In this document: one piece after another, positions 1 to 42,681 of the stretch
Layout of the letters: each line of letters starts with the position of its first letter
How positions within the stretch are numbered: position 1 is the stretch's first letter
Translations under genes and position numbers: made by a program
Source: a virus
Direction: 5' to 3' (one strand)
DNA: 42,681 nucleotides
Virus record (IMG/VR): IMGVR_UViG_3300042691_042880
Coordinates: 1 to 42,681 of that record
Notes under the pieces: model-generated
The model's input: the letters and a program-made list of their open reading frames with translations, nothing else
What the model was told of the DNA's origin: nothing
Databases searched by the model: none

Positions 1-2
1 AT

Positions 3-122
3 GCTGGAATAACGTTCTCAATTACCCCTGCTGGTCAAATTCAATATACATCAACAAATATTATTGGATCGGGTTATGTGGGAGCCATAAAATTTAAAGC
101 TAAAGTAATTAACAACACATGA
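3..122 (+). CDS. Partial C-terminus of an upstream fibre-like virion protein
   Basis: One frame is open from the window edge to a TGA at 120-122. It encodes about 39 residues rich in T, S, I, G and V, including GSGYVGAIKFKAKVINNT at the very end. This beta-rich composition is usual for the tip of phage fibre or tail proteins, and the gene lies directly upstream of two tail-fibre modules. The stop overlaps the ATG of the following homing endonuclease (ATGA). The start lies outside the window and the function is inferred only from composition and place. Confidence 0.5.
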   Translation, partial: AGITFSITPAGQIQYTSTNIIGSGYVGAIKFKAKVINNT

Positions 123-934
123 ATAATTATACTTTGTATTTATGCACATTTAAGAACGGAAAGAGCTATGTCGGGATTACCAATAATTACAAAAATAGGG
201 TATATCAACATTTGTGGCAATCCAAAAAGAGCAAGGTAAAGTTGCCTTTCCATAAAGCTTTGGCTAAGTATAAAGATTCTGCTGTATGGAGTGTGTTGTA
301 TACAGAACTAACTTTAGATCAAGCTAGAGACTTAGAAAAAATTGAAATTTTAGCCCGTAACTCTAAATTAGGAGCTAATGGATATAATTGTACAGAAGGT
401 GGAGAGGGTACTTCTGGTTATAAGAAATCGGATAAAAGTATACAGAAATGGAAGAATTCCACTAAGGATATATTTCAATCAAAGGAATACAGAGCTAAAG
501 CTTCTAGTATAGCTAAGGAATGTTTGAATCATCCTGAATCTAAATTAAATATGTCAAAAGGTCAGAAGAAAAGATATTCTAATCTGGAAGAATTGGATAA
601 ATTGAAGCAAAGGGTGAAAAAAACCCATTCTACTGCAAAGGTAAAATTAGCTATGTCCGAAGGGCAAAAAGAAAGATTTTCTAATCCTGAAGAGATTAAA
701 AAGCTTCAAGAAAGGACTAGGCTTTTATTTCAAGATAAAAAGTTTAAAGAAAAACACGCATTATCTTTAGGATGTAAAGAATTCTGTGCTATGAAAGACG
801 GTATAGTTGTTGGAATATTTCTAACTCAAAACGATTGTTCTACTGCTTTAGGATTAAATAGAGTTTGTATATGTAGGTGTTTAAATAATAAACAAAAAGC
901 CCATAAAGGTTATACGTTTAAATATAAGGAATAA
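119..934 (+). CDS. GIY-YIG homing endonuclease with NUMOD-type DNA-binding tail
   Basis: This is a free-standing homing endonuclease that would cut a phage allele lacking it. The N-terminal GIY-YIG domain (about residues 3-95) shows LY at 6-7, YVG at 17-19, the conserved Arg near R27, a candidate catalytic Glu at E73, and the GYNCTEGGEG segment typical of the family. Two copies of a (K/E)GQKxR(Y/F)SN motif around residues 145-195 resemble NUMOD3 repeats. The last 45 residues (LTQNDCSTALGLNRVCICRC, ending in GYTFKYKE) resemble a NUMOD1/IENR1 helix-turn-helix that reads the target site. The gene starts by ATGA overlap with the upstream fibre-like gene and ends just before the collar fibre, so it is wedged between two virion genes. 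The family is clear; the target is unknown. Confidence 0.88.
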   Translation: MNNYTLYLCTFKNGKSYVGITNNYKNRVYQHLWQSKKSKVKLPFHKALAKYKDSAVWSVLYTELTLDQARDLEKIEILARNSKLGANGYNCTEGGEGTSGYKKSDKSIQKWKNSTKDIFQSKEYRAKASSIAKECLNHPESKLNMSKGQKKRYSNLEELDKLKQRVKKTHSTAKVKLAMSEGQKERFSNPEEIKKLQERTRLLFQDKKFKEKHALSLGCKEFCAMKDGIVVGIFLTQNDCSTALGLNRVCICRCLNNKQKAHKGYTFKYKE

Positions 935-936
935 TT

Positions 937-3900
937 ATGCTTAAAAAGATTAGAAATCACAAGGGTATTATACTCGTTCCAGATGCTGATGCGCTAGAAG
1001 GGATCGAAGGAGAGATAAAAGTTGGGAGTATTTCTAAAAAAATAGAAACTACACTTGATGGAGTTGCTAGAGAAATTCTAACCAACTCACAACCTGCCAC
1101 AGTTACAAATAAGACACTTACTTCTCCTGTTATAAACACTGGAGTAAGCGGTACTGCAATAGACACTGACCCAAATCTTGCCGCTGATTCAGACATTTTA
1201 CTCGCTTCTCAGAAAGCTGTCAAGGCTTATGTTGACGCAGTTGCCGGTGCACAAAATGAAGCTTCTGAAATCATTAACGTCCCTGCTGGCACAATTGCAG
1301 CTACAAACGTTCAAGACGCTATTAACGAACTTGACGGAGATATTCAAGGTCACATTAACGACACAGTTGATGCTCACGATGCTTCAGCCATTTCAAATGT
1401 ACCTTCTGGAAACCTCGCTGCTACAGACGTTCAAACCGCTCTAAATGAGCTTCAGTCAGACGTTGACACTCGTGCCACTGCTACAGCTTTAAATGATCAC
1501 ATTAACGATACAACAGACGCTCATGATGCTTCTGCAATCTCTAATATTCCTAGCGGGAATTTAGCCGCAACAGACGTTCAAGCTGCTTTAAACGAACTTC
1601 AAAGTGATGTTGACGTTATTAATAACGCAGGATATGTAGCCGGTCCAGCTAGTTCAGGTGATAATACTGTCCCTAGATTCGACGGAACCACTGGTAAACT
1701 AATACAAAACTCTGGAATGTCTATTGACGACGCAGGGCTTATTAGCGCCACTGCTGGAGCATCTAATTTAGGTGGCACTCAGATTACTTCTAGTACTGTT
1801 ACAGGTATCGGTGGAACTCTTACTTTAGAAGGGTCTGGTTCTACAGGTGTAGTATCTGTTAACAAAAAGTTAACGGTTGTGAATAAGTTAACAATCGGCG
1901 GAATTGAAGACTCAACCTCTACTGGCTCTAACGTTACTATAGCAAACCCTAACGCTAGTTATATAAGATTTACAAATCCAAATCTTGTTTCCATAAGTAT
2001 GATTGACGCTACATCAAGTAACGGTCAAAAACTAATTATTGAAAATTTAACTGGAAATCCTATCACTATTAATAATAAAACTGGTGCCACTGCTGCAAAT
2101 CAAATTGTAACAGGTTCCGGAGGTCCATTAACTTTAACTAATGAAGCTTCTATTGAGCTTTTATACGACGGCGGGACAAATTCCAAGTGGCAAGTTATTG
2201 GTGGAACAGGTTCTGGCGGCGGTCAATCGCTTGACACAATTTTCCAATTAACAGGGCTTGATTTTACCCAATGGTCAACTGGTAATAACGCTACTTTTTT
2301 AACAGCGGGAACCATTGCCGGTACATTTGCTCAAGAAACTGTAGCTCCTTTAAATGGACTCTCTTCTTATAAATTTACACAAGCTGCTGGTTCTTTAAAC
2401 GACTGGATTGCTTCTCCTGTTCAAAATGTTCCTTTACGTTTCCGTGGACAAACTAATACAGTGACATTCCCATTTACTTATAATGGAAATAATAACGACA
2501 TCGTTCCAGTTATGTATGATGTTACAAATGCATCTATTATTTTTGGTTCAGTTAATAACGATGGTTATGCGCTACAAGGAACAAATGGTGGAGTAAAAAA
2601 CTATCAAGCTAACTTTATTATTCCTTTAAACTGTACGCAAGTTCGTGTAGGTTTTCAAGTAAAGGTGCTAAACTCTGGAAAAATTCTTCAGTTTGATGAT
2701 ATTGAAGTAAGCTCCAATTTAGTAGTCACGGACACTTTTGATACAGGCTCAATTGGTGAGGTTGTTCCATTTGCATCAGCTATTGATTCTGAATATTTCT
2801 TAGCTTGTGATGGTCGTGCAGTTTCTCGTGTTGAGTATTACGACCTGTTTCTAAAAATTGGAACAAGTCACGGACAAGGAGATGGATCGACTACGTTTAA
2901 TTTACCAGATTATCGAGGCCAATTTCTTCGTGGTAGAATTGCAATTACTAACGTTACTGGTTCTGGCTCAGCAGCTTCTAACCAAGCTACGTTTACAAAT
3001 CACGGATTTAATAGAACAGGTCTTCGAGTACGACTCGCTTCAGGGACCCTTACAGGTTTAGCCGCTTCAACTAACTATTATGTTATTGTTGTTGACGCTA
3101 ATACACTAGCTTTCGCAACAACTAGAGCTAATGCACTAGCCAATACTCGTATTGCTATTTCGGGAACAAACACCGCCGTTATTCAACAGTGGGAAGACCC
3201 TGATGCTTCAACAAGACTTGCAAGTAATGTCGGTGGAAATACCGGAACGAATGTGGGGTCGATTCAAGAGGATGAAATTAAGTCCCATAATCACTTTGTA
3301 ACTTTTGTAGCTACCGCCGTATCTGGAGGGTCATCCGTCCCAGGGGCTGGAAATCAAGGAACACTTAATTCCGGTTTTTTTGGTGGTAACGAAACTCGTC
3401 CATCAAACGTTACTGTAAATTACGGTATCCGATTCCGTACAAACACAAGCTATATAATCACACCAACAGAGTCATTTTCCACAGACACTGCTTTACTCTC
3501 TTACAAAAGCTCATCAGAGTTCACGCTAACTACTTTAGCAAATGCTACAATTGGCAGTTACATTACGTTTACTTATGCAGCTAACACAAACACACGCACT
3601 CAAACAACTGTTAGACCGACACAGACTGATGCTGATATGAATGTGAATGGTATTCGGATATTTACACGAGCTTATAATGCTGCAAGTACGGCAGGAAACC
3701 CTGCTTGTATTGCTATACAAATTGGGAAAGGGCTGAAAGGAAAGAGCTTAGATTTGTATAAGAGTGTTGGGAAAGTTACGGGCGGTAGTTTAGATATGTA
3801 CGGAACCTCTGGAGGAGTTGTTCAAAGTGGAGCAGGGTATAAAGAATATAACGAAATAACAGGTATTCTATTAGTAGATGTTGGTGTAACATACACAGAT

Positions 3901-4467
3901 ACAGTAACGGATAGTCAATTAAGATTCTCAGACCTAACAACTCAAAACAACGGCTACCTAGTCATCAACGCTTCAAAATCTCCCGTTTTATGCGGAGTAC
4001 CAGCGTTAATTCCGAGAATTGCTACGTTATCTGACGTAAAAGCTTCAGGAACTGCTGGAGGAACTGCAACTGCTGGTTCTTACCAAACGAGAACGTTGAA
4101 TACTATAGATGATCCAACTGGTATTGTTACAAGTTTGAGCAGTAATCAGTGGGTGTTGAGTAAGGGTGAATATTATATTGAAGCAAGTGCACCAGCGGGG
4201 GCTTGCGGTAATCATAAAGCTAGATTATTTAATGTAACAGATTCTTCAGTTGCTTTATTAGGTTCCACTAAATATTCCGACAATGCTAGTTTTTATGCAG
4301 ACAATAACAGCACTATATCGGGTAAAATTGTTATAACATCTAATAAAACTTTTGAAATTCAACATAGAGTAGGAATAACACGAAATGTTAATGGTTTTGG
4401 TTCTGCTTCTACTTTTAGTGATAACGAAGTTTATTCAATTGTTAAAATTACAAAAATCAAGGACTAA
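937..4467 (+). CDS. Tail fibre protein with phage collar domain and C-terminal beta head
   Basis: A 1176-residue virion protein, probably the main receptor-binding fibre. Residues about 105-230 hold three related repeats (HINDTxDAHDASAISN followed by SGNLAATDVQ and ALNELQSDVD) common in phage fibre shafts. A phage tail collar domain begins near residue 604 (GSIGEVVPFA, then CDGRAVSR, then FNLPDYRGQFLRG) and closes with ETRPSNVTVNYGIRF. A separate 80-residue beta module (667-752, containing NHGF) interrupts it. The last 100 residues (from GEYYIEASAPAG through HKARLFNVTDSS to FEIQHRVG and VYSIVKITKIKD) match the look of trimeric C-terminal heads of fibres in other phages. The ATG at 937 follows AAGGAATAAT. 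It is followed at 4 bp by a chaperone-like gene. Confidence 0.85.
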   Translation: MLKKIRNHKGIILVPDADALEGIEGEIKVGSISKKIETTLDGVAREILTNSQPATVTNKTLTSPVINTGVSGTAIDTDPNLAADSDILLASQKAVKAYVDAVAGAQNEASEIINVPAGTIAATNVQDAINELDGDIQGHINDTVDAHDASAISNVPSGNLAATDVQTALNELQSDVDTRATATALNDHINDTTDAHDASAISNIPSGNLAATDVQAALNELQSDVDVINNAGYVAGPASSGDNTVPRFDGTTGKLIQNSGMSIDDAGLISATAGASNLGGTQITSSTVTGIGGTLTLEGSGSTGVVSVNKKLTVVNKLTIGGIEDSTSTGSNVTIANPNASYIRFTNPNLVSISMIDATSSNGQKLIIENLTGNPITINNKTGATAANQIVTGSGGPLTLTNEASIELLYDGGTNSKWQVIGGTGSGGGQSLDTIFQLTGLDFTQWSTGNNATFLTAGTIAGTFAQETVAPLNGLSSYKFTQAAGSLNDWIASPVQNVPLRFRGQTNTVTFPFTYNGNNNDIVPVMYDVTNASIIFGSVNNDGYALQGTNGGVKNYQANFIIPLNCTQVRVGFQVKVLNSGKILQFDDIEVSSNLVVTDTFDTGSIGEVVPFASAIDSEYFLACDGRAVSRVEYYDLFLKIGTSHGQGDGSTTFNLPDYRGQFLRGRIAITNVTGSGSAASNQATFTNHGFNRTGLRVRLASGTLTGLAASTNYYVIVVDANTLAFATTRANALANTRIAISGTNTAVIQQWEDPDASTRLASNVGGNTGTNVGSIQEDEIKSHNHFVTFVATAVSGGSSVPGAGNQGTLNSGFFGGNETRPSNVTVNYGIRFRTNTSYIITPTESFSTDTALLSYKSSSEFTLTTLANATIGSYITFTYAANTNTRTQTTVRPTQTDADMNVNGIRIFTRAYNAASTAGNPACIAIQIGKGLKGKSLDLYKSVGKVTGGSLDMYGTSGGVVQSGAGYKEYNEITGILLVDVGVTYTDTVTDSQLRFSDLTTQNNGYLVINASKSPVLCGVPALIPRIATLSDVKASGTAGGTATAGSYQTRTLNTIDDPTGIVTSLSSNQWVLSKGEYYIEASAPAGACGNHKARLFNVTDSSVALLGSTKYSDNASFYADNNSTISGKIVITSNKTFEIQHRVGITRNVNGFGSASTFSDNEVYSIVKITKIKD
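1258..1623 (+). repeat. Tandem shaft repeats inside the collar fibre gene
   Basis: Three consecutive units each encode an (A/S)xISNxPSGNLAATDVQ-type block followed by (A/T)ALNELQSDVD, the first in a more diverged form (IINVPAGTIAATNVQ, then AINELDGD). Units two and three are joined by a HINDTxDAHDAS linker that also occurs before unit two. The repeats keep reading frame and probably form a repetitive trimeric shaft. The DNA has diverged between units, so this is an old duplication. Confidence 0.75.
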
Positions 4468-4470
4468 TAT

Positions 4471-5184
4471 ATGTTATTACAAAAATTAACCCAACTTGGA
4501 TTTATCGAAAACACAGACTTCTCTCTTTCGGGAGAAGTTTTATTACCTCTTCCTCAAATTAGAATGGTTGAGCAAATTATTGAGCACGATGAAGTTCCTG
4601 CTACTTATGACGGTGAAGGAATGGAAATCACCCCAGCTACCCCAGCTTGGCAAGAATCTATTCAAGTTGAAGAAACATTTTATGCAGCTCTTCCAACAAT
4701 TGAAGAAGTTAAGCGTCTTTGTGTTATTGACAATGACCCAGCTTTATTAATTGGAGAATATCTTAAAGGAAAAGCTGTAACAGACGATGATAGCTTAAAC
4801 GTTGACTTATTTTTAAACGGTCAAAACGGTTGGAGATTCTCTCAAGTTTCTGCTCCGTCTTTTTCTGAGCTATTTTCACTAATTGAGCCAGTAAAGCAAG
4901 CATTAGAAATTGCAAAAGTTAAGCAAGATAAAATTGAGTCAGGAAGAAGAGATCGTCAAAAATGTGAAACAGCTCTTGACTACATTGCTGGCTATAACCG
5001 TGAACAAAGTTTCACAATTGAGCAAATTACACAAATGCAGCAAACATTTTCCCAAGCTGAGTCACTTCTTAGAGCAAATCGTCCAGATTTTGCTTCTCAA
5101 GTAATTTCGGCAATTGTTGTTGATGGTGTAATTGTAACAGAAGAACTTAAACAAAACGTGTTAGAAATTCTTCAAAATGTATAG
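4471..5184 (+). CDS. Putative tail-fibre assembly (chaperone-like) protein
   Basis: A 237-residue protein directly after the collar fibre, the place where tail-fibre assembly chaperones usually sit. No family-specific motif is certain. The C-terminal about 60 residues (a helix starting FTIEQITQMQQTF, then LLRANRPDFASQVI, then VTEELKQNVLEIL) line up in pattern with the end of the protein at 9139-9564, which sits after the second fibre: in both, an aromatic-rich helix is followed by an LR..xPxxA stretch and a final VT(E/Q)EL helix. This shared end is seen in the sequence; the chaperone role is inferred from position. SD-like AAGGA lies 8 bp before the ATG. It could instead be a virion component. 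Confidence 0.5.
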   Translation: MLLQKLTQLGFIENTDFSLSGEVLLPLPQIRMVEQIIEHDEVPATYDGEGMEITPATPAWQESIQVEETFYAALPTIEEVKRLCVIDNDPALLIGEYLKGKAVTDDDSLNVDLFLNGQNGWRFSQVSAPSFSELFSLIEPVKQALEIAKVKQDKIESGRRDRQKCETALDYIAGYNREQSFTIEQITQMQQTFSQAESLLRANRPDFASQVISAIVVDGVIVTEELKQNVLEILQNV

Positions 5185-5207
5185 CTTAGTTTTAGGGCAT
5201 TAAAAAA

Positions 5208-5486
5208 ATGGAAAGTTTTAAAGCTTTTATTGCTAAAATGAATGAGAAAGGAGTGCCTCTTCCATTAGTTAGGTCTGATGGAAAAGCATCTCTCACAGCT
5301 TCGTTTGCTTGGATTTCTTTTAATTGGGCAATACTGAGTCAGATTGGTAAGGTCACAAACATAATCGGAGAGGTGGACACATCTGCGGCTAATTACCTAT
5401 TCTTTGGTTGTTTAGCTGCACATTTAGGAAGAAGAATGATGGGAGACGGAAAAAAAATAGAAATAGACTCAAAAAAGGAAGAGTAA
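5208..5486 (+). CDS. Small membrane protein, holin candidate
   Basis: A 92-residue protein with two hydrophobic stretches, roughly residues 29-46 (aromatic-rich, FAWISFNWAILSQIG) and 60-76 (ANYLFFGCLAAHLG), followed by a basic GRRMMGDGKK and a charged tail. Two short membrane segments and a charged C-terminus fit a class II holin or a similar phage membrane protein. The next gene, 2 bp downstream, is a papain-fold NlpC/P60-type protein, which makes a lysis or envelope role plausible. No sequence family was recognised for certain. Confidence 0.45.
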   Translation: MESFKAFIAKMNEKGVPLPLVRSDGKASLTASFAWISFNWAILSQIGKVTNIIGEVDTSAANYLFFGCLAAHLGRRMMGDGKKIEIDSKKEE

Positions 5487-5487
5487 A

Positions 5488-5973
5488 ATGTCTTTTGTTG
5501 ACAAAACTGTTCGTTTAAGAGCAATTACCATCGGGTTTTCTAAGCCCATAAATAGATTCTTCCCTGTTTTTAGCTGGTTAATCCGGTGGTATGAAAAAAC
5601 GCCTTATTCCCACGTTTTTATTCTTTACGATGAAAATAAGATTATCGAAGCCACTGGTGCCGGAGTTGAAAAGGATAAAGACTTAGAAACTTGGGAAAAG
5701 AAATCTGAAATAATCATTCAAAAACAAATAGAAATAACAGAAGAAGCCTATCAGCTAATATTGAATTACAAAAAAGTAAAGCATTACGGATATTTTCAAA
5801 TTATTGGCTTAGTTTTAGCTAAACTGTTTAAATTAAATTGGAACATATTTCCCAATGATAAGATTTGCTCAGAACTTGTTGCCGAGGTTCTTGAGTTATC
5901 TGGATACAGTATCAATAAAAACAAGAACTTAGTAACACCTAAAGACATTTACGAAATTATCGCCATTATATAG
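5488..5973 (+). CDS. Permuted papain-fold (NlpC/P60, YiiX-like) protein
   Basis: A 161-residue protein with the order of motifs seen in permuted NlpC/P60 enzymes: His42 in PYSHVFILYD, Glu54 in KIIEATGAG, and the likely nucleophile Cys127 in DKICSELVAEVLELSGY, followed by TPKDIY. These enzymes cleave amide bonds in peptidoglycan or act on lipids or other amides, and they are frequent in phage structural/lysis clusters. AAGGAAGAG precedes the ATG. The last codons overlap a phage promoter motif at 5955-5972, so the gene closes one transcription block. A role in lysis or entry is inferred from position. Confidence 0.7.
   Translation: MSFVDKTVRLRAITIGFSKPINRFFPVFSWLIRWYEKTPYSHVFILYDENKIIEATGAGVEKDKDLETWEKKSEIIIQKQIEITEEAYQLILNYKKVKHYGYFQIIGLVLAKLFKLNWNIFPNDKICSELVAEVLELSGYSINKNKNLVTPKDIYEIIAII
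5955..5972 (+). promoter_or_regulatory. Late phage promoter motif, copy 1
   Basis: The sequence AATTATCGCCATTATATA matches three other plus-strand sites over the 11-base core GCCATTATATA. It covers the last codons and stop of the gene at 5488-5973 and lies 25 bp before the start of the structural gene at 5998. A phage RNA-polymerase promoter is inferred from recurrence and placement; the polymerase itself is not in the window. Confidence 0.6.
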
Positions 5974-5997
5974 TGCAATCGAATTAAAAAGGCGAGC

Positions 5998-6846
5998 ATG
6001 TCAAAACAAGATAAACTTTCCCAATTTGACCCAGGACAAGTCCTCAAAGACGTTCATGATTTTGAAGGCGGTTTTCTTCGCACTTCTGACGTTCGCTCCG
6101 TTGTTCCTTCTTATTATTCCCACTTTTCAGCCACTTACAATTCAAGCAATCAGCCAACAAATGTTATTTACTATAGAGGAACAAAACAGCAATATACTAC
6201 AGTTATTACTGAAGACGATGTTTCAAGTAGCTTAAATAACAAGTATTTCTATATATTCTCAAATCCTGATAACAGAAAGTATCACATTTGGTTTAATGTA
6301 AATAATGCTGGGACTGACCCAAATCCTTCAAATTCTACACCAATTGAAATAAACATTGCAGAAAACGATTCAAGGTTTACTATCGCTATAGCCATTAGGT
6401 TAGTGATTAACTCTTTGTTTAAAGACGTATTTTACGCTTCAAATCAAGGAGCTGTAGTAGAGCTTAAGACTATTAAAGAAGGGGTCGTAAATCCTTCTAT
6501 GGACGTTAATACAGGCTTTGATTTAGTTTCTACTCCCGGTGAGCAAGTAGTAGTTTCGTCTATTACTATCGACTATATTGGGAATAATCCTGTTTATAAC
6601 GGACAAGAATTAAAAGGATATAGCTACGATATTTATAGTGGTAAGTTTGTTCCAGCTTCTAGTAACGGTATAAACGGCGACACTGGCTTATTAGAAGGGG
6701 TACAATATGACGATATTCAAGCAACATATCCAACTTCTTCAACTGAAGTGTACTCATATTATTTAGATGCGGTTTTACAAGCAGCAATTGAAGTTAGCTA
6801 TACAGACTCTACCAAAAACACTTTTATAAGAGCTAGAAGAATATGA
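5998..6846 (+). CDS. Putative virion structural protein
   Basis: A 282-residue beta-rich protein. Residues about 68-180 (starting LNNKYFYIFS, then YHIWFNVNNAGTDP, then TIAIAIRLVI) form a module that also occurs near residues 210-318 of the tail tubular protein B-like gene at 11176, where EYFVFDTPTNKIFVWFDV is followed by a similar amphipathic helix and VEIATNEITITN. This points to a shared fold used in virion proteins. The ATG has AAGG and GAG upstream and is the first gene after promoter copy 1. It overlaps the next gene by ATGA. The exact role is unknown; a baseplate, nozzle or fibre-adapter part fits the neighbourhood. Confidence 0.55.
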   Translation: MSKQDKLSQFDPGQVLKDVHDFEGGFLRTSDVRSVVPSYYSHFSATYNSSNQPTNVIYYRGTKQQYTTVITEDDVSSSLNNKYFYIFSNPDNRKYHIWFNVNNAGTDPNPSNSTPIEINIAENDSRFTIAIAIRLVINSLFKDVFYASNQGAVVELKTIKEGVVNPSMDVNTGFDLVSTPGEQVVVSSITIDYIGNNPVYNGQELKGYSYDIYSGKFVPASSNGINGDTGLLEGVQYDDIQATYPTSSTEVYSYYLDAVLQAAIEVSYTDSTKNTFIRARRI

Positions 6847-7031
6847 AGTTTACCTTTAATCCTATAACAGGAAAACTCGATATTGTTGGAAATTCGGCAA
6901 GTTCTATAACTAAAGCTGATATAATTCATTCCATTCTTTTAGATAAAGATGAAAACGCTTCGCCAGGGCAAGCGTACATTCAAATAATATTTGATGAAGA
7001 TTCTATTTTATACAATGATGATGAGGTGTAA
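6843..7031 (+). CDS. Small structural-region protein of unknown function
   Basis: A 62-residue protein beginning FTFNPITGKLDIVG, a type of opening seen in small phage proteins next to tail fibres. The rest is acidic with an aromatic tail and has no membrane segment. It overlaps the previous gene (ATGA). Its last codons GATGAGGTG supply the SD for the following fibre gene. The short length and tight coupling suggest an adapter or assembly factor for the second fibre, but no function is shown. Confidence 0.5.
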   Translation: MKFTFNPITGKLDIVGNSASSITKADIIHSILLDKDENASPGQAYIQIIFDEDSILYNDDEV

Positions 7032-7033
7032 CA

Positions 7034-9130
7034 ATGATTAATCCACACATAATTAGAAAAACCACAAGTCCAGTAAGTGCCCCTCCTGAAGCGGGTATTC
7101 ACTGGATTAATACTGTAACCAATGAAGAATTTTTTTCTGTTGGGACTTCTTCTGTGGCAGACTGGATACCTAGATCAGCTTCTGCTGAAAGCTTTACAGA
7201 TTTAAGTGATACTCCTTCTACCTATGTAGGACAAGGGTCGAAAGCTGTTAGAGTTAATAGTGGCGAAACTGGTTTAGAGTTTTACACTCCTCTTACTACG
7301 GATGAAAGAGTTAAAGTAAGCGCAAACGATACAACTGCTAAGTTTCTAGAAGATGCAATTACAGTTTCTCATGGAACAAATACTTCAACCGTTCTTGAAA
7401 AAACTACAATTAACGAAGGTGGAGACGAAGACGTTAGAATTCAATTCGACATTTCTAAAGTTGATTTAAGTTTGGCTAATAATACTACGTCAGACTTTGC
7501 TTCAGAATCTTATGTTGATGGTAAAGTTGTTGATGCTATAAACAATGGTGTTACTAATTCCGCACCTTCTCAAAATGCGGTGTTTGATGCTTTATCATTA
7601 AAAGCTGATACTACGTCTATTATAACAGATCACGGCGCACTAACTGGCCTTGATGATGATGACCATCCACAGTACCATAACGACACTAGGGGAGATATTA
7701 GGTATTACACTAAATCTCAATCTGATGTAAATTATGAGCCAAAAAATACAAATATCCAGTCACATATTTCAAGCACCTCTAACCCGCATAATGTAACAAA
7801 GACTCAGGTAGGGTTAAGTAACGTTGACAATACTTCAGACTTAAACAAACCTATCTCTACCGCAACTCAAACCGCTTTAAATGCCAAGCAAAACTCGTTA
7901 GGGTTTACTCCTGCGAATAAAGCAGGGGATACATTTACAGGAAATGTTTCAATTGTTAAATCAAGTGGTAATGCTGACTTTACAATTGAGGCGCCATTAG
8001 CAACTGACAATAAAGACATATCTTTTAAAACGAATGGACTTCATAGATTTATTGCGAGAGTTGACGGCTCTACCGATGACTTTACATTAAGAAGGCATGA
8101 CGATCTTGGTGCTCATATCGATAATCCAATATCTGTAGATAGAGCTACTGGAAATGTTTCAATACCTGTCGCTACAAGTACAACTCAATCTCCTAATGAC
8201 AATTCGACAAAAATTGCGACTACAGAATATTCTGACAATTCATCAAAATCTGCTGGAAAATGTATAGTTAGGGTTTACTCTTCTACAGATACTTGGATAA
8301 AACCTTCTTCCGGATTGAAAGCAGTATACGTTGAGTGTGGCGGAGGCGGTGGCGGAGGAGGTTCTGGTAGGCGTGGAGCTGCTGGCTCGGTTGTCGGAGG
8401 TGGAGGTGGAGGAGCAGGAGGGGCCATAACTCGTGGATGGTTTCAAGAACAAGATTTACCACCAAGCTTAACGGTTACAGTAGGCGCAGGATCAAACGGT
8501 GGTGTTGCAGTAACAACGGACAATACAAACGGCAATTCAGCCGGAGCTGGGGGGGCAACTTCGTTCGGTTCGCTTTTAAGTGCGATTGGTGGCGGTGGTG
8601 GTGGTGGTGGAACTGCGAGCGGTGGTTCGGCTGGGTCTGTTACTTTCTCAGCCGTTACTCCGGATAATTTTGGTCAAAAAACTGGCGGCGGTGCAAGTGC
8701 AACGGGTGGAGCCGGAACAGCAGGGAGTCAATCTTTTGATATATCAGCACCCGGCGGCGGCGGTGGCGGAGGTATCACGGCGGCGAACGCACTTTCAAAC
8801 GGTGCAGCGGGTGGCGCAAGAAACGGCACGACCTATCGAAGTGGATTTACTGCAACTGGGGGAACTCCTGGATTAAATGGCTCAGGTGTAGGCGGTCAAG
8901 GAGGGAACGGTTCAACTGCTACAGCAACTTATTTCGGGCTGATTGTTGGTTCAGGCGGCGGTGGTGGCGGTGTAAGGTCTGGCGCATCTTCTGGTAATGG
9001 CGGTAATGGTACTGGATTCGGTTCAGGCGGTGGCGGTGGTGCTGCGGTTGCGAACAATGCTTTAGGGTACAACTCGGGCGCAGGCGGACAAGGCGGAAAC
9101 GGATTTTGTATCGTAATAGAATATTATTAG
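7034..9130 (+). CDS. Second tail fibre with glycine-rich C-terminal adhesin domain
   Basis: A 698-residue fibre. Motifs common in phage fibres appear in order: SFTDLSDTPSTYVGQ with RVNSGETGLEF near residues 55-90, HGALTGLDDDDHPQYHNDT near 200-220, SNPHNVTKTQVGLSNVDNTS near 250-275, and GFTPANKAGDTFTGNVSI near 290-310. From about residue 430 the chain becomes extremely glycine-rich, with repeated runs of five to eight Gly separated by S, A, T and N turns, ending FCIVIEYY. Such domains form packed polyglycine-II helices in the tip adhesins of some T4-like phages, so host binding is likely. Local GC is much higher here because of GGN codons. Confidence 0.8.
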   Translation: MINPHIIRKTTSPVSAPPEAGIHWINTVTNEEFFSVGTSSVADWIPRSASAESFTDLSDTPSTYVGQGSKAVRVNSGETGLEFYTPLTTDERVKVSANDTTAKFLEDAITVSHGTNTSTVLEKTTINEGGDEDVRIQFDISKVDLSLANNTTSDFASESYVDGKVVDAINNGVTNSAPSQNAVFDALSLKADTTSIITDHGALTGLDDDDHPQYHNDTRGDIRYYTKSQSDVNYEPKNTNIQSHISSTSNPHNVTKTQVGLSNVDNTSDLNKPISTATQTALNAKQNSLGFTPANKAGDTFTGNVSIVKSSGNADFTIEAPLATDNKDISFKTNGLHRFIARVDGSTDDFTLRRHDDLGAHIDNPISVDRATGNVSIPVATSTTQSPNDNSTKIATTEYSDNSSKSAGKCIVRVYSSTDTWIKPSSGLKAVYVECGGGGGGGGSGRRGAAGSVVGGGGGGAGGAITRGWFQEQDLPPSLTVTVGAGSNGGVAVTTDNTNGNSAGAGGATSFGSLLSAIGGGGGGGGTASGGSAGSVTFSAVTPDNFGQKTGGGASATGGAGTAGSQSFDISAPGGGGGGGITAANALSNGAAGGARNGTTYRSGFTATGGTPGLNGSGVGGQGGNGSTATATYFGLIVGSGGGGGGVRSGASSGNGGNGTGFGSGGGGGAAVANNALGYNSGAGGQGGNGFCIVIEYY

Positions 9131-9138
9131 GAGGTTTT

Positions 9139-9564
9139 ATGAAATTTATGCAAGTTGAAAACAATGTAATTACAAACATCATTTTATGTAATCAAGAATT
9201 CGCTTCACAAATTGGAGCTATTCCCTTTGTAGAAGGTGCTGATATCGGAGATATTTGGGACGGTGAAAAGTTTGTAAAACCTATTAAACATGTTGATATT
9301 GCTCAAGTTATAAACAATAGACTCGAATCTTTTCAAAATAAAGCTCCTGAAATGTTGCGAGAATTGTATGTTGCCAATACTTTAGCTGGTATTACGACGG
9401 CTCAGTCTGATCAAATGTTTGATGATTTCCAAGATGTTCTTCAAAGGATTAGAGAAGGTGCATGGCCTACAGCCGTTTTTAGACTTCAACAAAAAACTCC
9501 GCAAGGGTTTGTAACTCAAGAACTTATAAATACGTGGATAGCTAAAATACAAGCATATCTTTAA
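9139..9564 (+). CDS. Putative tail-fibre assembly chaperone (Tfa-like)
   Basis: A 141-residue protein directly after the glycine-rich fibre. The start at 9139 is chosen over an upstream in-frame codon because AGGAGG lies at 9129-9134. The N-terminal half (NNVITNIILC, then IGDIWDGEKFVKP) has the look of tail-fibre assembly proteins, which cap and fold the receptor-binding tip. The C-terminal helices resemble the end of the protein at 4471-5184. Promoter copy 2 lies just downstream. The chaperone role is inferred from position and the IWDGE segment. Confidence 0.6.
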   Translation: MKFMQVENNVITNIILCNQEFASQIGAIPFVEGADIGDIWDGEKFVKPIKHVDIAQVINNRLESFQNKAPEMLRELYVANTLAGITTAQSDQMFDDFQDVLQRIREGAWPTAVFRLQQKTPQGFVTQELINTWIAKIQAYL

Positions 9565-9583
9565 CCATATTTCAAGGTGTTAG

Positions 9584-9601
9584 AAATAACGCCATTATAT
9601 A
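9584..9601 (+). promoter_or_regulatory. Late phage promoter motif, copy 2
   Basis: AAATAACGCCATTATATA stands in the 57-bp gap between the fibre chaperone and the next gene, 21 bp before an ATG that has AGGAG at 9612-9616. It shares the full core with the other three sites. Position and recurrence support a promoter for the tail-tube block. Confidence 0.7.
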
Positions 9602-9621
9602 CGTAACCAACAGGAGATGTT

Positions 9622-9954
9622 ATGGATAAGAAAACCGCAAAAATGGACATGCTCAAAGAACTTTCTAAAGAGATGTCAGATGACCAGTATTCCCCGCTTG
9701 CTGAAAAACTTAAAGGCAAAAAGCTCCAAAAAGTATCAGTTATGTCTGATTCTAAAGAAGGGCTTAAAAAAGGTCTTTCTAAAGCTGAAGAGCTTTTAAA
9801 AATGAAAGGCTATGGAGATAGCGAAGAAGAATCAGAAGAAGGCGAAGAAGAGGAAAGCGAAGAAGAAGCTTCCGAAGTTCCTGAAATGCCTGAAATGTCA
9901 GAAGAGCAAATGCGTCAAATGTTGGAAATGTTAAAAGCAAAACTAGGGGAGTAG
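9622..9954 (+). CDS. Acidic, Met/Glu-rich small protein; scaffold-like or assembly factor
   Basis: A 110-residue protein. The first 60 residues are lysine-rich, followed by a tract of almost only Glu and Ser around residues 67-85 (SEEESEEGEEEESEEEASE), then a Met/Glu helix with repeated PEMPEMSEEQMRQM. It has no membrane segment. It is first in the block driven by promoter copy 2 and sits directly before tail tubular protein A. The acidic, coiled, low-complexity make-up fits a scaffold or a charged packing protein, but no family was recognised. Confidence 0.45.
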   Translation: MDKKTAKMDMLKELSKEMSDDQYSPLAEKLKGKKLQKVSVMSDSKEGLKKGLSKAEELLKMKGYGDSEEESEEGEEEESEEEASEVPEMPEMSEEQMRQMLEMLKAKLGE

Positions 9955-9958
9955 TCCC

Positions 9959-11161
9959 ATGTCATCAATTTTAAAAACTGATGCTCTAATCAAAACCATT
10001 AGAAGAAGAGGATTTATCCCAAGAAGTCAAGAGACTTTTACGGATGAAGATTTTCTTGAAATGGCTACAGAAGAGATCAATATTGGTCTTGTTCCATTAA
10101 TCCAAAGAATGCATGAAGAGCATTTAGTTTATGATATTGATGTAACACTTGTTCAAGGTAAGCTTAAGTATCCCATTCCATCTCGTGCTCACGGCGATAA
10201 AATCCGTGATGTTGCATTTGTTGATGAGTCTGGAAACGTTTATGAAATGTTTCGCTACTCTCTTGATGATTTAAGCGAGTTTGCCAACGCTTACAGCAGA
10301 GTCGTTAACAGAGGATTTTATCTTCAAAATAACGACATTATCTTAACAAGCTCTGAGTATAATGTTGGCTCAAAGTTAAGAATCTCTTTTTATATGCGTC
10401 CAAATGTTCTGGTTCTTCCGGAAAAAACTGGACAGATTCTCCAAACTATTACAGAATGGCAAACAGATTTTTTATCTCCTGTTTCTGGAAGCGTTTCTTC
10501 TATAGCAATTGGAAATCCTAGCATTATTCAAACATCACAGCCACACGGCTTAAAAAACGGTGAGTCAGTTTCTTTCTCGGGAACAGATTCTACTCCGGTT
10601 TTATCAAATCAAAACTACGTAGTGTCTGTTATCGACGCTACAACTTTTTCCATTCCTGTTGAAGTTACGACCGCAGGAACTACTGGAAGCTTTACTAAAG
10701 TTATAGAAGTTGTCACTTTAAACTTCTCTAAACTTCCTAGAAATTTTTCCCAACAGTTAAAATACGACGTAATTCAAAATATTAGCCCTAACAAAATAGT
10801 GCATTATGATATACCTTGTAACTCTATTAACAATTCTACCAATTCCATGTCTTTTGAACTTAGTAGGATTCCTGATGCAGTTAATGGGTATTATATTTGT
10901 CAGGCTGAGCAGTCTTGTGTTCCTAATATTCCTACGGAGCTTCATCCTATTCTCGCTCAGCGTGTTGCTGTTGCTTGTTTGGAAGCTATGGGAGACGAGC
11001 AAAACAAACAATCAGCGGAAAGAAAACTAATGCAAATGGAGAGAGATGCTGGAACATTTCTTGACAACCGTGTTGAAGGTGCCCAAGAAAAGATACGTTC
11101 AAGACACTCTCCTCTCGCTCAAACTTTAAACGGCTTAGGTAGAAGAAACCGACGCTGGTAA
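9959..11161 (+). CDS. Tail tubular protein A-like (gp11-like adapter)
   Basis: A 400-residue protein that resembles T7 gp11-type adapters, which form the ring connecting portal and nozzle. Support comes from the N-terminal segment (SILKTDALIKTIRRRGFIPR, then FLEMATEEINIGLVPLI and a YPIPSRAHGDKIRDVAF stretch), from the C-terminal helix (HPILAQRVAVACLEAMGDEQ with the following Met/Glu/Arg helix), and from its position just before a gp12-like gene. T7 gp11 is about 196 residues; this one is longer partly because of an inserted beta module at about 175-250 (GNPSIIQTSQPHGLKNGESV). GGGGAG lies 8 bp before the ATG. Confidence 0.75.
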   Translation: MSSILKTDALIKTIRRRGFIPRSQETFTDEDFLEMATEEINIGLVPLIQRMHEEHLVYDIDVTLVQGKLKYPIPSRAHGDKIRDVAFVDESGNVYEMFRYSLDDLSEFANAYSRVVNRGFYLQNNDIILTSSEYNVGSKLRISFYMRPNVLVLPEKTGQILQTITEWQTDFLSPVSGSVSSIAIGNPSIIQTSQPHGLKNGESVSFSGTDSTPVLSNQNYVVSVIDATTFSIPVEVTTAGTTGSFTKVIEVVTLNFSKLPRNFSQQLKYDVIQNISPNKIVHYDIPCNSINNSTNSMSFELSRIPDAVNGYYICQAEQSCVPNIPTELHPILAQRVAVACLEAMGDEQNKQSAERKLMQMERDAGTFLDNRVEGAQEKIRSRHSPLAQTLNGLGRRNRRW

Positions 11162-11175
11162 AAAGGATATAGATA

Positions 11176-14100
11176 ATGGCTGTGTTAACGAGTTCTAGAG
11201 GATTAATTGTTTTGCCTTCGGAGCTAACAATTCCCGATGGTGGACTCTCAGTTGCTGACAATGTCGTTATTGACGCAGATAACGTTATTGAGCAGCGTAG
11301 AGGCTTTGGTGAATTTGGATCAGCTACAACTGGTGATGCAATGCATAAGCAGCTTCTTACTTATAAAGGAAGAGTGCTTCGTCATTATGCCAATAAAATA
11401 GATTTTGATTCAACTGGTCAAGGTGCATTCCTCACTTTCTCGGGAAATTACGTAGAAACTATTTTAGGCTTAAGAATTAAATATGCCGAATCTAACGGTA
11501 ACTTATACTTCACAACTTCTAGCGGAATTAAAAAAGTGGCGGCTCTTACAGCTTCCGACTTAACTACAGCAGCTAATTATATTACCAATGCTGGAGGAAT
11601 TAAAGCTACAGGACTTGAGGGTAAAATTAAGCCAATTAACAGCGGCTGGCTTCCTTCTCAATCGAAAGTAGCTTATAGACTTACTTGGAATACTAGAGAT
11701 ATTAATAGTAACGTTATTCAGGGAACTCCAAGTTCTCGTTTAGTTGTTACAAACACCTCACAAGATATAAATGTTGGCGAAACTTTTAAAGTTACAGTGC
11801 TGGCTTATGCGTCAATTACCGACTCTGAATACTTTGTTTTTGATACTCCTACAAATAAAATATTTGTTTGGTTTGATGTTTCAGGAACAGCGACCCAACC
11901 AGCGACAGCGGAAACTGTAGGAAGATTTCCAGTTAAAGTAAATATAAACTCCCTCACTACAAATAATGAAGTGGCTGCTGCCATTGCTAACGCACTTCTA
12001 GCAGTTACAGACATTGAAGTGGAAATTGCTACAAACGAAATCACAATAACAAATAGAGATAGTGGAGATGTTCTTGATGCTTCTCAAGGAAGTGTAGCCG
12101 CCTCTGATGTCCTTATTTCTAAAGTAACTGATGGACAAACAGCTTCAGGTACTCCAGCAAACGTAGAACTCTCTTTCACCATTCCTGAAGGAATTACTAC
12201 AGACTATTACTATGAAATTTATAGAACGGGAATATCAACAGTTTCTGTTGGCGTTACGTTAAATGATATTGACCCCGGAGATGAGTGTCAGAAGGTCTAT
12301 GAAGCTCCTATTTTAGCGGCTGACCTTGTTTCTGGCTCTATCACATTTGAAGATATTACTCCCGACACTTTTAGAGAAGGTGGAGCATTTCTCTACACTA
12401 ACCCCGTTTCAGGTAGAGGAATTCTTTCAGCTAATGAAGCTCCTCCAATAGCTACAGACATTGCTCTTTTTAAAGGTAGTACATTCTACTCAAACACTAA
12501 AGAGCGCCATAAAAAACAATTTAATTTATTATCGGTAACTGACTTTATTTCAGGTTCTTCAAAGTTATATATTGGAAATTCTCAAACAACAAGAGAATAC
12601 ACATTTGTAGGAGTTCCCGAGATTACAGATATAACTGTAAAAATCAAATCTCAAACGCTAGGAAATTCTTACATTATTCTTAATTCTGCGCAAGATGAGA
12701 GAGTTTACAAAGTCTGGATTGATAAAGGACTTATAACGCATAATTTTGACGCAATAGGTGATGTAAATAATGCTTTAGATACTATTACAGTCCCTTTCCA
12801 TGGATTTGGCGAACTTGAGCAAATTAAATTCTCCGGAACCGTTCCAACAGGATTAACTGCTGGAGTTACTTATTACGCTTATAACGTAACAGGAAGTACT
12901 TTTCAGGTAAGTGCGACAAATATTGCTCCTTCTGCCATTAATATTACTGGAGTAGTCGGAACTTGTACTGTTACACACACTCCACAAGAGCCTGTAGTGG
13001 CTAATACGCTGTCTTTACGTGTAGCCCTTGAAACATATCCAAATACTTTACAAGGATCAAAAGACGCTCTAATAGATGCCTTTTTTGACGTATTAGACTT
13101 TATTCCTACAGACTTCTCAGCAAGTGTTGTAAGAATTCAAGTTGACAATAACGGAAATACCTCAAATCCAACACAATCGACTCCGGCTACAGGATGGACA
13201 GTTTCGGTCTTTCAAGAAGGCGACGGAGAAGATGCGGTAGCTAATGAAGTGCTTTTATCAGGACTTGCTTCAGTTGGTCAATCAGTTGAAGAAACTGCAC
13301 GAAGCTTAGAGCGAGTTATTAACAAAGACCCCGATTCTCCAGTAAACGCTTATTATTTATCTGGCCCAACGGATTTACCTGGTATTCTTCTTTTAGAAGC
13401 TAGAGACATTGTTGATGATCAATTCTTTGTTTCTGTAAGCGATTCTAGTTTATCTTCTAAATTTAATCCCGAAGCTCCTGTTGCGGCTATCATTACAAGC
13501 ATTACCATAACTGGAAATCTGTTTACTACATCAACTCCTCACGGATTTTTTGTAGGTCAAGAAGTTTACATAAATGATAATATTGGAACCCCTACTTTAA
13601 TTTCAGGAAAATATAAAATTGCCACTACTCCAGCAGTAAATACTTTTACTTTAGTTGGGTTAGTTATTGATACAAACCAATCTCCAATAACTGGTATTGC
13701 CTGTGCTACTACAGTAAGCTCAGATAATGCAGTTAACCCAAATAGAATTTATTACAGTAAAACATTTCAACCAGAAAGTGTGCCTTTAGTTAATTTTATT
13801 GATATTGGTCCAAAAGACTTTCCAATTGAAAGGATTCTTCCGCTAAGAGATTCACTTATCATTTTAAAGACTGATGGAGTGTATGTTTTAACTGGCTCAG
13901 AAACCGCAGGATTTTCAGTAAGACTTTCTGATTCATCAGCTATCATTGTGGCACCAGATTCTGCTGTTGTTTTAAATAACCTCGTTTATGCTTTAACAAC
14001 TCAAGGTGTTGTATCGGTCTCTGAAACTGGTGTATCTATCATCTCTAGAAACATTGAAAACAAAATACAAGAAGTGGTAAATTCTAAGTTTAACTATAAA

Positions 14101-15234
14101 TACAATATATTTAGTGTAGCTTCTGAATCTGACAGAGCTTTTATCATGTTTATGCCAACAAGAACTATTGATACTAACGCTACTCAAGCATATAGATACA
14201 ATACGTTTACTAGAGCATGGACAAGATGGACTAAGCCAGCTACTTGCGGTGTTATCAATCCTGCTGTAGATAAGATTTATTTAGGTTCTGGAGAAGCGTC
14301 TCGTCCATATGTTTTACAAGAAAGAAAGAATCTAGAAAGACAAGATTATGCTGATAGAGACTTTGAGCTGTCATTCCCGTCTTCTGCGTTCTCTGACACA
14401 ACTTACACAATTTCTTCTACAGCTCAAGTTGAAGCTGGAGATGTTATTGTTCAAGAGCAGTATTTAGATGTTCCAAAGTTTAATAGATTCTTAAAAAAGC
14501 TAGATAGAGATCAGCTTATTTCTAACGATTATTTCAGTACACTTCAAGCCACTATTGGAGATAATTTAGCCCAAAAATTAATAGCTCTTACTAATAAGCT
14601 TGACACAGACTTAAATCCTTTTGTTATGCCAATTCCTAGTGGAATTAATACAGCTACTAATATCAGAGATGGCTTTAACGCATTAGTGAATGCACTAAAT
14701 TCACCGTCTTCTGGAACAGCTTTTAAAAACTACAAAAGAGTTACGGAACTTTTAGTTTATGAAACTCTTATATTGGCAGTTGACAGAAGAAATAACACAA
14801 TAACCTCTAATTTAATTACATGGTTTTTAGAAGGCTCTTTTAGACTTTATAAAGCTATTAAATGTGATGTTGAATATGCTCCCCAGCATTTCGGAAAACC
14901 TGAAGCAACTAAGCAAATTAATCAAGGTACGTTCATTTTTGACCAAAATAACTTTTGGGGTGGAATTGTTGGCTATTCTTCGGATAGATCAGCAGATTTC
15001 GTTCTTTATCCATTTTCTGAGAAAGGACCTGGATATTGGGGAGGATTTAGTTGGGCGAATGCTATTTACGGAGGAGGAGGGAATGAGGTTCCTGTTAGAA
15101 CTTTAGTTCCTCAAAATAAGCAGCGTTGTAGATATTTACATGTTAAGTTTCAGCATATAAACGCTAGAGAAAAGTGGAGACTTCTTGGAGTAAGTTTAGA
15201 GCCAAGAGAAGTAAGTCCAAGAGGGTACAGATAA
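11176..15234 (+). CDS. Tail tubular protein B-like (gp12-like nozzle)
   Basis: A 1352-residue virion protein, longer than T7 gp12 (about 794). The opening (LPSELTIPDGGLSVADNVVI, then NVIEQRRGFGEFG) is characteristic of nozzle proteins, and a propeller-type segment is visible around 875-1010 (NRIYYSKTFQPESVPLVNF, then RDSLIILKTDGVYVLTGSE). Inserted modules explain much of the extra length: one near 211-318 resembling the protein at 5998, and two HGF-type beta modules near 531-601 and 769-849. The C-terminus (YLHVKFQHINAREKWRLLGV) fits the family. It forms the lower tail tube with the neighbouring protein A. AAAGGATA precedes the ATG. Confidence 0.8.
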   Translation: MAVLTSSRGLIVLPSELTIPDGGLSVADNVVIDADNVIEQRRGFGEFGSATTGDAMHKQLLTYKGRVLRHYANKIDFDSTGQGAFLTFSGNYVETILGLRIKYAESNGNLYFTTSSGIKKVAALTASDLTTAANYITNAGGIKATGLEGKIKPINSGWLPSQSKVAYRLTWNTRDINSNVIQGTPSSRLVVTNTSQDINVGETFKVTVLAYASITDSEYFVFDTPTNKIFVWFDVSGTATQPATAETVGRFPVKVNINSLTTNNEVAAAIANALLAVTDIEVEIATNEITITNRDSGDVLDASQGSVAASDVLISKVTDGQTASGTPANVELSFTIPEGITTDYYYEIYRTGISTVSVGVTLNDIDPGDECQKVYEAPILAADLVSGSITFEDITPDTFREGGAFLYTNPVSGRGILSANEAPPIATDIALFKGSTFYSNTKERHKKQFNLLSVTDFISGSSKLYIGNSQTTREYTFVGVPEITDITVKIKSQTLGNSYIILNSAQDERVYKVWIDKGLITHNFDAIGDVNNALDTITVPFHGFGELEQIKFSGTVPTGLTAGVTYYAYNVTGSTFQVSATNIAPSAINITGVVGTCTVTHTPQEPVVANTLSLRVALETYPNTLQGSKDALIDAFFDVLDFIPTDFSASVVRIQVDNNGNTSNPTQSTPATGWTVSVFQEGDGEDAVANEVLLSGLASVGQSVEETARSLERVINKDPDSPVNAYYLSGPTDLPGILLLEARDIVDDQFFVSVSDSSLSSKFNPEAPVAAIITSITITGNLFTTSTPHGFFVGQEVYINDNIGTPTLISGKYKIATTPAVNTFTLVGLVIDTNQSPITGIACATTVSSDNAVNPNRIYYSKTFQPESVPLVNFIDIGPKDFPIERILPLRDSLIILKTDGVYVLTGSETAGFSVRLSDSSAIIVAPDSAVVLNNLVYALTTQGVVSVSETGVSIISRNIENKIQEVVNSKFNYKYNIFSVASESDRAFIMFMPTRTIDTNATQAYRYNTFTRAWTRWTKPATCGVINPAVDKIYLGSGEASRPYVLQERKNLERQDYADRDFELSFPSSAFSDTTYTISSTAQVEAGDVIVQEQYLDVPKFNRFLKKLDRDQLISNDYFSTLQATIGDNLAQKLIALTNKLDTDLNPFVMPIPSGINTATNIRDGFNALVNALNSPSSGTAFKNYKRVTELLVYETLILAVDRRNNTITSNLITWFLEGSFRLYKAIKCDVEYAPQHFGKPEATKQINQGTFIFDQNNFWGGIVGYSSDRSADFVLYPFSEKGPGYWGGFSWANAIYGGGGNEVPVRTLVPQNKQRCRYLHVKFQHINAREKWRLLGVSLEPREVSPRGYR

Positions 15235-15644
15235 TGCCTAAAGTATCAACAACTCGAAGAATTGTTCCCGAGGATTTCGCTCCAGATATGCAGGACACAG
15301 CATCTAAGATTGCTGGTCCTGTTAACGATTTCTCTGATGAAATTATTCAAGTAATAAACGGCTCACTTGACTTTGATAACTTGGCCAGAAGAATGATTAC
15401 GTTAGATGTAACTGTTGATGCTAACGGAAAGCCTACAACTCAGCTTAAATTGGCTACAGGTCTCGGATTTGTTTCGATGATCCATATTGGGAAAGTTTTC
15501 AATAAATCTAATAACGTAGCTAGACTAACTTCCGCTCCTTATGTCGATTGGACATATATTGGAGGAGGTTTTGTTACTGTTAACTATTTCCTCGGTTTAA
15601 CTGCTGGGACTAAGTACTCAATTACGTTAGAAATTGTGCAATAG
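15234..15644 (+). CDS. Small virion-associated protein of unknown function
   Basis: A 136-residue protein. The start at 15234 is preferred because it forms a TAATG overlap with the stop of the nozzle gene and follows GAGGGTA. The sequence opens basic (PKVSTTRRIVPEDFAPDMQ), continues with a helix (ASKIAGPVNDFSDEIIQVIN), and ends in a beta domain with aromatic residues (DWTYIGGGFVTVNYFLGL). Similar small proteins follow nozzle genes in other podoviruses; a structural role is inferred from the place. It is the last gene before the large intergenic region. Confidence 0.5.
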   Translation: MPKVSTTRRIVPEDFAPDMQDTASKIAGPVNDFSDEIIQVINGSLDFDNLARRMITLDVTVDANGKPTTQLKLATGLGFVSMIHIGKVFNKSNNVARLTSAPYVDWTYIGGGFVTVNYFLGLTAGTKYSITLEIVQ

Positions 15645-15682
15645 AAGGGGCCGAACTCATTTGCCCTTGAAAACAATTTTTT
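15645..15682 (+). terminator. Possible rho-independent terminator after the tail-tube block
   Basis: AAGGGGC at 15645-15651 pairs with GCCCTT at 15663-15668 with one bulged G, and a run of six T follows at 15677-15682. The T run is eight bases away from the stem, farther than usual, so this is a weak candidate. Confidence 0.3.
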
Positions 15683-15795
15683 AGAGGAAGAGCCAATTTT
15701 TACGTTACGTAACCGCTAAAATTGTGATACCGTAGTGTTAGGAGACACCAGCTTAATTCGCCACTATCCTTACGGGTGGCTCATAACGCTAAAAC

Positions 15796-15824
15796 ATAAT
15801 ACAAATATTATATCATATTTTTTT
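15796..15824 (+). terminator. AT-rich hairpin followed by seven T, possible terminator
   Basis: ATAATA (15796-15801), loop CAAA and TATTAT (15806-15811) form a perfect six-pair stem, and TTTTTTT lies at 15818-15824. It stands upstream of promoter copy 3, where a terminator separating two late blocks would be useful. The stem holds only A-T pairs, so its strength is doubtful; an unwinding element is an alternative. Confidence 0.35.
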
Positions 15825-15872
15825 CACTTTGTCAACACTTGCCTAAATTGTCGTAATTACTGAAAACCTCTG

Positions 15873-15890
15873 TAATAACGCCATTATATA
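15873..15890 (+). promoter_or_regulatory. Late phage promoter motif, copy 3
   Basis: TAATAACGCCATTATATA is the copy most like T7-type promoters (TAATACG at the front, TATA at the end). It lies in non-coding DNA 22 bp before the ATG of the first internal-virion gene, with no other obvious start signal between. Confidence 0.72.
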
Positions 15891-15912
15891 ATGATAAAAA
15901 GGGTTTAAGCAC

Positions 15913-18186
15913 ATGGCGATAAATTTAAACAATAACCAAGATGATCAGAACGCTCAAGGGATGAACCAAGCGTTAACTAATCAAGCTCAGCCGCAACAAG
16001 ACAATAACAGCCAGCAGCCTCAGCAGTTATCTACTTCTGCTCCTATGTCTTCTACTCCAGCAGCTCCTGCTTCTGCTCCTACGCCAACTCAACAAGGTAA
16101 AGCTCCTGCATCTTCAGGAAATTTCACTAATTTAAAGACTTATCTCAATGCAAATAGTGGAAATCGTGTTGGTCAAGCTGTAAACCAGCGTATGCAAAAT
16201 ACTGCAACAGGTGCTCAAAAGTCAATTAATCAAGCTTCTACAGCCTTTGGTCAAAAACTAGAGCAAGGTTCTTTAAAAAACATGGGAACCGCTGTTCAAG
16301 AAGTTGGGGATATTTCTAACGCTGCTAGACAAGTTACGTACCAAAAGCCAGCAAACGTTACCCCACAAGCTACCCCTCAAGGTACAAAACCGAATAGAGA
16401 CTTTGCTTCCAGTGCTGTAGATTCTGCTAAAGCCAAGGCTGAGCTTATGGCTCAGAATCCTCTAACTCCTGAGCAATTAGCAGCACAGCCTCAAGCGGCT
16501 AATACTTCCAATACTACTCCCGAGGTAGGAGGAGTACTAGGAACTCCAGCAGTTCCAGCAGCCGCACAAACTCCCGAGCCGACTAAAGCTCCGCAATTTT
16601 TATCTGACGATCAACAAAATAGATTTGCTGAAATTATTAACGCAAGATATCAAGGACCTCAGAATTTAAGAGATTCTGGGTTATATGACCCAGCTTTTGA
16701 AAGAGTTAGTAAAGCTCAAGATAGACTTAACCAAGCTCAAACTGCTCAAGGAAGAGAAGGTCTTTTAAGAGACACTTTCGGAAATAGAGCATATAATCAA
16801 GGACAAAATAAACTTGATTCAATTATTTTAAATGCTGATCAAGGTGCAGTTCAAAACTTACTGGCTAAAAAAGACCAAATTGGAAATCTTCAAAATAATT
16901 TAACAACCGCTCAAAATCAAGCTCAAAACTTGTCAACTCAAAGAGCTGCTGATATTTCAAATATTCAAGAACAAGCCCGAACTTCGTTTAATACACAAAG
17001 AGAAGCGGAACTTGCAGCAACTGATGAGAGACTAGCTTCCGTTGTTAATGATTGGGATAAGCTTCCTGAGTATTATAAACAAATTATTCGTGATAACCCA
17101 ACAGGAACTTTAAATCTTTCTTCTGAAGAAGCAGCAATGCTTGGAATTGGTTCGGGAGCAGGACTTTATAATCTCGGCGAAGAAGCAATTAGAACAAACC
17201 AAGCAGAAAGAGATAGACTCGTTTCGTCAAATGAAGTTGCTCGTCAATTGGCACTTTCCCAACTTGCAGGACTTGACCAATCGAAGAGACTTTCAACAAA
17301 CACAAACTTTAGCGATTTAGACAGAGCAGGGACTCAAACTGCACTGGATGCTTTAGATGTTGCAGGAACTCAGCAAGCCTTAAAAGAAGCAGAAGCCAAC
17401 TTTAGAGATTCTGCATTAGGTGCTAACCTAACAGGAACAGGTTCTAAAAAGGTCTCTAGAGGAAATGCTTTTGGTAAAAAAACAAGTACGTATAATGCTT
17501 CAGTTGGTGGAAACGTTGCTGATATGCTCGCCCAAGCTGGCTATGACGTAAACGCCCAAGCGGGAGCTGGAATAGGTAACTCTCTCCTTCAAAATAAAGA
17601 TTTATTGGATAATTATTTAAATGCAACAAATACGAATAGATCAGTTGATGCTGAAATAGGTGGCTCGACTCTTGAATCTGGAGCTAAAGGTGCAGCAACA
17701 GGTGCGGCTATTGGTTCAGTTATTCCTGGAGCCGGAACGTTAGTTGGAGGCGCTTTAGGTGCAGTAGCAGGAGCGGCTCTTGGTTCCAATTCTACAGACA
17801 CTTTACAAATGGGTACCGATGTTGGAAATCAACTAGGGCAGCTAGGAATTCCCGGTGTAGGAGCATATAGTCAAGGCGTTCAAGACGTAAGAAACTTAGC
17901 AGGAAACGCTATTAGAGGCGTAGGAAATGCTTTAGGTGGGACACTTGGAAGCGGAATTGGGTCAATTGCTTCAGCAGTTGGTGGAATTGATACAGGGGCT
18001 ATGAAGGCTTATGGTAGTGCCATTGCAAAAGATTTAGCACTTCAAGACCTTCAAAACAAATATGCCAATTACTTAAAAGGACAAGGGTTTGAGAATCGTA
18101 CCAATGTTCAAGATAATGAGCAAACTCTATCAAGAACTGAAGGACTTAGAGCACTTTTAGCCAATATGGATAAGACTAACCGATGA
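15913..18186 (+). CDS. Internal virion (DNA ejection) protein
   Basis: A 757-residue protein. The first 100 residues are low-complexity Gln/Asn/Pro/Ala-rich. The middle (about 250-450) is helical, with many Q, N and E residues that could form coiled coils. A glycine-zipper segment at about 588-627 (GAAIGSVIPGAGTLVGGALG and following AVAGAALG) resembles membrane-inserting segments of ejection proteins. No enzyme motif was found. It is first in the block after promoter copy 3 and is followed by further Ala/Gln-rich proteins, as in the gp14-gp16 region of T7-like phages. Role inferred from order and composition. Confidence 0.6.
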   Translation: MAINLNNNQDDQNAQGMNQALTNQAQPQQDNNSQQPQQLSTSAPMSSTPAAPASAPTPTQQGKAPASSGNFTNLKTYLNANSGNRVGQAVNQRMQNTATGAQKSINQASTAFGQKLEQGSLKNMGTAVQEVGDISNAARQVTYQKPANVTPQATPQGTKPNRDFASSAVDSAKAKAELMAQNPLTPEQLAAQPQAANTSNTTPEVGGVLGTPAVPAAAQTPEPTKAPQFLSDDQQNRFAEIINARYQGPQNLRDSGLYDPAFERVSKAQDRLNQAQTAQGREGLLRDTFGNRAYNQGQNKLDSIILNADQGAVQNLLAKKDQIGNLQNNLTTAQNQAQNLSTQRAADISNIQEQARTSFNTQREAELAATDERLASVVNDWDKLPEYYKQIIRDNPTGTLNLSSEEAAMLGIGSGAGLYNLGEEAIRTNQAERDRLVSSNEVARQLALSQLAGLDQSKRLSTNTNFSDLDRAGTQTALDALDVAGTQQALKEAEANFRDSALGANLTGTGSKKVSRGNAFGKKTSTYNASVGGNVADMLAQAGYDVNAQAGAGIGNSLLQNKDLLDNYLNATNTNRSVDAEIGGSTLESGAKGAATGAAIGSVIPGAGTLVGGALGAVAGAALGSNSTDTLQMGTDVGNQLGQLGIPGVGAYSQGVQDVRNLAGNAIRGVGNALGGTLGSGIGSIASAVGGIDTGAMKAYGSAIAKDLALQDLQNKYANYLKGQGFENRTNVQDNEQTLSRTEGLRALLANMDKTNR

Positions 18187-18527
18187 GCCTATACGCAGAA
18201 TTTGTAAAAGAAACAGTCGGTTGGGACACTTTAGAAGATGAAGATAGCTTCACCACTTATCAAATAGTTAGCGCAGGAAATGTAAAGCAGTTAAAAGTTA
18301 TTGAAATGTTTATTAGAGAGAATGCTAGAGGAAGAGCCAAGTGGTCTACCATTATGGAGCAAGTTACTGAAATTGCTAAAAACAATGGGTGTAACGTTTT
18401 GGCAGCTCAAATAAGTACGTCAACGCCATTATATATACAACAAAGAACCTCCCACCTTTGTCAAAAGTTTGGGATGGAAAAAACCTACGAAGATATATTT
18501 CAAATTGTATTTAGTAAGAGGATTTAA
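18183..18527 (+). CDS. GNAT-fold acetyltransferase-like protein
   Basis: A 114-residue protein whose second half follows the GNAT pattern: RENARGRAKWSTIMEQ (the acetyl-CoA loop and helix), AKNNGCNVLAAQIS (strand), and LCQKFGMEKTYEDIFQIVFSK (terminal helix and strands). The RGxA loop is a weak form of the usual R-x-x-G-x-G/A signature. Small GNAT-like genes occur among ejection-protein genes of other podoviruses. It overlaps its upstream neighbour by ATGA. Its 3' part contains promoter copy 4 inside the coding sequence. Catalytic activity is uncertain. Confidence 0.5.
   Translation: MSLYAEFVKETVGWDTLEDEDSFTTYQIVSAGNVKQLKVIEMFIRENARGRAKWSTIMEQVTEIAKNNGCNVLAAQISTSTPLYIQQRTSHLCQKFGMEKTYEDIFQIVFSKRI
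18418..18435 (+). promoter_or_regulatory. Late phage promoter motif, copy 4, inside a coding sequence
   Basis: CGTCAACGCCATTATATA lies within codons for STPLYI of the GNAT-like gene and about 95 bp before the ATG at 18531. The 14-base stretch AACGCCATTATATA equals copies 2 and 3. The longer distance to the next gene and weaker upstream bases make it less certain than the others. Confidence 0.5.
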
Positions 18528-18530
18528 TTT

Positions 18531-19490
18531 ATGAGTAAAAACGCTGGAAAATCGGAAATGAAAGAGTCTAACAAGATTCTTCGTGACAACGTAGCAAGGC
18601 TAGAAGCTATTGGTGTTCCTACAATTGAAGCTCAAAAGATCGCTCTTGAGACTCCCGAGCTTGTAGGACTTTTAGAAGCAGAGCAGCTTGGTCCTTCAGC
18701 TACAGAAAATATAGCATTTGATCCAAGACTCAGAGAAGCTCAATTATCAGCTCTTGATGATATGAGAGGATTATCTGAAACAGGACTTGGAGCAGAAGAT
18801 TTAGCCGCTCTTGACCAAATTAAGAGATCATCTCTAGGACAAGCAGAAGCACAAAAACAGTCAGTTTTAGCCGATGCAGCCGCTAGAGGAATGATGGATA
18901 GCGGGTCAGCTTTAGCCGCTCAATTAAGCGCAGGACAAGCCGCAGCGGATAGAGTAAGTCAGCAAGGGATGCAACAAGCAGCTCAAGCAGCTCAAGCAAG
19001 AAGAGCAGCCATTGGTGATGTAGCCAATATGGCAAGCAGAGCTTCCGCAGAAGATTTAGGCTTAAAAACTCAACAAGCATCTGCTCGTGATACTATTGCA
19101 CAATTTAACACTCAAAATAGACAAGGCGTTAACGCTTCTAATTTAGCTTCAAGACAGTCAATTGAAAATCAAAGAGCTGGAAATGTTAACCAAGCAGAAA
19201 TGTATAATAAAGGATTAATCCAGCAAAAATTCCAAAACGAGATGTCTAAAGCAACTGGAGTAACTGGAGCAAATAGTAACTTGGCAGCAAACCTTCAAAA
19301 TCAAGCAAGTGCTGCTCAGCAAGCTCAGCAAGCTCAAACTTCAGCCATTCTTAATGCTGGTACATCAATAGCCACAGCAGGACTTAAAGGTGGATTTGGA
19401 GGCGGTGGCGCAGCTCCAACACCATCAGGAAAAGGTGGGGTAGCGGTTCCAGGGTCTTTTGACGAGGATTACATGAAGAGAGGAAGGTAA
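18531..19490 (+). CDS. Ala/Gln-rich internal virion protein
   Basis: A 319-residue, strongly helical protein rich in Ala, Gln and Ser, with long heptad-like stretches (around residues 85-235, for example AAARGMMDSGSALAAQLSAG) and a glycine-rich C-terminal tail (GLKGGFGGGGAAPTPSGKGG). Its composition and position between two other ejection-type proteins suggest an internal core or ejection protein. There is no enzymatic motif. AAGAGGA precedes the ATG; promoter copy 4 lies upstream within the previous gene. Confidence 0.5.
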   Translation: MSKNAGKSEMKESNKILRDNVARLEAIGVPTIEAQKIALETPELVGLLEAEQLGPSATENIAFDPRLREAQLSALDDMRGLSETGLGAEDLAALDQIKRSSLGQAEAQKQSVLADAAARGMMDSGSALAAQLSAGQAAADRVSQQGMQQAAQAAQARRAAIGDVANMASRASAEDLGLKTQQASARDTIAQFNTQNRQGVNASNLASRQSIENQRAGNVNQAEMYNKGLIQQKFQNEMSKATGVTGANSNLAANLQNQASAAQQAQQAQTSAILNAGTSIATAGLKGGFGGGGAAPTPSGKGGVAVPGSFDEDYMKRGR

Positions 19491-19495
19491 CAACC

Positions 19496-20677
19496 ATGGC
19501 AAATTTTAAAAGTCCCCCAACCGATTGGCAAGCTATTCAAGATAACTATAACGCAATGAATGATATTTCAATTCCGTTTAGGGCTGATCCTGAAGATGTA
19601 ATTGAACCTGAGCAATCAATGACTCCAGTTCAAGTTCAAGACCGAGTGCCTCCTCAGCAAAACAATGCCAATATGAAAGCTGAAAATACAGCAAGTGAGG
19701 ACGCTGGAAAAACTCCTCCACCGCCACCACCTCCTTCAGCTCCTTCAGCACAAGAATCTCTTTTAGAAGAGTTCAGAAAGATGAGAGAAGGTGAGGAAAC
19801 TCAATTAAAGGAAGCAAGAGATTCTGACAGACGTTGGAAAATGGGAGCAGCTTTAGGTGACTCTTTAGCGACTATTTTAAACGCTCAATCTCAAATGAAC
19901 GTAAAAGCTCCAAATGTTAAAGTTCAACAAGGTGCAGGACTTCAAGATTTAGTTAAAAACTTTGAAGATGCTCCGTTAATTGAAAACGATTTAAAAAGAA
20001 AAAGAGAAGAATTATTGGCTCAATATAAAGCAATGACTGATAAAGAAAAAGCAGCTCTTGAAGCAAGAAAAGTAGGAGCTTATGAGAGGCAAGTGGCAAA
20101 TCAAGGACTTTTAAGGACAGCTAAACCTTCAGAAGGTGAAAAAACTGTAGACAGAGAATTTGCTAAAAAGTATAATGAATGGGCAACTGGCGGAAAAGCT
20201 GACTATGAAGAGAATGCTAAGATTTTTAACGAAGCTATATCACAGTTACAATCAGGAAAAGTTTCAACCGGCTTTTTTGATGGAGCAGGAACTAAAATTC
20301 CAGGTGTTAGAACTGATACAAAAGAGTTAGAAACAAGAGTTAGAAAAGCTGTCAATGGTATGCTTAGAGCTACACTAGGCGCACAATTTACCGAAAATGA
20401 AGGTGAAAGGATATTTGCCCAAACATTTGACCCATCAGCCTCCCCCAAAGAGAATGTTAAAAATATGCAAACCGAGTTAGATAAGCTTGAAAAAAGAAAG
20501 AACTTACTTGAACAACAAGGAAGTGTTTTCAAAGAAAGAAAGACTCTAGCAGGATTTGATGTTCCTGAAACTACAAGAGAAGCGCAACAGGCTCCAAAAG
20601 CTCGAAAAGTTGTTATTCAAAATGGTAATAAATTTGACGCAGAAACTGGCGAATTCTTAGGAAAAGTAGGAAACTAA
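19496..20677 (+). CDS. Virion-associated helical protein with polyproline tract
   Basis: A 393-residue protein. A disordered N-terminal part carries a Pro tract near residues 75-82 (TPPPPPPPS). It is followed by a highly charged helical region (about 90-210) with many K, E, R, and a second helical part near 280-350. No catalytic or membrane motif is visible. AGAGGAAGG lies before the ATG; the next gene starts 1 bp after its stop. It probably belongs to the ejection-protein group by position only. Confidence 0.45.
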   Translation: MANFKSPPTDWQAIQDNYNAMNDISIPFRADPEDVIEPEQSMTPVQVQDRVPPQQNNANMKAENTASEDAGKTPPPPPPPSAPSAQESLLEEFRKMREGEETQLKEARDSDRRWKMGAALGDSLATILNAQSQMNVKAPNVKVQQGAGLQDLVKNFEDAPLIENDLKRKREELLAQYKAMTDKEKAALEARKVGAYERQVANQGLLRTAKPSEGEKTVDREFAKKYNEWATGGKADYEENAKIFNEAISQLQSGKVSTGFFDGAGTKIPGVRTDTKELETRVRKAVNGMLRATLGAQFTENEGERIFAQTFDPSASPKENVKNMQTELDKLEKRKNLLEQQGSVFKERKTLAGFDVPETTREAQQAPKARKVVIQNGNKFDAETGEFLGKVGN

Positions 20678-20678
20678 A

Positions 20679-22715
20679 ATGGAAACTCCTAAATTTGATC
20701 CAACTAAACCTTTTGAAGTTGAAGATTCTACTCCAACTTTCGACCCTTCTCAGCCGTTTGAAGAAATAGGCGATGATCCTGTAACTTCAGAAATGGAAGA
20801 CGTTCCTGCTCCAAAAATGGCAGCAGCCGCAGGAGCTTTAGCTGGAGCTTCTACAGACAAGACAGCAAGAGCGTTAGGTGATACTTTATATAAAAGAATT
20901 GGAGTATTAAGTCCTGAACAACTAGCAACTATTGAAGCAAATCCAGATGCATATAAAAAGATGACCGCTGAATCTTGGATGGATAATGTAAACGCATTAG
21001 CAAAAGATGCTGATGCGGCTCTTCAAAACTCTTTTGATTTTAGGAATAAAGGTGTTGAATCTTTAAATATTGCTCCAATAAAATCTGAGCAAATTCTTCA
21101 ATCGGTTGCTGACATAAATTCTCCCGCTAAGAAGAACCTACCTCCTTCGATGCTTCCAAAACCTCAAGCTAATCAAAAAGACATTTCCCAATTGGAAAAC
21201 CTTCTTAAACAGAAAAAAGAACTTGAAGCAGGACTAGCTTCACGAATTGATTCTGGTATTGAGTCAAATGCTATAAGCTCTGAAATCAAAGGACTTCAGG
21301 ATAATCTAAATGCGATTGATTCCGACATTTCAAAAGTGCAAGGCAAAATATCAACTGATATGACAAAACCGCCCGGACTATCTGAGTACAGTAAAGTCAC
21401 AGGAGTTCCTGAAGAAGTGCTTGAACTTCGACCTGATTTAATGACTAAAAATGTTGACCCAATGTATACAAGTGCTTATAAAGACTTAATATCATCACTC
21501 CCTCCTGGAGTTGAAGTAGATAAAGATAACATTGCTAAATTAATTAGAGAAGTGCAAGATAAAGCCAATTATGGGAATAATTTATCTGTTGCACCTCTTG
21601 AGAAGTTTTATAGAGAAGCAGCTAGTAATATTTCCCAACAAGTAAAAGACCTTCCTGGAGCGGAAGGGTATAAAAAAGGTCAAGAGCTTTCTAGTAAGGC
21701 AATCAGAACGACTGAAAGACTTGGGGACTTCGGTATTCAAATTAAGCCTGACATCACTGGTAAAAAAAGTGAAGCAGTGCTTAGTTCTGATAGCCAACTA
21801 AAATCTCTATTTACAAAAGGTAATGAGAAAAAGCTTGAAAGATTTAATAAAGCGGCTGATGAACTTGAAAGGCTAAAAAAGTTAGCTATAGATATGAATT
21901 TATCAGAAGAAGAGCTTCTTAAAATCGCCAGTCCTTTAAAAAAAGATTTACCATTATCTTACATAAAGAATGTTGTAGAAACTGCTAAAGATTCAACAAC
22001 AGGAAGGATTATCAAAGGTGGTATCGGTGCTGGAGTAGGTACTATGGTAGCTGGTCCGGGCGGAGGAGTTTTAGGAGCTGGTTTAGCCAATGCTGTAGCT
22101 CCAACTGGTACAAAACTTCAAGAGTACATGGCTTTAATGAAATCTAGCCAAGCTGCTAAAAATATAAGTAAGGGAGTTAAAGTAGGTCTTCCATTAGCAG
22201 GAGGTCTTTTAGCTGGAGGATTAGCCGCAACTGACGATAGGATAGATGAGTTCTCCCCTTGGGAAAAAGCAGGAGCCATTGGTGGCGAAGTGTTAAATCC
22301 TATTCCATTTACTGACGTTATTGGCGGTATGCAAGAAGCTAAAAAGGTAGAAGGAGTTATTCCATCAACTCAAGCGTTTTTGAAAGGCTATGCTGCTCCA
22401 CTTGCAACAAATGAAACAATACAAGAAAATAAAAGAATTAGAGAAATGGAAACAGGCAGAAGTCTATCCCCTTCAAAAAAGCCTGAAGAAGTGCTCCAAT
22501 CTGGAAAACTAGAAACAACAGATGGACCAGAGCTTACAGCAATTTCTCGCCAATTAGAAGCAATGACTGACAACAAAGCCGCTCAAGAATACGCTAGAGT
22601 ATTAAATTCTATTATATCGTCTCCTTCAAAAAACAAAGAAGCTCAAATTTCTGTTTTAAATCAACAGCCAGCTTTTCGTGAATTGATGAGAAAAACTAAG
22701 GGGGAGCAGAAATGA
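20679..22715 (+). CDS. Internal virion protein with FDPxxPFE repeats and glycine-zipper segments
   Basis: A 678-residue protein that opens with two copies of an FDP(T/S)xPFE motif (FDPTKPFEVED and FDPSQPFEEIG), an N-terminal signature also found in ejection proteins of other podoviruses. The middle is helical and charged. Glycine-rich hydrophobic segments appear at about 447-479 (GAGVGTMVAGPGGGVLGAG) and 500-518 (GLPLAGGLLAGGLAATDD), plausible membrane-spanning parts for DNA ejection. No lysozyme or transglycosylase motif was seen. It overlaps the coiled-coil membrane protein downstream by ATGA. Confidence 0.55.
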   Translation: METPKFDPTKPFEVEDSTPTFDPSQPFEEIGDDPVTSEMEDVPAPKMAAAAGALAGASTDKTARALGDTLYKRIGVLSPEQLATIEANPDAYKKMTAESWMDNVNALAKDADAALQNSFDFRNKGVESLNIAPIKSEQILQSVADINSPAKKNLPPSMLPKPQANQKDISQLENLLKQKKELEAGLASRIDSGIESNAISSEIKGLQDNLNAIDSDISKVQGKISTDMTKPPGLSEYSKVTGVPEEVLELRPDLMTKNVDPMYTSAYKDLISSLPPGVEVDKDNIAKLIREVQDKANYGNNLSVAPLEKFYREAASNISQQVKDLPGAEGYKKGQELSSKAIRTTERLGDFGIQIKPDITGKKSEAVLSSDSQLKSLFTKGNEKKLERFNKAADELERLKKLAIDMNLSEEELLKIASPLKKDLPLSYIKNVVETAKDSTTGRIIKGGIGAGVGTMVAGPGGGVLGAGLANAVAPTGTKLQEYMALMKSSQAAKNISKGVKVGLPLAGGLLAGGLAATDDRIDEFSPWEKAGAIGGEVLNPIPFTDVIGGMQEAKKVEGVIPSTQAFLKGYAAPLATNETIQENKRIREMETGRSLSPSKKPEEVLQSGKLETTDGPELTAISRQLEAMTDNKAAQEYARVLNSIISSPSKNKEAQISVLNQQPAFRELMRKTKGEQK

Positions 22716-22996
22716 ACACAAAGTCTCTAGAAGAAAAACTAGAAAAGATTTCTGAAAAATTAGATAAAGTGAACGATCGCTTAAACAGTGTAGATGTTAC
22801 ATTAGTAAAACAAGAAGAAAATCTTAAAGAACACATGAGACGTACTCTTTTAAATGAAACAGCCATAGAAAAGATTACAGATAACTTAATCCCTATAAAT
22901 AAACACGTTAGTCATGTTGAAGGCGCTTTAAAGTTGTTAGGAGGACTAGCCACTTTCGCTGGAGTCGTCACAGGAATTGTCAAGCTTTTCTTTTAA
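22712..22996 (+). CDS. Coiled-coil membrane protein (XhlA-like), holin/lysis candidate
   Basis: A 94-residue protein with a heptad-rich N-terminal half (LEEKLEKISEKLDKVNDRLN), a conserved-looking EENLKEHMRRT segment, a second helix (HVSHVEGALK) and one C-terminal membrane span (LLGGLATFAGVVTGIVKLFF). This layout is that of XhlA-type proteins, which are often found at the end of phage late operons and can act with holins. It is the last plus-strand gene. Its final 51 bp overlap the minus-strand small gene at 22946-23110. Confidence 0.6.
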   Translation: MNTKSLEEKLEKISEKLDKVNDRLNSVDVTLVKQEENLKEHMRRTLLNETAIEKITDNLIPINKHVSHVEGALKLLGGLATFAGVVTGIVKLFF

Positions 22997-23110
22997 TACA
23001 CCAGCTCTATCCAATTCTTCAACAATATATACGTAATCAAATGAACCATTCACTCTAATGGAATCTCTTATTAATTCTTTAATAAGGCTAACCAGTTTAC
23101 CTTTCTTCAT
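22946..23110 (-). CDS. Small hypothetical protein at the convergence point
   Basis: A 54-residue frame, from ATG (23110-23108) to TAG (22948-22946). The translation starts KKGKLVSLIKELIRDSIRVN and ends in an acidic Ser-rich tail. It lies 3' of the gene at 23111, with its ATG immediately following that gene's stop, which fits the packed style of this strand. No homolog was recognised. Its end overlaps the plus-strand membrane-protein gene in antisense. Confidence 0.5.
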   Translation of the reverse strand: MKKGKLVSLIKELIRDSIRVNGSFDYVYIVEELDRAGVLKEKLDNSCDDSSESG

Positions 23111-23638
23111 TTAATCATCCTCACTTTCTGTAATTAAATCTTCAATAATAGTTTCATCATCTTCCGTAAAATAATCTTCACTTTCCCACTCTTCCTTAAG
23201 AGTGTCTAAACGAGCTTCTCTCGCCGCTTTATTATGGATGTCTACTCTGCGCTTATAGTCGTCGCTGTAGATTTCGGCTTGGTCAAAAAACGAAGCGTAA
23301 ACATTACCAGCTTCTTTCGACTTAGCGTTAAATTCGGAAATAGCTTGCTCAATATGAGTTGGAAAATGACCATGGATATCGAAAAACTTCTTATTTGCTT
23401 TAGTTGATACCATCGCCATAATATCTCTATAAAGAGCTTTTGTTTCTTCTGTAGTCTCAAATGAGGCATGATAATACTCTTTTGCAAAAGACGCTAGAAA
23501 TTGAGTTTCTTCAGGAGAAAGCTTATCCAAATAGTCAAAGTCTATAAACTCTTTACGTTTCGGATGTGCTCCCGAGTTCCTTAAGTACTGGTAATTTTTT
23601 CTGTTTTGTTTTTTTCGGGGACCAGAAGTTTTTGTCAT
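23111..23638 (-). CDS. Charged helical protein of unknown function
   Basis: A 175-residue protein starting TKTSGPRKKQNRKNYQYLRN, with a central FIDFDYLDKLSPEETQFLAS stretch, a helix (FAKEYYHASFETTEETKALY) and a very acidic end (EEWESEDYFTEDDETIIEDL). ATG at 23638 is favoured over an ATG four codons upstream, although neither has a well-spaced SD. The gene overlaps its upstream neighbour by 86 bp. The basic-to-acidic layout could fit a DNA- or packaging-associated protein, for example a small terminase-like factor, but nothing proves this. Confidence 0.5.
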   Translation of the reverse strand: MTKTSGPRKKQNRKNYQYLRNSGAHPKRKEFIDFDYLDKLSPEETQFLASFAKEYYHASFETTEETKALYRDIMAMVSTKANKKFFDIHGHFPTHIEQAISEFNAKSKEAGNVYASFFDQAEIYSDDYKRRVDIHNKAAREARLDTLKEEWESEDYFTEDDETIIEDLITESEDD

Positions 23639-23972
23639 AGTGCAGCGCATCCTCTAATTTGGCTTCATCAAATATCCCCTTTTTAATAAGATAGAACCTT
23701 TGCTTTCCATTCCGGTGTGACGGAATCAGTTTGTTAAAACTTTGAAAGAAGGTTATCTTTTTCCCTTTGTGTGAGTTATCGTTACTTGGTTTCCATAATA
23801 CTCTATAGTAATAGAAGATCAAATAATTGGGAACGAGTTGTGTTCCAGGCTCAATACCCATATCTTCAACAAATTGTACTACAGTTTTTATAGGACGAGA
23901 AGAGTCTTTTTTTCCTCTCTTCTCACTCCCGCTATTAATAATATCAAGTAGTTCATCAATTGATCTAGACAT
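23553..23972 (-). CDS. Putative winged-helix DNA-binding protein
   Basis: A 139-residue protein. Residues about 30-95 (VVQFVEDMGIEPGTQLVPNY, LIFYYYRVLW, then FFQSFNKLIPSHRNGKQRFY) follow the pattern of the winged-helix domain found at the end of D5/P4-type helicase-primases: helix, Y..W, F...F, R...R.Y. Here it stands alone, without an ATPase. The C-terminus is lysine-rich. It follows the ClpP-like gene by 2 bp and overlaps the next gene. The fold assignment is tentative. Confidence 0.4.
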   Translation of the reverse strand: MSRSIDELLDIINSGSEKRGKKDSSRPIKTVVQFVEDMGIEPGTQLVPNYLIFYYYRVLWKPSNDNSHKGKKITFFQSFNKLIPSHRNGKQRFYLIKKGIFDEAKLEDALHYDKNFWSPKKTKQKKLPVLKELGSTSET

Positions 23973-23974
23973 AA

Positions 23975-24637
23975 TTAATCAATCCATTCATCAACAAGTT
24001 TATATTTAATTATTTCATCATACGAGAATACTTTATCTTCTTTTGTTTTTGTAATAGATAACCACTCTTTACGATCTATCTCTAATGCATCAGCCTCAGC
24101 ATAAGCTAGTTTTATATCACTAACAAACGTATCAACTGTGGTCTTTCCTTTCCCATAAGAGATACGATGTTGCATGAGTATTACATCTTTTTTAGCTATA
24201 ATTTTATCACATGAAGTAACCATAACAGAAAAAGCCATACTTTGTGCTTCTGATACATAACAATTAACCTTAATTCCTGCCGATCTTAATGAATTTAATA
24301 TCATAATCAATTGAGCACCTATATCAACTTTTCCTCCAGGTGATTGGATAATAATGTTAACACTTTCTCCAATTTTTTCAGGATTTATAAATTCCCCGTA
24401 AACAGGATTAGATACTAGTACATTCTTTCTTATTAAGTTAGCTTTTAACTCCATTATATGTAAAGGAAATACATCATCACTAATCAGAGTATAGTAGCCT
24501 AAAGCAATAACTGGATCAATTTTTTCAATTTCTTCATATGAAAAATCGGAGGTAATTTCAATATCATCATTAAATACAGAATTAGTAATACCTAAAGACA
24601 TAAATACTGAAAATAAAACAAATAGACAAAACTTCAT
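23975..24637 (-). CDS. Secreted ClpP/SppA-fold serine protease
   Basis: A 220-residue protein with an N-terminal signal peptide or anchor (FCLFVLFSVFMSLG, residues 3-16). The crotonase/ClpP fold follows: IIIQSPGGKVDIGAQL (oxyanion loop, 95-110), the nucleophile Ser133 in SEAQSMAFSVMV, and His157 in VILMQHRISYG. Cytosolic ClpP has no signal peptide, so this one probably acts in the periplasm or membrane. ClpP-like phage proteins often mature capsids, but the minus-strand location and export signal argue against that. AAAGAGGTG precedes the ATG. The Asp of the triad was not identified with certainty. Confidence 0.75.
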   Translation of the reverse strand: MKFCLFVLFSVFMSLGITNSVFNDDIEITSDFSYEEIEKIDPVIALGYYTLISDDVFPLHIMELKANLIRKNVLVSNPVYGEFINPEKIGESVNIIIQSPGGKVDIGAQLIMILNSLRSAGIKVNCYVSEAQSMAFSVMVTSCDKIIAKKDVILMQHRISYGKGKTTVDTFVSDIKLAYAEADALEIDRKEWLSITKTKEDKVFSYDEIIKYKLVDEWID

Positions 24638-24810
24638 AGCACCTCTTTTCTAGATTGTAACTCAACAAAAACTCTTTTACAAGTGTAAGTTGACTTTTTT
24701 AATATTTTAGCCAAGTCTTTACCAACTTTCAAGCAGTTGGACTTTTCTAAAAAGTGTCCATGGGTAATTTTCCCATGAGTTAATAGTAGTGTTAATAAAA
24801 AGTAGTGCAT
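24634..24810 (-). CDS. Small hypothetical protein overlapping a hairpin cluster
   Basis: A 58-residue frame, ATG at 24810-24808, TGA at 24636-24634, overlapping the ClpP-like start by ATGA. The product has a hydrophobic start (HYFLLTLLL) and a basic end with VGKDLAKILKKSTYTCKR. The last codons AAA GAG GTG supply the SD of the next gene, as expected of a real gene in this operon. Against it, there is no SD before its own ATG, and three perfect hairpins fill its middle. It may be a coding gene, a structured RNA, or both. Confidence 0.4.
   Translation of the reverse strand: MHYFLLTLLLTHGKITHGHFLEKSNCLKVGKDLAKILKKSTYTCKRVFVELQSRKEVL
24722..24777 (-). ncRNA. Three adjacent six-pair hairpins
   Basis: Read on the minus strand, CATGGG/CCCATG (24777-24759, 7-base loop), ACTTTT/AAAAGT (24755-24741, 3-base loop) and CCAACT/AGTTGG (24740-24722, 7-base loop) follow one another with 3 and 0 bases between them. 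All three stems are perfect. Such an array is unlikely in ordinary coding DNA and could fold in the mRNA just before the ClpP-like gene. A regulatory or processed RNA is inferred. Confidence 0.4.
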
Positions 24811-24813
24811 ATA

Positions 24814-25071
24814 TTATTTTCTTTTTTCTAAGAAAAGTTTTATAGCCAAGTACTCGTTGTATGCAATTTCTTTTATTCTCACTTCTGGTTCATGATCGTA
24901 ATCGTATTCTTTTAGACATACAGGACATTGTGACAGCTTGTGTTTTTGTTCGTAAATACCAAAAGCAGCACATCCTTCAATCTCCCTAACACTCCTTATT
25001 TTCCCTTCTTTATCAACCGGAATTGGAGTACAGTCATGTCTGGTTACATACCTAACAGGCCAAAAAAACAT
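24814..25071 (-). CDS. Small Cys-containing protein, possible zinc binder
   Basis: An 85-residue protein with Cys14, Cys34 and a CPVC pair at 49-52, followed by an acidic patch and a helix (IAYNEYLAIKLFLEKRK). The Cys spacing could bind one zinc ion, but no known zinc-ribbon family is clear. GAGGAG precedes the ATG. It follows the HNH gene at once, so it may be translated with it. Confidence 0.5.
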   Translation of the reverse strand: MFFWPVRYVTRHDCTPIPVDKEGKIRSVREIEGCAAFGIYEQKHKLSQCPVCLKEYDYDHEPEVRIKEIAYNEYLAIKLFLEKRK

Positions 25072-25072
25072 A

Positions 25073-25477
25073 TTAAATCTCCTCGCTTTTCTTACTCTTC
25101 TTTCTTGTTTGCGCTCTTTCCTGAGCTTCTACAACACACTTAGACAAATGACATGCCTCACATAATGGCTGAAGATTGTCTTCTTCACAAAACATGCCAT
25201 TAATAATTTCGTCCCAAGTAGGATTAGTTTTATCAACTGGCACAACTGGACTAATGTGATCGACTACAATTTTCCCAACAACAGCGTCGGGGTGAATTAG
25301 TCTGATACTTTCAATAGAGCGATCTCCGGAATAAACCACGGAATTACAAGCGGGACATTTAAACGTCATCGGTCCTATCTTCGCTTTGTCCTTCGTCGCT
25401 TTGATCGGCGGGTAATACCTCGTCAATCTTCTCAACTGGCTCATCACTCTTGCTCTCCACGATTTGCTCATCGGCAT
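25073..25477 (-). CDS. HNH endonuclease
   Basis: A 134-residue HNH nuclease. It has a basic N-terminus (SWRARVMSQLRRLTRYYPP), a zinc pair CPAC at 41-44, the catalytic DH at 73-74 in VVDHISPVVP, TWDEIINGMFC, the Asn in EEDNLQPLC (N101) and the second zinc pair C106-x2-C109 plus H110. This type occurs in many phages as a recombination, packaging or homing nuclease. The ATG at 25477 is supported by AAGGTGG upstream even though it overlaps the previous gene by 119 bp. There is no separate DNA-recognition domain, so it need not be a homing enzyme. Confidence 0.85.
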   Translation of the reverse strand: MPMSKSWRARVMSQLRRLTRYYPPIKATKDKAKIGPMTFKCPACNSVVYSGDRSIESIRLIHPDAVVGKIVVDHISPVVPVDKTNPTWDEIINGMFCEEDNLQPLCEACHLSKCVVEAQERAQTRKKSKKSEEI

Positions 25478-25745
25478 TACGTACCACCTTATCTTTAATT
25501 TCTGTAAAGTTTAAATCTTGAAGCTGGTTAAATGCCGACACTTGAGGAAGTCCGTGAATGCCGTTTTTAAACCATTCTCCCATTGTTACTAAGTATAGCT
25601 GACCATTCTCTTCAACAAGAGTCCCAGCTTTATAAGAGAGGATTGTAGCCTTCTCAGGAGTTACAAAGTTATTAACAGAAGCATCAGGATTATTCCCACT
25701 AATGATGTCTTCAAGACTGACTCTCATTGCTCTTACTTGTTTCAT
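25359..25745 (-). CDS. Hypothetical protein with acidic tail
   Basis: A 128-residue protein starting KQVRAMRVSLEDIISGNNPD, with a small beta-like middle (TLVEENGQLYLVTMGEWFKN) and an acidic, Ser/Asp/Glu-rich tail from about residue 90 (SKSDEPVEKIDEVLPADQSD). The tail is coded by the same DNA as the basic N-terminus of the HNH protein in another frame, and an acidic partner shielding the nuclease is conceivable but only a guess. It starts by ATGA overlap with the SLOG gene. Confidence 0.45.
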   Translation of the reverse strand: MKQVRAMRVSLEDIISGNNPDASVNNFVTPEKATILSYKAGTLVEENGQLYLVTMGEWFKNGIHGLPQVSAFNQLQDLNFTEIKDKVVRNADEQIVESKSDEPVEKIDEVLPADQSDEGQSEDRTDDV

Positions 25746-26125
25746 TTTTTATTTTCCTTTTTGTGAACATTCAGAATGACTTCGTATACAGGTTTATTTT
25801 GTTTAAGCATAGTTTCTTTCATATTCTTTGAACCACTAGATTCTCCATCCCATATTAAAAGTAAAGCATCAGAGTAATCTGCCATTTGTCTATTGCGAAT
25901 AGGACCAGCGGCTTTTCCGTGCTTATCCCAATCAGCTGGAAACCTTTCTAATTCAATGCCAAGACAATGAGCAAAATTTTCCCCACAAGTGTCAATTCCG
26001 TTAGCCGTTCCTGACACTATTTGATCTATTTTTCTCCAGTCAATACGGTGCGCTTCTAAAAAGGATTGCATAATAACGGGAGATATATGGGAAATATTTC
26101 TACTTCCTGCTATAATCAACTTCAT
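25742..26125 (-). CDS. SLOG-domain protein (DUF2493/YspA type)
   Basis: A 127-residue Rossmann-like protein. It shows IIAGSRN at 4-10, VSGTANGIDTCGENFA at 37-52, FPADWDKHGKAAGPIRNRQM at 62-81 and DALLLIWDGESSGSKNM near 86-102. These are the nucleotide-binding signatures of the YspA/DUF2493 SLOG group, which is thought to bind nucleotide-type ligands. Phages carry them in accessory clusters; possible roles include nucleotide salvage or interference with signalling-nucleotide defences, neither shown here. It overlaps its neighbours on both sides by ATGA. Confidence 0.8.
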   Translation of the reverse strand: MKLIIAGSRNISHISPVIMQSFLEAHRIDWRKIDQIVSGTANGIDTCGENFAHCLGIELERFPADWDKHGKAAGPIRNRQMADYSDALLLIWDGESSGSKNMKETMLKQNKPVYEVILNVHKKENKK

Positions 26126-26379
26126 TTTTTAATCTCCCTATGTCCACAGCCAGATTGGCATAAAATAAGTGTCCCAAAAGGTAGTGCAGATTCTTTAACT
26201 AATCCGCCACACTGAGGACACTCAGGTTTTTTCTCAACTTTTTTTATTTTCTTAGGTTCTTGAGTTGTTGTCAAGCTTTTTTTTAATTTTTTATTTTCAA
26301 TCTCCAACTGTAATACTTTTTCTTCCAAGTCTTTGATTTTACGTTTTAAGGCAAATTCTCTATCGCTGGGACGAGCCAT
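26122..26379 (-). CDS. Coiled-coil zinc-ribbon protein
   Basis: An 85-residue protein: a basic start (ARPSDREFALKRK), a coiled coil at 14-37 (KIKDLEEKVLQLEIENKKLK), a Lys-rich linker, then a zinc ribbon with C54-x2-C57 and C74-x3-C78 (CPQCG and CQSGCGH). Similar short coiled-coil plus ribbon proteins occur in many tailed phages, with no firm function. It may bind DNA or RNA polymerase. The SLOG gene starts in its stop codon. Confidence 0.6.
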   Translation of the reverse strand: MARPSDREFALKRKIKDLEEKVLQLEIENKKLKKSLTTTQEPKKIKKVEKKPECPQCGGLVKESALPFGTLILCQSGCGHREIKK

Positions 26380-26395
26380 TAGTATCCTTTAGTTT

Positions 26396-26926
26396 TTATT
26401 TTACACTAACTCCGTTCTCATTAAGTTTATGAATCTGAAAACGCACTTTACCAGATTCCACAAGCATTTTAATATGCTTCTGTTTTTCTGTCAAATTGGA
26501 ATTGCCTGTTTTAATTTCTATAAACGTAATCCAATCATCTTCAAAAGCAATGTAATCAATCGGCTGAAATAAGGGCTTTAAGCTTTTTGGGTCAAAAGGA
26601 AAGTTTTCAAGAAAAGGTAGTAACACTTCAGAAACTTGTCCCAGCCTGACAGATTGGCTAATCTTTTGGTTTTTAACTTTAGCAAGCTCAGCTTTGGTCT
26701 GCTCAAGTAAATCTTGGGAATTGTTTAGAGTGGACTTTAAATCGTTCATAAGAGCTTTATGGAAATCGAGAGAGATTGACTCAGCAGGATTCATAACACA
26801 CTTTTTAAGCTGTTCTACGTAGCTATTAGTTTGCTCTAATTTTTGAGTAACGGACTGGTTACTTAAATAAAAGTAAACAATAATCCCAACTAAAATGGAA
26901 ATGGTAAGGATACTATACCATTCCAC
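26396..26926 (-). CDS. Membrane-anchored Holliday-junction-resolvase-like endonuclease
   Basis: A protein of about 176 residues. GTG at 26926 is preferred because GAGG lies 6 bases upstream; a TTG two codons earlier is the alternative. An N-terminal membrane span (SILTISILVGIIVYFYLS) is followed by a coiled coil (about 28-88) and a nuclease domain with E in SVRLGQVSEVLLPF, D in QPIDYIAFED, and E-x-K in FIEIKTGNS. This layout matches the family described as endonucleases related to archaeal Holliday junction resolvases (Endonuc_Holl). It may process branched phage DNA or attack host DNA near the membrane. Overlaps the previous gene. Confidence 0.72.
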   Translation of the reverse strand: MEWYSILTISILVGIIVYFYLSNQSVTQKLEQTNSYVEQLKKCVMNPAESISLDFHKALMNDLKSTLNNSQDLLEQTKAELAKVKNQKISQSVRLGQVSEVLLPFLENFPFDPKSLKPLFQPIDYIAFEDDWITFIEIKTGNSNLTEKQKHIKMLVESGKVRFQIHKLNENGVSVK

Positions 26927-27407
26927 GTTCAACCTCTAAATAGCTAAATACTGGCTCATAGTACTCCATAACATTTAGATGCATTCCAAACACCCAACCA
27001 GATATTGGATTATATAGAAAAGGTTGTCCGTCGTCACAATAAGTAAGAGTGAACTCGTCTTCGCCAGTTTGTAGAAGTTCAAACAGCCTTCCCGTTTTTT
27101 TAGATAAGTAAATGCCTTCGTAGGAATGCGGTTCTTTTTTCTCTTCTTCAGCTACAGATGCATCATATTGAGCTTTAGTCATTTTAGCATTTTCTTTTTC
27201 TTCTTTAGTTGGGAAATCGTATGGACAAAGCTCTTCTTCCCATTGTCTAAGACTTCCAGAGTCTTTTACCTTTTCTTCCGTTTTGTAAGTATACAGAACA
27301 ATTCTTGTTGCCCTTCTTAAAAAAGAGATAAACAAACAAAGCTCGTCTTCGTCTCTGTAAATATCAAACTCCAATAGTGGGTTCGTATTACTGAATAATT
27401 TTGTCAT
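26913..27407 (-). CDS. Hypothetical acidic protein
   Basis: A 164-residue protein. The third of three consecutive ATG codons (27407) is chosen since GAAGGAG lies 6 bases upstream. A domain with FDIYRDEDELCLFISFLRR at about 14-32, a charged linker (PTKEEKENAKMTKAQYDASV) and a beta-rich C-terminal half (GIYLSKKTGRLFELLQTGED, then LYNPISGWVFGMHL) are visible. No known family was recognised. It is embedded between two overlapping small genes in the early operon. Confidence 0.5.
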   Translation of the reverse strand: MTKLFSNTNPLLEFDIYRDEDELCLFISFLRRATRIVLYTYKTEEKVKDSGSLRQWEEELCPYDFPTKEEKENAKMTKAQYDASVAEEEKKEPHSYEGIYLSKKTGRLFELLQTGEDEFTLTYCDDGQPFLYNPISGWVFGMHLNVMEYYEPVFSYLEVERGMV

Positions 27408-27633
27408 CATCATCTCCTTCAAGTAAGAGGTCTTCGTTATCATCATCATTATTATCTAAATTACGACTATCCAGTTTTAAAGTGAACTCTCTATCGCCAT
27501 AAGCCATAGTACAGTTAACAGTGGGAATACGTGTTCCAGTTACATCTTCAACTTGGAGAATAGCTTCAAGAAAGCCTTTACACAGCTCTTGAACAGCTTC
27601 TTCAATAGCAGGACTTTTTATTTTCTTTTTCAT
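27388..27633 (-). CDS. Small hypothetical protein with Asp/Asn-rich tail
   Basis: About 81 residues if started at the ATG at 27633 (KKKIKSPAIEEAVQELCKGF); an ATG at 27663 would add ten residues. Neither has a clear SD, so the start is uncertain. An N-terminal helix is followed by strands (RIPTVNCTMAYGDREFTLKL) and a tail of D, N and E. The acidic tail's codons include the GAAGGAG that serves the next gene. Function unknown. Confidence 0.45.
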   Translation of the reverse strand: MKKKIKSPAIEEAVQELCKGFLEAILQVEDVTGTRIPTVNCTMAYGDREFTLKLDSRNLDNNDDDNEDLLLEGDDDDKIIQ

Positions 27634-27805
27634 TTGTTGGCACCAGTTTGTAATATTTCCCATCAAGGTAAATATTGTTTACTCTTAGGAATCCTTTTGA
27701 AACGAATCCCTCAGTTAATATAACAGCAAAGACGAGCATAAGCAATACAAAAGTAGTAAAGGTGCCAATAAAAAAAGAATGCCACTCTATTTTAAAGCTT
27801 TCCAC
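27602..27805 (-). CDS. Small single-span membrane protein
   Basis: A 67-residue protein with one strong membrane span at about 12-32 (FIGTFTTFVLLMLVFAVILT) and a short basic outside domain with LDGKYYKLVPTNEKENKK. The start is a GTG at 27805, supported by AAAAGGA seven bases upstream. It overlaps the P-loop gene by 19 bp. Possibly involved in membrane takeover; no family recognised. Confidence 0.55.
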   Translation of the reverse strand: MESFKIEWHSFFIGTFTTFVLLMLVFAVILTEGFVSKGFLRVNNIYLDGKYYKLVPTNEKENKKSCY

Positions 27806-28194
27806 ATTTCTGTCCTTTTTAAGTACTCTTCGGTAATTTCTTCATCACTAAAGTTTTTAATTGCATCAGCAGATTCTATAGCTAATGCTTCAATATTCAT
27901 ATAGCACATCTCGTCAATATATACAAAAACCCGATGTCCTCTAAACTCATCATTAAAAATGTCTACAGCCTTTCTAATGTGTAGATTACCAAAAGGAGTT
28001 ACAAAATCTCTCTGACTCTCCAAATATGTAAATCCTGTAAGAGCTTGAATTTTATGTATACACGATATAGGAGAATGTGTATATAAAACTCTATTGGTAT
28101 GAGTTTCGGGTCTATTAGGATCAAAAGTACAAAACTCTTTTATAAGCTTTGTAGTCTTCCCATTTCTTCTTTTTCCTGTAAAAACCTTTGCCAT
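27787..28194 (-). CDS. Small P-loop NTPase-like protein
   Basis: A 135-residue protein with a Walker A motif GKRRNGKTT at residues 7-15 and a Walker B-like VFVYIDE at 89-95, with Asp94 and Glu95. The middle has strands and helices of a minimal P-loop domain (TNRVLYTHSP, RKAVDIFNDEFRG). It lacks an obvious helicase or kinase extension. It may be an ATP-dependent regulator or a reduced packaging/helicase relative. Situated between the DUF3310 gene and a membrane protein in the operon. Confidence 0.6.
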   Translation of the reverse strand: MAKVFTGKRRNGKTTKLIKEFCTFDPNRPETHTNRVLYTHSPISCIHKIQALTGFTYLESQRDFVTPFGNLHIRKAVDIFNDEFRGHRVFVYIDEMCYMNIEALAIESADAIKNFSDEEITEEYLKRTEMWKALK

Positions 28195-28199
28195 ATTAT

Positions 28200-28655
28200 T
28201 TATTTTTCCAATTGGCTAATTAGTTTATCTAAGTAAACACGAGCTTTTTTTAAGTCGTCTATACCGCCCTTCATAGAGCTTCGACAAATATACTTAATAA
28301 TGTTACCTTCTAAAAAGCCTAGTTTTTGGTCGAGAATAAAGTCCCAAACTTCAATAGAACCTTTATTATATCGCTCAGGTTTTACAATATCTTCAGTGTT
28401 ATCTGTGCTATCCAAAAAGTCATCCAATGTGACCATCTCTAGATCAAAAGAAGATGCTTTTTTTTCGTTGTCGTCCCCAATCGAAACTGTCATCGGGGGA
28501 ACAGTATCAATTTTTAATAACTTCTCATAATCTGCTTCATAATAAGCAATGGTTGTATTTCCGTACTGAACTCTATAGAGAGTATGTTCAGGAGATGCTC
28601 TAAGCACTTCTTTTAGTTTTCCAACTTCTCCAGTTTCTGGGTGTATTACATTCAT
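28200..28655 (-). CDS. DUF3310 protein (T7 gp1.7 nucleotide-kinase family)
   Basis: A 151-residue protein whose C-terminal part (93-150) is a clear DUF3310 domain: KPERYNKGSIEVWDFI, FLEGNIIKYICRSS and KGGIDDLKKARVYLDKL. The family includes T7 gp1.7, a nucleotide kinase with an unusual sequence. The N-terminal 90 residues have a small beta domain (TLYRVQYGNTTIAYYEADYE) and an acidic linker. A role in nucleotide supply for phage replication is expected from the family. TAGGAGC precedes the ATG, which overlaps the stop of the HExxH gene. Confidence 0.8.
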   Translation of the reverse strand: MNVIHPETGEVGKLKEVLRASPEHTLYRVQYGNTTIAYYEADYEKLLKIDTVPPMTVSIGDDNEKKASSFDLEMVTLDDFLDSTDNTEDIVKPERYNKGSIEVWDFILDQKLGFLEGNIIKYICRSSMKGGIDDLKKARVYLDKLISQLEK

Positions 28656-28993
28656 TTTAAGCTCCTAAAATATTTGAAAAACAAATCAATGATTTCTTGA
28701 GTTGTCTTGGCTAAGAGCATATCATTATTTCCATAAATAGTGCAACTAATTTCTTCAGTGTCTGAAACAGTTAGTTCTGCGGTATGTTCTGTGTCAGTTG
28801 ACCATTGGTAAGCGTGGAACACCTCGTGTTTGATTATGGAAGAGGATAGTCCGGAGAGATTAAAAAAGAACTCTTTATCTTCTGGATAAATAACAGCATA
28901 ACAGTCTTTTCCATGCTTTCTTTTAAAAGAAGCATTTTTCTCAGCAAATACTTGCCAAGTCTTTCCTTTTATGTCAACTGATCCAATTAGCAT
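28652..28993 (-). CDS. HExxH metallopeptidase-like protein
   Basis: A 113-residue protein carrying the zinc-peptidase motif HEVFH at residues 56-60 (IIKHEVFHAYQW) and a downstream EE pair (80-81) in SDTEEISC that could hold the third ligand. The N-terminal strands (GSVDIKGKTWQVFAE, CYAVIYPEDKEFFFN) look like the compact domain that precedes HExxH in small peptidases. ATG at 28993 is chosen (GGAAGG upstream) over an in-frame TTG two codons earlier. Target unknown; it could cleave a host protein early in infection. Confidence 0.65.
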   Translation of the reverse strand: MLIGSVDIKGKTWQVFAEKNASFKRKHGKDCYAVIYPEDKEFFFNLSGLSSSIIKHEVFHAYQWSTDTEHTAELTVSDTEEISCTIYGNNDMLLAKTTQEIIDLFFKYFRSLK

Positions 28994-30516
28994 AAACAAT
29001 ACCTTCCATTAATTATATTAATGAGCTGTCTTGAACCATCTTCGTTTAAAATCTCGTGAGTGTTCGTCCACGAAATGGGGCCTGTAGCATAAGATTCTCT
29101 AAGTTTTGTAGAAGTTCCGACAAACCTCACTCCCCTTAAGATTCCAGCAGTGTGTCGATGCCCTGCTGTAGCTTTAGCGTATGCTCTTTCAAGCTGGGAA
29201 TAGCTCATGCCTTTATGCATGAAATCTCCGTGACAGCCGTATTGAACACCGCAGAAAACTAAATCCTGATCTCTTTTATTAAAGTTTACTGGAGCTTTCA
29301 ATTGACAAAGTTCCATAAGCTTTTTTAATGGGTCAATGCCATTCTTTTTTGCAAGGGCCAATATATGAGACGTTTCAAAGTTTAAGCTGTCAAAAGGGTA
29401 AGAGCCTTCTTCTAAATACCTATCCAGCCATTCATCATGGTTAGATTTAACAATGTGAATATTTGGGACAAGTTTATGAAACTTCTCAAGATCATCTTTA
29501 AGTATTTTCCCTTCTTCTAAAATTGATGGCTTATTTATTTGAGAACGTGTAATTACTTTTTTAAGAACGTGGTGATTTACAGAGTCTCCTTGAAAAACAT
29601 CATGAAGAGTTAAATTCTCAGGACGTAACATTTCAATAAGTTTCATTGTTGATTCTTTAACAGTTGGCTCAGTATGTCCACAATGCCAATCACCCAATGT
29701 AAGATTTTTTACAGGGAATTTCTTACACTTTCCATCAGCGTAAAACCTCGTTCCCATATCTGTAAAACTTCCATCAGAATTAAACTCAATAGTTCTAAAG
29801 TGGTAGATATCTTTTCCATCAATTTCAACAATGATGCCACCTAAAACGTGATCGTGCTCAGCAATAAACGCTGTACGTTTGCTCATATATCTATCAGTAT
29901 TATAGTCAGGTAGGGTAATAGCTCCTGTACTCATTAAAGCGTGAGGAAGCCTGTTATTCCCAACAGGGACATACTCCAGTGATTGTTTTGGGGAAGCAAA
30001 GATAAAGCTCTTATTTCTTTGACCAATTCTTCCAAGCCCTGTAATTGGGTTAATCTGCTTTGCTGAAAGCTTTAACGCATAAATAGCAATGTTAGAGTTT
30101 AAGTCTGTGTTTTCAAAAACAATGTTTTCGTTAACAAGTTCCCCAAGTCCTTCCGACATATTAGCCGCAGGGTCGGAACAAGGAGTGATTAAAAGAGCCG
30201 CTTCTTTTCTTTTGCAATAGTTTTTAACCGCTTTTAAAGCATCTGTAAAAACAGGAGCACCAGCTACCGCAGTTGTTACAATAAACCGCTTATGTTTTTT
30301 TACAACGTCTTTAACAGACTTAGCTCGCTCTTCTGTAAAGAGAACTTCCCCAGATGATAGGATTTGATCCATAAGTTCCTGATAAGTGTTAAAGTATCTA
30401 CGAATAGTTCTTCGAGGAACTCCAATATCAGATTCAATTTCTTTCCAAGTTGGGAATCGTCCCTTCTCTTCTAAAAACATTTTAACATCTTCAAATATCG
30501 CTAATTTTCTATCCAT
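28987..30516 (-). CDS. Calcineurin-like metallophosphoesterase with N-terminal helix-turn-helix
   Basis: A 509-residue protein. Residues 1-50 form a helix-turn-helix (FPTWKEIESDIGVPRRTIRR). The C-terminal half has all metal-binding motifs of calcineurin-type phosphoesterases in order: GDWHCGH at 275-281 (D276, H278), QGDSVNHH at 309-316, SNHDEW at 358-363, CHGDF at 428-432 and AGHRH at 451-455. The central part (about 75-250) is a further uncharacterised domain. The family covers nucleases such as Mre11/SbcD and nucleotide phosphatases. The HTH suggests action on DNA. It lies in the early operon with no SbcC-like partner. Confidence 0.8.
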   Translation of the reverse strand: MDRKLAIFEDVKMFLEEKGRFPTWKEIESDIGVPRRTIRRYFNTYQELMDQILSSGEVLFTEERAKSVKDVVKKHKRFIVTTAVAGAPVFTDALKAVKNYCKRKEAALLITPCSDPAANMSEGLGELVNENIVFENTDLNSNIAIYALKLSAKQINPITGLGRIGQRNKSFIFASPKQSLEYVPVGNNRLPHALMSTGAITLPDYNTDRYMSKRTAFIAEHDHVLGGIIVEIDGKDIYHFRTIEFNSDGSFTDMGTRFYADGKCKKFPVKNLTLGDWHCGHTEPTVKESTMKLIEMLRPENLTLHDVFQGDSVNHHVLKKVITRSQINKPSILEEGKILKDDLEKFHKLVPNIHIVKSNHDEWLDRYLEEGSYPFDSLNFETSHILALAKKNGIDPLKKLMELCQLKAPVNFNKRDQDLVFCGVQYGCHGDFMHKGMSYSQLERAYAKATAGHRHTAGILRGVRFVGTSTKLRESYATGPISWTNTHEILNEDGSRQLINIINGRYCLC

Positions 30517-30521
30517 TTGTA

Positions 30522-30740
30522 TTACTCCTCTAAAGCTAAATCCATTTTAGTTGCTTCTCTAACATTTGTGTAAAAAAGTCCATAACCTTCAACATATACA
30601 CAATAATCTCTCATCAATTCTGAAAACTCTCTACTAATTGATTTAAAGTGTTTACGTATAACTCCTACCTTTCCATTACATTCAACACTATCACAAACAA
30701 TCACCACTTTTTCCCCAATTTTAAACTTCGGCTCACTCAA
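30522..30740 (-). CDS. SH3/KOW-like small protein, paralog family member 1
   Basis: A 72-residue member with FKIGEKVVIV at the front, GKVGVIRKHF in the middle and the C-terminal motif NVREATKMDLALEE. The start is a TTG at 30740, supported by GGAG 8 bases upstream and by the parallel start of the member at 38063 (SEPKFKIG compared with SKPKFKVG). It ends GAGGAGTAA, giving the SD of the phosphoesterase gene. Function unknown; the small barrel with a KOW-like front suggests binding to nucleic acid or to a protein of the transcription/translation machinery. Confidence 0.65.
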   Translation of the reverse strand: MSEPKFKIGEKVVIVCDSVECNGKVGVIRKHFKSISREFSELMRDYCVYVEGYGLFYTNVREATKMDLALEE

Positions 30741-31038
30741 GTGCTTTCTCCATTTTAGTTTTCTTCCTAAGTTTATATTGAGGTACTGTAGTACAATGAG
30801 TCCGTCTTGCTAAAGCTGGACCATCCGTAATGCATAAATAATAGTTGTAGAAGATACCTTTGTCAAATATAAAAATCACTTCGTATACGTTTTTTTCATA
30901 GATTACTTTTTCACCGATACTAAACCAAGGCTTAATAAGTCTATTTCTCAAAAACACAAAGACATCTTTAAATATATGACTTTTAAGTAAAAAGAACTGG
31001 AGTAAAAGAATAAGAAGCATTGTTTGTATAGAAATCAT
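30733..31038 (-). CDS. Membrane-anchored SH3/KOW-like protein, family member 2
   Basis: A 101-residue protein with a membrane span at 2-18 (ISIQTMLLILLLQFFLL), a basic linker, then a barrel start PWFSIGEKVIYEKNVYEVIF and a shortened C-terminal motif LRKKTKMEKALE. Its front and end match the soluble paralogs, so this is a fusion of the barrel to a membrane segment. It has GAAGG before its ATG and overlaps member 1. Confidence 0.6.
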   Translation of the reverse strand: MISIQTMLLILLLQFFLLKSHIFKDVFVFLRNRLIKPWFSIGEKVIYEKNVYEVIFIFDKGIFYNYYLCITDGPALARRTHCTTVPQYKLRKKTKMEKALE

Positions 31039-31040
31039 TA

Positions 31041-31406
31041 TTATAGACCTTCAAGAGCTTTTGTCATACTGTCAACATCGGGAATCTCTGATTCTTTGAA
31101 CACATTTTCGTGAGAACCTGAAAGAGAAATCCCTAAAGATTGGGCAAAACCAGATGTAGCCGCATTATTTTTAGTAATTTCATAGCAAGCATAATATCTA
31201 TGAATAAAAGAATGATACTCAGCACAATAGTCAATTATGTACTCTTTTTTCCCAATAAAGAATTTATAGCCGCTTTTAAACTTAGGCTTTTTAGAAACAG
31301 CTATTCTAATAGCAACTAAAAGCTCTTTCGTTGAGTTAACTCCGAACATCTTATTAATAGAAGTTAAAATAATTAAAAGTGCAGCAAGTTCAAAAATAGT
31401 TATCAT
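31041..31406 (-). CDS. Membrane-anchored SH3/KOW-like protein, family member 3
   Basis: A 121-residue protein: membrane span at 2-17 (ITIFELAALLIILTSI), a helix, then KKPKFKSGYKFFIGKKEY and a variable loop, ending DVDSMTKALEGL. The start of the barrel and the ALEGL end tie it to the family, although the interior has diverged more than in the soluble members. It starts in the stop codon of the M15 peptidase gene (ATGA). Confidence 0.55.
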   Translation of the reverse strand: MITIFELAALLIILTSINKMFGVNSTKELLVAIRIAVSKKPKFKSGYKFFIGKKEYIIDYCAEYHSFIHRYYACYEITKNNAATSGFAQSLGISLSGSHENVFKESEIPDVDSMTKALEGL

Positions 31407-31831
31407 GGCTTAAACATCCTAGTTCCTCCGGGTTTATAAGAACCAAATGGGACAGATTGTACGTGAATCCAAGTGGGGCTGAAGTTAAAGTCTTCAAAGT
31501 AAAGGTCAATTTCTTCCATAATTTCAGGATTGTCAAGAATCCACTGTTGGAACTCTTCAATAGATTCATCCAATGGAATAATATCACTAGCTTGAGCAGA
31601 TAAATGCTTACTTTTCATGGGAATCTTTTTAGTATCGGTAATTCCCTTGTTTTTATAAATCTGCAAGTGCTTTTTCATCGAACGAACACCAGAAGTTACT
31701 TTAAGTCGCTTACCGTAAGCAGCTCTGAGCTTATTCATTTTAACTACATGCACTTCAAAGTTCGCTAACTGTTCCGGAGAAAGTTCCTCTTCTTTTACAT
31801 CTTTTAATAGTTCATCTCTTGAAAAACTCAT
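31403..31831 (-). CDS. M15-type peptidase (D-Ala-D-Ala / L-Ala-D-Glu peptidase-like)
   Basis: A 142-residue protein with the zinc signature of peptidase family M15: KVTSGVRSMKKHLQ at 44-57, SKHLSAQASDI at 74-84 (H76, D83), an acidic patch (E113-D114) and WIHVQ at 121-125 (H123). Such enzymes cut peptidoglycan peptides and serve as endolysins in several phages. No signal peptide is present, so a holin would be needed for a lysis role. It lies in the minus-strand operon, unlike the holin-like genes. Its ATG follows AGGTG contained in the end of the upstream SH3/KOW member. Confidence 0.78.
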   Translation of the reverse strand: MSFSRDELLKDVKEEELSPEQLANFEVHVVKMNKLRAAYGKRLKVTSGVRSMKKHLQIYKNKGITDTKKIPMKSKHLSAQASDIIPLDESIEEFQQWILDNPEIMEEIDLYFEDFNFSPTWIHVQSVPFGSYKPGGTRMFKP

Positions 31832-32052
31832 GATAGCACCTGTAACATTTCTGGAGCAAATTCTATGTTATCAATGTCAGTAAACCATATACCATTTTTA
31901 TAGCTAGGATTTAATGATTGTAATTTAATTCGGTGCTTAAGGGTTGAATGAATACCACGCACTTTACAAACTTCTCCTGCTTTTAGATAAATTTCGGCAC
32001 TATTTTTTTCATCTTCTAAAACAACAACGATGTCACCTTCTTTAAAATTCAT
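31828..32052 (-). CDS. SH3/KOW-like small protein, family member 4 (APE type)
   Basis: A 74-residue member: NFKEGDIVVVLEDEKNSAEI, LKAGEVCKVRGI, LQSLNPSYKNGIW and the end FAPEMLQVLS. It pairs closely with the members at 33943 and 39653 (broken). Compared with the EGL type, the end is APE(M/I)xQVL instead of REATEMDxALEGL. The codons for LQVLS include CAGGTG, the SD for the M15 gene that starts in its stop codon. Confidence 0.65.
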   Translation of the reverse strand: MNFKEGDIVVVLEDEKNSAEIYLKAGEVCKVRGIHSTLKHRIKLQSLNPSYKNGIWFTDIDNIEFAPEMLQVLS

Positions 32053-32056
32053 ATTA

Positions 32057-32902
32057 TCATTCTCCCAACTCTGAAATCATCGAATGAAACGGATGATCAG
32101 GGTTTTTATAATATAGCTCAAATAATCTCTTAAATGTACCAAATTTTTTCTTATTTGAAAAGAAATATATTGGCTTAACTAATTTCAATAGGATAGGTGT
32201 TTTCTTATGGATTTCTAAATGCTTTAAACGAAACCACCAAAGAACACGAGTAGAAATGTTATCAGATTTTAAACTCGCTACCAATAAAGCCAAAGATGCT
32301 CCAATGGATTCTGAAATGGTGCAAGAATCTCCAACAGAAGCTCTATAAACAACACGGGAGCTACCATTATGCTGAAAGAACAAAGGATAAAAACGAGTAT
32401 AACTTTGAGAAGCTTTTCTGAAACCATCGCTGTCATAATTTAACGCATCCTTAATATAATTGGATAAGTCCTTAAAAAAACCTTTAGAAAGCATAGAACG
32501 AAGCGGTTTACCTTTTTCAAACCCTGGAACATCACAGTATTGCCAATAGTTAGATTTTCCATGATCGATAATTTCTTTAGCTAGTTTTGTGTCAGTAAGT
32601 CCGAAAACAAAAGAAGCACCTGTAATTTCATCAAATGAAACAGGTCTACCAGCCTTGGGTAATCCTCTTCTATACGGCTCAGGATGCCTCGAATATAGCC
32701 CAGGAGCGATTTTTGAAGTAAGTATGGCATCTTTTAGCGCAATAAAGTTAGCCGATGAAAAACGAGGGTTTTTGTCGTTAATAAGCTTCATTAAAATGGC
32801 ACATTCGCCAGTATATAAAAGCTGGTTATTTGTTGAATAAACTCCGCCGTTTACAGGGGCTAAGTCAATTCTTCCAAAAATGTCTTTAAACTTTTCAAAC
32901 AT
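32057..32902 (-). CDS. Hypothetical protein, 281 residues
   Basis: No known family could be named. The sequence begins FEKFKDIFGRIDLAPVNGGV and holds a conserved-looking APGLYSRHPEPYRRG segment at about 66-80, then helices with DEITGASFVFGLTDTKLAKE and IIDHGKSNYWQY, and a basic C-terminal half (RVLWWFRLKHLEIHKKTPIL). There is no signal peptide and no clear membrane span. It stands between an SH3/KOW member and a membrane-anchored protein in the early operon. Confidence 0.55.
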   Translation of the reverse strand: MFEKFKDIFGRIDLAPVNGGVYSTNNQLLYTGECAILMKLINDKNPRFSSANFIALKDAILTSKIAPGLYSRHPEPYRRGLPKAGRPVSFDEITGASFVFGLTDTKLAKEIIDHGKSNYWQYCDVPGFEKGKPLRSMLSKGFFKDLSNYIKDALNYDSDGFRKASQSYTRFYPLFFQHNGSSRVVYRASVGDSCTISESIGASLALLVASLKSDNISTRVLWWFRLKHLEIHKKTPILLKLVKPIYFFSNKKKFGTFKRLFELYYKNPDHPFHSMISELGE

Positions 32903-32911
32903 GTAAACTCC

Positions 32912-33334
32912 TTAGAATTCCAAAGCTATACCAATTCCCACTTGCTTTTGAGTTGTCCCAATGGCTTGACCTTTAAGCTTTCCAATTAACGGGAAAGTTA
33001 CAGTGGCTCCATATTCTAACTCACTAGAAAATTCTGTCAAGTCTTTTAAAACAAGTACCCCCACTGTGACGCTTGAACCTTTCTCAGTTTTCTTATCCGT
33101 AACTGATTCTTGTTTAGTATCAGTTTGGGACTTTATATCAACTTGGGTACGTGTTTCAACAGACCCATCAGGTCTTTTAATTTTAACAGAAGTGATTTTT
33201 TTATCTTCTCTTTTCTTCTGCTCTTTTTTCTCAACAATTTTAATTTTTTCAACCACTTTAGGTTCTTGAGGAAATAAGAACTTTCCCGCTAAAAAAGCAG
33301 CAAGAGTAATAATAGCAACATATTGTAATTTCAT
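32912..33334 (-). CDS. Membrane-anchored periplasmic protein
   Basis: A 140-residue protein. An N-terminal membrane span or signal anchor (YVAIITLAAFLAGKFLF) precedes a Lys/Glu-rich stalk (25-50), a Thr/Ser/Asp-rich linker and a beta-rich C-terminus ending VGIGIALEF, with alternating hydrophobic residues like an outer-membrane strand. The layout could bridge the cell envelope, similar in principle to a spanin or an outer-membrane-targeted phage protein, but no family was recognised. It starts by ATGA overlap with the preceding SH3/KOW member, whose end supplies GGAGGG. Confidence 0.5.
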   Translation of the reverse strand: MKLQYVAIITLAAFLAGKFLFPQEPKVVEKIKIVEKKEQKKREDKKITSVKIKRPDGSVETRTQVDIKSQTDTKQESVTDKKTEKGSSVTVGVLVLKDLTEFSSELEYGATVTFPLIGKLKGQAIGTTQKQVGIGIALEF

Positions 33335-33525
33335 AAGCCCTCCAAGGCTTTATCCATTTCGGTAGCTTCTCTAAATCTTTCAGGACAAAATTCGTAATGA
33401 GACCCTTTAATCTTAATATAACGCTTAGAAAATATTGATCTTACAGTATAAATCTTACCTTCAATTAATTTTAAACCGACTAATCCCTTTATACAAACAA
33501 CTTTATCACCCTTTTTAAACTTCAC
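33331..33525 (-). CDS. SH3/KOW-like small protein, family member 5
   Basis: A 64-residue member. The start is a GTG at 33525 that overlaps the previous stop (GTGA) and follows GGAGGG; upstream in-frame codons lie inside the neighbour. The protein runs KFKKGDKVVCIKGLVGLKLI, EGKIYTVRSIF, then FREATEMDKALEGL, the consensus form of the C-terminal motif. It is the last of four consecutive members between 33331 and 34161. Confidence 0.65.
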   Translation of the reverse strand: MKFKKGDKVVCIKGLVGLKLIEGKIYTVRSIFSKRYIKIKGSHYEFCPERFREATEMDKALEGL

Positions 33526-33725
33526 AGTCCCTCCAAAGCTAATTCCATTTCTATAGCTTTTCTTATGTTGAAAGGATTGACACCAAAAGTCCAACCTACC
33601 AACATTATCATACCAAGATTTCTCTCGTCCATCACATAATTAACAGTATGTATCGTACCTTTTCTTGCCACATATAATCCATAGTCAACTAGAAGAACGA
33701 CCTTATCGCCTTTTTTAAAACTCAC
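33522..33725 (-). CDS. SH3/KOW-like small protein, family member 6
   Basis: A 67-residue member starting with GTG at 33725 in a GTGA overlap. It shows SFKKGDKVVLLVDYGLYVAR, then KGTIHTVNYVM, and ends NIRKAIEMELALEGL. The codons for LEGL and the stop read GGAGGGACTGTGA and carry both the SD and the GTG start of member 5. Confidence 0.65.
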   Translation of the reverse strand: MSFKKGDKVVLLVDYGLYVARKGTIHTVNYVMDERNLGMIMLVGWTFGVNPFNIRKAIEMELALEGL

Positions 33726-33946
33726 AACCCCTCCAAAGCTAATTCCATTTCAAGAGGCTCTCTAACATTGGCATAAACAAAATCACCCGTAGTATCTGTA
33801 GTTAATCTCACTTTATAATTATATGAAAACTCTGTGTCACTAGATGAAAAATATCCTAAAACTACAGCAACTTTACCAATAGCATGTTGATCTCCTCTTA
33901 AATAAGTATCAATGATTATTACCTTATCACCTTCTTTAAACTTCAT
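33722..33946 (-). CDS. SH3/KOW-like small protein, family member 7
   Basis: A 74-residue member: KFKEGDKVIIIDTYLRGDQH, AIGKVAVVLGYFSSSDTEFS, and the end YANVREPLEMELALEGL. The middle part (GYFSSSDTEFSYNYKVRL) resembles member 9 (AYYSTMLEDGDDFSETNFDY), so these two form a closer pair. The ATG is overlapped by the stop of member 8. Confidence 0.65.
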   Translation of the reverse strand: MKFKEGDKVIIIDTYLRGDQHAIGKVAVVLGYFSSSDTEFSYNYKVRLTTDTTGDFVYANVREPLEMELALEGL

Positions 33947-34161
33947 GGTAACACCTGGAATATTTCTGGAGCAAGTACTACGTTATCAATTTTACAAACC
34001 CAATTTCCATTTTCATAACTAGGAGACAAGGACTGCAAATCTAACATATATTCGTCATAATAACTCAAAACTTCACAAACTTCTCCCGCTTTTAGAAAAG
34101 TAGCCGAAGGTGTTTTTATATCTTCTAAAACAACAACAATATCACCCTTTTTGTATTTCAT
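33943..34161 (-). CDS. SH3/KOW-like small protein, family member 8 (APE type)
   Basis: A 72-residue member: KYKKGDIVVVLEDIKTPSAT, FLKAGEVCEVLSYY, LQSLSPSYENGNW, and the end VVLAPEIFQVLP. It is the best intact match to the broken copy at 39653-39881. The CAGGTG within FQVLP precedes the next ATG and works as its SD. It follows a small gene by ATGA overlap. Confidence 0.65.
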   Translation of the reverse strand: MKYKKGDIVVVLEDIKTPSATFLKAGEVCEVLSYYDEYMLDLQSLSPSYENGNWVCKIDNVVLAPEIFQVLP

Positions 34162-34385
34162 TTCTTTCTCTTTTTAAAACTGTTAACAGAATCAGTAGAA
34201 CTTCCAACAAGTTTACCTTTTTTATCAAAGCTTAAATGAACACTGTCTCTTATAGAAACACTGACAACCGCTCCAGCTTTTAACGCACCGTCGTCAATAA
34301 ACTCAGATTCTTGCCAAGTTGAGAAAAACACTCCCGTCTTTTTTAAAAACGATAGGAGCTTTTGTAGCTCTGTTTTCTTTTTCAT
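34158..34385 (-). CDS. Small hypothetical protein
   Basis: A 75-residue basic protein: a helical front (KKKTELQKLLSFLKKTGVFF), a possible small barrel (GALKAGAVVSVSIRDSVHLS, FDKKGKLVG) and a Lys-rich end (SFKKRKK). It lacks the C-terminal family motif and the FKxGD start, so it is not counted with the SH3/KOW family. ATGA overlaps on both sides. Confidence 0.5.
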   Translation of the reverse strand: MKKKTELQKLLSFLKKTGVFFSTWQESEFIDDGALKAGAVVSVSIRDSVHLSFDKKGKLVGSSTDSVNSFKKRKK

Positions 34386-34561
34386 AGCTCGTCCTTAATC
34401 TTTTCCAACTCTTTTGTAAGGACTACTCCAACAAGAGTTCCGTTAATAACCTGGCCCATAGAAAGCTTTAACACTTCTTCAATAACTTCTTTAGCAAATT
34501 CCTTAAGTTGGGAATCGTCAGAAGGTAAGTGATATGAGTACTTTTTAAAAAGGGAATTCAT
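34382..34561 (-). CDS. Small hypothetical protein
   Basis: A 59-residue protein if started at the ATG at 34561 (NSLFKKYSYHLPSDDSQLKE), which overlaps the nucleotidyltransferase stop by 17 bp. A longer frame upstream lies mostly within that gene and is not favoured. It is helical with KEFAKEVIEEVLKLSMGQVI and ends TKELEKIKDEL. Function unknown. Confidence 0.45.
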   Translation of the reverse strand: MNSLFKKYSYHLPSDDSQLKEFAKEVIEEVLKLSMGQVINGTLVGVVLTKELEKIKDEL

Positions 34562-35204
34562 CTTTATTTCCGTTTCCAAGTGCTTTAAACATATCAATTT
34601 CACTTGCCAATTCTTCAATAATTCCACTAACGCTAAGAGCTTGAGAAGCTGAAATACAGTTTGATCTTTTTTCTAAATCTTCTTGCGAAGTAATCACTCC
34701 ACTATTGGCAATAACTACCGCCATTTTTAAAAGCTGAGTTTCGCTAATAGTGTAGCCCATTTTTAAGAATTTGTTAATTCTTGTTAGTGCTGAAATTGGT
34801 GCAGTCGCTTTAACGTTGAACTTAATCTCTGAGCCATACCTATATAGAAGTTTATTTGTAAAAGGTTTAAAATATACCTGATTAATATTAAAATCAAATT
34901 TACTAACGACATCATTGGGTGAGCCAGAAACTAACGTAATAAATTGAATCTTTTTATTGTCAAAATCCCAATCAATGTTACCGAGAGGACTTTTTTCAAA
35001 CACTTTATTAGATTCTGCATACTTACAAAATACAAGCATATCCTCTTTTTTTTCAAAGAAGATGTCGTAATCATTTGGCTCTTTTAATCGAACTAAATCT
35101 CGAACACATCCTCCCGCAAAGTAAGTGCGCTCTTTTACCATTTGTTTTAAATGATCAGGCATAACGTTTACTATCTTTTCGTGCAGTTCTAATAACTCTT
35201 TCAT
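34545..35204 (-). CDS. CCA-adding / poly(A) polymerase-type nucleotidyltransferase
   Basis: A 219-residue protein with the head-domain signature of class II CCA-adding enzymes and poly(A) polymerases: YFAGGCVRDLVRL at 28-40 (GG 31-32, R35, D36) followed by NDYDIFF with the metal-binding D45 and D47. Residues 60-130 continue the beta-sheet, and 130-170 (APISALTRINKFLKMGY) resemble the flexible neck. It is shorter than bacterial CCA enzymes (about 400 residues) and lacks the full tail. It may repair or extend tRNA ends or other RNA 3' ends during infection. Directly downstream of the polymerase region. Confidence 0.75.
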   Translation of the reverse strand: MKELLELHEKIVNVMPDHLKQMVKERTYFAGGCVRDLVRLKEPNDYDIFFEKKEDMLVFCKYAESNKVFEKSPLGNIDWDFDNKKIQFITLVSGSPNDVVSKFDFNINQVYFKPFTNKLLYRYGSEIKFNVKATAPISALTRINKFLKMGYTISETQLLKMAVVIANSGVITSQEDLEKRSNCISASQALSVSGIIEELASEIDMFKALGNGNKDEFPF

Positions 35205-35389
35205 TATAGGTCCTCTTCGTGGATAAACGTAAGTTGATGATTTTCTGGAATAATGAATCCAACCGCTTTTAGAAAGCAGGTAAAATCTTCTAAGATATCA
35301 GGAAGATTATTCGCCTCTGTAATGAATTCGATAGATGTTCTATCAAAGGAATCAGCTACTTCCATGTTTTTCTTAAATGTTAAGCTCAT
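35204..35389 (-). CDS. Small hypothetical protein downstream of DNA polymerase
   Basis: A 61-residue protein with strand-helix pattern SIEFITEANNLPDILEDF, TCFLKAVGFIIPENHQL. The F-I...DIL..F..F.K..GF..P order recalls residues in the small protein just upstream of the polymerase (37840-38073). If both are homologous, they flank the polymerase gene. Function unknown; its stop codon touches the nucleotidyltransferase start. Confidence 0.5.
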   Translation of the reverse strand: MSLTFKKNMEVADSFDRTSIEFITEANNLPDILEDFTCFLKAVGFIIPENHQLTFIHEEDL

Positions 35390-35410
35390 ATAAAATCCTC
35401 CTAAAGCATC

Positions 35411-37852
35411 TTAGCTTTTAATTTGTTCAATGTCAAGAACTGCATCCAAAATATCAAGAGTGGCATCAACTCTTCCTATATAATGCTCAACATCATAATT
35501 ACCATCAAATTCTTCAATCAATTTTAAAACCTTGTTGGGAATCATTTTAGGTAGTCCAGTCTTTTTATAAACAACAGGTTCACCCTTTTTCACATCTTGA
35601 ACTTCACCTTCAACTTTATTAAATAACCAAACTTTATCACCTTCTCTAACATTTTCCAAATTTAAAGCATCGGTTACTTTTGTTTCGTTTTTTCTCGTAC
35701 CTTCTAAAAGTTTTTTAGTAATGGACTTTTTTACCGCCCATCTCTTTATGTCTTTAATATTCTTAGCTTCTTCAATATATCTATTGTAGATATCTTTTTC
35801 TAACCCTTTGTTAAAAACGAGGGAATCAATAAGCTGATCGAGCATTTCAGTTAAAGCTGGCTCTTTTTTAGAATCAGTTAAAGAGCTTCCTTTCTTTTTG
35901 TATTTCTCTGACCCCTTCGGTAAAAGAACGTAATTTTTAGCTTTTGAAACAATGACTCTAGAAAACTCCCCATCATCTTCCCAATTACAATACATAATGT
36001 CATTTAGCTCTTTTTCAATTTGTTTCATTTCAACTGGAGTAAATTCCGATTCGTCACTTTTAGCAAAAGAAAGAGAGTCTGTGTCTAAATTAACTAGCTT
36101 AAAATCATGTATAGGCATTTGTGAAAAACTTACATTAGTTTTTTCATCAATCTCTTCAAAATTAGGAGCATCTTGTTCTTCTTCGTACTTTTCCCACCAT
36201 TGGTTAATGTCTTTACCTGTTGCCCATATAATAGCCTTTTGTAGCCCTGCTCTACAGTTTCGAGTAATCTGTGCAGCATGTTCAAATGAATTGAAATTTA
36301 GCCCATTTGTAGCCAGTACGCCATATGAACTATTGATGAATATCTTTTGAGCAGCTTGAAGATCGTCATAATATGAATCTTTAGTTTCTTTAAACAATTT
36401 CTTGTTTTTCAAACGAGCCTCAGTAAAATATTTAACAGTTTTAACGAATAAGTTCTTAGGGTCTTTTTTAGCGTTATATATGTTGAATTTTAAGATTGTA
36501 CTAGGATAATATGAAGCTGCATCATATTTGAGTACATTGGAATAAATTCCAGGAACGCCATAGCTCATTCCTCCTGCAACACGAGAACTATCTGATGCTC
36601 TAGGAACGCTTTCGTTATTTTGAAGATATCCCCTAACAAGAACAGAATTAACCCATTTTCCTGTAGCACCTTGCAGCATTTCTTCAAAAGGAATTGGTAA
36701 AGATTGGCAAGTATAAAAATATGAAGTAATCATTCTATAAAAAAGATTTATAGTATCTTCAGAATCGTCGATACCGTATTGGATAATTTTTTCCCGCTCT
36801 TCGGGAATATCCCAATTATCTTTAATCTTTGATGCGTCATAGAATTGGCGAGACTCTGAAATGAATCCTTCAGCTTCAGCAATTGGTTTTAATCCCCAAC
36901 TAGGATAACCTTTACCTACTCCATAATTCAAAGCCACAAATAGACCGTCAACGATTTGTCTTCCGTATATATGAGCTTTATGATAATCCCAGCTTGTGTT
37001 ACCATCAACTCTTTTTTGCGACACATTACGTTTAAACTCAACATTCGAACCATCTCGTCCCAACGCTAAACTTGTATTATTTAGTTTGGCAACATGCTCC
37101 AAATAAGGTAAGTCATAGCCGTAACCATTCCAGAAGTTTATAATATCAGGATCAATAGCTCTTACCCATTTACACCAATCGTCAATCATTTTTCCAGCGT
37201 CATTATTATACTCATCAACTCTGAAATGTTTTTTTACTCTTATTCCATTTTTTTCATAAGAATTAGTAATAAGATAAACTTGAGATTTTTTATGGTGAGA
37301 CAAACCTTCCGATTCAATATCAAAAGCTAATACCCCTAAATCTGATGGCTTCATTCCTTTATAAAGAGTGATGCCTTCAATTAGCATAACTTGTTCCCGA
37401 GCATTCCATATTCCATAAACATTATCTTTTTTCCAAAGTTGCATATATTTAGCAAACTCGGGATAAGTTGAAAAGAATCGTATATATTTATAGTGTGTAT
37501 TTCCTTCCAGTCTTTTACAACGACTATCAAGCATTTTATCACAAAGAAGCCAAAAACGTGCTGGTCTTACTTCGGTATTTCCGTAACGGTCAAATATAAC
37601 AATTTCATTATCAACAACTTCAACTGCAACAATATCCAATGTTTTATCTTTCCCATAAATCAAATCGTCGAAATAATGAAGCTCTGTGTGAAATGGCTTA
37701 TATGTTTCTGAAAATGTAAATACTTCATTTTCAGTTACGATTTTATCGGGAGTTAAATCGAAAGGAGTTTTGTCTTCATAGATTAAAGCTTTTAGTTCGG
37801 AAAGAGCCTCATCATCTGAAATATGCCAATGAGTTTTCTCTATTCCTCCCAT
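35411..37852 (-). CDS. Family B DNA polymerase with 3'-5' exonuclease
   Basis: An 813-residue replicative polymerase. Exonuclease motifs: I with D178-I-E180 (FDIESEGLSHH), II with D247 (NGYGYDLPYL), III with Y359-x3-D363 (YGIDDSED). Polymerase motifs: A at 444-451 (DAASYYPS), B at 503-511 (KIFINSSYG), C with D590 and D592 (LDTDSLSF), and the KxY motif near 639-641 (KNY). All catalytic residues are present. ATG at 37852 is chosen (GGGAG five bases upstream) over a GTG two codons earlier. No terminal-protein insertion was recognised, and the neighbouring primase implies RNA/DNA-primed replication. T7 itself uses a family A enzyme. Confidence 0.93.
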   Translation of the reverse strand: MGGIEKTHWHISDDEALSELKALIYEDKTPFDLTPDKIVTENEVFTFSETYKPFHTELHYFDDLIYGKDKTLDIVAVEVVDNEIVIFDRYGNTEVRPARFWLLCDKMLDSRCKRLEGNTHYKYIRFFSTYPEFAKYMQLWKKDNVYGIWNAREQVMLIEGITLYKGMKPSDLGVLAFDIESEGLSHHKKSQVYLITNSYEKNGIRVKKHFRVDEYNNDAGKMIDDWCKWVRAIDPDIINFWNGYGYDLPYLEHVAKLNNTSLALGRDGSNVEFKRNVSQKRVDGNTSWDYHKAHIYGRQIVDGLFVALNYGVGKGYPSWGLKPIAEAEGFISESRQFYDASKIKDNWDIPEEREKIIQYGIDDSEDTINLFYRMITSYFYTCQSLPIPFEEMLQGATGKWVNSVLVRGYLQNNESVPRASDSSRVAGGMSYGVPGIYSNVLKYDAASYYPSTILKFNIYNAKKDPKNLFVKTVKYFTEARLKNKKLFKETKDSYYDDLQAAQKIFINSSYGVLATNGLNFNSFEHAAQITRNCRAGLQKAIIWATGKDINQWWEKYEEEQDAPNFEEIDEKTNVSFSQMPIHDFKLVNLDTDSLSFAKSDESEFTPVEMKQIEKELNDIMYCNWEDDGEFSRVIVSKAKNYVLLPKGSEKYKKKGSSLTDSKKEPALTEMLDQLIDSLVFNKGLEKDIYNRYIEEAKNIKDIKRWAVKKSITKKLLEGTRKNETKVTDALNLENVREGDKVWLFNKVEGEVQDVKKGEPVVYKKTGLPKMIPNKVLKLIEEFDGNYDVEHYIGRVDATLDILDAVLDIEQIKS

Positions 37853-38073
37853 AAACACTCCCTATAATTCAAAATATAAAACTCTTCTACATATTTTCTA
37901 TCAATTGGAGTGAATGTTCCAATTTTAAAGAATCTATCCAATATATCATCAATTTGGTCATTTTCGCAAGTTACTAAAATAAACGAAACTTCATCAGCTA
38001 AATCAGAGTCACTAAGGTTACTAACTTCTAATTTTAGCGTAAACTCTTCGTATAACATTTGGCTATAGTTCAT
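37840..38073 (-). CDS. Small hypothetical protein upstream of DNA polymerase
   Basis: A 77-residue protein (NYSQMLYEEFTLKLEVSNLS, then EVSFILVTCENDQIDDILDR, FFKIGTFTPIDR). The ATG at 38073 is preferred because GAGG lies 7 bases before; an earlier ATG at 38088 is inside the upstream gene. Its last codons contain the GGGAG used by the polymerase gene, so the two are translationally coupled. Possible relative of the gene at 35204. Confidence 0.5.
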   Translation of the reverse strand: MNYSQMLYEEFTLKLEVSNLSDSDLADEVSFILVTCENDQIDDILDRFFKIGTFTPIDRKYVEEFYILNYRECLWEE

Positions 38074-38317
38074 CACACAAAACCTCATCCATAGCGGTTG
38101 CTTCTCTAACGTTTACGTACAATCTTATATTAGAAGATGTTCTAACTATGTAATCAAAATTAGTTTCCGAAAAATCATCACCATCTTCTAGCATTGTTGA
38201 ATAATAGGCTAATATTTTAGCAATTTTACCCACTGCATTAATTCCTATTTTCATATCAGGAATATTAGTTCCAGTAATAACAACTCTATCGCCAACTTTA
38301 AACTTCGGTTTACTCAT
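38063..38317 (-). CDS. SH3/KOW-like small protein, family member 9
   Basis: An 84-residue member: SKPKFKVGDRVVITGTNIPD, NAVGKIAKILAYYS, and the end VNVREATAMDEVLCDEL, a diverged form in which EGL is replaced by CDEL. Its front is nearly the same as member 1. It ends over the start of the small gene before the polymerase. Confidence 0.65.
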   Translation of the reverse strand: MSKPKFKVGDRVVITGTNIPDMKIGINAVGKIAKILAYYSTMLEDGDDFSETNFDYIVRTSSNIRLYVNVREATAMDEVLCDEL

Positions 38318-38318
38318 T

Positions 38319-38588
38319 TTAAAGACCTTCTAAAGCTTTGTCCATTTCGGTAGCTTCTCTAACATCAGCCCAAGCGTACACAATGTCAAACTTACCAGGA
38401 CCAGATTTGAATTCTACCTGATAATCTTTTTTATCACTTCTGGGAGCAGTTTCTCCATTTGAAAGTACTAGAATAGTTTCTCTAATTCTTCCGACTCTAC
38501 CTATGTATATACGATTGATATCAGAGTTAACGTCTGTAATTACAACAGTTTCACCAACTTTATAAATTCTCTGAGGAGTTTTTTCCAT
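38319..38588 (-). CDS. SH3/KOW-like small protein, family member 10
   Basis: An 89-residue member: RIYKVGETVVITDVNSDINR, IGRVGRIRETILV, DYQVEFKSGPGKFDIVYAW, ending ADVREATEMDKALEGL (full consensus). It is the closest partner of member 14 (IGRIGVIKETI, DYLVRV, YIWADV). It overlaps the end of the primase gene by 29 bp, and its TTAGAAGG end precedes member 9. Confidence 0.68.
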   Translation of the reverse strand: MEKTPQRIYKVGETVVITDVNSDINRIYIGRVGRIRETILVLSNGETAPRSDKKDYQVEFKSGPGKFDIVYAWADVREATEMDKALEGL

Positions 38589-39423
38589 CTCTCACTGCCT
38601 TTTTAATTTGGTACATGTCTTTTGAATCTAGCGGATTAGGAGCGATAGACTCAATTACAGAAATGATAACATCTTCTTCAATTCCTGACAAGGCTAAACT
38701 AAACACAGCAGCGTTTAAAGACATTATCCAATTACCTTCAATTCCTGTATGAGCATTCTCTAAAAAGAAGCTTACCGACTCAGGAACTCTTTCCCGATCT
38801 TTTCCGTAAAGAGTTCGGACAAGTCCACGAATTCCGTCAGTTACGTCAACTTGGATAAGCTCACCTTTTAAAAGATTAGCCGTTGATTTATTGGGAATGA
38901 TTTCAGCTCGGGTAGGTTTTAGAAGTTCTCCTTCTTGAAAAAACCCATCGGATAAATTTGACATACAGTACCAACGAGCAAGGTCGCTACATGACGGATC
39001 ACGTTCTGGGAAATGTTCGCACATTTTCTCCAGCGTTTTAAAATAGTCAGCTTTATTAAAAATAGTATGAAGAAGTGGGAAAACTAAGCGGTGCTTTTGA
39101 TTTTCCTGAGTAAAGCTGGGAGAAGGCAGACACACTGCCATAAGTCCTAAATTTTGAATTCTTTTTTCAGATTCTGCAATGGATAAGCCAGTGTCGATAT
39201 CTAAAACTAGGAAATCGCAAGAAACCCAAAAGTCTTCATGTCTTGGCCCATCAAAAACAAACGGACTCCATGAATACGTTGTAATAGCTTCAATAAGCTC
39301 TTCATCAGTTCTAACAACCGTAGTTTCTGGTAAGTTGTCTTTTGAACAAAGATATGCCAATTTAATTTTATCCTCTTTTGTTTTTGGAGTAAAATTGGCT
39401 TTTTTAAAAACAGATAGTTTCAC
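38560..39423 (-). CDS. Archaeo-eukaryotic-type (AEP) primase
   Basis: A 287-residue protein with AEP catalytic motifs: I CDFLVLDIDTG with D75 and D77, II ENQKHRLVFPL with H111, and III SCSDLARWYC with D147. The C-terminal part (about 215-287) ends YQIKKAVRDG, like the PriCT helices of phage and plasmid primases. It would make primers for the family B polymerase 700 bp downstream. The start is GTG at 39423 in a GTGA overlap with an SH3/KOW member whose end supplies GGAGGG. There is no helicase domain in this chain; the helicase is separate at 40737. Confidence 0.8.
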   Translation of the reverse strand: MKLSVFKKANFTPKTKEDKIKLAYLCSKDNLPETTVVRTDEELIEAITTYSWSPFVFDGPRHEDFWVSCDFLVLDIDTGLSIAESEKRIQNLGLMAVCLPSPSFTQENQKHRLVFPLLHTIFNKADYFKTLEKMCEHFPERDPSCSDLARWYCMSNLSDGFFQEGELLKPTRAEIIPNKSTANLLKGELIQVDVTDGIRGLVRTLYGKDRERVPESVSFFLENAHTGIEGNWIMSLNAAVFSLALSGIEEDVIISVIESIAPNPLDSKDMYQIKKAVRDGKNSSENL

Positions 39424-39656
39424 AGTCCCTCCAACGCTAAATCCATTTCGGTAGCTTCTCTAAAATGTTCAACACGGAGGTCATAATTCTTTCCGTTGAC
39501 ATTTACATAAGTTTGTTGTCTCCCATCAGGGAAAGTAACAGTGAATATTTTTTCTATTACGTATAGCTTACCTAAGAAAGTACACCTCTGTGTTATTGTA
39601 TCAATATACCATAAATCAGATAAACTAACAACTTTATCGCCTTCTTTAAAACTCAT
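39420..39656 (-). CDS. SH3/KOW-like small protein, family member 11
   Basis: A 78-residue member: SFKEGDKVVSLSDLWYIDTI, FLGKLYVIEKIFTV, then VEHFREATEMDLALEGL (consensus). Its FLGKLYVIEKIF segment pairs with EGKIYTVRSIF of member 5, which also has a FRE motif, so these two form a subgroup. Located between the primase and a broken family member. Confidence 0.67.
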   Translation of the reverse strand: MSFKEGDKVVSLSDLWYIDTITQRCTFLGKLYVIEKIFTVTFPDGRQQTYVNVNGKNYDLRVEHFREATEMDLALEGL

Positions 39657-39881
39657 GATAACACCTGGAATATTTCTGGAGCAAGTGCTATTTTAGAAAT
39701 GTTAATAGTCCACTTACCGCCCTTAAAGTTGGGATTTAATGATTGTAAGTGTGCCCACGTTTTTCCTGTTTCAAATGTCGTCACTTCACAAACCTCACCT
39801 TTTTTTAAAATAAGTGGTTCCGCTATACTCACCTATTTCATCTTCCAAAACAACAACAATGTCGCCTTTTTTGTATTTCAT
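39653..39881 (-). pseudogene. Frameshifted SH3/KOW-like gene, family member 12 (APE type)
   Basis: From the ATG at 39881 the frame reads KYKKGDIVVVLEDEIGEYSG then TTYFKKR and stops at TGA. One base later the second frame continues KKGEVCEVTTFETGKTW, LQSLNPNFKGGKW and ends IALAPEIFQVLS. The break lies at an A7 run (minus strand; T at 39800-39806). With six A the two halves join as YFKKGEVCEV, matching FLKAGEVCEV of member 8. Start and stop overlaps with both neighbours are intact. It may be a true mutation, a sequencing error, or corrected by transcriptional slippage on A7. Confidence 0.75.
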
Positions 39882-40084
39882 AACCCTTCCAATAATAAGA
39901 ACATTTCAGGAGCGTCTCTAAACCGATAAGCTTTAAAGTTTCGCTGTGTTATATAAGAGTTTAAATCAAGCTCCACCATTTCTACGTTATCCGTGTTTTT
40001 ATACTCTCGAAACACTTTATACACTCTACCCAATTGGAGATTGTATTCAGTGCCAGAGTTATCAACGCAGATAACGTATTTCAT
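39878..40084 (-). CDS. SH3/KOW-like small protein, family member 13
   Basis: A 68-residue member that lacks the usual FKxGD front (KYVICVDNSGTEYNLQLGRV, YKVFREYKNTDNVE) but ends FRDAPEMFLLLEGL. This end joins the two C-terminal types: APEM as in the APE group and LEGL as in the REATEMD group, showing they are one family. It ends GGAAGGGTTATGA, giving SD and start to the broken copy. Confidence 0.6.
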   Translation of the reverse strand: MKYVICVDNSGTEYNLQLGRVYKVFREYKNTDNVEMVELDLNSYITQRNFKAYRFRDAPEMFLLLEGL

Positions 40085-40737
40085 TTAACATGTTTCCAAG
40101 TTTTTTCTTCTTTAATACAGCTTACAGCAGTCTGTGATACATTAAACAATTCAGCAATCACACCTACTTTCTCTTTTTTATTAAGCATAATCTTTATCTT
40201 CTTCACTTTATCTTCAGTCAACTTTGCTAGATGGTGACAACTTCCGTGACGGATACCTCTATTTTCATAGTTACAAATAGGAAGGTGTTTCCACGAAACT
40301 CCTCGTATAATATCTGATACATTACGTCCACTCATTCCGAATAAATTTCCTATTTCTTTGTTAGTTAGTTTTGTAGAAGCTGCTAACTTTCTAATTTCCA
40401 AAACTTGAGCCTCTTTTAATTTTCGCCAATGCCTCTCTCCTTCAGTTTTAAATTGAGTCCACTTAAGATTATCTATGTGATTATTACAAATATCTCCGTC
40501 AATGTAAATAACACGACTGCGTTTTTCTGGGTTTGTCCCAAAGGTTAATAATACAAGCTTACATAAACGGTAAACACGTTTTTTATTTGAACTAATTACT
40601 AGATTAACTTTACGAGAAGATTCTGAAGTATAGGCTTTTACAAACCTTCCTTTAATAATATCCCTAACTCTTCCGTGATTGGATATTTCATAACGCTCTT
40701 CAAATTTTTCTATAGGTTTCCAAATTTCATCATTCAT
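40081..40737 (-). CDS. NUMOD4/HNH-type homing endonuclease relative, possibly inactive
   Basis: A 218-residue protein. The NUMOD4 opening is clear (IWKPIEKFEERYEISNHGRV, residues 5-24). An HNH_3-like core follows (LVLLTFGTNPEKR, then YIDGDICNNHIDNLKW at 78-93), but the catalytic His usually before IDG is Tyr78 and the G-N pair is G-D. Two helix-turn-helix units follow (NKEIGNLFGMSGRNVSDIIR and AELFNVSQTAVSCIKEEKTW). It sits between the helicase and an SH3/KOW gene with 1-4 bp overlaps. A decayed or repurposed homing enzyme is inferred. Confidence 0.75.
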   Translation of the reverse strand: MNDEIWKPIEKFEERYEISNHGRVRDIIKGRFVKAYTSESSRKVNLVISSNKKRVYRLCKLVLLTFGTNPEKRSRVIYIDGDICNNHIDNLKWTQFKTEGERHWRKLKEAQVLEIRKLAASTKLTNKEIGNLFGMSGRNVSDIIRGVSWKHLPICNYENRGIRHGSCHHLAKLTEDKVKKIKIMLNKKEKVGVIAELFNVSQTAVSCIKEEKTWKHVK

Positions 40738-41759
40738 TATAAATCCCCCGGATTAGTCCCTCCGACAATTTTTGTCAGCTTAACTTCTCTTCCATCCTTA
40801 CCAATTATAGTATCAGAAATATCGAACTGATACGACTTAAATTTTTCCTCATTTTGTCTAAGCTCTAACACCTTTTCATAATACATAGAAAAGTCTGCTT
40901 TTTCTTGTCGTGTAAGTTCTCGTAAATCTTCAGTATCGTATTCAAAATAAAGAACATAGTTCATATTTTCTCTAACTTTATCGCCTTTATTTTTATAACG
41001 AATTTTAGCATATTGCCAACCTAAAATAGGTAAGTTAGCTTCTTTTTGTACTTTTAATAATGGCTGAAAGATTGTAATAATGTTGGTCATTAAGTTCTCA
41101 TAGCGAGAAGTGCCGAAACATCCGTCTTTTGGAACGGGACAGTCCCCACCACCTTTCCCTTTTGTGGTTTGAGAAAGAATCAGTCCATGACTATCAAGCT
41201 CTACAGTCATGTTCTTAAGCTCTCTACAAACTGGATTATAGTCTTTAATGGCACCGTCAAGACTAATCTCATGTAAGTGGTCTAAAACATAAGCAATTAA
41301 TGTTTCATTTAAAACTTCTTTAATTTTTCTAAGCTCGTGTTTAATTAGCCCAACATTTAGTTCTTTACATTTTCCCGACTCATCGTAGTTTTCAATAATA
41401 TAAAGTCTGTCGGAAATCTCGGGACAGTCTACGGTCATCTTCTCCCATTTTTCAGCAATTTCATCTGCTGTCATTTCTAATGAAACAAAAGCAACAACGC
41501 CAGTTTGGTTATTTTGTAAGATATGTTTAAGAATGTATAGTGAGTAGCTCGTCTTACCGACTCCACTTCCCGCTAGAATTCCGGTCATATCACCTCTATG
41601 CCAAGGTCTTTGTAAACAATCAATCTTTTTTGGCCCATTAACGTATTTAGAAGGGTCAGCTTTACCAGAAACAAGTCCAGCTCGCTTCAAATCCCCTAAG
41701 CTTTTAATACCCATTTGGCTCTTTCTTTTCTCATCAAAATTCACACTTATCTCCTTCAT
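40737..41759 (-). CDS. DnaB-like replicative helicase
   Basis: A 340-residue SF4/RecA-fold helicase. Walker A is GSGVGKT at 64-70, the catalytic Glu lies in FVSLEM (E95) as in DnaB, Walker B has D160 in AYVLDHLHE, and the sensor Gln is in LILSQTTKG (about 197). It lacks the DnaB N-terminal domain and the primase domain of T7 gp4, so it depends on the separate primase for priming. It begins 1 bp after the stop of an SH3/KOW member whose GGAGGG acts as SD. It would unwind the fork for the family B polymerase. Confidence 0.9.
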   Translation of the reverse strand: MKEISVNFDEKRKSQMGIKSLGDLKRAGLVSGKADPSKYVNGPKKIDCLQRPWHRGDMTGILAGSGVGKTSYSLYILKHILQNNQTGVVAFVSLEMTADEIAEKWEKMTVDCPEISDRLYIIENYDESGKCKELNVGLIKHELRKIKEVLNETLIAYVLDHLHEISLDGAIKDYNPVCRELKNMTVELDSHGLILSQTTKGKGGGDCPVPKDGCFGTSRYENLMTNIITIFQPLLKVQKEANLPILGWQYAKIRYKNKGDKVRENMNYVLYFEYDTEDLRELTRQEKADFSMYYEKVLELRQNEEKFKSYQFDISDTIIGKDGREVKLTKIVGGTNPGDL

Positions 41760-42005
41760 TTACAGTCCCTCCAGCACTTCAAATATTTCAATCACTTCAC
41801 ACACATCAGCCCAAATATAAGCACGATGCCCTCCAATTTCGACTCTGACCAGGTAATCTTGCTCCCCATCCATTGGATCATTCATTGAATCGCAGTCTTT
41901 TATAGTTTCTTTAATTACGCCAATTCTTCCAATAAACGGTAAATCTTTTTGATACTTTTCTCTTACAGCTTTTATTAAAACTTTATCACCCTTTTTAAAA
42001 ACCAT
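41760..42005 (-). CDS. SH3/KOW-like small protein, family member 14
   Basis: An 81-residue member: VFKKGDKVLIKAVREKYQKD, IGRIGVIKETIKD, DYLVRVEIGGHRAY, then IWADVCEVIEIFEVLEGL. The EATEMD part is diverged (EVIEIF) but LEGL is kept. It directly precedes the helicase gene, with TAA followed by ATG. Confidence 0.65.
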   Translation of the reverse strand: MVFKKGDKVLIKAVREKYQKDLPFIGRIGVIKETIKDCDSMNDPMDGEQDYLVRVEIGGHRAYIWADVCEVIEIFEVLEGL

Positions 42006-42198
42006 AAAATCCTTTACAACTTTCCAGTCGTCTTTTAACTTCTTCGTTTTCAGGATACTCTTCTAAAACAAAAATGTAAACAGCCCAAATTGGACAAAAT
42101 GAAACAGAAGAGTAAAGAGCTAAACTATCAATGCCATCTTCTAAAAAGTGCTTTAACACATTTTCTTTATTGGCATTTCTATATGGCTCAGGATTCAT
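41995..42198 (-). CDS. Small hypothetical protein
   Basis: A 67-residue protein (NPEPYRNANKENVLKHFLED, with an aromatic hydrophobic stretch FCPIWAVYIFVLEEY). It is not strongly membrane-like. Its stop overlaps the start of member 14 by 11 bp and its ATG touches the stop of the next upstream gene. No family recognised. Confidence 0.5.
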   Translation of the reverse strand: MNPEPYRNANKENVLKHFLEDGIDSLALYSSVSFCPIWAVYIFVLEEYPENEEVKRRLESCKGFYGF

Positions 42199-42464
42199 TA
42201 GTTATACCACTTATCAAGTTCATTGCATTTTTTAATACATTGAGAAAGAGACATAGCTTCGCAAGTATCAACTATATCATAATTCCACTCAGTTACACAC
42301 ATAAATATTTGTTCTTTTTTAACACATTGTCCTGTACTTGTTGAATATTCCAAACAGCCTCCGTTATCTTTAATAATGTACTCTGTTGTGTATAAACAAA
42401 AAGCACAAAACAGCAAAAAGATAGAAGTCCCGATAGTACCAATTAAATCTTCATAATTTTTCAT
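42198..42464 (-). CDS. Membrane-anchored Cys-rich small protein
   Basis: An 88-residue protein with an N-terminal membrane span (about 8-26, TSIFLLFCAFCLY) and an outer domain with six Cys (C37, C47, C56, C68, C76, C80), ending CNELDKWYN. Six Cys in 44 residues after a membrane anchor suggest three disulfides in the periplasm. Superinfection exclusion or envelope modification is conceivable but not shown. ATGA overlap with the DUF2283-like gene. Confidence 0.55.
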   Translation of the reverse strand: MKNYEDLIGTIGTSIFLLFCAFCLYTTEYIIKDNGGCLEYSTSTGQCVKKEQIFMCVTEWNYDIVDTCEAMSLSQCIKKCNELDKWYN

Positions 42465-42661
42465 TTATTTTCCTTTTTTTTATAGTCTTCATAATAGGAC
42501 GGTTCAAGTTCGTCTAAAATCTCTATTCCTATAAGTTCGCCGTCTTTATTGTAATCTAAGTAAACACCGTTACCCTTACTTACTGTTTTGAGAGGCTTAA
42601 ACGAATCATCCCAAGGGACAACTTCGATATAACTAGCATCATTTCCTATACGTGCTTTCAT
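42461..42661 (-). CDS. DUF2283-like small protein
   Basis: A 66-residue protein with the DUF2283-type segment VYLDYNKDGELIGIEILD at 33-50, preceded by a strand and followed by an acidic/aromatic helix (EPSYYEDYKKKENK). DUF2283 proteins are small single-domain proteins of unknown function. The ATG overlaps the stop of a further upstream frame. Confidence 0.55.
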   Translation of the reverse strand: MKARIGNDASYIEVVPWDDSFKPLKTVSKGNGVYLDYNKDGELIGIEILDELEPSYYEDYKKKENK

Positions 42662-42681
42662 TCAACAACCTTGTCAATGAT
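42658..42681 (-). CDS. Partial C-terminus of an upstream early gene
   Basis: Seven codons (IIDKVVE) followed by TGA at 42660-42658 overlap the next ATG in the ATGA style of this operon. Too short to say more than that the operon continues beyond the window. Confidence 0.3.
   Translation of the reverse strand: MIDKVVE

Follow-up and report, generated by a model that had tools for sequence, protein, structure and literature searches.

Small KOW/SH3-like phage proteins of unknown function (for example PHROG 4927, 22041, 4317 and 5785) have an FKxGDxV start and a barrel-type core in common with the proteins analysed here. One of our proteins matches phrog_4927 at E = 1.3e-5 and others match more weakly; the PHROG matches mostly cover the N-terminal part, and none of the significant ones rests on the C-terminal tail described below. 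T4 MotB, an early protein with an N-terminal KOW domain, binds DNA and copurifies with H-NS (PMC7827196). Like our proteins, it is small, is made early and has a predicted KOW/SH3-like domain. However, MotB is encoded by a single gene and ends in an OB fold, whereas the present family comprises many genes whose products, at 64–89 amino acids (up to 121 with a membrane segment), are too short for a second domain, so that a MotB-like KOW plus OB arrangement does not apply. A small SH3-fold protein, encoded by a single upstream gene, is described beside jumbo-phage DNA polymerases (PMC7824862); our locus shares the proximity to a replicative polymerase gene and differs from that description in its many copies and common tail. 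The same source records a zinc-ribbon expansion in Bacillus phage G, with about 35 copies (PMC7824862), likewise a large expansion of a small domain within a single phage, although the fold is another and the passage concerned mentions no phage-specific common tail.

Here, we analysed a 42,681-nucleotide stretch of viral DNA (‘the window’; IMG/VR record IMGVR_UViG_3300042691_042880). No earlier description of a phage-private tail on small SH3-like proteins was found in the literature searched.

Small early proteins with a common C-terminal tail

A preliminary description of the window had proposed about 14 paralogous SH3/KOW-like mini-proteins. An ORF check found all 14, named here by their stop coordinates, on the minus strand (Table 1). 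Using leave-one-out (LOO) HMM searches of 572 six-frame ORFs, we recovered 12 of the 14 as one family, with E values of 4e-17 to 4e-8 for 11 members and 0.0015 for the C-terminal piece of 39653. The latter had been called broken, and the frameshift was confirmed: its N-terminus (MKYKKGDIVVVLEDEIG...) lies at 39881 and the frame changes near an A7 run, at ~39800. Both 31041 and 30733 scored less well (E = 0.0016 and only 0.49, respectively) and ranked directly below the training members, 30733 being the top-ranked non-training sequence. In each, hydropathy analysis revealed a hydrophobic segment at residues 1–18, followed by KFKSGYKFF... in 31041 and WFSIGEKVI... in 30733; we class both as weak members that bear an additional, probable membrane anchor at the N-terminus. 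A profile built from the 12 members detected no further copies in the window, and when C-termini were clustered without prior bias, 11 of these proteins formed its sole large cluster.

The FKxGDKVV-type start ascribed to all members holds in general, except that 39878 lacks it and that the hydrophobic segment precedes it in 31041 and 30733. The proposed GK(V/I)xxI centre also exists, although G[KRE][VIL]xx[VI] describes it better. Tails are of two related kinds, REATEMDxALEGL and APE-type (APE(I/M)xQVL), with a hybrid at 39878. A few starts were revised, including those of 33331 and 30522. Among the neighbouring genes, 41760 adjoins that of a DnaB-like helicase, directly upstream, the stop of 39420 overlaps the primase start, and 31828 overlaps the M15 peptidase start.

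Table 1. Members of the small-protein family and a dual-use gene junction in the window.
Feature	Coordinates	Strand	Length (aa)	Sequence features	Evidence
Member	41760..42005	-	81	MVFKKGDKVL...GRIGVI...CEVIEIFEVLEGL	LOO HMM E 9e-12; A1 profile E 9e-28
Hybrid-tail member	39878..40084	-	68	C-terminus FRDAPEMFLLLEGL; no FKxGD start	LOO HMM E 3.5e-8
Frameshifted APE-type member	39653..39881	-		C-terminal piece frameshifted; C-terminus APEIFQVLS	Profile, ORF inspection
Member	39420..39656	-	78	C-terminus FREATEMDLALEGL	Profile, LOO HMM, structure model
Member	38319..38588	-	89	C-terminus VREATEMDKALEGL; non-SD codons GAA GGT CTT	Profile, LOO HMM, codons
Member	38063..38317	-	84	C-terminus VREATAMDEVLCDEL (tail end degenerate)	LOO HMM E 3e-9
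APE-type member	33943..34161	-	72	C-terminus APEIFQVLP	Profile, LOO HMM
Member	33722..33946	-	74	C-terminus VREPLEMELALEGL; 4-nt overlap each side	LOO HMM E 1e-15
Member	33522..33725	-	67	GTG start; C-terminus IRKAIEMELALEGL	LOO HMM E 2e-9
Member	33331..33525	-	64	GTG start at 33525 (not TTG at 33594); C-terminus FREATEMDKALEGL	Profile, LOO HMM
APE-type member	31828..32052	-	74	C-terminus APEMLQVLS	LOO HMM E 5e-15
Weak member, probable membrane anchor	31041..31406	-	121	C-terminus SMTKALEGL	LOO HMM E 0.0016, hydropathy
Weak member, probable membrane anchor	30733..31038	-	101	C-terminus KKTKMEKALE	LOO HMM E 0.49, hydropathy
Member	30522..30740	-	72	TTG start; C-terminus VREATKMDLALEE	LOO HMM E 1e-14
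Dual-use junction	33515..33540	-		TTGGAGGGACTGTGAAG: LEGL-stop, Shine-Dalgarno (SD), overlapping GTG start of next gene	ORF/codon inspection

Predicted fold of the family

We used AlphaFold2 to model 39420 (mean pLDDT 86.7) and a member from a sister phage (L015:14684; pLDDT 92.9). Both models show the same architecture, an SH3-like barrel of five or six strands followed by a C-terminal helix that the tail motif forms (residues 70–76 in 39420; in the sister-phage member, its own, different tail). Foldseek neighbours were mostly MSL3 chromo-barrel, SH3, PWWP and Tudor domains, with weak E values (best 0.03–0.04), and a PDB profile search gave MSL3 as its best match (E = 0.01), with L24 at about 1.2. 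No SH3/KOW family reached its curated Pfam cut-off, the best being SH3_2 (E = 0.0019; 18.3 bits versus a cut-off of 21.8). The models and their neighbours support the SH3/KOW-like fold proposed earlier, as a predicted small five-strand barrel. On the positive-inside rule, 31041 and 30733, with their probable membrane segment, would show the tail on the cytoplasmic side.

These models also fit an account in which no partner is involved: the tail would be an ordinary structural helix capping the barrel, and each phage would have expanded the family independently from one founder. Common descent and the constraints of packing would then keep the tails similar as the exposed loops of the cores diverged. 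In both models the tail is predicted to be ordered, directly following the final strand, and its confident helix in single chains fits packing on its own barrel, with a partner unneeded, which counts against docking. MSL3 chromo-barrel and PWWP-type barrels, both among the fold neighbours, also bear C-terminal helices, and hydrophobic residues recur in every tail. However, residues of exposed type (E, T, D, K and R) are conserved as well, and with the divergence data given below we consider this account somewhat unlikely.

Gene junctions and codon use

The EGL part of the motif doubles as the ribosome-binding site of the next gene, a role that the preliminary description had overlooked. At several junctions, TTGGAGGG lies inside the LEGL codons, ahead of overlapping GTG or ATG starts. 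The conserved C-terminus might then be a DNA signal (a ribosome-binding site with overlapping start, or else a sequence marking a boundary), with the peptide as a by-product, yet REATEMD sits upstream of the SD, 38319 and 31041 retain EGL through GAA GGT codons, EGL codon identity in the window (0.26) is below expectation (0.39), and sister-phage tails have no GGAGG in their conserved stretch (HPILVKLWRLD). We rejected this reading as very improbable, the codon data already largely refuting it. Boundary and start-associated sequences of cluster K mycobacteriophages differ likewise, as their greater conservation in nucleotides than in peptide is not seen here outside the three APE-type tails (0.92).

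At conserved residues, codon identity was 0.51 against a codon-usage expectation of 0.49 in G001, and 0.51 against 0.44 in G002. Synonymous codons are thus nearly free in most tails, indicating that the peptide has been kept, rather than the DNA or a recently copied stretch. At the DNA level the APE-type tails are almost the same (0.92, versus 0.56 in their cores), which points to recombination or recent copying; codon identity is also modestly raised in R-type tails (0.57 versus 0.42). Such tails, together with conserved stop–start junctions and direct repeats that span gene boundaries, agree with concerted evolution, in which gene conversion would copy tails between paralogues through short end/start homologies and selection for a partner would play no part. 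As an explanation of the family this appears improbable, because most tails keep the same amino acids while their codons differ nearly to the codon-usage limit, the opposite of recent DNA copying, and because 38319 and 31041 retain EGL, in other codons, although the junction is not needed there.

Conserved tails on divergent cores

Across the family, the ends are conserved and the middles divergent; in the REATEMD group, tail identity is 0.54 versus ~0.17 in the core. Similarity is not confined to the last ten residues, as judged by the HMM and core tests: with N-motif and tail removed, core similarity was significant for some members only (the core of 33722 by itself outscored 2000 of 2000 decoys), and none was detectable between the REATEMD and APE-type groups. 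The 17% core identity of the REATEMD group is lower than that of any neighbouring gene tested between the window and a sister phage (38–70%), so that either the cores have evolved extremely fast, or the expansion preceded the split and tails were replaced later. This finding, and the near saturation of synonymous sites in most tails, weigh against a purely structural helix.

Related phages carry sets with other tails

Sets of small early proteins also occur in two IMG/VR relatives, numbering at least 16 in the one whose polymerase is 70% identical and about 19 in the one at 46%. Each relative has a tail of its own: K(V/I)HP(I/T)LVKLWRLDE in one and YPNTxLFRxLYPNG in the other (a sister-phage example is HPILVKLWRLDE). 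Tails are alike inside each phage (scores of 37, 57 and 53) and compare between phages about like shuffled sequence (9.6–13.2 versus 9.2–10.8 for shuffled tails). The tail is therefore constant inside one phage and different between related phages, as a docking tag should be. Clustering of C-tails gave one large cluster for each of the three tail-bearing phages known, with sizes of 11, 13 and 17, the largest of which appears to include L015:12505 only by chance. A more distant relative is without such a set, its only cluster consisting of 4 acidic tails, and no set was found in the controls (T4, Aeromonas phage 65, Salinibacter and Nostoc phages), where C-tail clusters did not exceed 2.

The main replication genes are still 55–70% identical between the sister phages. 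In BLAST searches of the relative with the 70% identical polymerase, no member was matched, although neighbouring replication genes were. No orthologous pair of members could be recognised between the window and a sister phage (182 pairs compared; best z about 4), and the window profile did not recognise the sister sets; profile–profile comparison aligned the N-terminal GDxV part only (E = 4.5e-4, probability 33%). Scans of IMG/VR with single members returned no relatives, and the tail patterns returned only the contig of origin, bar one unrelated chance match, a REATEMD-like one to a coiled-coil-like protein in L007. A host search across genome contigs found nothing.

In both the window and the sister phage, such a gene lies upstream of the helicase, primase and TM genes, and another downstream of the peptidase; the three upstream coincidences were not relied on, as random placement would give them in ~18% of cases (hand count).

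Discussion

The occurrence of sets of the same kind with different tails in related phages suggests a phage-specific tag for docking or assembly rather than ordinary leftover gene copies. We tentatively prefer the reading, plausible if just short of probable, that these small SH3/KOW-type barrels share their C-terminal helix (REATEMDxALEGL or the APE-type variant) as a common docking or assembly element. The barrels would be free to diverge, probably so as to bind nucleic acid or distinct targets of the host or phage, whereas the tail would be constrained to fit one common surface, either a single phage-encoded hub or the tails of sister proteins in a mixed oligomer. Were that surface to change in evolution, all tails of the phage would change along with it, which would give every related phage its own constant tail. 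The preliminary description had suggested a common partner or assembly surface, with variable cores choosing different targets. The relatives' sets strengthen the first proposal, although structural constraint and recombination could produce part of the pattern; the tail would dock to a putative common partner, and the cores may act on different targets in taking over the host or in counter-defence. The motif of G001 also occurs at N-terminal or internal positions, which is odd for a simple C-terminal dock and counts against docking.

A constant short peptide on variable bodies is also found in T4 internal proteins, as their capsid-targeting sequence. By analogy, the tail could be a virion-packaging signal and the small proteins be ejected into the host with the DNA. 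This is highly unlikely, since the T4 proteins are virion proteins with a packaging role, whereas the present genes lie among replication genes rather than virion genes, the tail is a C-terminal helix, and two members have a membrane segment.

If the tail is a docking element, it may serve as an address tag for each phage, a possibility that we hold more loosely: a dozen or more fast-evolving SH3-like proteins would be recruited via one C-terminal helix, private to the phage and rewritten throughout the set whenever the hub or oligomer changes. Phage early regions abound in small proteins whose function is unknown, and a phage-private constant tail, used as a single bait, could fish out a common partner and reveal the role of the whole set. 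Comparison of the sister phages also allows a clear evolutionary test between co-evolution with a single common partner and homogenisation driven by recombination.

Family membership and predicted fold

The 14 small minus-strand ORFs, named here by their stop coordinates, were all found as the preliminary description had placed them, scattered among replication genes. From the right end of the window to ~23 kb, this strand encodes a DnaB-like helicase, a primase-like protein, a family B DNA polymerase, an M15 peptidase and a member of the PHROG ‘DNA transfer protein’ family, while plus-strand genes are for the most part structural. The 42,681-base IMG/VR record is listed as linear and is thus of a kind that is often a fragment; related contigs with long records span 77–80 kb.

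Using leave-one-out profile searches, we recovered 12 of the 14 members, 11 at E values of 4e-8 to 4e-17. The C-terminal piece of the broken gene 39653, in which the reading frame changes near an A7 run through either an assembly error or a true mutation, scored 0.0015. Values for 31041 (0.0016) and 30733 (0.49, yet ranked first among non-training sequences) mark these two as weak members. In both, positive charges follow an N-terminal hydrophobic segment, a pattern suggesting that they are anchored in the membrane with barrel and tail in the cell interior.

After removal of the FKxGDKVV N-motif and the tail, the cores were significant for a minority of members, and those ending in REATEMDxALEGL (REATEMD group) were not linked to those ending in APE(I/M)xQVL (APE group), so the family is held together by its ends. 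Members of the REATEMD group share an amino acid identity of 0.55 across the N-motif and 0.54 across the tail, against 0.17 for the core. The earlier proposal of one paralogous family is confirmed for 12 of the proteins, with 31041 and 30733 as weaker members.

An SH3/KOW-like fold had also been proposed, and AlphaFold2 predicts a barrel with a C-terminal helix for 39420 (12 family rows; mean pLDDT 86.7), the one window member modelled. The helix, at residues 70–76, coincides with the tail. Foldseek neighbours were the MSL3 chromo-barrel and SH3 domains, with weak E values, and small uncharacterised phage proteins. A member from the sister phage G002 gave the same predicted architecture (confidence 92.9), its helix being that protein's own tail, with PWWP and Tudor domains as neighbours (weak E values). 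The cores show weak PHROG and Pfam similarity to small, unnamed SH3/KOW-like phage proteins. MotB of T4 is an early protein of the KOW type (PMC7827196), and PMC7824862 describes a small SH3-fold gene beside the polymerase in jumbo phages and a large zinc-ribbon expansion in phage G.

Each tail-bearing phage has its own tail

Related phages were obtained by searching with the window polymerase; the three tail-bearing phages compared are all uncultured. G002 (IMGVR 3300026473_000477; identity to the window 70% in polymerase, 61% in helicase, 55% in primase) encodes at least 16 small proteins, whose genes are interspersed among the same replication genes. Most have a GDxV-like start, and every one has K(V/I)HP(I/T)LVKLWRLDE, or a variant close to it, at or near its end. 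In G001 (3300035670_000138; polymerase 46%), ~19 small proteins carry YPNTxLFRxLYPNG, in a few of them internally or near the N terminus. Since five tandem proteins have it at such positions, this module seems able to change place. G004 (polymerase 38%) has no comparable set, its sole cluster of three or more being four acidic tails.

Blind clustering of C-terminal 30-mers, with thresholds set on shuffled tails, returned one large cluster per phage (11, 13 and 17, the last including one apparent chance link); T4, Aeromonas phage 65 and the Salinibacter and Nostoc phages yielded pairs at most. Mean best ungapped tail scores were 37, 57 and 53 within phages versus 9.6–13.2 between them (shuffled, 9.2–10.8). 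No tail pattern recurred in another IMG/VR contig, apart from an unrelated sequence that matched the window tail by chance. Among 50,697 phage records, neither the G001 nor the G002 tail had a significant match. Our search of the open-licence literature turned up no description of a shared tail specific to one phage.

Window members had no BLAST match in G002, although the replication genes around them did, as did several small neighbours; gene positions are partly common, but no more than chance could give. As the paralog cores diverge more within the window than tested neighbouring genes do between window and G002, the cores must evolve very fast, unless the sets predate the split and tails were later replaced in all copies.

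Coordinates of features in the window and related contigs
Contig	Coordinates	Observation
Window	19496-20677	Candidate partner gene
Window	23553-23972	Candidate partner gene
Window	25073-25477	Candidate partner gene; resembles HNH endonucleases
Window	34545-35204	Poly(A)-polymerase head domain match (PF01743, E 9.7e-5, just above curated cut-off)
Window	40081-40737	NUMOD4/HNH endonuclease gene between helicase and next tail-protein cluster; possibly a homing endonuclease insertion, because not found at the same place in G002
Window	42461-42661	Small protein at window end; DUF2283 match (PF10049, E 8.8e-8)
G001 (L013)	10880-12088	Five tandem small proteins, YPNTxLFRxLYPNG near N terminus or mid-protein
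G002 (L015)	3226-3774	Small protein with low-complexity repeat of SAAWSAAGSAARS kind
Tail-less relative (L017)	3404-4180	Repetitive protein, of a kind different from the SAAWSAAGSAARS repeat protein
Tail-less relative (L017)	9812-13153	Polymerase gene split around ORF 11559-12482, by eye apparently a GIY-YIG homing endonuclease in an inserted homing element

Codon evidence at gene ends

At several gene junctions, the LEGL codons make up TTGGAGGG. This is a Shine-Dalgarno sequence serving the downstream gene, which has a GTG or ATG start overlapping the stop of the tail-protein gene. We rejected such dual coding as the cause of the motif, since REATEMD lies outside TTGGAGGG and EGL persists in 38319 and 31041 despite their GAA GGT codons. 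Codon identity at EGL, counted over non-independent paralog pairs, was 0.26 against 0.39 expected; the peptide is therefore what is kept. Likewise counted, tail codon identity was 0.51 versus 0.49 expected from codon usage in G001 and 0.51 versus 0.44 in G002. The three APE-type tails have nearly identical DNA (0.92 versus 0.56 in their own cores), suggesting that they recombined or were recently copied; recombination-driven homogenisation as the explanation of the tails seems improbable, given the EGL codons.

A possible shared surface

A tail peptide kept across a dozen diverging barrels, and wholly different in each phage, would be the expected product of co-evolution with one shared surface, either a hub encoded by the phage or a mixed oligomer formed by the tails themselves. 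We tentatively favour this reading. A purely structural helix combined with lineage-specific expansions, consistent with the predicted helices, is rather unlikely as the explanation. Both this and homogenisation nevertheless compete seriously with shared-surface co-evolution, and either could operate alongside it. The common partner or assembly surface proposed earlier is partly supported.

Three window genes matched both tail-bearing relatives by BLAST but not the tail-less one, and their products are weak candidates for a common partner. Barrels of the SH3/KOW type bind proteins or nucleic acids; the position of the genes among replication genes suggests that the tail proteins may serve in takeover, as replication accessories or in counter-defence.
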